NCBI GenBank assembly: GCA_030613505.1
Contig: JAUWLW010000034.1
Span: 1-30,971, forward strand
Reading direction: 5' to 3'
Origin: Candidatus Zixiibacteriota bacterium
Lineage (GTDB): Bacteria > RBG-13-66-14 > B26-G2 > WVWN01
DNA length: 30,971 nt
Shown: one piece after another, positions 1 to 30,971 of the stretch
How positions within the stretch are numbered: position 1 is the stretch's first letter
Layout: each line of letters begins with the position of its first letter
The notes under the pieces: model-generated
What the model was told of the DNA's origin: nothing
Seen by the model: only the letters and a program-made list of their open reading frames with translations
Databases searched by the model: none
Position numbers and translations under genes: made by a program

Positions 1-420
1 GCGGCGGCCGCGGCAGGCGTACGGCACGCGGGTTTCGGGCCGGAAGGTGGCCCGGGTTCAAAGGGCGCATTCCTCCAGGATTTGACCTCGGAGCAGCGGA
101 CCGCTATACGCGAGATCACCCTCAAACACCAGAAAGAGATGATCCCGCTGCGTGCCGAGATGGAGACCAAGAACCTCGAGCTGCAGGAGCTGGTCCGGGC
201 GGACGCCGGTAAGGACGCGATATTCGCCAAGCTCGACGAGATCGGCGCGCTGCGTACCGAGATGATGAAGAAGCGGATGGCGATGCGCCTCGAGATCCGC
301 GCCCAGCTGACGGACGAACAGAAAGAAATGATGGACGCAAAGCACATGATGATGGGGCATAAGGGCGCCGGCGGCGGGTGCGGCCTCGGCGACGGCCTGG
401 GCCGCGGACGCTCCAAGTAA
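1..420 (+). CDS. Spy/CpxP-like (LTxxQ) periplasmic protein, 5' end cut by window
   Basis: The frame is open from base 1 to a TAA at 418-420, giving 139 visible residues, so the start and probably the signal peptide lie outside the window. The visible part begins with an Ala/Gly-rich stretch, then has two LTxxQ-type motifs (LTSEQR near residue 28, LTDEQK near residue 102) separated by a long charged helical region rich in Met, Glu and Lys. This is the layout of Spy/CpxP/ZraP-like periplasmic chaperones and metal-stress sensors. The C-terminus is Met/His/Gly-rich (HMMMGHKG), compatible with metal binding. It sits before an ECF sigma factor; in many genomes Spy-like genes accompany ECF sigma factors in envelope-stress modules, so a stress role is inferred. 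The family call is fairly safe, the exact function is not. Confidence 0.72.
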   Translation, partial: AAAAAGVRHAGFGPEGGPGSKGAFLQDLTSEQRTAIREITLKHQKEMIPLRAEMETKNLELQELVRADAGKDAIFAKLDEIGALRTEMMKKRMAMRLEIRAQLTDEQKEMMDAKHMMMGHKGAGGGCGLGDGLGRGRSK

Positions 421-441
421 CAACTGCGTCGCGAGCGGCGT

Positions 442-474
442 ACGGGGCGACTCCCGCGGGGGTTGCCCCGTTTT
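442..474 (+). terminator. Rho-independent terminator after Spy-like gene
   Basis: Positions 442-456 pair with 457-471 (ACGGGGCGACTCCCG against CGGGGGTTGCCCCGT, with two G-U wobbles; the central bases form the loop). The stem is followed by TTTT at 471-474. It lies 22 bp after the stop codon. Confidence 0.65.
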
Positions 475-504
475 GGATAAATCCGACGAAAATGTTGTTA
501 TAAT
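473..504 (+). promoter_or_regulatory. Possible sigma-70-like promoter for the ECF sigma gene
   Basis: A perfect TATAAT lies at 499-504, about 40 bp before the ECF start. The best upstream -35 match (TTGGAT, 473-478) is at a non-ideal 20 bp spacing, so only the -10 is convincing. No typical ECF GGAAC...GTC promoter was seen here. Confidence 0.3.
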
Positions 505-545
505 GTCGGCGCGCGCCCGACGCCGCGGCGCTTTTAGGTGATGGC

Positions 546-1118
546 TTGACGAATAAAAATCGAGCCGGTTTCGATCCCGACGCGGAGCTGGCGGCCGCGG
601 TCGCCGCGGGCGACGCGGACGCGTTCGAGAAGCTCGTCGAGAAGTACGAGCGGCCGGTTTTGAGTACCATCTACCGGTACGTCGGCGACCGCGTCGCGGC
701 CCAGGACGTCGCCCAGGAAGTGTTCTTGAAAGTATGGCGCCGCGCCAGGTCGTTCAAAGGCCGGTCGTCTTTCTCCACCTGGCTCTACCGCGTCGTCGTG
801 AACCAGTGCCTGAACTTCCGCCAAAAGCGCGCCCGGTCGAAGAGCGTACCGCTTGACGAGTCTCTCGTCCGGGGCGGCCCGGGTCCGGACGAACGGTTGG
901 ACGCGGCGAGAAAGGCCGCGACGGTGCGGGCCGCGGTCGACGAGCTGCCGGCCCGGCAGCGCATGGCGCTGATACTTTCCAAGTTCGAGGGGCGTTCGTA
1001 CCGCGAGATCGCGGAGATAATGCGTACGTCGACGCCGTCGGTGGAGTCGTTGATCTTCCGCGCGCGGCGGGCGTTGAAGAAGAAGCTGTTGCCGCTTCGG
1101 GAGCGGGGCGAGATTTAA
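546..1118 (+). CDS. ECF (sigma-70 family group 4) RNA polymerase sigma factor
   Basis: 190 residues, the usual length for an ECF sigma factor. Region 2 covers about residues 20-90, with the helical VAQEVFLKVWRRA segment and the FSTWLYRVVVNQCLN core-binding/-10 recognition part. Region 4 covers about 125-180, with LPARQRMALILSKFEGRSYREIAEIM and the helix-turn-helix TSTPSVESLIFRARRALKK. The start chosen is TTG 546, with AGGTGA at 536-541 as ribosome binding site. An ATG at 541 is out of frame and stops after two codons. No membrane or zinc-finger anti-sigma gene follows; any anti-sigma may lie left of the window, beyond the Spy-like gene. The targets are unknown. Confidence 0.9.
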   Translation: MTNKNRAGFDPDAELAAAVAAGDADAFEKLVEKYERPVLSTIYRYVGDRVAAQDVAQEVFLKVWRRARSFKGRSSFSTWLYRVVVNQCLNFRQKRARSKSVPLDESLVRGGPGPDERLDAARKAATVRAAVDELPARQRMALILSKFEGRSYREIAEIMRTSTPSVESLIFRARRALKKKLLPLRERGEI

Positions 1119-1174
1119 CTCGCGGGCGGGGCACGCGCGCCGTCGGGGCGCGGCTAGAAGGAATTATTCAATTG

Positions 1175-1205
1175 CGAGGTGGCGATTACGGCCGCCTCGG
1201 TTTTT
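1175..1205 (+). terminator. Rho-independent terminator after ECF sigma gene
   Basis: The stem CGAGGTGGC (1175-1183) pairs with GCCGCCTCG (1191-1199) through one G-U wobble, with a 7-nt loop, followed by G and TTTTT at 1201-1205. Confidence 0.75.
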
Positions 1206-1417
1206 ATTGTCTTTAAGGTTACTAAATTTTTAGGCGACCGCGCCGCGAAAAAGGCGTTGGACTTTACCGAGTTTAACGAGTATCATATGTATCCGTTAAG
1301 CGGGGCCGGCCTCGGGGCGGCTTCGCCTTTGATTTAATCCGACGTAGGTTCGAGCCTGTTCCCGCTACACATATTGTATAGTGTAAACGGTTTGGCGAGC
1401 TTTACACGGTGAGTACG
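1206..1417. other. Intergenic region before the DUF5916 gene
   Basis: No gene is seen. A -10-like TATAGT is at 1377-1382 without a good -35. GGTGAG at 1408-1413 is a plausible ribosome binding site for ATG 1418. A short tRNA-T-arm-like string lies near 1348-1366 but does not fold as a tRNA. Confidence 0.4.
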
Positions 1418-3520
1418 ATGCGACGAGTTATTACGGCGTTAATTACATTCGTCCCGTTGGTCGCTTCCGGCGACGAGTGGGTTATACGGGCGGTCCGCGT
1501 CGAGACGCCGCCCGTCGTAGACGGCGTTTGGGAGGACGTGTGGCACCAGGGAACGCCGGCGGCCGGTTTCCGCCAGTTCCGGCCCGACTTCGGCGAGGCC
1601 GCCGATGCCGACACCGAAGTCTACTTTCTATACGACGACCACGCCCTCTATGTCGGTTGGATCTGCCGCGAGCCGGACGTGGAACACCTCGCCGCCTCCG
1701 CCGGCGTGCACGACATGTTCCTCAATAACGACGACTGCGTCGACCTCATGATCGACACTAACAACGACAGTAATACATGTTACGATTTCATGGTCAACTA
1801 TCGCGGCGTTAGGTACGAGGGGACGGGCTACTACGACGGCACGGATTGGAGCTCCAGTTGGGACGGTTACTGGGAGGCGCGGACGTCGGTGGGCGACGAC
1901 GCCTGGTACGCCGAGATGGCGATACCGTGGGCCTCCATACGCTACGACCGCGACGCCTCCTCGTTCGGCGTACAGTTTACCCGCTACCGCATCCAAAACT
2001 ACGAGAACACTTTCTGGTCGGGCGACGATAACCACGTAAGCAGGATTTCGACCTTCGGTCGCGTGGAGGGGTTCGAGGATTTGCCGCAACCGCGCCCCTT
2101 CAAGTTTACGCCCTACGCCACCGCCCGCGCCGAAGATCGAAACGACACCCCCGGCCTATCGCTCGAGCCCACCGACGGCTGGGAGTTCACGCCGCGGGCC
2201 GGCTTCGACTTCCAGTACCGGGCCGGCTCCGCGGCCTCGGCCCTCGTCACGGTTTTGCCCGACTACGCGTACATTGAGGCGGACCCGGCCCAGATTAGCC
2301 TCGAGCCTACCGAGATCTTTTTGGTGGAGAAGCGTCCCTTCTTCGCCGAGAACGCCGAGCTCTTCGCCACCGGTTTTCACATGTTATATACGCGTCGTTT
2401 GACCGAGATCGCGGGCGGCGCCAAGGTCCTCGGCCGCGTCGGCCGCTTCAGCTACGGCGCGCTGGACGCCGCCCTCAAGGACGACGACCCCCGGTACCCG
2501 CGGGACAACTTCTACGCCGTCCGTGCCCGGGCCGACTTTTCCGACGGTTCCAACGTCGGCGTGATAGGCGTAGGCCGGCGCGAGTTGGGCGACGTAGTGG
2601 AGGACGGCCCCTACGCCGGAGGCGACGACGCCCGCTACAACAACGTCGCCGCGGCGGACGGCCGCTTAGCGCTGCCGGCCGGCTTCAACGTTAGCGCCGA
2701 CGTCGCCAAATCGAGGACCGCGGGCGAGGGCGGCGACGGCCACGTGTACGGGGGTTACGTAACGTACCCGGGCTCTACCCAATTCTTCTATACGTGGTGG
2801 CGGGAGTTCGACGACGAGTTCCGCGACGACGCCGGGTTCATACCGCCGGAGCAGTTGGGGACCAGGGAAGCCGGCTTCAGCGGCCTAAAGGAATTCCAAA
2901 TCAACCGCGGCGGGTTGAGGGCGTTCGTGACCTCCGCGCGCTTCGAGCACGACTGGAACCTGGCGGGCGAGACGCTGCGGAATTTCTTCGTGCCGGAGGT
3001 CCGCCTGGTCGGAACCAATAAGTTGGCGTTGAGCGTATCCTCGTACGGCGGCCGCGACCTCCGCTACGTCCGCCTAGGCTACCCGGCGTACCGGGTGCGG
3101 ACCGCCGGCGTTACGCTCCAGCACGAGACGGCGTCGTGGGGAAGCGCCAGGGTCAGCTATTGGCAGGGCGATTATTACGGCGAGTACTACCACGACTATA
3201 GCGGCGAAGTGACGCTCATCCCGACGCCGCCGCTGGTGCTGAAGTGCGACGCCGAGGTGGCGGCGCCGCGCGGCGGCGACCGCTCCGTGGCCGGCAACGT
3301 CAACGCGACGTACAACTTCTCGGAGAACCTCTACGCCCGGCTGCAGGTCCGCGCCGACTCCGCGGCCCGCGCCGGCCTGGCGAGCGTGCTGTGGGGTTGG
3401 ACCTTCCGCCCCGGCAGCACGTCGTACCTCGCGTACGAGCAGCGGCGCGACGCCACGGGCCATTTCCTCCTCGCCGAGCAGGTGGTATTCCTGAAGGTCT
3501 CGTACATGTTGGGTTTTTAA
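1418..3520 (+). CDS. CBM9-like domain plus DUF5916 outer-membrane beta-barrel protein
   Basis: About 700 residues. The N-terminus is a signal peptide (MRRVITALITFVPLVASG). Residues of roughly 20-190 resemble the family 9 carbohydrate-binding/DOMON-like domain that heads DUF5916 proteins: VETPPVVDGVWEDVW, then YDDHALYVGW and WYAEMAIPWASIRY. The rest is rich in alternating aromatic/polar strands and ends in Phe (FLKVSYMLGF), as expected for a barrel inserted by the BAM machinery. ATG 1418 is preferred to GTG 1409 because GGTGAG at 1408-1413 is a ribosome binding site with 4-nt spacing to it. The substrate is unknown. Similar proteins are common in Bacteroidota, Gemmatimonadota and related groups. 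A terminator follows, so it is probably monocistronic and not part of the cytochrome unit. Confidence 0.8.
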   Translation: MRRVITALITFVPLVASGDEWVIRAVRVETPPVVDGVWEDVWHQGTPAAGFRQFRPDFGEAADADTEVYFLYDDHALYVGWICREPDVEHLAASAGVHDMFLNNDDCVDLMIDTNNDSNTCYDFMVNYRGVRYEGTGYYDGTDWSSSWDGYWEARTSVGDDAWYAEMAIPWASIRYDRDASSFGVQFTRYRIQNYENTFWSGDDNHVSRISTFGRVEGFEDLPQPRPFKFTPYATARAEDRNDTPGLSLEPTDGWEFTPRAGFDFQYRAGSAASALVTVLPDYAYIEADPAQISLEPTEIFLVEKRPFFAENAELFATGFHMLYTRRLTEIAGGAKVLGRVGRFSYGALDAALKDDDPRYPRDNFYAVRARADFSDGSNVGVIGVGRRELGDVVEDGPYAGGDDARYNNVAAADGRLALPAGFNVSADVAKSRTAGEGGDGHVYGGYVTYPGSTQFFYTWWREFDDEFRDDAGFIPPEQLGTREAGFSGLKEFQINRGGLRAFVTSARFEHDWNLAGETLRNFFVPEVRLVGTNKLALSVSSYGGRDLRYVRLGYPAYRVRTAGVTLQHETASWGSARVSYWQGDYYGEYYHDYSGEVTLIPTPPLVLKCDAEVAAPRGGDRSVAGNVNATYNFSENLYARLQVRADSAARAGLASVLWGWTFRPGSTSYLAYEQRRDATGHFLLAEQVVFLKVSYMLGF

Positions 3521-3582
3521 GCGGCGCGCGAGCGTGCTCAATGGTCATCTACCGGACCGCTTCGGGAACGGGGGCAAGGGTT

Positions 3583-3610
3583 CGCCCGACCTTTTGTTAG
3601 GGGTCGGGCG
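3583..3610 (+). other. Perfect 9-bp hairpin of unknown role
   Basis: CGCCCGACC (3583-3591) and GGTCGGGCG (3602-3610) are exact reverse complements around a 10-nt loop. No U-run follows, so it is not a classic terminator. It could be an mRNA 3'-end stabiliser upstream of the terminator at 3639. Confidence 0.45.
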
Positions 3611-3638
3611 CGGGAGTGCTAATGAGGTTAAAAGACAC

Positions 3639-3660
3639 GGCGCCCGGTGCGGGCGCCTTT
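3639..3660 (+). terminator. Terminator-like hairpin
   Basis: GGCGCCCG (3639-3646) pairs perfectly with CGGGCGCC (3650-3657) around GTG, followed by TTT (3658-3660) and CGTT. Confidence 0.65.
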
Positions 3661-3704
3661 CGTTACGGCGGTCGGGCGTATTAGGAATATTTCAAAAAAA
3701 TCCC

Positions 3705-3735
3705 TTGACATATATAAGGCATTGTGTTAGGTAAT
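3705..3735 (+). promoter_or_regulatory. Candidate promoter of the 9-heme/barrel/7-heme unit
   Basis: A perfect -35 TTGACA is at 3705-3710. The best -10 candidate is GGTAAT (3730-3735, 19 bp spacing, 4 of 6 matches). A further TATATA-rich stretch lies at 3739-3745. The surroundings are A/T-rich, unlike the flanking coding DNA. Confidence 0.45.
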
Positions 3736-3815
3736 AGGTATATATGACCGAATAGGTAAACATAAAATGCGTATCTTAATTAGTGAATAAAAGGACGAAG
3801 TTTAGGAGGATTAAT

Positions 3816-3869
3816 TTGACGGGCGTTGAACGGTGTCGTTATCCATTCCCGAGGAGCGTGACGCTATGA
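3816..3869 (+). CDS. Possible 17-residue leader peptide coupled to the 9-heme cytochrome gene
   Basis: TTG 3816 lies 6 nt after a near-ideal AGGAGG (3804-3809) and opens 17 codons that end in TGA at 3867-3869. That stop overlaps the ATG 3866 of the next gene as ATGA. The start/stop overlap and the strength of the ribosome binding site suggest translational coupling. Codon content alone cannot prove translation. Confidence 0.3.
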   Translation: MTGVERCRYPFPRSVTL

Positions 3870-5071
3870 AGAGGTTTTGGCTTCCCGCGTTATTTTTAGC
3901 GGCGGTAGGTGCATTAACGCTAAACTGTGGCGAGACTACGACGGGCCCCGGCGAGGCAGAGGGGTACTATTTAGGCGCAGAGGCGTGCAAACAGTGCCAC
4001 TCTACCGCGTATAAAAACGAATCCCATACCAGACACTTCAACACCTTCGTCGACGACCCCAAGGAAGAACACGATTTCGTCTCCACGTGGCGCGGTGCCG
4101 GTAAGCCGGACTCGTGTTTGCTCTGCCATACGACGGGGTGGAATACGTCCAAGGCCAACCACGGCGCCGACGAGGTGGAGTACCGGAAAAACCTGCTCGG
4201 CATCCAATGCGAGAGCTGCCACGGCCCGGGTTCGGAGCACGTCAAGGGCGGCGGCGACCCGAGCAAGATTACGATGGACTACAGCGCCGAGCTGTGCGGT
4301 AGTTGCCACACGGGCGGCCATCATCCCACCTACGACGAATGGGAAGAGTCGGACCACGCGAAGGCCCTCGTCTCCCTGAAGGGTAGCTCACACGCTTCAG
4401 ACCATTGCCTCGAGTGCCATTCCGCCGACTACTGGTACGACCGCACGGTTACGTTGACTACGGCGAAGGAAGGCATCACGTGCGTGATGTGCCACTTCGC
4501 CCACGGCTCCAACTTCGAGCATCAGCTTCGCGAAGAGGGCGAGAAGCTCTGCGGCCTCTGCCACACCGCCGAAGGGTCCCAGCCCCCGAGTTCGCCCCAC
4601 CACCCGCAGGACGAGATGTTGTTGGGCATCGGCGGTTACGAATGGCCCCAGGGCGGCCCCTACCGAAACACGGCGCACACCTACGAGATCGAAGAGCGGT
4701 GCATGAAATGCCACATGTACACCAAGGGGTACGAGTCGGAGGAAAACCCGGCCATAACCGGCCACTCTTGGAAGCCCAATGTCGAAGTCTGCCGGGAATG
4801 CCATAAAGGCGCGAAGAACTTCAACATACACGGCGCCCAGACCAAGATCGGGAACCTGCTCACCGAGCTCGAGACCAAACTCGATACACAGAAGAACTTG
4901 GAAGCCCCGGATTACATTAACGCCAAGTTCAATCACGGCTTCGTCGGAGCCGACGCCAGCGAGGGCGTCCACAATTACGACTACGCCAGGCAACTGCTCG
5001 AAGACTCGATTGAATTTTACACGCCGAGCGGCGACAACGTTTGGCCCTTCGCGGTAGCGAAAAAGCGCTAA
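3866..5071 (+). CDS. Nine-heme cytochrome c, putative outer-membrane lipoprotein
   Basis: About 401 residues with nine CXXCH motifs (CKQCH, CLLCH, CESCH, CGSCH, CLECH, CVMCH, CGLCH, CMKCH, CRECH) spread over residues of about 40-315, in the arrangement of cytochrome c554-like proteins. The signal sequence MKRFWLPALFLAAVGA ends in LTLNC followed by GETTTGPGE, a lipobox-like Cys with an unusual Asn at -1. If lipidated, the protein would be membrane-tethered and could be surface-exposed. The C-terminal helical tail carries GVHNYDYA, a Gly-x-His-Asn motif shared with other cytochromes here. ATG 3866 has GAGGAG at 3851-3856; the in-frame GTG 3833 lacks a site. It is first of three genes with a barrel and a 7-heme cytochrome, hence a likely external or intermembrane electron carrier. 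Confidence 0.85.
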   Translation: MKRFWLPALFLAAVGALTLNCGETTTGPGEAEGYYLGAEACKQCHSTAYKNESHTRHFNTFVDDPKEEHDFVSTWRGAGKPDSCLLCHTTGWNTSKANHGADEVEYRKNLLGIQCESCHGPGSEHVKGGGDPSKITMDYSAELCGSCHTGGHHPTYDEWEESDHAKALVSLKGSSHASDHCLECHSADYWYDRTVTLTTAKEGITCVMCHFAHGSNFEHQLREEGEKLCGLCHTAEGSQPPSSPHHPQDEMLLGIGGYEWPQGGPYRNTAHTYEIEERCMKCHMYTKGYESEENPAITGHSWKPNVEVCRECHKGAKNFNIHGAQTKIGNLLTELETKLDTQKNLEAPDYINAKFNHGFVGADASEGVHNYDYARQLLEDSIEFYTPSGDNVWPFAVAKKR

Positions 5072-5121
5072 ACGCGGCCGCGGGCCCATAGCTAACGCGA
5101 CACATAAACGGAGGTAGATAT

Positions 5122-6474
5122 ATGTTCGCGAAGCGGATTGGCGTTGCGGTGTGGGCCGCGACGGCGGCGTTAATCGTGACGGTACCTTTAACGGCCGACG
5201 CCGTTCGTTATAACGGGTATCTCGGCACGACCGTTTACGGCTACAGCACGGTGGAGGACCCGGCCGAGACCATCGCCGATACGTACGTTCCGCTGCGGTT
5301 TCGCGTCGACCAGGATACCGGGGGCGGGAACATCGGCATCGTCGCCTCCACCCGTTTGTATAAGGCGGTGAATACGACGAACCCCGATGAGGGTGACGTC
5401 AACGGTCGCGTGTACTACGGTTACTTTCGTTGGCGGCCGCCGGTTAAGGGACTCGAGTTTAACTTGGGGCGGCAGTACGTCGCCGCCGGCGTTACCGCGG
5501 CTACACTGGACGGCGCCCGCGCCGTCTTTAAACGAGGGAAGAAGTGGCGCGCCGACGTGTACGGCGGCTCGACGGTGGCGCCCGACTATGGGCCGATGCG
5601 TCGGTTCTCGCAGCTGGGCTATAAGGACAAGGCCAACGCGCCCTTCGACCGTGGGCACTGGCTCGACTACTACACCTACGGCGCACACGGCGGAACGAAC
5701 GTCAAGGAACTTTGGTCGGGGATGGTCTTCCCGGTGTGGGTGGGCGTCGGCGGCGCCATATCGAAAAAGGACGGCCACCACAGCGACACCACGTTGGGCC
5801 TCGAGGCGGTCGAGGATATACGGTCCGACTTGAAGGCCAGCCAGGAGATACACTACGACTTTATAGGCCGCCATGTGGACTACCAGTACTACTCGGCGCG
5901 GTATCGGCCGTGGAAGCCGCTCCGCACGTACGTGGACTACCGCTGGCAGGAGCCGCGGGTCGACTACACGTCGATATTCTCGGTTTTCGCGCGCGAAGCG
6001 CGGCATCGTTGGCGCGTCGGTGGCCAATACGAGCTTACCAAGACGCTCGAACCTTTCCTCGACTATTCCATGGCCATACGCGGTGACCACCTGAGCCACC
6101 TCGCCCAGGCCGGCCTCGTACAAAATTACGGGTACGTATACTTGCGTTACGGCGGCCTTTACGGCGTGGGTAACAGGGTCGAATCCGGCGGTGAGGAGAT
6201 CGGGGGCTTCGCCGCGGCTGAATTCCCCAAACCAATCCCTACCTTCGAGCGGTTGAGCGCCGGAATCTCGGGTAATTATATTAGGTACAAGGGATACGGT
6301 ACGCCCGCGCCGACGTGGGAGGACGCGCCGGACGTGTCGCTTATCGACGTACACGGCCGCCTGAAGGTCTGGCGTACGTTAGAGACGACGCTGGGCATGG
6401 AAGCCCTTAGGAACCTCGACCGGGATTACGAAATCCGCGCTTACCTCCAGGCGAGCGTGTCAATTTCCCGCTAA
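5122..6474 (+). CDS. Outer-membrane beta-barrel protein, candidate porin of a porin-cytochrome conduit
   Basis: 450 residues with a signal peptide (cleavage expected after ADA near residue 27) followed by repeated amphipathic strands rich in Tyr, Trp, Arg and Gly (for example RVYYGYFRWRPP, VDYQYYSARYRPW, GYVYLRYGGLYGVG). It ends in AYLQASVSISR. There are no heme motifs. I do not recognise a named family. Its size and its place between two secreted multiheme cytochromes match the architecture of barrels in Geobacter-type porin-cytochrome complexes, so that role is inferred from context. GGAGGT at 5111-5116 precedes ATG 5122. It is spaced 50 bp from the cytochrome upstream and 38 bp from the one downstream, without a visible terminator. 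Confidence 0.75.
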   Translation: MFAKRIGVAVWAATAALIVTVPLTADAVRYNGYLGTTVYGYSTVEDPAETIADTYVPLRFRVDQDTGGGNIGIVASTRLYKAVNTTNPDEGDVNGRVYYGYFRWRPPVKGLEFNLGRQYVAAGVTAATLDGARAVFKRGKKWRADVYGGSTVAPDYGPMRRFSQLGYKDKANAPFDRGHWLDYYTYGAHGGTNVKELWSGMVFPVWVGVGGAISKKDGHHSDTTLGLEAVEDIRSDLKASQEIHYDFIGRHVDYQYYSARYRPWKPLRTYVDYRWQEPRVDYTSIFSVFAREARHRWRVGGQYELTKTLEPFLDYSMAIRGDHLSHLAQAGLVQNYGYVYLRYGGLYGVGNRVESGGEEIGGFAAAEFPKPIPTFERLSAGISGNYIRYKGYGTPAPTWEDAPDVSLIDVHGRLKVWRTLETTLGMEALRNLDRDYEIRAYLQASVSISR

Positions 6475-6512
6475 CGGCGAGTTTTAAAGACGCATAATCA
6501 GGGAGACGCGGT

Positions 6513-7157
6513 ATGTTGCGATTGAGTCGTAAATTTCGGATTATGCCGGTTTTCATCTTCGCGATTGTGGGCCTCGGCGTAACACTCGTCGCCGTTACGT
6601 CGGTTATACCGGCGCACGAGGCCGCTGCGGCCGGTAAGCCTAAACCGGCGACGCACGACCAGGCCTGGGCCGATGAGCACGCGACTTTCGCCAAGGGCAA
6701 CGTCCAAAGCTGCTATCTATGCCACGAGCAATCCTACTGCGACGCCTGCCACGCCTCCGACGACCCCACAGAGGCCTACCACAAGACGAACTACGTGTAT
6801 ACCCACTATCTGGATAAATTCATCGAGGACACCGAGTGCGCGAGTTGCCACGATAATCAGGAATTTTGCGTTACCTGCCACGAGGACAGTAAAGCGGAGG
6901 CGGGGAGGCCCGCGAGCCATTCCCAGCCCGGGTGGAGTACCGTAGGGCACGCCGATGTTGTCGCGTACGAGCTCGACGCCTGCGCCGCGTGCCACGATCC
7001 GATAGGAGCCGAGCCCGTATGTATGCGGTGTCACCGCAGCGGCATAAGCCCCCACGGCGATAACCCGGTTATCGACGTGGAAAACGGTCCGTGGCAGACC
7101 GATAAGGGTTACGTGTGCTTCCAATGCCATAGCACGGCCGACCCCCGGTTAAAATAA
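6513..7157 (+). CDS. Seven-heme periplasmic cytochrome c
   Basis: 214 residues: a signal sequence (hydrophobic about 12-35, ending AHEAAAAG) and seven CXXCH motifs (CYLCH, CDACH, CASCH, CVTCH, CAACH, CMRCH, CFQCH). The paired pattern CYLCHEQSYCDACH and CASCHDNQEFCVTCHE, with two hemes eight to nine residues apart, indicates closely stacked hemes. Extra histidines (HDQ, YHKTNY, THY, SHS, GHAD) can act as distal ligands. ATG 6513 has GGGAGA at 6501-6506. As last gene of the unit before a strong terminator, it is the likely periplasmic partner of the barrel. It could instead be a free periplasmic shuttle. Confidence 0.85.
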   Translation: MLRLSRKFRIMPVFIFAIVGLGVTLVAVTSVIPAHEAAAAGKPKPATHDQAWADEHATFAKGNVQSCYLCHEQSYCDACHASDDPTEAYHKTNYVYTHYLDKFIEDTECASCHDNQEFCVTCHEDSKAEAGRPASHSQPGWSTVGHADVVAYELDACAACHDPIGAEPVCMRCHRSGISPHGDNPVIDVENGPWQTDKGYVCFQCHSTADPRLK

Positions 7158-7219
7158 CGAGCGACCGCGCGGAGTATTTCGGAAAGCGAGACTTATATCC
7201 CCTCGAGTTGAAGCTAAGC

Positions 7220-7258
7220 CGCGCCGCTCTTTACTCGTTGAGCGGCGCGTCTTTTTTT
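7220..7258 (+). terminator. Strong Rho-independent terminator
   Basis: CGCGCCGCTC (7220-7229) pairs perfectly with GAGCGGCGCG (7240-7249) around a 10-nt loop, followed by TC and seven T (7252-7258). It closes the three-gene cytochrome/barrel unit. Confidence 0.88.
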
Positions 7259-7266
7259 ATTATAAT
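7238..7266 (+). promoter_or_regulatory. Sigma-70-like promoter overlapping the terminator
   Basis: TTGAGC (7238-7243), a 17-bp spacer and a perfect TATAAT (7261-7266). The -35 lies in the 3' arm of the terminator hairpin and the U-tract forms the spacer. A start near 7273 would give a leader of about 23 nt before ATG 7296, including AAGGAGG at 7286-7292. Confidence 0.7.
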
Positions 7267-7295
7267 CTTGGCAAAAGTGGCAACGAAGGAGGCTT

Positions 7296-7727
7296 ATGGT
7301 TAACCGAACCGTTTGGGTAGCAATCGCGGCAGCTATTATCATAGTACCCTTGGTCGGGTCTTCGGAGAATGCGGGCGACTACGTTGGCCTCGAAACGTGC
7401 GCTGCCTGCCACGCCGACGTCGCCGCCTCGTACGGCGAGACGGCGCACGCGAACGCGCTGGAGGTTTTGGAGGCCGCCGGATCGGATGGCGACCCGGAAT
7501 GCTTGAGTTGCCACGCTACGGGTCTCGAGGATTCGAAGTTCGTCGACGGCGCCGTCACGTGCGAGGCCTGCCACGGCCCGGGCGGCGAGCACGTCGCCAC
7601 CGGCGATAAGGCGGCGATAAATAAAGAGATAGGCGAGGCGGATTGCCTGAAGTGCCATACCGCCGACTGGTCGCCGGATTTCGATTACGAATCTTATAAG
7701 GCGAAGGGCCTCCACGGTTCGGAATAA
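7296..7727 (+). CDS. Four-heme cytochrome c554-like periplasmic protein
   Basis: 143 residues. A signal peptide (MVNRTVWVAIAAAIIIVPLVG) is followed by a cytochrome c554-type opening (YVGLETCAACHADVAASYGETAHA) and four CXXCH motifs: CAACH, CLSCH, CEACH, CLKCH. The CEACHGPGGEH element is the same type as CESCHGPGSEH in the 9-heme protein at 3866, so the two share a common module and may exchange electrons or have arisen by duplication. The gene has its own promoter (7238-7266) and an excellent ribosome binding site. A hairpin follows at 7757. Likely role: small soluble periplasmic electron shuttle. The redox partner is unknown. Confidence 0.85.
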   Translation: MVNRTVWVAIAAAIIIVPLVGSSENAGDYVGLETCAACHADVAASYGETAHANALEVLEAAGSDGDPECLSCHATGLEDSKFVDGAVTCEACHGPGGEHVATGDKAAINKEIGEADCLKCHTADWSPDFDYESYKAKGLHGSE

Positions 7728-7756
7728 GCCCCTCGCCGCGGTATTTAGTTAATCGC

Positions 7757-7790
7757 GAATGAAGCCGAGCTTTGGACGGCGGCTTTATTC
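7757..7790 (+). terminator. Hairpin, possible terminator or attenuator before the Rieske gene
   Basis: GAATGAAGCCG (7757-7767) pairs with CGGCTTTATTC (7780-7790) through one G-U wobble around a 12-nt loop. The U-rich part lies inside the stem, not after it. No good promoter is seen between it and ATG 7817, so partial read-through into the Rieske operon is possible. Confidence 0.45.
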
Positions 7791-7816
7791 GGCGGTTAAT
7801 TATGATGTAATTACTC

Positions 7817-8323
7817 ATGTACGAAACAGAAGCGGAACGGGACACCGGCGGCACCGCCGCCGGCGAGGAGGCTTCGGACCGGGATAGCGGCGAACGTCCG
7901 GTTGAGCGGCGGTCGTTTCTGAACGCTTTACTCTTCGGTGCGGTCTCGTTGTTAACGATGTACGGAGCGTACGCGGTAGGGCGGTACCTCTGGCCGCCGC
8001 GGGGCGAAACCGCCGGCGGCGAATTAGGGCAAGTGGAAGCCGGTACCGAAGACGAGTTTCCGGTGGGTGCCGGGAAGAAAGTGCTGTACCGGGGAGAACC
8101 GGTGTGGGTGATCCACGCGCCGTTCGGTTTCGTCGCTCTCTCGGCGGTGTGCACCCACCTCGGCTGTATCGTGGAATATGACCCCCAAAAGGAGATTTGG
8201 TGCCCGTGCCACGCGGCCTTCTTCGACCTGCGGGGCAACGTTAAGTCCGGTCCGGCGCCCAGCCCGCTGCCGTCATACCCGGTAGGTATAGTCGGCGGCA
8301 AGGTCGTCGTGGGGGAACTGTAA
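7817..8323 (+). CDS. Rieske [2Fe-2S] protein of a bc/b6f-type complex
   Basis: 168 residues. A hydrophilic N-terminal tail leads to a twin-arginine signal/anchor (ERRSFLNALLFGAVSLLTMYG, Arg pair near residues 32-33), so folding in the cytoplasm and Tat export are expected. The cluster-binding motifs are CTHLGC and CPCHAAFF, with the downstream GPAPSPLP loop typical of Rieske proteins. It transfers an electron from quinol bound at the Qo site of cytochrome b to a periplasmic c-type partner. No clear ribosome binding site precedes ATG 7817, and an in-frame stop just upstream (7808-7810) leaves no alternative. The stop overlaps the ATG of the cytochrome b gene (TAATG at 8321-8325). Confidence 0.93.
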   Translation: MYETEAERDTGGTAAGEEASDRDSGERPVERRSFLNALLFGAVSLLTMYGAYAVGRYLWPPRGETAGGELGQVEAGTEDEFPVGAGKKVLYRGEPVWVIHAPFGFVALSAVCTHLGCIVEYDPQKEIWCPCHAAFFDLRGNVKSGPAPSPLPSYPVGIVGGKVVVGEL

Positions 8324-9069
8324 TGGCGGAAGGGCGGAAGAGCTTCGCGGACCGCGCGGTCGAGTGGATCGCGAATAACGTAAATCTGCGGGCGCTCGTA
8401 AATTTATTCGGGACGTTTACGGGGTTCTTGTACGGTGAACTGGACGAGCGTCTCGAGCTGGGGGAGGCCGTTAAAAAACAGTTGCGTAAGCCGATATCGG
8501 GCCGGGTCAGCCGCTGGTGGGGATGTTTCGGCGGCATTACGTTCCTTTTATTCATGATCCAGGTTGTCACCGGCGTCCTGTTGGCGATTTATTACCGTCC
8601 CACGGTCGACGGTGCGCACGATAGCATCCTCTTTATTATGAACGACGTCCGGTACGGGTGGTTGATCCGGAGCGTGCACCGGTACGCGGCGGAACTGATG
8701 GTTCTTACGGTTATGATCCACATGGTGAAGATTTTCCTCAGCGGCGCGTATAAACCCCCGCGCGAACTGACTTGGGTCTCGGGCGTTCTCCTCTTGTTGC
8801 TGACGTTGACTTTCGGTTTTACCGGCTACTTACTACCCTGGGATCAACGGGCGTATTGGGCTACGACTGTCGGCACGGAGATGGCCCACTCGGTCCCGCT
8901 GGTCGGGGAATATCTCTCGACCGCGCTCAAGGGAGGAGGCGTAATCGGCCAACGGACGCTTAGCCGCTTCTACGCCCTACACGTAATTATACTTCCGTGG
9001 GTGCTGACCTTTTTTCTGATGTCGCATCTCTTAATGATCCGGCGGCAGGGCGCCTACGAGCCGCAGTAG
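8323..9069 (+). CDS. Cytochrome b6-type N-terminal cytochrome b subunit
   Basis: 248 residues with four transmembrane helices after an N-terminal amphipathic segment. Heme ligands come in two pairs: His-x13-His in helix B (RSVHRYAAELMVLTVMIH) and His-x14-His in helix D (HVIILPWVLTFFLMSH). The 14-residue spacing is that of b6f and firmicute-type cytochromes b, while mitochondrial-type bc1 has 13. TGYLLPWDQRAYWAT is the conserved Qo-side region. The protein lacks the C-terminal helices, which are encoded by the next gene, so cytochrome b is split as in b6f. It should oxidise menaquinol and bifurcate electrons to the Rieske protein and the b hemes. Confidence 0.94.
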   Translation: MAEGRKSFADRAVEWIANNVNLRALVNLFGTFTGFLYGELDERLELGEAVKKQLRKPISGRVSRWWGCFGGITFLLFMIQVVTGVLLAIYYRPTVDGAHDSILFIMNDVRYGWLIRSVHRYAAELMVLTVMIHMVKIFLSGAYKPPRELTWVSGVLLLLLTLTFGFTGYLLPWDQRAYWATTVGTEMAHSVPLVGEYLSTALKGGGVIGQRTLSRFYALHVIILPWVLTFFLMSHLLMIRRQGAYEPQ

Positions 9070-9082
9070 CGGGGGTCGTTCC

Positions 9083-9463
9083 ATGGCGCGCAAAGACCAT
9101 CCCTTCTTTCCCCATCATGCCCTCGAGCAGGCTTTACAGTTTTTCATACTCGTAGCTGTCCTGTTAGCCTTAACGCTGTGGCGGCCGGCCGGCCTGGCGG
9201 ATAAGGCCGACCCGTTAAATACGCCCGAGCACGTAAAACCCGAATGGTATTTCCTGGCGGAGTACCAAATGCTAAAAGTGGTCCCCCGGACGGTGGGGAT
9301 CGTAGGTATGGGTTTGGTTGCAGCGTTAATCCTCGTATTCCCTTTCTTGTTAGACCGCGACAAGGCTAAATACCGGCCGCTGCAAAGGCCGCTCTTCTTT
9401 TTCAGCGGTATTATTTTCGTCGTCTCGTACGTAATACTTACCGTATGGGGCCATTACTCGTGA
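9083..9463 (+). CDS. Cytochrome b C-terminal subunit (subunit IV-like)
   Basis: 126 residues with three predicted membrane helices (LEQALQFFILVAVLLALTL, GIVGMGLVAALILVFPFLL, PLFFFSGIIFVVSYVILTVW). It carries the Qo-site PEWY motif within HVKPEWYFLAEYQML, the hallmark of subunit IV/the C-terminal part of cytochrome b. It starts 13 bp after the b6-type gene and completes the split cytochrome b. The length is somewhat short of chloroplast subunit IV (about 160 residues) but within the range of bacterial split forms. Confidence 0.92.
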   Translation: MARKDHPFFPHHALEQALQFFILVAVLLALTLWRPAGLADKADPLNTPEHVKPEWYFLAEYQMLKVVPRTVGIVGMGLVAALILVFPFLLDRDKAKYRPLQRPLFFFSGIIFVVSYVILTVWGHYS

Positions 9464-9511
9464 CCGCGGCGCGTAGCGGCCGCTTACCTAAGGGGTAAGG
9501 CGTTCAATCCC

Positions 9512-10729
9512 GTGAAATTGGGCACGTACTTACGCTGGAGTCTTGCGGTCTTGGCGGCGGCTGTCGCCGCGTCGGCCGCGAGGCCTACAGAAGCCTGCGT
9601 CGATTGCCACGACGGCTGGCCCGAGCTCAAGCAGTGGAAAGAGAGCTCCCACGCCGCCGCGGGCGTGGGTTGCGCCGACTGCCACGGTGGCGACGCGAAC
9701 GCCGTTTCGATGGACGCGGTCCGCCGGGCGGCCGGCTACGTAGGTAAATTCCCGCGCGAGGCCGTCCCGCGAATGTGCGCGCGGTGTCACAGCGACCCCG
9801 CGGCGATGAAACAGTACGACCTCCCTTTCAATCAGTACGACGAGTACGTGACCAGCGTCCACGGCCGGCGTCTCGCCGCCGGGGACCGCAACGTGGCCGT
9901 GTGTACCGATTGCCACGGTGCGCACCTGGTATTACCCGGGGGCGACGGCCGCTCGTCGGTTAATAAGATAAACGTGCCGGCGACCTGCCGCAGGTGCCAC
10001 GGCGACGAGGCTTTGATGGCCCGGTACGGCCTACCCGCCGGTACTTATGAGAAATATGCCCAAAGCGTCCACGGTCGGATGCTTCTGGAACAACAGATAA
10101 CGGGCGTACCGAGCTGTGCCGACTGCCACGGTAACCACGGCGCTGCGCCGCCGGGGGTTAGCGAAGCCGTCAACGTTTGCGGCCACTGCCACGTAAATCA
10201 GCGGCAATATTATAGTGAGAGCCCTCACGCCCCGGCGGGGCAGGTACGGGAGGGGTGCGTTACCTGCCACGGCAATCATTTAATCGCGAAGCCGGACGAC
10301 GAGTTGTATACCGGTACGCGCCGGGGCGCTTGCGGCTCGTGCCACGAACGCGACTCGAGCGCTTATAGGGACGCCCTGCGCATTGCCGATTCCTTCGCCG
10401 GCGCCAAAAGGGCGGTGGAGGAGGCGCGAGGCCGGCTCGAGGTGGCGCGCGCGCGGGCGATTTCAGTCGGACGGTGGGAGCAACGGTTGGACGAGGCCGA
10501 GGCGAAGATCACGGAGGCCTACCCGGTAGCGCACTCCCTCTCGCTGGCCAAAATAAACGACCTCAACCGCGAGGCCGTGGTGGGCGCCCACGACGTCGAG
10601 GGCGAGATAGCCCAGGCATTCCGGGAGCGCAAGCACAGGAAAGAGATACTGGCTTTTTTATTGGGTCTCATTTTATTAATTTTGCTGCTGCTCGGACTCA
10701 AGTGGCGCCGACTTTTCAAGAACCTTTAA
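9512..10729 (+). CDS. Nine-heme membrane-anchored cytochrome c
   Basis: 405 residues: signal peptide, nine CXXCH motifs (CVDCH, CADCH, CARCH, CTDCH, CRRCH, CADCH, CGHCH, CVTCH, CGSCH) within about residues 29-277, a charged helical/coiled-coil segment (about 280-375) containing VVGAHDVEGEI, and a C-terminal transmembrane helix (EILAFLLGLILLILLLLGL) with a short basic cytoplasmic tail. Repeated YxxSVHG segments precede heme pairs. The gene starts with GTG 9512 after AAGGGGTAAGG-like purines at 9490-9500. Its position directly after cytochrome b makes it the likely electron acceptor replacing cytochrome c1/f. That is inference from context; no biochemical analogue is certain. Confidence 0.87.
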   Translation: MKLGTYLRWSLAVLAAAVAASAARPTEACVDCHDGWPELKQWKESSHAAAGVGCADCHGGDANAVSMDAVRRAAGYVGKFPREAVPRMCARCHSDPAAMKQYDLPFNQYDEYVTSVHGRRLAAGDRNVAVCTDCHGAHLVLPGGDGRSSVNKINVPATCRRCHGDEALMARYGLPAGTYEKYAQSVHGRMLLEQQITGVPSCADCHGNHGAAPPGVSEAVNVCGHCHVNQRQYYSESPHAPAGQVREGCVTCHGNHLIAKPDDELYTGTRRGACGSCHERDSSAYRDALRIADSFAGAKRAVEEARGRLEVARARAISVGRWEQRLDEAEAKITEAYPVAHSLSLAKINDLNREAVVGAHDVEGEIAQAFRERKHRKEILAFLLGLILLILLLLGLKWRRLFKNL

Positions 10730-10789
10730 CACTTCCCTCGATAACTTACGCGCGAAGCGGCGCTGGTTTCACCCGGGCGCCGTCTGGTC

Positions 10790-13000
10790 ATGGCGAGTTT
10801 ACTACTTGACTTCTGGCAATTTCTAAAACAACACCGCAAGGCGTTGAGGAGGGCGGCGCTGGCGGTTGCCGTCCTCGTCGTCGTTGTCGCGGCGATTTTC
10901 GTACGCATTTCGGAGTCGCCGCGTTTTTGCTACGCCTGCCACATAATGCGGCCTTATTACCGCGCGTGGGAGGAATCGTCGCATAAAGAAGTTAATTGTC
11001 TCGAATGCCACTACCCCCCCACAATCGGCGGCCACGTAAAAAGTAAGTTCGTTGCGATTTCACAGATCGTGCAGTATTTCACGGGTTCGTACGGGACGAG
11101 GTTCTGGGCGGAGATTGACGACGACGCTTGTTTGCGCGAGGGCTGCCACGATACCCGGCTTCTCTCCGGTGCGGTAACCTTCAAAGAGGATATCGCTTTC
11201 GACCACGCCTTTCACCTGGGCGAAATGCGCCGCGGCAAGAGGCTCCGCTGCACCTCCTGTCACTCCCAAATGGTCATCGGGACCCACATCGAGGTCACGG
11301 AGTCGGTGTGCTTTACATGCCATTTCAAGGACGCCGTTCTGGGGAAAGGCACCGCCGATTGCTTGATATGTCACGGCCCGCCGGGAAAGTCGGTCACGTA
11401 TAAGGGCGTGACGTTTGACCACGCCGCTTACCTTGAGCGCGACGTGCCCTGTGCCAAGTGCCATATGCACGTCGTCGAAGGTGACGGCCGCGTCCCGGAG
11501 ACGAGGTGCTACAGTTGCCACGGCGACAGATCCAATATGGTATCCGACCCGGTATTGCTCCACCGGACCCACGTGACGGACCACAAGGTCGAATGTTTCG
11601 AGTGTCATCTCGAGATCCGGCACGGCGCTTTGGAGCTGTCGCCGCTCCTGGCGCCGGAGTGTTCCACCTGCCACGGCGACCGGCATTCGGTCCAGGAGGG
11701 TGTTTATATCGGTACCGGCGGCCTCGACACGCCGAGCGTGGCGAGCGCGATGTTCGACGGCCAAGTGTCGTGCTCCGGCTGCCACACCGCCTCCGGCCAC
11801 GCCGGGACCGCCGGGTTCCCTCGGGCCACCCGGGGGTCTTGTGTTTCCTGTCACGGCGTCGCTTTCGGCCAGGTGTATGATAGTTGGACAACTGAAACCA
11901 AGAAGTCGTACGAAAAGGCGAAGGCGATGGTAGCTGCGGCGAAAGCCACCGTGTACGCCACCGGTTCCTCCGACCCGGCGCGCGCCCACGCGCGGACGCT
12001 TATCGCGCAGGCCGAGAAGAACCTCGAGCTCGTAGCGGAGGACGGAAGCTACGGTGCGCACAACGTGATCTACGCCAACGCGTTGATAGAAACCGCGGTG
12101 ACGAAAGCGGCCGGCGCCGCGAAGGCGGCGGGGCGCAAAATCCATTACGCGCCGGCGACTTTCCGCGTACCGGCCGAAGAAGATACCTGCGCCTGGCGGT
12201 GCCACTTCGGCATCGAACGCCGGGTAATCGCCGTCGGCGGTAAAAGTTTCGACCACGGCGGTCACCTATCCCGGGGCGGCATCGAATGCGCCTCCTGTCA
12301 CGACCTCGAGCGGCACGGCCTAACGCTCCCGACCGCGTACAATTGTTCCGCCTGCCATCACGCGCGCGGCGACGTCGACTGCTCGAGTTGCCACGGCGAC
12401 GTCTCTCGCCTTTCCGTAACCTACCGCGACCGGGAGTTTGACCACGGCGTACACTCAGCGCGGTCGGGGTTGGGGTGTAACGGGTGTCACCCGGCTGACA
12501 GTCCCTCGGTAGTCCGGGCCGACTGTTCTAGTTGCCACCACAAAGACGAGGCGAAAAACTGCGCCTCGTGCCACGCGACGCAGGCTAAAATGTTGGCGGG
12601 GTTCGGCGCGGCCCGTGGGAGGGGGAAACCCTCGCCGATGGCGACGTTGGGATGCAAGGCCTGCCACAGCCAGCCGCCGGTACGCCCCGACGCCGGTGCT
12701 TGCACGAAATGCCATCCTGCCGGGTACGCCAATATATTTAAAGCGTGGGGGAAGACCTCCCAGGAGAATTACCGCAAGCTCAGTATTAAAATCGAGGAAG
12801 CCCGACGCCATAGGACCGCGCTCGCCGGCGTCGCCGTCGACGGCCGCAACGGCGCCGAAATCTATAGGCGGGCCGAGGCGGACCTTAAATGGGCGGGGGC
12901 CGACGGTTCGTGGGGCACGCATAACAACGCGTACGTCAACGAGATACTCAAGAAAGATGCCGACGAGCTCGAGCAGGTTTTAACGGAAATGGGGGATTAA
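10790..13000 (+). CDS. NapC/NirT-headed giant multiheme cytochrome c (19 CXXCH plus 2 atypical sites)
   Basis: 736 residues. One N-terminal transmembrane anchor (about 20-42) precedes the NapC/NirT-like quinol-oxidising head: FCYACHIMRPYYRAWEESSH, CLECH, then CLREGCH, a CX4CH site. A long periplasmic part follows with repeated heme pairs and FDHxxHL motifs of the cytochrome c7/c3 type. In total there are 19 CXXCH motifs, one CX4CH and one CX3CH (CAWRCH near residue 465). Two related helical modules occur, ending in DGSYGAHNVIYA and DGSWGTHNNAYV, so the protein is probably a tandem duplication of a heme-rich unit. It is likely an inner-membrane quinol-to-periplasm electron wire. No strong ribosome binding site is seen at ATG 10790; the gene is 60 bp from its neighbour. 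Confidence 0.87.
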   Translation: MASLLLDFWQFLKQHRKALRRAALAVAVLVVVVAAIFVRISESPRFCYACHIMRPYYRAWEESSHKEVNCLECHYPPTIGGHVKSKFVAISQIVQYFTGSYGTRFWAEIDDDACLREGCHDTRLLSGAVTFKEDIAFDHAFHLGEMRRGKRLRCTSCHSQMVIGTHIEVTESVCFTCHFKDAVLGKGTADCLICHGPPGKSVTYKGVTFDHAAYLERDVPCAKCHMHVVEGDGRVPETRCYSCHGDRSNMVSDPVLLHRTHVTDHKVECFECHLEIRHGALELSPLLAPECSTCHGDRHSVQEGVYIGTGGLDTPSVASAMFDGQVSCSGCHTASGHAGTAGFPRATRGSCVSCHGVAFGQVYDSWTTETKKSYEKAKAMVAAAKATVYATGSSDPARAHARTLIAQAEKNLELVAEDGSYGAHNVIYANALIETAVTKAAGAAKAAGRKIHYAPATFRVPAEEDTCAWRCHFGIERRVIAVGGKSFDHGGHLSRGGIECASCHDLERHGLTLPTAYNCSACHHARGDVDCSSCHGDVSRLSVTYRDREFDHGVHSARSGLGCNGCHPADSPSVVRADCSSCHHKDEAKNCASCHATQAKMLAGFGAARGRGKPSPMATLGCKACHSQPPVRPDAGACTKCHPAGYANIFKAWGKTSQENYRKLSIKIEEARRHRTALAGVAVDGRNGAEIYRRAEADLKWAGADGSWGTHNNAYVNEILKKDADELEQVLTEMGD

Positions 13001-13052
13001 GGTGGCGGGGGCTTGCGGGCCCGGTACCCGTGCCGCGGTTGAAATCGGGACG

Positions 13053-13081
13053 TTGACGCCAGCGTTTTTAAATGGTATAAT
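13053..13081 (+). promoter_or_regulatory. Strong extended -10 sigma-70-like promoter
   Basis: TTGACG (13053-13058), a 17-bp spacer and TATAAT (13076-13081) preceded by TGG (extended -10). A second TATAAT at 13106-13111 lacks a -35. It drives the CbcL-like/ResB/CcsA unit with a leader of about 65 nt. Confidence 0.78.
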
Positions 13082-13151
13082 TTATAGATAATTATATTAG
13101 TAATGTATAATACGCCGACGGCGTGACTTCAGTTATTTTCCTACGTTAAGA

Positions 13152-15221
13152 ATGCTGAGTTCCTCGACCGTAAGGATAGCATTGGCGGTCGCGGCTATCG
13201 CCGCGGCGGCGAACGGCGCCGACCTGAGCAAGTGCGATATGTGCCACAAGCCGGCCGGCAAGCCGGCGCCGGCTATTCCGGGCGGCCTGTACGCCTCGCC
13301 CCACGCGGGCGTTAGCTGTTTGACCTGCCACACGGGCGCCTCGCAGCCGCACAAAGGCGGCGTGGCTGCGCGCGGGTGCACCTCGTGCCACGGTGAAGCC
13401 GGGAGAGAGCTGACGGCGAGCGCCCACGGCGCGGGCGTCGAAGGCGCGCCCACTTGCTATACGTGCCACGGCGCCGGCCACCGCGTAACCTCTCTCGCCG
13501 CGGAGCATTTGCAGCCGACGTACGGGCCCCGGATCTGCGCCCGGTGCCACGCCAAGGAGACCGAGGTTTATCTGAAGAGCGCGCACGCCCGGGCCGCGGC
13601 GGCGGGCAACGGCCTTGCGCCGACGTGCGACCTCTGCCACGGCGACGCACACGCGACTGAGCCGGTCGCAACCGACCACCAGCTGTCGGCCGCGCACCAG
13701 CCGGCGTTTTGCGGGGGTTGCCACCGCGGCAAGAAAGCGGCGCCGGACTCGCCTTTCTCGATTCCGGACCCGCGGGCGGCCCTCCTATCGAGCGTACACG
13801 GCGAAATTAACCCGGAGGCCGGGACCTATAACGCCAACTGCGCGGATTGTCACTACTTGCACGACGAGCAGCCGGCCTGGCATTACGCCTCCTCTACCCA
13901 CTTTATGAACGTCGCCCAAACCTGCGGCGTGTGCCACGAGCGCGAGTACGAGCTTTATGCCTCCAGCGTCCACGGCATGGCGGTGGCCGCCGGAGTGCGC
14001 GACGCGCCGACGTGCCCCGACTGCCACGGCGACCACGGCGTCGTCGCCGTCGCCGAATACGAAGGCGAGGGGCGCGGGACGCGGGTCGTCGCGACGTGCT
14101 CGAGCTGCCACTACTCGCTGGCCCTCAGCGCCAAGTTCAACCTCCCCAACGACCGCGTCGAGACGTTCGAACGGAGCTACCACGGCGTCGTCTCGGAGGG
14201 GGGCAAGACGACGGCCGCCGACTGCGGCAGCTGCCACCGCGTTCACGACGTCCTGCCCGCCTCCAATCCCCGGTCCAGCGTCTACGCGGCCAACCTGGAA
14301 GCGACGTGCGGCGCTTGCCATATACGCGTCACGGAGAGGTTCGTCGGTACGAACGTCCACGACCCGGCGGAGCACGCGCGGCGGTCCCCGTCGGACTACG
14401 TGGCTTTGGCGTACATTATTTTGATCGTCGTAATCCTAGGCGGCATGGTAGCGCACAACACGGTAGATTACGTCGTTAAAGTACGGGCCATCAAACGGGC
14501 CCGGCACGAGCCGCGCAAGGTGCACGAGCGCCTTAGGGTATCGGAGCGTATCCAACACCTCGTGCTGATTATGAGCTTCGCGGCTCTCGCTTTCACCGGC
14601 TTCGCCATTAAGTTCCCCTCCGCATTCCTTTTCTCGTGGTTGGTGCGGTTGGAGGGCCCGTATTCCGTGCGCGTCACGGCACACAAAGTCTTCGCCGTAA
14701 TCTTGATCGCCGCCTCTATTTTCCACATAAGCTATTTGCTGTTTACGCGACAAGGCCGCGCGCGCCTCCGGTCGATCTGGCCTCGCGCGGGAGACTTCCG
14801 CCAGGCGGTACGGACGACCTTACACGCCTTCGGCTTTGTCAAGAGCAAACCCGAGTTCGGCGAGTTCAATTACGCCGAGAAGGCTGAATACTGGGCTTTG
14901 ATTTGGGGTATCGCCATAATGGCCTTAACCGGTTTGTTCGTGTGGCTCGATCCGTACATCCAACAGTTTTTCCCGTATTGGCTCTACGAAGTCTTACGGA
15001 CGATACATTTTTACGAGGCGATCCTTGCGGTATCGTCGATCGTCATATGGCATTTCTATCACGTCATCTTTGACCCCTCCGTGTATCCGATGAATTTCGC
15101 TTGGCTCGACGGGAAGATACCGGAAAAGTTAATAGTCGAAGAAAGAAAGCGGTATTTGAGAGAGCTAAGGCGTTCCAAGAGCGAAGTGGAGCCTGAAACC
15201 AAGGATGAGGCGGAGGATTAA
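13152..15221 (+). CDS. CbcL-like fusion: 13-heme cytochrome c plus membrane cytochrome b
   Basis: 689 residues. A signal peptide is followed by a periplasmic region (about 27-400) with thirteen CXXCH motifs (CDMCH first, CGACH last), several preceded by SxHG/SAH segments. The C-terminal third (about 415-650) has five membrane helices with histidines in suitable places (VAHN, IQHL, TAHK, FHISY, TIHFYEA, WHFYHVI), matching the diheme cytochrome b of the HydC/FdnI type. The same fusion plan is found in Geobacter CbcL, a menaquinol dehydrogenase for low-potential extracellular electron transfer, which has nine c hemes. The role is thus probably menaquinol oxidation with transfer to periplasmic cytochromes, by homology of architecture. 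The C-terminus is a charged cytoplasmic tail. Confidence 0.88.
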   Translation: MLSSSTVRIALAVAAIAAAANGADLSKCDMCHKPAGKPAPAIPGGLYASPHAGVSCLTCHTGASQPHKGGVAARGCTSCHGEAGRELTASAHGAGVEGAPTCYTCHGAGHRVTSLAAEHLQPTYGPRICARCHAKETEVYLKSAHARAAAAGNGLAPTCDLCHGDAHATEPVATDHQLSAAHQPAFCGGCHRGKKAAPDSPFSIPDPRAALLSSVHGEINPEAGTYNANCADCHYLHDEQPAWHYASSTHFMNVAQTCGVCHEREYELYASSVHGMAVAAGVRDAPTCPDCHGDHGVVAVAEYEGEGRGTRVVATCSSCHYSLALSAKFNLPNDRVETFERSYHGVVSEGGKTTAADCGSCHRVHDVLPASNPRSSVYAANLEATCGACHIRVTERFVGTNVHDPAEHARRSPSDYVALAYIILIVVILGGMVAHNTVDYVVKVRAIKRARHEPRKVHERLRVSERIQHLVLIMSFAALAFTGFAIKFPSAFLFSWLVRLEGPYSVRVTAHKVFAVILIAASIFHISYLLFTRQGRARLRSIWPRAGDFRQAVRTTLHAFGFVKSKPEFGEFNYAEKAEYWALIWGIAIMALTGLFVWLDPYIQQFFPYWLYEVLRTIHFYEAILAVSSIVIWHFYHVIFDPSVYPMNFAWLDGKIPEKLIVEERKRYLRELRRSKSEVEPETKDEAED

Positions 15222-15281
15222 ACCGGCGCGAGCGCGGGTACGCCGCCAGCTCAGAGTAGATTCTGTAAAGGTTGTCTGTAT

Positions 15282-16898
15282 ATGAAAAAAGCTCTCGATC
15301 TCCTTTCCTCCCGGCGGATTTCGATCTACTTGTTTTTAGTGCTCCTTTTCGTTTCGCTGCTGGGTGCGCTTATCCCCCAGAACGAGCTCCCCGCCTATTA
15401 CGAGGCGCACTACCGTAGCTGGGCCGTCGGCCTCCTCAAGACCTTCCAGTTAACGGACGTGTACCAAGCGTGGTACTTCTTCCTGATATTGGTATATCTC
15501 GTCGCGAGTTTGGTAACGTGCACGGCGCGGCGGTTGCCCCGGGCGTTGGCGCCCCTTGCGCGGCGCGCGAAGCTGCCCGCGTCGCTCGATGATTTGAGTC
15601 TACGCGCCGAGTTGGGCCCCGCGGCCGACCCGGAGCGTCTCGAGCGCTCGGCCCGGCGGCTGGGCTTCCGGTGGCGGCGCGAAGGCGACGTGTTGTACGG
15701 TAGGCGGCGGCCTTACGCGCCGTGGGGCGAGATATTGACCCACGTCGGCCTGGTCGTGATCTTCGTGGCCGCGTTCTTCCGGTTGTTCGGCCACCGCGAA
15801 ACGTTGTTCGTCTTCGAAGGCCAGGGTATAGCGTTGCCGCGGGAGTACGGAACCGCTTACGAACTCCGCGCCGACAAGGTGGAAGAGGTCCGCGACGCCG
15901 ACACCGGCCGCGTATTGGAGTACCGGACCGCGGTGCGTTTGCTGCGCGGCGGCGAGGAGGTGGCGGCGAAGGAGGTAGAGGTCAACGGGCCGCTCCGCTA
16001 CGCCGGCCTGGGCGTATATCAGTCGAACATGGATGTCGCCGGCGCGAGCGGCCTGGCCGTCGACGCCGTTAAGCTGGCGCCCGGGGAGAGCATGGCCGAC
16101 GCCGCGGCCGCGACCTTTGAATGGACGTTGAGAGAGGAGAAAGGCACCGTTGCGCTCGCGCCCGGGCAAACGGCGCCGTTGGCCGATACCGGATTTCAGC
16201 TCCGCTTCCTCGAGCGCTACGACCATTTTGTCACCGACGAGTCGGGCTTCCGTAACGATAATCCCGAGTACAACCCGGCGGCGTTCGTGAACGTCTTCGA
16301 CCCTTCGGGCGCGGCGGCGATGGGGATAATCTTCGAGCTATACCCGGAGTTTTCGGTCATCAAATCGTCGGAGGAGGCGTTTACCAACCTTCCGCTTACG
16401 ATAAAACTCGAGCCAACCTCGGGAGAGTTGGCGGGCGAGCGGCGCGAGTACGTCGCCGTGCCGGAGGCGGTGTTCGTCGTGGGCGCGGGGGAGCGGATGT
16501 CGGTCGCGTTCGCGGCCGAAGGGCCGGCTCACCGCGGTGCGGCGTTGACGGCGCGGCTCGCGCGACCGGACGGCGGTAAAGAGACATTTGCGCTACCTTT
16601 GGGCGAGTGGGTTACGGTGGCGTTGGTCGACGGCGAGTACGCGTTCCGGTTCAACGGGGCTCGGCGGGCCGCGCTTACGGGCCTAACGGTATCGCGAGAC
16701 CCGGGCTTGACGGTTTTTTACGTGGGATGTTTGTTGCTTTCCCTGGGCGTCGTGGCCGCCACGCTGTTAAGTTACGACGAACTATTCCTTTACGTCCGCG
16801 ACGGTACGGCGTACCTGGCGGGTCGCTCGAGCAAGGGGCCGCAGCTTCTTAGGCCGGCTTTCGAACGCTGGGCGGCGAAGATAAAAGAGGAGCTTTAA
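15282..16898 (+). CDS. resB: ResB/Ccs1 cytochrome c biogenesis protein
   Basis: 538 residues. It opens with LDLLSSRRISIYLFLVLLFVSLLGALIPQ, the typical first helix of ResB, then WYFFLILVYLVASLVTCTARRL and a third helix (EILTHVGLVVIFVAAFFRLFG). A large periplasmic domain (about 170-470) and a fourth helix (VFYVGCLLLSLGVVAATLLSY) follow. With CcsA it forms the system II heme lyase that exports heme and attaches it to CXXCH apocytochromes. It follows the CbcL-like gene by 60 bp and is 4 bp from ccsA. Placement beside the cytochromes supplies the maturation capacity they need. Confidence 0.92.
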   Translation: MKKALDLLSSRRISIYLFLVLLFVSLLGALIPQNELPAYYEAHYRSWAVGLLKTFQLTDVYQAWYFFLILVYLVASLVTCTARRLPRALAPLARRAKLPASLDDLSLRAELGPAADPERLERSARRLGFRWRREGDVLYGRRRPYAPWGEILTHVGLVVIFVAAFFRLFGHRETLFVFEGQGIALPREYGTAYELRADKVEEVRDADTGRVLEYRTAVRLLRGGEEVAAKEVEVNGPLRYAGLGVYQSNMDVAGASGLAVDAVKLAPGESMADAAAATFEWTLREEKGTVALAPGQTAPLADTGFQLRFLERYDHFVTDESGFRNDNPEYNPAAFVNVFDPSGAAAMGIIFELYPEFSVIKSSEEAFTNLPLTIKLEPTSGELAGERREYVAVPEAVFVVGAGERMSVAFAAEGPAHRGAALTARLARPDGGKETFALPLGEWVTVALVDGEYAFRFNGARRAALTGLTVSRDPGLTVFYVGCLLLSLGVVAATLLSYDELFLYVRDGTAYLAGRSSKGPQLLRPAFERWAAKIKEEL

Positions 16899-16902
16899 CG
16901 AT

Positions 16903-18399
16903 ATGTCGACGCGAAGGGTTTCGATTACGGTTTTCTTAACGGCCGCCGTCGTCGCGTCCGCCGCGGCCGCTGAGCCCGATTTCGGTGTGCGGGTGGCGCT
17001 GGTTGAGGAGGCGCGGTTGGGCAAAGCCTTCGCGGCTGTGGCGGTTAAAGCGGAACGGCCGATGCCGTGGCCCGCGTTCGCTAACCTGCGCTACCGCGAG
17101 CTCAAGGGCGGCGGGAAAGTGCGCGACGGCGAATTGGCGCCCGGCCGCGACGCGGTGGTATGGCTCGCCGTGCTGGACGACGAGTACCGAACGACGGCCC
17201 GCTTAATCTTCGTCGAGGGCGGCAAGGTCCCGGGCGTTCCCGCGGACCGGTGGATATCTCTCGGCGAATACGAGGACGAGGTAATGCCGGCGTTGATGCG
17301 GGCGCCGGGCGCGTTGGAGGACGAGAAGGTAAAAGAGGAGGCGAGTAAGTTGGTCGCCCGGGCGACGGCGCTGCAAGAGCTCTCGTGGCGCGAGCTGCGA
17401 TTGATACCCGGGCCCGCGGAGGAGGGGTGGAAGACGCTCGGGCCCGAGCGCCCGGGCTGGGAGCACGCGGTTGCGTTGAATCAGGCGTACGGGGACGGCG
17501 ACGCGGCGGCGATGCACGAGGCGGCGGCGCGGCTGGCGCGGGAATTAACGGCACAGGCCGGCTACCCGCCGGCGGCGAAACTAAAACTCGAGGTATATTT
17601 GCAGAAATTCGGCGTGTTGAAGATCGGCTTTTTCTTGTATTTATTGTCGTCGCTTTCGTTCTTCGTGTGGGCGGCGTTGGGTAGGAAGTGGCTTGCGAAC
17701 GCCGGCGCCTGGGTGGCCTTCGCCGGCTTCGTCTTTATAACGGCGGGCCTCGTGGGGCGCTCGGTAGTGGCCGGATATCTACCGACGACGGGGATGTACG
17801 AGTACCTGGCGTTGTTTTCGTGGGCGTCGGTGCTCATCTTCCTTTTGTTCTACCTCAAGACGCGGCAAGCTTTCCTGGGCACGATCGTTATGCCGGTCGC
17901 GTTCCTGCTTATAGTGTTATCCTCCCTTTTCCCCTCTAAGATCGAAGGGCAGCTCATCCCGGCGCTCCAGTCGTGGTGGCTGACGATTCACGTGACGCTG
18001 GCGTGCCTGGGCGAGGGGGCGTTCGCGGTGGGGTTTGCCGCGGCGGTGTTGTACCTCTTCCGCGGCGACAAGCCGAGCAGGTATTTACCATCCAAAGAAG
18101 CGCTCGACGTCCTGGAGTACCGCGCGATAGCAATAGGCTTCCCGCTGTTCACCATCGGCGCGCTGGTGGCGGGCGCCATATGGGCGCAGAAGGCGTGGTC
18201 GGTGTGGTGGAGCTGGGACCCGAAGGAGACGGCCTCGCTCGTCGTCTTCCTTATCGCCGTGGCGTACCTGCACGCCCGCCGCCTGGCCGGATGGCGCGGC
18301 AGGCGGACGGCTATTCTGGCGGCGCTTATCTTCGTGGCGTCGGTGTTGACGCTCTTCGCGAACCTCATCTTCGGCGGCCTGCACTCGTACGGGGTCTGA
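16903..18399 (+). CDS. ccsA: CcsA/ResC heme lyase with long N-terminal periplasmic extension
   Basis: 498 residues. The C-terminal part (about 238-498) has eight membrane helices and the tryptophan-rich heme-handling signature WWSWDPKE near residues 434-441, plus conserved flanking histidines (TIHVTLACLGEGAFAVGFA and GGLHSYGV). This is the CcsA/CcmC/CcmF superfamily. Unusually, about 235 residues precede the first helix: a signal peptide (MSTRRVSITVFLTAAVVASAAAAE) and a charged alpha/beta-like segment with no recognisable motif. Typical CcsA proteins are near 250-350 residues. The extension is in one open frame, so it is a real part of the gene unless misassembled. It works with ResB in system II cytochrome c maturation. 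Confidence 0.9.
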   Translation: MSTRRVSITVFLTAAVVASAAAAEPDFGVRVALVEEARLGKAFAAVAVKAERPMPWPAFANLRYRELKGGGKVRDGELAPGRDAVVWLAVLDDEYRTTARLIFVEGGKVPGVPADRWISLGEYEDEVMPALMRAPGALEDEKVKEEASKLVARATALQELSWRELRLIPGPAEEGWKTLGPERPGWEHAVALNQAYGDGDAAAMHEAAARLARELTAQAGYPPAAKLKLEVYLQKFGVLKIGFFLYLLSSLSFFVWAALGRKWLANAGAWVAFAGFVFITAGLVGRSVVAGYLPTTGMYEYLALFSWASVLIFLLFYLKTRQAFLGTIVMPVAFLLIVLSSLFPSKIEGQLIPALQSWWLTIHVTLACLGEGAFAVGFAAAVLYLFRGDKPSRYLPSKEALDVLEYRAIAIGFPLFTIGALVAGAIWAQKAWSVWWSWDPKETASLVVFLIAVAYLHARRLAGWRGRRTAILAALIFVASVLTLFANLIFGGLHSYGV

Positions 18400-18426
18400 A
18401 AAGCTGCGGCGGCGTTGAGTACAAGG

Positions 18427-18450
18427 GGTGCCCCGAATCGGGGCGCCTTA
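18427..18450 (+). terminator. Terminator-like hairpin after ccsA
   Basis: GGTGCCCCG (18427-18435) pairs with CGGGGCGCC (18439-18447) through one G-U wobble around AAT. Only TT follows, so termination may be weak or Rho-assisted. It resembles the hairpin at 3639-3657 in size and loop. Confidence 0.55.
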
Positions 18451-18519
18451 ACGTTGGACGGTTTGGGCGCGGTGGGAACGGGCAACGTAAAAACAAGAAT
18501 TAGGATACGATCATGAGCG

Positions 18520-18548
18520 TTTACGGGCGACTTCTACTGTGTTATATT
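18520..18548 (+). promoter_or_regulatory. Possible promoter of the sulfatase-fold gene
   Basis: TTTACG (18520-18525), 17-bp spacer, TATATT (18543-18548): about four and five matches to the consensus hexamers. It lies 89 bp before ATG 18637. Confidence 0.4.
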
Positions 18549-18636
18549 TTAACGTAGCGGCGGCGAGGGTCGCGTACGCGGAGATCGTTTCTACATACAC
18601 GCTTTCGTCGCGGCCGCCGCGCCGCAACCCGTTTTT

Positions 18637-20637
18637 ATGTCCAATCGTAAAAACAGTGATCTAACGCGGTTCCTGACACCGCTCGTCGGCGCGAGTTTGT
18701 TGGGCGGCGTATTGGCCGCGGCCGCGGAATACATCTTAGCTTCTATCTTGGGCGGTACGTCTTTTTGGGGCGTACCGCGTTTTTATTACCAGCTATTGTA
18801 CGCGGTGGAGGCGGCTTGGCTGGGCGTGTTGGCGGCGTTTACTTTCGGCGTATGCGGCGGTATTTATTATGCGTTAAAAAAGCGGAAGGGCGAGCTTGGC
18901 ACGGCGTCGCCGGCGCTTTGGGTAGTCGCCGTCGCGGTTTGCGGCGCGCCGGCGGCGCACTATTTGGCCGTCGCGGACGTGAGTTTCCCGTGGGTAAAGT
19001 CGCGGTTCGCGATAATTGCCGCGGGTTTGTTTTTTGCGGGCATAGTGAGTTTGTGGGTGCTGGCGGCGGCGGCGCTCTACAAAGCCCTAACCGCTTTAGG
19101 TCGCAGCGTAAAGAAGGTCTCGGCGAAGGCGGTTTTAATTTTTCTAGCGTCGGCGCTACTACTGCGGGTCGTCGCCGCGGACGTATACTATATGGTCGCG
19201 GGGGAGCGGGCGGCCGGGCGGCGGCCCGACGTATACGTGGTGGTAATGGACGCGTTCCGGGCGGACCGGCTGAGTTTTTACGGCGGCGAGGGGGACGTGG
19301 CGCCGCGGCTGGAGGCGTTCGGGCGGGAGGGGTTGGTATTCGAGGAGGCATATACCGTATCGTCGTGGACGAAGCCGGCGGTGGCGTCGCTCTTCACGTC
19401 CGCGTATCCGGGCACGCACGGCGTGAATTCGCGGGTGGCGGCGTTACCCGAGGAAGCGGCGACGTTGGCGGAGGCCATGAGAGAGCTGGGATACGTGACG
19501 TTGGCGGTATCGGCGAACCCTCACGTGAGCTGGGGCGGCGGAATGGGGGACGGCTTCGACGTTTTGGACAACACGGCCGGGGGGAGCGTAATGGAGGCCG
19601 GCGGGCCGCCGCTGTCGGCGGCGCGCTTGTTGACGAGCGCGACGTGGGTACCGTCCTTTTTGGGGCCGCTGTGGCATCGGACGACGGACGGGCTGGAGCT
19701 GAACCGGCGGCTGGAGTTCTGGCTTGGGATTACGGAGGGACCGAGGTTCATATACGTTCATTACATGGAGCCACACACGCCGTACAGGCCGAGGGACGAG
19801 GACCAGGCCGAGCTCAAGCCGTATTTCGAACGGGCCCGGAAGAATAAAGTAAGAGAAATCGTACGAGGCCGCTTTTTCGGCGCGCGTTTAATCGAAGACG
19901 CGCATTTCAAACCCGACTACACGGCCGGCGACGTTGCTTTGGCGAAAGCGCTGTACGATAGCGACGTGCGGCGGATGGACGCCGTTATCGCAGATTTTCT
20001 TGAAGAGATCGTCCCGACGTATAGCCGCGACGACGAACCCATAATAATCATTACCGCCGACCACGGCGAAGACTTTCTGGAGCACGGCCGGTGGCTCCAC
20101 GGCGCCGGCCTGCACGGCGAAATCGCGCGCGTCCCGTTGATGATTCGGGGCGCCGGCCGCGGCGGCGCGCGGGGCGCGGTAAACGTCGTCGACGTCGCGC
20201 CCACCGTAGTCGCGTTAGTCGGCGGCGTCCCGCCCCGAGATTGGGCCGGAGCGGCTTTGACGCCCTATATGGTCGACGGCGGCAGCGTTCCGCCCCGGGA
20301 GCTTTTGTTGGAGGGGATTATAGAATACCCACCGGCTCGAGCCGGCGCGGCGTGGGCTAGTATAGAGCTCGCCGCGGCCGTCGGAGATGACTTTTATTAT
20401 CTATACGATTATAACGCCGGCGGCGAATATTTATACGACGAAAGGCGAGACCGAAATCAAGTGGGCGACCTGGCTTCGGGCGATTACGCGGCCGCAAACG
20501 CCGGCTTACTGGCGGAACGTCGCGAGTCGCTCGCGTCGTTAAGAAAAGCGGCCCGGGCGCGAGCGTTGACGCCCCGCTACGTACAACTGCCGTCCTCGCT
20601 CGAGCGCCAGCTCCGGGCGATGGGGTACGTTAACTAG
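18637..20637 (+). CDS. Membrane-anchored sulfatase/alkaline phosphatase-superfamily hydrolase
   Basis: 666 residues. Five N-terminal membrane helices (to about residue 185) precede a sulfatase-fold domain: VYVVVMDAFRADRLSFYG (metal-binding Asp), SSWTKPAVASLFTSAYPGTHG and TADHGEDFLEHGRWLHG (second metal pair). The formylglycine-generating C/S-x-P-x-R signature of true sulfatases is absent. The expected nucleophile is Thr245 in SWTKPA, as in phosphoethanolamine/phosphoglycerol transferase-like members. An envelope-modifying phospho- or sulfo-transfer role is possible but the substrate is unknown. The active site should face the periplasm. No ribosome binding site is obvious before ATG 18637. 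It is separated from the cytochromes by a terminator and is probably functionally independent. Confidence 0.82.
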   Translation: MSNRKNSDLTRFLTPLVGASLLGGVLAAAAEYILASILGGTSFWGVPRFYYQLLYAVEAAWLGVLAAFTFGVCGGIYYALKKRKGELGTASPALWVVAVAVCGAPAAHYLAVADVSFPWVKSRFAIIAAGLFFAGIVSLWVLAAAALYKALTALGRSVKKVSAKAVLIFLASALLLRVVAADVYYMVAGERAAGRRPDVYVVVMDAFRADRLSFYGGEGDVAPRLEAFGREGLVFEEAYTVSSWTKPAVASLFTSAYPGTHGVNSRVAALPEEAATLAEAMRELGYVTLAVSANPHVSWGGGMGDGFDVLDNTAGGSVMEAGGPPLSAARLLTSATWVPSFLGPLWHRTTDGLELNRRLEFWLGITEGPRFIYVHYMEPHTPYRPRDEDQAELKPYFERARKNKVREIVRGRFFGARLIEDAHFKPDYTAGDVALAKALYDSDVRRMDAVIADFLEEIVPTYSRDDEPIIIITADHGEDFLEHGRWLHGAGLHGEIARVPLMIRGAGRGGARGAVNVVDVAPTVVALVGGVPPRDWAGAALTPYMVDGGSVPPRELLLEGIIEYPPARAGAAWASIELAAAVGDDFYYLYDYNAGGEYLYDERRDRNQVGDLASGDYAAANAGLLAERRESLASLRKAARARALTPRYVQLPSSLERQLRAMGYVN

Positions 20638-20692
20638 CGGCCGGGATAGAGAGACGACTCGCCCCAAATCCCCTTCCATTTCATTACCGATT

Positions 20693-20708
20693 ACGACGTC
20701 CGCGTCGT
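20693..20708. terminator. Short hairpin between convergent genes
   Basis: ACGACG (20693-20698) pairs with CGTCGT (20703-20708) around TCCG. It lies between the convergent sulfatase-fold and regulator genes and has no U-run on either strand, so a terminator role is only suggested. Confidence 0.25.
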
Positions 20709-20710
20709 CA

Positions 20711-21226
20711 TTAGCCGCCTTCCGATCGCGCGCTAAGGTCTTTCAAGGCTTCGACGAAGCGGCCGAAGAGTTCTGTTACGGGTTCTTTTAACCGAAGCTC
20801 GCGCTCGAGGCGTTCGCGAACGGCGCCGGCGTCGCCCCTGTTATCCGGCGCCACGTCGCCGTCGAGCGTTTTAAGACTATTCTCTATGGTCCGGAATACG
20901 GCCCGGACGCCCTGGTCCGCTATCTTGTCGAACGAGTCGGCATATAGCTCCGCAATCTTGAAGTCGGCTTCGTAGAAATCCTTTCGTTCCCCTTTCACCC
21001 ATACCTTGCGGACTAAGCCGTAGTTCTCCAAAATGTGGACGTTTACGCTCACGCCCGATTTGGCTACGCCTAGCCGCTCGCACAACTCGTCCAAGCTAAC
21101 GGGACGCGGCGTAAACATCAGATAGGCCAAGATGCGTCGCGGCAGGCCGGCCGCGGCTATCGGGGCCGCAATCCGTTCTACCGACTTTATGAAGTCGTCT
21201 CTAGTCCGCTCGTACGCGTCCGCCAT
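20711..21226 (-). CDS. GbsR/MarR-type transcriptional regulator
   Basis: 171 residues. A winged helix-turn-helix spans about residues 30-95 (GLPRRILAYLMFTPRPVSLDELCERLGVAKSGVSVNVHILENYGLVRKVWVKGERKDFYEAD), the pattern of the GbsR subfamily of MarR regulators. It is followed by helical dimerisation segments. ATG 21226 has GGAGG with suitable spacing on the minus strand (near 21236). It lies downstream of the Cu/Ag efflux genes on the same strand but has its own consensus promoter at 21503-21531, so it need not be part of that operon. GbsR-type proteins elsewhere respond to choline or control transporters; the ligand here is unknown. Confidence 0.82.
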   Translation of the reverse strand: MADAYERTRDDFIKSVERIAAPIAAAGLPRRILAYLMFTPRPVSLDELCERLGVAKSGVSVNVHILENYGLVRKVWVKGERKDFYEADFKIAELYADSFDKIADQGVRAVFRTIENSLKTLDGDVAPDNRGDAGAVRERLERELRLKEPVTELFGRFVEALKDLSARSEGG

Positions 21227-21502
21227 TTCTCTTCCTCCGAATATTTACGTTATTTTCGCAACGTTCTTAATTTATAGAATTTTAATCATCGTTGCCGATA
21301 CTTAAAGGGCTTCTTCCAACCGCATATAGAAACCCGGCGTAAATATCGAATCATAGCGAAGCCGAAGATTCGAACGTCGCGTGAAGCTTGGATTTCTTTA
21401 TTGTATCCATATGCTACGCTTAATCCAGAGGTGGGTTATTTTTATCGCTTAACAATAGGGCGTAAAAACTATCGGTTCAGAATATTCCATATCTACAGAA
21501 AT

Positions 21503-21531
21503 ATTATAATATAAGAAACGGGCCGTGTCAA
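21503..21531 (-). promoter_or_regulatory. Perfect-consensus sigma-70 promoter for the GbsR-type regulator
   Basis: On the minus strand TTGACA (21531-21526), exactly 17 bp, then TATAAT (21508-21503): both hexamers match consensus fully. Transcription would start near 21496 and run towards the regulator at 21226. Confidence 0.75.
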
Positions 21532-21562
21532 TAAAATATTTTCGGCCCGGACTTTCTTATAT
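21509..21562 (-). terminator. Large hairpin, likely terminator of the Cu/Ag efflux operon
   Basis: ATATAAGAAA (21509-21518) and TTTCTTATAT (21553-21562) are exact reverse complements, as are CGGGCCG (21519-21525) and CGGCCCG (21543-21549), with a 3-nt bulge. Read on the minus strand, the GC stem is followed by TTTCTTATAT, as in an intrinsic terminator after the cusA stop at 21586. Confidence 0.65.
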
Positions 21563-21585
21563 CTAAACGGCGTAAAGTGCTGGAT

Positions 21586-24500
21586 TTAGGTAGTGCCGGT
21601 TGTTTGTTCGCCGTCCTCGGTAAGTCCTCTAAGCGGTCGAGGTTCATTATCACGCGGCAGCCCCCGGCCTCGCCAGAGCATGTAAATCGCTGGGATTACG
21701 ACGAGCGTCAGGATGGTGGAGGTCACCATCCCGCCGACCACCGGCGTTGCGATGCGCTTCATGACGTCCGCGCCGGCGCCGGTGCTCCACATGATCGGCA
21801 GCAGGCCCATGATGATCGCCGACACCACCATGACTTTGGGCCGAACACGCTGGACCGCGCCCTCCACGACGGCCTCGCGGAGGTCGTCGAGCGTCCGGAG
21901 CCGGCCCTCGGCGCGCCGTGTGTTGTACGCATCGTCGAGATAGACGATCATTACCACGCCCGTTTCCGCGGCCACACCCGCGAGCGCGATTATCCCCACC
22001 CACACCGCGATCGACATGTTGTAACCTAAGATGAACATGAGCCATACCGCGCCCACGAGAGAAAAGGGCACGGACAACAGGACGATCAACGTTTCGGTGG
22101 CCGAGCGGAAGTTGAAGTACAACAGGATGAAGATGATCGCGAGCGTCACCGGGAGGACGAAGATCAGGCGCCGGCGGACGCGCTCCATGGCCTCGTACTG
22201 GCCGGTCCAGACGATGTGGTACCCGGGTTTCGGCGTCAATTTCTCCTCGACCGCCCTCTTGGCGTCGCGGACGTACGAGCCGAGGCTCCGGCCCTCGATG
22301 TCGACGTACACCCACCCGGAGAGGGAACCGTTCTCGTCCTTGATCACCGGCGGGCCGGTAGTCAACTCTATGTCGGCGATCTGTCCCAGCGGCACCGGCG
22401 GCCCCGTGGGAGTCGGTACGAGTACGCGCTTGAGCGCTTCCGGGTCGCCGCGGTAATCCTGGAAGTAACGGACGTTGATGCCGAAGCGCTCGCGGCCCTC
22501 CACCGTCCGGTCGACGTTCATGCCGCCGACGGCGGTCTCGACGACCCTCTCGACCTCCTCGACGGTAAGGCCGTAGCGCGCGAGGGCTTCGCGGTCGGGC
22601 GTGATGTCTAGGTAATAACCGCCCGTGACGCGTTCCGCGTAGACGCTGCGCGTTCCCGGGACGTCGTTCAGGATCGCCTCGAGTTGTTGGGTCTGTTCGG
22701 CGATGCCCTCCAGGTCGGGCCCGAAGACTTTTATGCCGACGGGCGTCTTGATGCCGGTGGTGAGCATGTCGATGCGCGCTTTGATCGGCATCGTCCAGGC
22801 GTTGGTAACGCCCGGGAAGGCGAAGGACGCGTCCATCTCCTTTATCAGCTTCTCGTAGGTCATACCCTTGCGCCATTCGCGTTTGGGTTTGAGGACGACG
22901 GTAGTCTCGACCATGGCCATCGGCGCCGGGTCGGTCGCCGTGTCGGCGCGGCCTATCTTGCCGAAGACGGTATCGACCTCCGGAAACGTTTTGAAGAGTT
23001 TATCCTGAACTTGGAGCAGGCGGCCGGCGGTAGTCGCGCCGATGCCGGGGAGGGTCGTCGGCATGTACAGGATCGTGCCCTCGTGCAGAGGCGGCATAAA
23101 CTCCGAGCCCAGCATCAGGAACGCCGGGATCGAAATCACTATTACTACCAGGGCGCCCGCGATCACGACGCGCCGGTAGCGGAGCGCGAAATCCACAAGC
23201 GGCTTGTACGCCCGGATGAGCACGCGGCTGATCGGGTTTTTGTGCTCCGGCCGGATCTTGCCGCGGATGAGCCAGATCATCAGGACGGGGACCAGCGTAA
23301 CCGAGAGGAAGGAGGCGAAGAGCATCGCGAACGTCTTCGTGAACGCGAGCGGCTTGAAGAGCCGCCCCTCCTGTGCCTCCAGCGTGAAGACCGGTAAAAA
23401 CGAGACCGTTATCACCAACAGAGAGAAGAAGAGCGGCTTCCCCATCTCCTTGGCGGCTTCGATGATCACGCGTCGCCGGTCGGCGTTCGGCGATTGCTCC
23501 AGCCGCTTGTGGGCGTTCTCGACCATGACGACCGCGGCGTCCACCATCACGCCAATCGCGATGGCGATTCCCCCGAGGGACATGATGTTGGAGGTCAGGC
23601 CGAGGTAGAACATCGGAATGAAGCCTATGACGATCGCCACCGGCAGCATAATAATCGCGACGAGCGAGGAGCGGAAATGGAAGAGGAATATGACGCACAC
23701 CAGGCTGACGATGAGCATTTCCTCCAACAACTTCTCCACCAGCGTGCGGATCGATTCCTTTATCAGGTCGGAGCGGTCGTAGGTGGTGACGATCTCGACG
23801 CCGGGAGGCAGCGCCCCCTCCACCTCCTCGATCTTATCCTTTACGCGGTTGATGACGTCGAGCGCGTTCTCGCCGTAGCGCATTACGACGATGCCGCCCA
23901 CCACCTCCCCCTCGCCGTTGAGCTCCGCGATGCCCCGGCGCATGTCCGGGCCGTACGTCACGACGCCGAGGTTCTTTATCAAAATCGGGACGCCCCGTTC
24001 GTCGATGCCGACGGCGACGTTCTCGATGTCCTCCAGCGAATCGATGTAGCCCCGGCCGCGGACCATGTACTCTTTGCCGCTCAGCTCCACGACGCGGCCG
24101 CCGACGTCGTTGTTGGAGCTGCGGATCGCCATAATGACCTTCGTCAACGGGACGCCGTAGTAGGCGAGCTTATTGGGGTCGACCTTGACCTGGTAGGTTT
24201 TCTCGAAGCCGCCAACGCTCGCGACCTCGGCGACGCCGGGCACGGACTCGAGCCAGTATTTTAAGTGCCAATCCTGGAACGCGCGGAGGGAAGCGAGGTC
24301 GTTTTGGCCCGATTTATCCACCAGCGCGTACTGGAAGACCCATCCCACGCCGGTGGCGTCCGGGCCGAGCGTGGGCGTCACGCTGGCGGGCAGCTTCTCG
24401 CGTGACTGGCTGAGGTACTCTAGGACCCGACTCCGGGCCCAATACATGTCGGTCCCGTCCTTGAAGATGACGTTAACGAAGGATAGGCCGAAGAAGGAGT

Positions 24501-24753
24501 AACCGCGGACGACCTTAACGCGCGGCGCCGCCAGCATCGACGAGACGAGCGGGTACGTTACCTGGTCCTCTACCAGGTCCGGGCTTCGGCCCGGCCACTC
24601 GGTGAAGACGATAACCTGGACGTCGGAGAGGTCCGGGATGGCGTCGAGGGGGACGCGGGCGATGGCCCAGATTCCCCAGGCCACGGCGAACGCCGTGAAG
24701 AGTACGACGACGAACTTGTTCCTGGCCGCGAGCTCAACGAGTTTTCCCAGCAT
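21586..24753 (-). CDS. cusA: CusA-type heavy-metal efflux RND pump
   Basis: 1055 residues, full length for the HME-RND family. It shows the N-terminal membrane entry and first periplasmic segment (VPLDAIPDLSDVQVIVFTEWPGRSPDLVEDQVTYPL split around residues 35-70), the proton-relay helix GGIAIAIGVMVDAAVVMVENAHK, and the periplasmic RIDMLTTGIKTPVGIKVFG segment near residue 660. The Met in RIDML corresponds to a Cu(I)/Ag(I)-relay Met of E. coli CusA, so monovalent copper/silver is the likely substrate. It forms a tripartite pump with the adaptor 11 bp upstream and the TolC-type channel of the same operon. It exports metal from the periplasm or cytoplasm using the proton gradient. Confidence 0.95.
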   Translation of the reverse strand: MLGKLVELAARNKFVVVLFTAFAVAWGIWAIARVPLDAIPDLSDVQVIVFTEWPGRSPDLVEDQVTYPLVSSMLAAPRVKVVRGYSFFGLSFVNVIFKDGTDMYWARSRVLEYLSQSREKLPASVTPTLGPDATGVGWVFQYALVDKSGQNDLASLRAFQDWHLKYWLESVPGVAEVASVGGFEKTYQVKVDPNKLAYYGVPLTKVIMAIRSSNNDVGGRVVELSGKEYMVRGRGYIDSLEDIENVAVGIDERGVPILIKNLGVVTYGPDMRRGIAELNGEGEVVGGIVVMRYGENALDVINRVKDKIEEVEGALPPGVEIVTTYDRSDLIKESIRTLVEKLLEEMLIVSLVCVIFLFHFRSSLVAIIMLPVAIVIGFIPMFYLGLTSNIMSLGGIAIAIGVMVDAAVVMVENAHKRLEQSPNADRRRVIIEAAKEMGKPLFFSLLVITVSFLPVFTLEAQEGRLFKPLAFTKTFAMLFASFLSVTLVPVLMIWLIRGKIRPEHKNPISRVLIRAYKPLVDFALRYRRVVIAGALVVIVISIPAFLMLGSEFMPPLHEGTILYMPTTLPGIGATTAGRLLQVQDKLFKTFPEVDTVFGKIGRADTATDPAPMAMVETTVVLKPKREWRKGMTYEKLIKEMDASFAFPGVTNAWTMPIKARIDMLTTGIKTPVGIKVFGPDLEGIAEQTQQLEAILNDVPGTRSVYAERVTGGYYLDITPDREALARYGLTVEEVERVVETAVGGMNVDRTVEGRERFGINVRYFQDYRGDPEALKRVLVPTPTGPPVPLGQIADIELTTGPPVIKDENGSLSGWVYVDIEGRSLGSYVRDAKRAVEEKLTPKPGYHIVWTGQYEAMERVRRRLIFVLPVTLAIIFILLYFNFRSATETLIVLLSVPFSLVGAVWLMFILGYNMSIAVWVGIIALAGVAAETGVVMIVYLDDAYNTRRAEGRLRTLDDLREAVVEGAVQRVRPKVMVVSAIIMGLLPIMWSTGAGADVMKRIATPVVGGMVTSTILTLVVIPAIYMLWRGRGLPRDNEPRPLRGLTEDGEQTTGTT

Positions 24754-24764
24754 AACGTCTCAGC

Positions 24765-26048
24765 TCAGTGCTGATGCTCACCCGCCATTCCCGCGAGCGC
24801 GCCTTTGATTCGGCTCTCGGAGTCGAGAAGGAAGTTGCCGCTCGTCACGACCTCCTCGCCCTCCTCCAGGCCCGCGGCGACGATGTAATACTCGTTTACT
24901 TTCGCCGCGACCGTTATGTCGCGGGGCTCGAAATGGCCCCCCTCGTGCGCCACGAAGACGATCTGGCGTTCGCCGGAATCGAGCACGGCCTCCGTCGGAA
25001 CGACCAGCTGCTCGCCGAGTTCCTGTTCGATGTTTACGTCGGCGAACATGTCGGGTTTCAATTTTAATCCCGGGTTGGCGACGTCGACGCGGACGCGCAC
25101 CGTCCGCGACTTAGGGTTCAGGAAGGGGTAGATGAATTTCACGGTCCCCTCGAGCGGCTCGGCGGGATAGTACGGGAGGGTTATCTCTACCCGCTGGCCG
25201 ACCTTCACGAACGGGATCTCGTACTCGTAGATGTCGGCCTCGAGCCAGACCCGCGAGAGGTCCGCGATCGTATAAAGGGGCATCCCCGGTTGCACGTACA
25301 TCCCTATCTGAGCGTGTTTATTCAGTACGTAACCCCCGTAGGGAGATAGCACCTTGAGAGCTTTCAGCGGCCGCCCGGAATCCGCAAGGCGCTCTACTTC
25401 GCTCGGCTTCACGTCCCAATACTCGAGCCGCCGCTCCGCCGCCTCCCGCAACGCTTCCGCGCCCCAGGTAACTTCCTCGGACCGGCTCGCGCCCAGCTCC
25501 CGCGCGGTCTCGCTCGCGACCAGATACTCCTCCTGCGTCGCGTAGACCTCGGGGCTGTAAATAGAGAGCAGCGCCTGCCCCGCGGCCACCGGTTGCCCCG
25601 TGGAATCTACGTAGAGCCTGTCGATCCAACCGTTGACCTTGCTGTGGACCATAAACACGCGCCGCTCATCCGGTACGACGGTCCCGACGGCGCGTACGGT
25701 GCGGTTAACGGCCTTTCGTTCGACGGGCGCCGTGGTAACGCCGATGAGCTGCTGTTGGCGCGGGTCCAACTCCAGCGAAGCAAACCCCTCCACGTGAGAC
25801 GCGTGTTCGCCGTGCCCTTCTTTCTCCTCCACCGGGACCAGGTCCATCCCGCAAATCGGGCATTCGCCCGGTCGGTCGGAGGTGTAGTAGGGGTGCATCG
25901 GGCAATTGTAGACCTGGCCGGAGGGGCCGCCGGCGAAGGGGAAGCCGCCGACCCGATGTTGGTGGATCAGCAGGCCTCCCCCGGCGGCGACGATGACCGC
26001 GGCCATAATCGCGCCCGCTATGAGACGTGTTTTTTTCTGGTTCGCCAT
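24765..26048 (-). CDS. cusB: CusB-type periplasmic adaptor with heavy-metal-binding domain
   Basis: 427 residues. An N-terminal membrane anchor is followed by one heavy-metal-binding (YHS-like) domain, YNCPMHPYYTSDRPG then ECPICGMDLVPVEE (about 47-75). The barrel-sandwich/alpha-hairpin/beta-barrel adaptor parts follow, with LIGVTTAPVERKAVNRTVRA and VLSPYGGYVLNKHAQIGMYV flanking the hairpin. The C-terminus ends His-rich (AGEHQH). It links the pump to the outer-membrane channel and may deliver bound Cu/Ag to CusA. It lies 31 bp downstream of the tandem-domain lipoprotein gene, whose domains it shares. Confidence 0.93.
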   Translation of the reverse strand: MANQKKTRLIAGAIMAAVIVAAGGGLLIHQHRVGGFPFAGGPSGQVYNCPMHPYYTSDRPGECPICGMDLVPVEEKEGHGEHASHVEGFASLELDPRQQQLIGVTTAPVERKAVNRTVRAVGTVVPDERRVFMVHSKVNGWIDRLYVDSTGQPVAAGQALLSIYSPEVYATQEEYLVASETARELGASRSEEVTWGAEALREAAERRLEYWDVKPSEVERLADSGRPLKALKVLSPYGGYVLNKHAQIGMYVQPGMPLYTIADLSRVWLEADIYEYEIPFVKVGQRVEITLPYYPAEPLEGTVKFIYPFLNPKSRTVRVRVDVANPGLKLKPDMFADVNIEQELGEQLVVPTEAVLDSGERQIVFVAHEGGHFEPRDITVAAKVNEYYIVAAGLEEGEEVVTSGNFLLDSESRIKGALAGMAGEHQH

Positions 26049-26079
26049 AAGACCACGACCTTAATTTCGACAGGAACTC

Positions 26080-26463
26080 TTACATCCCGCCGTGTCCGGG
26101 CATCTCGCCGGACGCCGGCTCGCCCTCTTCCATCGGCACGAGGTCCATACCGCAAGTGGGACAATCGTCCGGCTCATCCGACGTCACCTCGGGATGCATG
26201 GGGCAAGTGTACGCCGCGGCGGTTATCTCTTCGACCTCGACTGTTTCCTCCGCCTCGCCGACCTCTTCCATCGACACGAGGTCCATGCCGCACGTCGGGC
26301 ACTCGCCCGGCTCATCCGACGTTACTTCGGGGTGCATGGGACAGGTGTACGTCGTACCTTCCGCTACCTCTTCGGCCTTCTTGCCGCAGGCCGAAATACC
26401 GGCGGTAGCGGTAATGGCTAGGCCGAGGACGAGGAGCGTAACCCAAGTTGTAGTCGTCCGCAT
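26080..26463 (-). CDS. Small lipoprotein with two tandem heavy-metal-binding domains
   Basis: 127 residues. A lipoprotein signal ends in ISAC (lipobox near residues 23-26), so a lipid-anchored periplasmic protein is expected. Two near-identical domains follow, each with CPMHPEVTSDEP then CPTCGMDLV. They are joined by an acidic linker (VGEAEETVEVEEI) and followed by a His/Gly/Met tail (PGHGGM). The same domain is found once in the adaptor encoded next. It has GGAGGT at proper spacing before ATG 26463. Its probable function is to bind or buffer Cu(I)/Ag(I) in the periplasm and hand it to the pump. This is inferred from the domain and operon, not from a characterised homologue. Confidence 0.85.
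   Translation of the reverse strand: MRTTTTWVTLLVLGLAITATAGISACGKKAEEVAEGTTYTCPMHPEVTSDEPGECPTCGMDLVSMEEVGEAEETVEVEEITAAAYTCPMHPEVTSDEPDDCPTCGMDLVPMEEGEPASGEMPGHGGM
26126..26350. repeat. Two 87-bp direct repeats encoding the tandem metal-binding domains
   Basis: Copies at 26126-26212 and 26264-26350, offset 138 bp (46 codons). By eye they differ at about 12 of 87 positions, indicating a rather recent intragenic duplication. Confidence 0.8.
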
Positions 26464-26512
26464 TTACTTACCTCCGTCTTGCCTGAAGTGGAATGAACCG
26501 TTCTTATAACCG

Positions 26513-27775
26513 TTAATAAAACCGTTCGCCTATTATCGCCTCCAGCGAGGCGATCGCTTTGTGCCGTCTCGCCTGCAATTGTACGTATTCTTTTTCGTAC
26601 CGGAACAGCGTAAGCTGGGTTTGAAGCAACGTCGCGAAGTCGGCCTTCCCGGCCTCGTAGCCGGCTAAAGTCGACCTGAGCGCGGCCTCGGCCTGGGGCA
26701 ATATCCCATCCTCGAACAGCACGAGCTGCTCTTCCGCGGTCCGGACCGTAACGTAGATTTGCTCTACTTTCCAAAGGAGGGTGTTTCGGACGTCGGCCGC
26801 GCTGGCCTCGGCCGCGGTCACCGCCGCCTTTTTCTCCGCTAATGTCCGGCTTTGCTTGACCGTGCCGAAGAGGGGCAGGCTCACCGCCGCGGAGAACGAC
26901 CAGAAGTCCTCGCCCGCAACGGGGTCCATCGGGACTTCTTCCCGTACGCGGTACCCGACGCCCGCCGTCAAGTCCGGCGCGAAGGATAACTTCGCGAGCG
27001 AGCGCGCGGCGCGAGCGGAGGCCAAACGCTCTTCGGCCGCCTCGAGGCCCGGATTGTTCGCGAGCGCCTTGTCGTAGAGCTCCTCCAGGTCGTAGGGTAC
27101 GGCCACGTCGGGCAATCCGCCGACGGGCGGGAGTTCATAGCCGGGAACGCGGTTCAAGAGAACGTTCACGCGGCCGCGCGAGACCGTCTCGCCCCGCCGG
27201 AGCTCGAGGAGCTCGTTCATCGGGCGCGTTCGCTCGACCTGCACTTTCAAGACGTCCTGCTGCAGGCCGCGCCCGGCGGCGTAGCGCGCGATCGCGATCC
27301 GTTCGTAATCCGTCCAGAACGCCCTCTGTTTATCGACGATGTCCTGCAACGCTGCTACCAGGTAAAGGTCGAAATACGCGTGCTTCGCCCGCGCGACCAG
27401 ATTTAAACGGACGCCCTCGTAGTCCGCGGCGGCAACCGCGGCGCCTCCCTCCGCGGCGCGGCGCCGATAAGTGTTCTTCCCCGGCAGCGGTATCGTCTGG
27501 CGGAGGTAGAATTGCAGGCCGGACATAGGCGACCGGTCGAACGCCAGGTCGTCGGCCGGAAGGTTGGAGGCCTCGACCATGAATTGAGGGTCGGGCCATA
27601 ACCCCTGGGCCACGGCGGCGCGTTCGAAGGCTTCGGCCCGGGCCTCGGCCGCGGCCGCCGCCGGATTTAATGCCAGAACCTCGTCCGCCAACGCGCCGGC
27701 CTCGAGCGTAGTGCCGACGTCCGACCACGCCGCGGCCGGCGTCAACGCCAAAGCTATAAGGACCTTACGCCACAT
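26513..27775 (-). CDS. TolC/CusC-type outer-membrane efflux channel
   Basis: About 420 residues: signal peptide MWRKVLIALALTPAAAWSD, then two repeats of the outer-membrane efflux protein fold. Landmarks are LNPAAAAAEARAEAFERAAVAQGLWPDPQF, the proline-rich QTIPLPGKN, and a second copy beginning NPGLEAAEERLASARAARSLA with LPLFGTVKQ. It forms the outer-membrane tunnel for the CusA-type pump. ATG 27775 is preferred to GTG 27790 because the upstream bases GAGGGAG on the minus strand are a ribosome binding site ideally placed for it. It is first gene of the efflux operon after csoR, 172 bp from it. Confidence 0.9.
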   Translation of the reverse strand: MWRKVLIALALTPAAAWSDVGTTLEAGALADEVLALNPAAAAAEARAEAFERAAVAQGLWPDPQFMVEASNLPADDLAFDRSPMSGLQFYLRQTIPLPGKNTYRRRAAEGGAAVAAADYEGVRLNLVARAKHAYFDLYLVAALQDIVDKQRAFWTDYERIAIARYAAGRGLQQDVLKVQVERTRPMNELLELRRGETVSRGRVNVLLNRVPGYELPPVGGLPDVAVPYDLEELYDKALANNPGLEAAEERLASARAARSLAKLSFAPDLTAGVGYRVREEVPMDPVAGEDFWSFSAAVSLPLFGTVKQSRTLAEKKAAVTAAEASAADVRNTLLWKVEQIYVTVRTAEEQLVLFEDGILPQAEAALRSTLAGYEAGKADFATLLQTQLTLFRYEKEYVQLQARRHKAIASLEAIIGERFY

Positions 27776-27888
27776 AATAAACTCCCTCACATTTTTTAAA
27801 ACGCCGCGTACGGGGGACGTAGGCAGACTTCTCCGAGTTATTATTTTCTCTGGCCCGCCTTATCGCCCCCGTTGCAGCGTTGCGTACA

Positions 27889-27902
27889 AAGGAGTACTCC
27901 TT
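27889..27902. promoter_or_regulatory. Perfect 14-bp palindrome, candidate operator of the efflux operon
   Basis: AAGGAGTACTCCTT is fully self-complementary and lies in the 172-bp gap between csoR and the TolC-type gene. No clear -35/-10 pair is seen next to it, so its role as a metal-regulator site is a guess. MerR-type operators also use GTAC-centred palindromes, but no merR gene is in view. Confidence 0.4.
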
Positions 27903-27930
27903 AATACGAGCGATTTGCTTATATATAGCT

Positions 27931-27951
27931 GTAAAAAAACTCATTTTTTAC
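27931..27951 (-). terminator. A/T-only hairpin at the csoR stop codon
   Basis: GTAAAAAA (27931-27938) and TTTTTTAC (27944-27951) pair perfectly around ACTCA and overlap the csoR stop. On the minus strand the 3' arm is a T-run, so a weak terminator or attenuator between csoR and the efflux genes is possible. Confidence 0.35.
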
Positions 27952-28232
27952 CGTAAAAATTTGTCGATTGAATCAACCAATTCTTTGGTCAGGTCCTCGC
28001 CGCGGCCCGCGGCCATCCCGTCCTTTACGCAACTATTCAAATGGCGTTGCATTACGAGCAGCGCGACCCTCTCCAAGGCGCGGCGCGCTGCCGTGATCTG
28101 GTCGATGACGTCGATGCAATACTGGCCTTCCTTTAACATGCGCGACACGCCGCGTATCTGCCCCTCAACCCGTGCCAGGCGGGCGAGCAATATATCGTTC
28201 GTGATTTCGCTTTCGGTGCCTTTATTCTTCAT
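27948..28232 (-). CDS. csoR: CsoR-family copper-sensing repressor
   Basis: 94 residues, all helical, of the CsoR/RcnR (DUF156) family. The Cu(I) ligands are present: Cys39, His64 and Cys68, with the same 25- and 4-residue steps as Cys36-His61-Cys65 of CsoR, in EGQYCIDVIDQ and QRHLNSCV. Apo-CsoR binds operator DNA and Cu(I) releases it, so this gene and probably the efflux operon should be induced by copper. A consensus-like promoter lies at 28253-28281 on the same strand, very close to the start, which suits autorepression. GAGG lies about 6 nt before ATG 28232. Confidence 0.93.
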   Translation of the reverse strand: MKNKGTESEITNDILLARLARVEGQIRGVSRMLKEGQYCIDVIDQITAARRALERVALLVMQRHLNSCVKDGMAAGRGEDLTKELVDSIDKFLR

Positions 28233-28233
28233 A

Positions 28234-28250
28234 ATACCTCATACCTGTAT
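28234..28250. promoter_or_regulatory. ATAC-type repeat near the csoR start, candidate operator
   Basis: ATACC (28234-28238) and ATACCTGTAT (28241-28250, ATAC-NN-GTAT) lie between the csoR -10 and its ATG. The position suits repression, but the sequence is not a textbook G/C-tract CsoR operator. Confidence 0.3.
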
Positions 28251-28252
28251 AG

Positions 28253-28281
28253 AGTATAACATATAGGATTAAACAAGTCAA
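28253..28281 (-). promoter_or_regulatory. Promoter of csoR
   Basis: On the minus strand TTGACT (28281-28276), a 17-bp spacer and TATACT (28258-28253). A start near 28246 would leave a leader of about 14 nt, just including the GAGG site. Confidence 0.72.
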
Positions 28282-28323
28282 GTATAAAAATACGATTTCC
28301 CTTATTCAGTCCGCCGCGCTCGA

Positions 28324-28332
28324 GGGGGGGGG
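28324..28332 (+). repeat. G9 homopolymer, first of two
   Basis: Nine consecutive G upstream of the kinase gene, in otherwise A/T-rich intergenic DNA. Its length should be treated as uncertain, as homopolymers are prone to sequencing error and slippage. Confidence 0.85.
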
Positions 28333-28374
28333 TACAGAACCGGGGTTTTTATCTAGTATTAAGGCGGCCAACTT

Positions 28375-28404
28375 TTGCGGTTAACATATAATATTATTTA
28401 TGAT
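28375..28404 (+). promoter_or_regulatory. Possible promoter region for the kinase gene
   Basis: TTGCGG (28375-28380), 18-bp spacer, TATGAT (28399-28404). A perfect TATAAT at 28387-28392 has no -35. The A/T-rich stretch is the likely promoter, with the exact hexamers unsure. Confidence 0.3.
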
Positions 28405-28442
28405 AGCATTTATAGGGAAAGTGTAGGGTCTTACGTCGCGCG

Positions 28443-28486
28443 ATGGGGGGGGGACCGCGCCGGCGCGGTTGCGCCATTTCCCCCAT
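28443..28486 (+). other. Palindrome and G-tract/C-tract hairpin before the kinase start
   Basis: ACCGCGCCGGCGCGGT (28454-28469) is a perfect 16-bp palindrome. ATGGGGG (28443-28449) can pair with CCCCCAT (28480-28486). The result is a GC-rich structure ending 8 nt before ATG 28495, where a ribosome binding site would be expected but none is seen. Confidence 0.5.
28445..28453 (+). repeat. G9 homopolymer, second of two
   Basis: Nine G immediately after an ATG at 28443 and 42 bp before the kinase ATG. Loss of one G would join that ATG in frame to the kinase. Confidence 0.85.
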
Positions 28487-28494
28487 ACGTTACT

Positions 28495-30971
28495 ATGTTT
28501 AGTCAGCGGTTCGAAATTATCGAGCATATCGCCAAGACGCCTACGTCGGAGGTCGTCAAAGCCCTCGACAAGAAGCGGCGTAAAGTGGTCGCGATTAAGA
28601 CGGTCCAGAAATCGAAGACGCGGCCCATAGAGCTCTTGAAGCGTGAATTCGAAACTCTAACCTACTTGGACCACCCCAACATCGTTCGCGTTTACGACTT
28701 CGGCGAAGAGCCGGCGTACATCTACTACACCATGGATTACTACGCCGGCCCCGTACTCTATAGGTCGGACTCGCTGAGGAACCTACCCGACCTATTCGAT
28801 TTCTCGCTTCAATTGTTGTCGGCCTTGGATTACGTTCACCGCCGCGGCATTATCCACGGCGACGTGAAACCCAGCAACATCTTCGAGGACGCGGCAGAAG
28901 CCGAGAAGAAGTTCATTCTCGGCGATTTTGGCCTGGCGCGGTTCGTGGAGAGCGAGAACCTGTATCCCGTTTCGGGGACGATGGAATACATAGCGCCGGA
29001 GGTCTTCCAGGGCGTCTCGAACGACCCCCGTTCGGACCTCTACTCGTTCGGCATAATGTTCTTCCGCATTATCGCCAGCTGCCTTCCCTTCATGCCGGGC
29101 GACGACATCTCGAAGGTTAAGCGGAAGGCCACCTATAAGTATTTACGTTTGTCGGAAGTCGTGCCGGAGGTGTACCCCGAGCTGGACGAGTACGCGGCGG
29201 GTTTTATCCAACACAACCCCGCGGACCGTTTCGTGTCGGCGTACGAGGCTATGACGGCGCTGGCCGGGTTGGCCCAAAAAATAGACGTACCGTTGCGGGG
29301 CCGACTTTACCTCGACAACGACCTCGCCACCGGGAAATTATTCCAATATGAGGAAGAGGTCGAGGAGATAACTAGGCCGCGGGCTGCGGACGGCGCGCCG
29401 GCCGAGGTCTTCCTGGTTGAGGGGACGGAAGGCTCCGGTAAGACGTCGCTGATTAGGGAGGCGGGTAAGGTTACGCAATTGAAGGGCGGTTTATTCTTGT
29501 ACGTCGACTGCGGCGCCGGCGACGAGGCGTTAAGTTCACTGTGGAAAGAGCTCGGGGCGGTGCCCGGCGAGGGCGGAAAGCGCGACGGCCGGGGCGAAGA
29601 AGGAGAAGCGGACTCGCTGGAGGCTACCATCGTGGGGAAGAAGGACGTTCGCTTCGCGGTGGAGCGGAGCGGCCTCGAGAAGTTGAGCGCGATGGGCGAG
29701 GAGTACAACGTATCGCTCGTGGCGTTAGATAACGTCGACCCGGGCGATGAGGAGTTAACGACTTCCATAACGCGGTTAATTAGCTACCCCAATAACGGCG
29801 GCGTTAAATTCGTCGTAGCCTTCCGGGGGCCGCTGCTGCATAGCGGCACTGGTTTGGGCGATAGTTTTCTGGCCGGCGCGGAGGGGGGTTTGAGGGTCAA
29901 GAAGTTTAACCTAAAGGGTTTTACGCCCGACGTAACGGAGGAGTATCTCAAATACGTGCTGGGCGTTACGGCTTTGGACCCGGCGTTGCTGCGGTACGTG
30001 CGGGATGAGGGGGGAGGGAACCCGGGGGTCGTCCGAAGGATCGTAGAGATGATGGCCGCCGAGAAGGTAATACTGCGGGGCCTGGATGGTTGGCACATCG
30101 ACTACAAGAGGTTGCGGAAATTTAACGTGCCGGCGGCGCTGAACGATTACTTCGCGAGCGTCGTGGACAAGTTGGACCGTAGGGAACGGAAGGCGCTCGC
30201 GGTAGCGGCGGCGTACGGGCGCCAATTCCCGGAGGGTTTGATAGCGGATAAGGCGGTCGTGGGGAGGTTGGTGAAGTCGGGAGTAGTCGTCAAGGCGGAG
30301 GGTATCGGTTCCGGCTACTCTTTCGCCAACGCCGCGGTACAAAACAGCATCCTCGAGTTGGTCGAAGGAGAGCGGCTCGAGGAGGCGTGCAAGCACCTGT
30401 TGCGTTATTTCGAGGAGAACCCGCCCCGTTCGCTGGAGGCGCGAGTTACGAGGGCGCAGACGTACGAACGTTTGGGCGACGTCGCCCGCGCGCGCGACGA
30501 GTTTATGGCCGCGGTCGGCGTGGCCCGGGCGAGCCGCGATTACGAGAAGGCGATCGAGCTGTTGGAAACGGCCCTGGCTACGGAAGGGGGGTGGGATAGC
30601 CGTACGTACGAGAGGGTGATCAAGGACTTGGCGGATTCGTACGCCGCGCTCGGCGACCACCGCGCGGCGTTAAGCAACTACGAGCTTTTGATTCGCATGG
30701 GAGGAGAGGGGGAGGCCGACGGCCCGGGGAATTTATTAAAGATTGCCAAGGAGCGGCTGGGGCTGGGCGATTACGAGCGGCCGGTACAGGAGTTGCGTTC
30801 GTTGACGGCGGGGGACCTGACCGCCGACGAACGTTTTCTGAGTAACGCTTTGTTGGCTTGGGCTTATTACGGTTTAAAGGATTTCGAGCTGGCCGAGGTG
30901 TACGCCCGGGCGGCGGAAAACATCGCCTCGTCTATGGCGCGCAAAACCCCCGCCGCTTATATCAAGTATAT
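28495..30971 (+). CDS. Ser/Thr protein kinase-NTPase-TPR signalling protein, 3' end cut by window
   Basis: 825 codons are visible with no stop before the edge. Residues 1 to about 270 form a protein kinase domain: Lys35 in VVAIK, HGDVKPSN (His121-Gly-Asp123), GDFGLARF (Asp144) and GTMEYIAPEVF. The glycine-rich loop is degenerate (IAKTPTSEVVKA) and the HRD Arg is Gly, so it is a non-RD kinase. Near residue 310 a Walker A motif, GTEGSGKTS, starts a STAND/AAA-like NTPase region with VALDNVD as a possible Walker B. From about 620 on, helical repeats (YERLGDVARARDEFMAAV, SYAALGDHRAALSNYELL) are TPR-like. This plan resembles PknK-type multidomain kinases. ATG 28495 fits the kinase N-terminus, but lacks a ribosome binding site. 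Confidence 0.87.
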   Translation, partial: MFSQRFEIIEHIAKTPTSEVVKALDKKRRKVVAIKTVQKSKTRPIELLKREFETLTYLDHPNIVRVYDFGEEPAYIYYTMDYYAGPVLYRSDSLRNLPDLFDFSLQLLSALDYVHRRGIIHGDVKPSNIFEDAAEAEKKFILGDFGLARFVESENLYPVSGTMEYIAPEVFQGVSNDPRSDLYSFGIMFFRIIASCLPFMPGDDISKVKRKATYKYLRLSEVVPEVYPELDEYAAGFIQHNPADRFVSAYEAMTALAGLAQKIDVPLRGRLYLDNDLATGKLFQYEEEVEEITRPRAADGAPAEVFLVEGTEGSGKTSLIREAGKVTQLKGGLFLYVDCGAGDEALSSLWKELGAVPGEGGKRDGRGEEGEADSLEATIVGKKDVRFAVERSGLEKLSAMGEEYNVSLVALDNVDPGDEELTTSITRLISYPNNGGVKFVVAFRGPLLHSGTGLGDSFLAGAEGGLRVKKFNLKGFTPDVTEEYLKYVLGVTALDPALLRYVRDEGGGNPGVVRRIVEMMAAEKVILRGLDGWHIDYKRLRKFNVPAALNDYFASVVDKLDRRERKALAVAAAYGRQFPEGLIADKAVVGRLVKSGVVVKAEGIGSGYSFANAAVQNSILELVEGERLEEACKHLLRYFEENPPRSLEARVTRAQTYERLGDVARARDEFMAAVGVARASRDYEKAIELLETALATEGGWDSRTYERVIKDLADSYAALGDHRAALSNYELLIRMGGEGEADGPGNLLKIAKERLGLGDYERPVQELRSLTAGDLTADERFLSNALLAWAYYGLKDFELAEVYARAAENIASSMARKTPAAYIKY

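Follow-up and report, generated by a model that had tools for sequence, protein, structure and literature searches.

A 12-gene locus pairing a candidate barrel–cytochrome conduit with a Rieske/cytochrome b unit: a proposed route for extracellular electron transfer

Introduction

It is still open how extracellular respiration is coupled at the inner membrane to the conservation of energy, and no role was established for the Rieske/cytochrome b (Rieske/b) complex of the Geobacter ext cluster in its description (PMC5877670). A compact, recurrent operon in which a Q-cycle enzyme accompanies a conduit across the outer membrane makes this coupling testable. Here we ask whether a multiheme locus on a 30971-base contig (the window, taken at its full length) from a 2.86-Mb genome, 93% complete, encodes such a route, through how many inlets electrons would enter it and whether its combination of genes is found elsewhere. 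In the open-licence literature we found no report of extracellular electron transfer (EET) in Coatesbacteria.

Results

The locus comprises 12 genes (A–L), all on the plus strand, which span 14.5 kb (3866–18399) with intergenic gaps of −1 to 151 bp (Table 1). A recount of heme-binding motifs gave figures identical to those of the original prediction: 61 CXXCH in six ORFs (A, 9; C, 7; D, 4; H, 9; I, 19; J, 13), together with one CX4CH (CLREGCH) and one CX3CH (CAWRCH), both within I. Across the 5665 residues of the remaining annotated proteins of the window there is no CXXCH. The CX4CH of I is invariant in nine homologues, drawn from the clade and from genomes G055, G332 and G200 and thus including remote ones; this motif very likely binds heme, so that I probably carries about 21 hemes. 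Searches with Pfam and NCBIfam profiles matched the Rieske protein, cytochrome b6, subunit IV, the NapC N-terminal region, the b561/FdnI-type C terminus of J, ResB and CcsA. The predicted interleaving of a Rieske/split cytochrome b complex, a CbcL-like fusion, a NapC-type head, an outer-membrane barrel and ResB/CcsA was thus matched by profiles for every element except the barrel, which is a candidate.

Table 1. Coordinates and proposed assignments of the 12 genes (positions in the window)
Gene	Coordinates	Strand	Assignment
A	3866..5071	+	9-heme cytochrome, c554/DmsE-like, probable lipoprotein; proposed surface terminus of the conduit
B	5122..6474	+	candidate outer-membrane beta-barrel, 450 aa, signal peptide
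C	6513..7157	+	7-heme periplasmic cytochrome; proposed plug of the barrel
D	7296..7727	+	4-heme c554-type periplasmic cytochrome (PF13435); candidate shuttle
E	7817..8323	+	Rieske iron-sulfur protein (PF00355); RRSF twin-Arg signal; ligands CTHLGC/CPCH
F	8323..9069	+	cytochrome b6-type subunit (PF00033); H-X13-H, H-X14-H
G	9083..9463	+	subunit IV (PF00032); Qo motif PEWY
H	9512..10729	+	9-heme cytochrome, signal peptide, one C-terminal TM anchor; topology as cytochrome f/c1
I	10790..13000	+	NapC-type TM head (TM 22-40), 19 CXXCH, one CX4CH, one CX3CH; proposed membrane-anchored periplasmic wire
J	13152..15221	+	13-heme domain fused to FdnI/b561-type cytochrome b (CbcL-like); proposed second quinol inlet
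K	15282..16898	+	ResB/Ccs1, system II cytochrome c maturation (PF05140)
L	16903..18399	+	CcsA heme lyase (PF01578), WSVWWSWD motif, long N-terminal extension

The first four genes would form a barrel–cytochrome conduit and its shuttle. B had no meaningful match among Pfam or NCBIfam models, and an AlphaFold model built from three sequences had a pLDDT of 26, leaving its fold unusable; we infer an outer-membrane barrel because B has a signal peptide and a strand-rich sequence and because its homologues are constantly placed beside multiheme genes. The lipobox of A (LTLNC-G) is non-canonical, with Asn at −1, while several A homologues carry a canonical one; homologues of A adjoin the barrel gene in six genomes (G001, G003, G004, G055, G332 and G200). 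Homologues of C carry 8 hemes in two congeners and 8–14 in more distant genomes. Domains of the c554 type are present in both A and D, and a D-like gene adjoins E–F–G–H in G170.

E, F and G together carry the hallmarks of a b6f-type enzyme: the histidine pairs, the Cys of heme cN, PEWY and the Rieske ligands. F aligned with PDB 2zt9_A at an E value of 5e-65, its Cys68 falling on the heme-cN Cys of b6. No cytochrome f or c1 subunit is encoded among the locus genes; the 9-heme H, of like topology, stands there instead, and we propose that it substitutes for cytochrome f.

The head of the adjoining cytochrome I scored 38 bits against PF03264 (cut-off 24) and also aligned with NrfH (2j7a_C). Its first heme site, CYACHIM, is a CXXCHxM motif, as in the NapC/NrfH quinol dehydrogenases. 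Of NrfH Lys82 and Asp89, which we take to be quinol-site residues, the former has an equivalent in I, while the position of the latter is occupied by I or V; the computed alignment ends at residue 87, and we carried it on by hand over the two residues up to Asp89.

In its main features J resembles the CbcL/MtrH/MtoC proteins, which combine an N-terminal run of 3–23 CX2CH motifs with an FdnI/HydC-like C-terminal cytochrome b and conserved TM histidines (PMC6295460). It has 13 CXXCH and the cytochrome b domain (PF01292, 42 bits; PDB 1kqf_C, E 5e-9), and, in agreement with the three conserved TM histidines of that description, H435, H469, H511, H619 and H634 are invariant in nine homologues, with H525 kept in eight of the nine. 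Hydropathy indicates five TM helices in the C-terminal part plus a signal peptide, set against the six helices by which the CbcL family is defined. J differs from Geobacter CbcL in having 13 rather than 9 hemes and in adjoining a Rieske/b complex (PMC6295460). Homologues of J were found in G055, G170, G200 and G357, the first two being 34% identical to it over about 617 residues. The last two genes, for ResB and CcsA, bear on the prediction that the locus has its own heme lyase: both are present here, but in the congener G003 no CcsA gene follows ResB.

We next compared the locus across genomes. Of 97 other genomes searched, just the four nearest had an orthologue of B (82, 77, 70 and 36% identity), and synteny of the locus was seen within the genus and in a sister family. 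G003 has A–K in identical order. G002 and G004 carry the locus genes too, but their scaffolds are interrupted by 100-N joins: B and I are cut in G002, and in G004 E is separated from F. Apparent rearrangements in these two assemblies, a split locus in G004 and a distant J in G002, both lie at such scaffold joins and are unusable as evidence.

The fourth genome, the congener G001, has the order A–B–C–D–J on one gap-free contig, and neither cytochrome b nor H was found anywhere in its genome. At the D–J junction, a 51-codon ORF aligns with the first ~50 residues of I, scoring 82 against 54 for the best of 1000 shuffles. This scar indicates a secondary loss that removed E–H and most of I together. 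Since the conduit genes and J were retained, the loss argues that E–I would be one unit and that J alone may be able to serve the conduit. G001 is thus half of the experiment done by nature, with the Rieske/b unit gone and the rest retained.

The locus had been predicted to hold three distinct menaquinol-oxidising entry points. We keep the Rieske/b unit and J as inlets and set aside I as a third, independent one, in view of its joint conservation and block loss with E–H and of its head, which appears to lack an Asp89 equivalent in the hand-extended alignment. Two quinol inlets, E–F–G–H and J, appear to be the better reading, and I would more probably serve the Rieske/b unit as a wire anchored in the membrane.

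Comparison of gene order beyond the clade showed that a 9-heme H homologue adjoins cytochrome b (E–F–G–H) in 15 loci from nine families. Mapped on the cytochrome b tree, the E–F–G–H arrangement required 3 changes where shuffled labels needed 13, and it may have had a single origin. Using a six-row barrel profile, we found homologues of B in 51 of 386 genomes, 46 of them beyond the clade, where the matches of G170 and G055 arise by construction, both genomes having contributed profile rows that were first picked by position and weak scores (6.8e-12 and 2.9e-6 against 22 sequences). The weakest matches may be ordinary porins. We inspected 14 remote B loci, comprising the strongest matches and two chosen for a nearby cytochrome b. 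Multiheme genes adjoin the B homologue in 12 of these, the other two being cut by a contig end, and a C-like gene adjoins it in 11, with L158 the exception among the 12. On sequence grounds, A–B–C is one of a set of barrel–cytochrome clusters spread over many unrelated families.

Among the matches listed, 21 genomes had both a conduit and Rieske/b genes, and in five of these the two lie within 20 kb of each other, against 0.47 expected by random placement. The five (G055, G170, G068, G087 and G228, the last two from one family) represent four families outside the phylum, again among the matches listed. In G087 and G228 the genes run contiguously as B–C–A'–E–F–H. Homologues of I occur in G055 and G200, and in G357 the conduit is joined to two J homologues. 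Taken together, the co-location, the contiguous run and the J and I homologues in unrelated genomes mark the pairing of conduit and Rieske/b unit, to judge from gene order, as a recurrent combination and not a local accident. The modules are also found apart: conduits are frequent without a Rieske/b complex nearby, and G037, G184 and G322 have E–F–G–H with no conduit in the stretches read.

Finally, we searched the five clade genomes (78–97% complete) for electron sinks and quinone synthesis. None gave a match to heme-copper oxidase (PF00115), bd oxidase (PF01654) or molybdopterin oxidoreductase (PF00384), families that most of the named control genomes do match. With these three classes of terminal reductase not found in any of the five genomes, electron export is the likeliest use of the locus, which is therefore likely key to how the clade respires. 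Neither MqnA/MqnD of the futalosine route (PF02621) nor MenD of the classical route was detected in the five genomes, leaving the prediction of menaquinol as the electron donor unsupported; we accordingly write quinol. The negative searches for the three reductase classes, with the recurrence of A–B–C in many unrelated genomes, lend good support to the claim that this is an EET module.

Discussion

Gene content, motifs, conservation, co-location and the block loss of E–I in a congener are the observations on which we base a model. We propose, with a probability of about 70%, that the operon encodes an EET chain from the quinone pool to the cell surface, with two inlets and A–B–C as the outlet. 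Two alternative enzymes of the inner membrane would oxidise quinol. The first would be a proton-translocating, b6-type Rieske/cytochrome b complex (E–F–G–H) with H in the place of cytochrome f, served by I as an anchored periplasmic wire; the second would be J, the CbcL-like fusion of cytochrome b with a 13-heme domain, which is expected to work without a Q cycle. Electrons would then pass to D and/or I and on to C, seated in or under barrel B, and would exit by the surface lipoprotein A, the acceptor outside the cell being a mineral, humic matter or a partner cell. K and L would attach the roughly 63 c-hemes of the chain. We infer the topology, the order and direction of electron flow, the acceptor and the division of labour between the two inlets. 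Four points count against this model: the unconfirmed fold of B, the non-canonical lipobox of A, the lack of recognisable menaquinone synthesis and the phenotype of extI in Geobacter.

The last of these suggests a different use, in which the barrel would admit or anchor selenite or tellurite for reduction by the cytochromes and would be no general conduit to minerals or electrodes. The most similar named operon, extHIJKLMNOPQS of Geobacter, likewise holds in a single cluster a porin-like barrel, a Rieske protein, the b6-like ExtP, the subunit-IV-like ExtQ, multiheme cytochromes and a lipoprotein cytochrome, and G. sulfurreducens can do without extI when reducing Fe(III) citrate, whereas its reduction of selenite and tellurite is impaired by the loss (PMC5877670). 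F and G match the ExtP and ExtQ models weakly. However, both lie under the curated cut-offs (F, 246.3 against 290 bits; G, 26.4 against 150 bits), and we set aside membership of the Ext family on this ground. Neither the rhodanese ExtH nor the selenoprotein ExtKL is among the 12 genes (A scores 19.6 bits against ExtKL, cut-off 250), B has no NCBIfam match and the ext cytochromes carry 12, 10, 5 and 4 hemes. The locus adds the NapC-head I, ResB/CcsA and the CbcL-like J, for which no counterpart is described in ext. We consider Ext-like reduction unlikely here.

The direction of flow could also be reversed: A–B–C would take in electrons supplied by Fe(II), by a cathode or by a partner cell, and J would pass them to the quinone pool. 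Homologues of the CbcL/MtrH/MtoC family are known from Fe(II) oxidisers as well as Fe(III) reducers (PMC6295460). Yet none of the three classes searched for, heme-copper oxidase, bd oxidase and molybdopterin reductase, was found in the five genomes as a sink for such electrons, and Rieske/b complexes normally oxidise quinol, which makes inward flow rather improbable.

Alternatively, the conduit, the Rieske/b complex and the CbcL-like enzyme might share an operon without being coupled, each serving a separate acceptor. That the modules also occur apart in other genomes fits this reading, whereas their co-location above random expectation among the matches listed and the contiguous run in G087 and G228 speak against it, and we regard it as about as improbable as inward flow. 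Purely periplasmic respiration, in which the cytochromes would feed a soluble periplasmic reductase and B would be an unrelated solute porin, draws on the unconfirmed fold of B and the c554-type domains of A and D but is very improbable, given that no NrfA CX2CK site or other reductase was found within the locus and that B homologues retain multiheme partners, chiefly C-like, over many families.

The outward chain with two inlets may, as a tentative extension that we hold possible, exemplify a recurrent EET supermodule. In this, barrel conduits of ~400–470 residues (B–C–A) would be tied to a proton-translocating Rieske/b complex with a 9-heme substitute for cytochrome f and to a CbcL-like bypass, so that one operon provides a high-yield and a low-yield outward route. 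It may even be the main or only respiratory outlet of the clade, drawing on a quinone made outside the recognised menaquinone routes.

Each part of the locus resembles a known one; it is for the tight pairing of conduit and Rieske/b unit that we found no name. No named operon of this kind appeared in the titles and abstracts retrieved from the open-licence literature. A unique combination can nonetheless be rejected, since at least four families outside the phylum have sets much like this one. Membership of the Mtr (MtrCAB) family was also rejected: A and H score 66 and 62 bits against TIGR03508 (cut-off 192), D scores 15 bits against TIGR03507 (cut-off 209) and B matches no family.

By gene layout, B–C–A follows the design of the porin–cytochrome (Pcc) clusters, in which a barrel gene lies beside a gene for a periplasmic multiheme cytochrome and usually also one for an outer-membrane cytochrome, the barrel here being a candidate; the 8–14 hemes of remote C homologues compare with 12–14 in the Pcc cytochromes of Kuenenia and Anaeromyxobacter, while a Rieske/b complex is not described in Pcc clusters (PMC4245776). 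The Rieske/b unit has a close likeness in Kuenenia, where Kuste4569-4574 and Kustd1480-1485 combine a b6-type cytochrome b and subunit IV with a replacement for cytochrome f that carries six or eight hemes (PMC12954380). The unit described here differs in its 9-heme H, in its link to a barrel conduit and in having no NAD(P) oxidoreductase or HAO-like subunit. By description, the conduit is also like OetABI of syntrophic sulfate reducers, which comprises a periplasmic cytochrome, a barrel and an extracellular cytochrome lipoprotein (PMC10553843). Again by description, a further relative may be a Deferribacter region that holds nine cytochrome genes, among them 28- and 10-heme ones (PMC6896113).

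Variation in the E-I block and its homologues

In the congener G001, which keeps genes A-D and J of the proposed extracellular electron transfer operon (A-L), a 51-codon remnant of gene I, the NapC-type multiheme cytochrome, is found between D and J. This remnant is the scar left by the lost E-I block. Outside the clade, the I homologues of three genomes (G332, G055 and G200) carry a PF00072 response-regulator receiver domain N-terminal to a NapC-type 11-heme cytochrome within one chain (E-values 4e-15 to 2e-18), and each lies immediately 5′ of E-F-G-H. This domain could provide a cytoplasmic signal input to the membrane cytochrome.

Other multiheme and quinone-related genes

The second multiheme site of the source genome encodes a 440-aa protein with a four-heme domain like that of D and, ~6 kb away, a 452-aa eight-heme protein. 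Across the five clade genomes searched (G000-G004), none had an above-cut-off match to MqnA/MqnD (PF02621) or to MenD (TIGR00173), with weak MenD-like matches in three; these same five do encode quinol-oxidising complexes.

Flanking genes

The ECF-type sigma factor and the CBM9/DUF5916 protein that precede the operon in the window do so in G001 as well; in the congener G003 this holds for the sigma factor. In G003, ResB is not followed by the CcsA gene, the sulfatase or the MarR gene, although the CusA/CusB genes remain close to the locus.

Coordinates of the operon flanks and related loci (bare coordinates refer to the window)
Feature	Coordinates	Remarks
Gene I remnant, G001	L008:6721-6876	D-J junction
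I homologue with receiver domain, G332	L099:11139-12929	
I homologue with receiver domain, G055	L110:11200-13014	
I homologue with receiver domain, G200	L111:11183-13006	
Second multiheme site, G000	C56:89751-97331	L044
ECF-type sigma factor and CBM9/DUF5916 protein	546-3520	5′ of A-L
MarR-like regulator and CusA/CusB/CusC-type RND metal efflux operon	20711-27790	− strand; just 3′ of A-L
Open frame leaving the window at its end	28363-30971	By sequence reading only: regions that look like a serine/threonine kinase, an ATPase and repeats
Downstream flank, G003	L007:3660-7360
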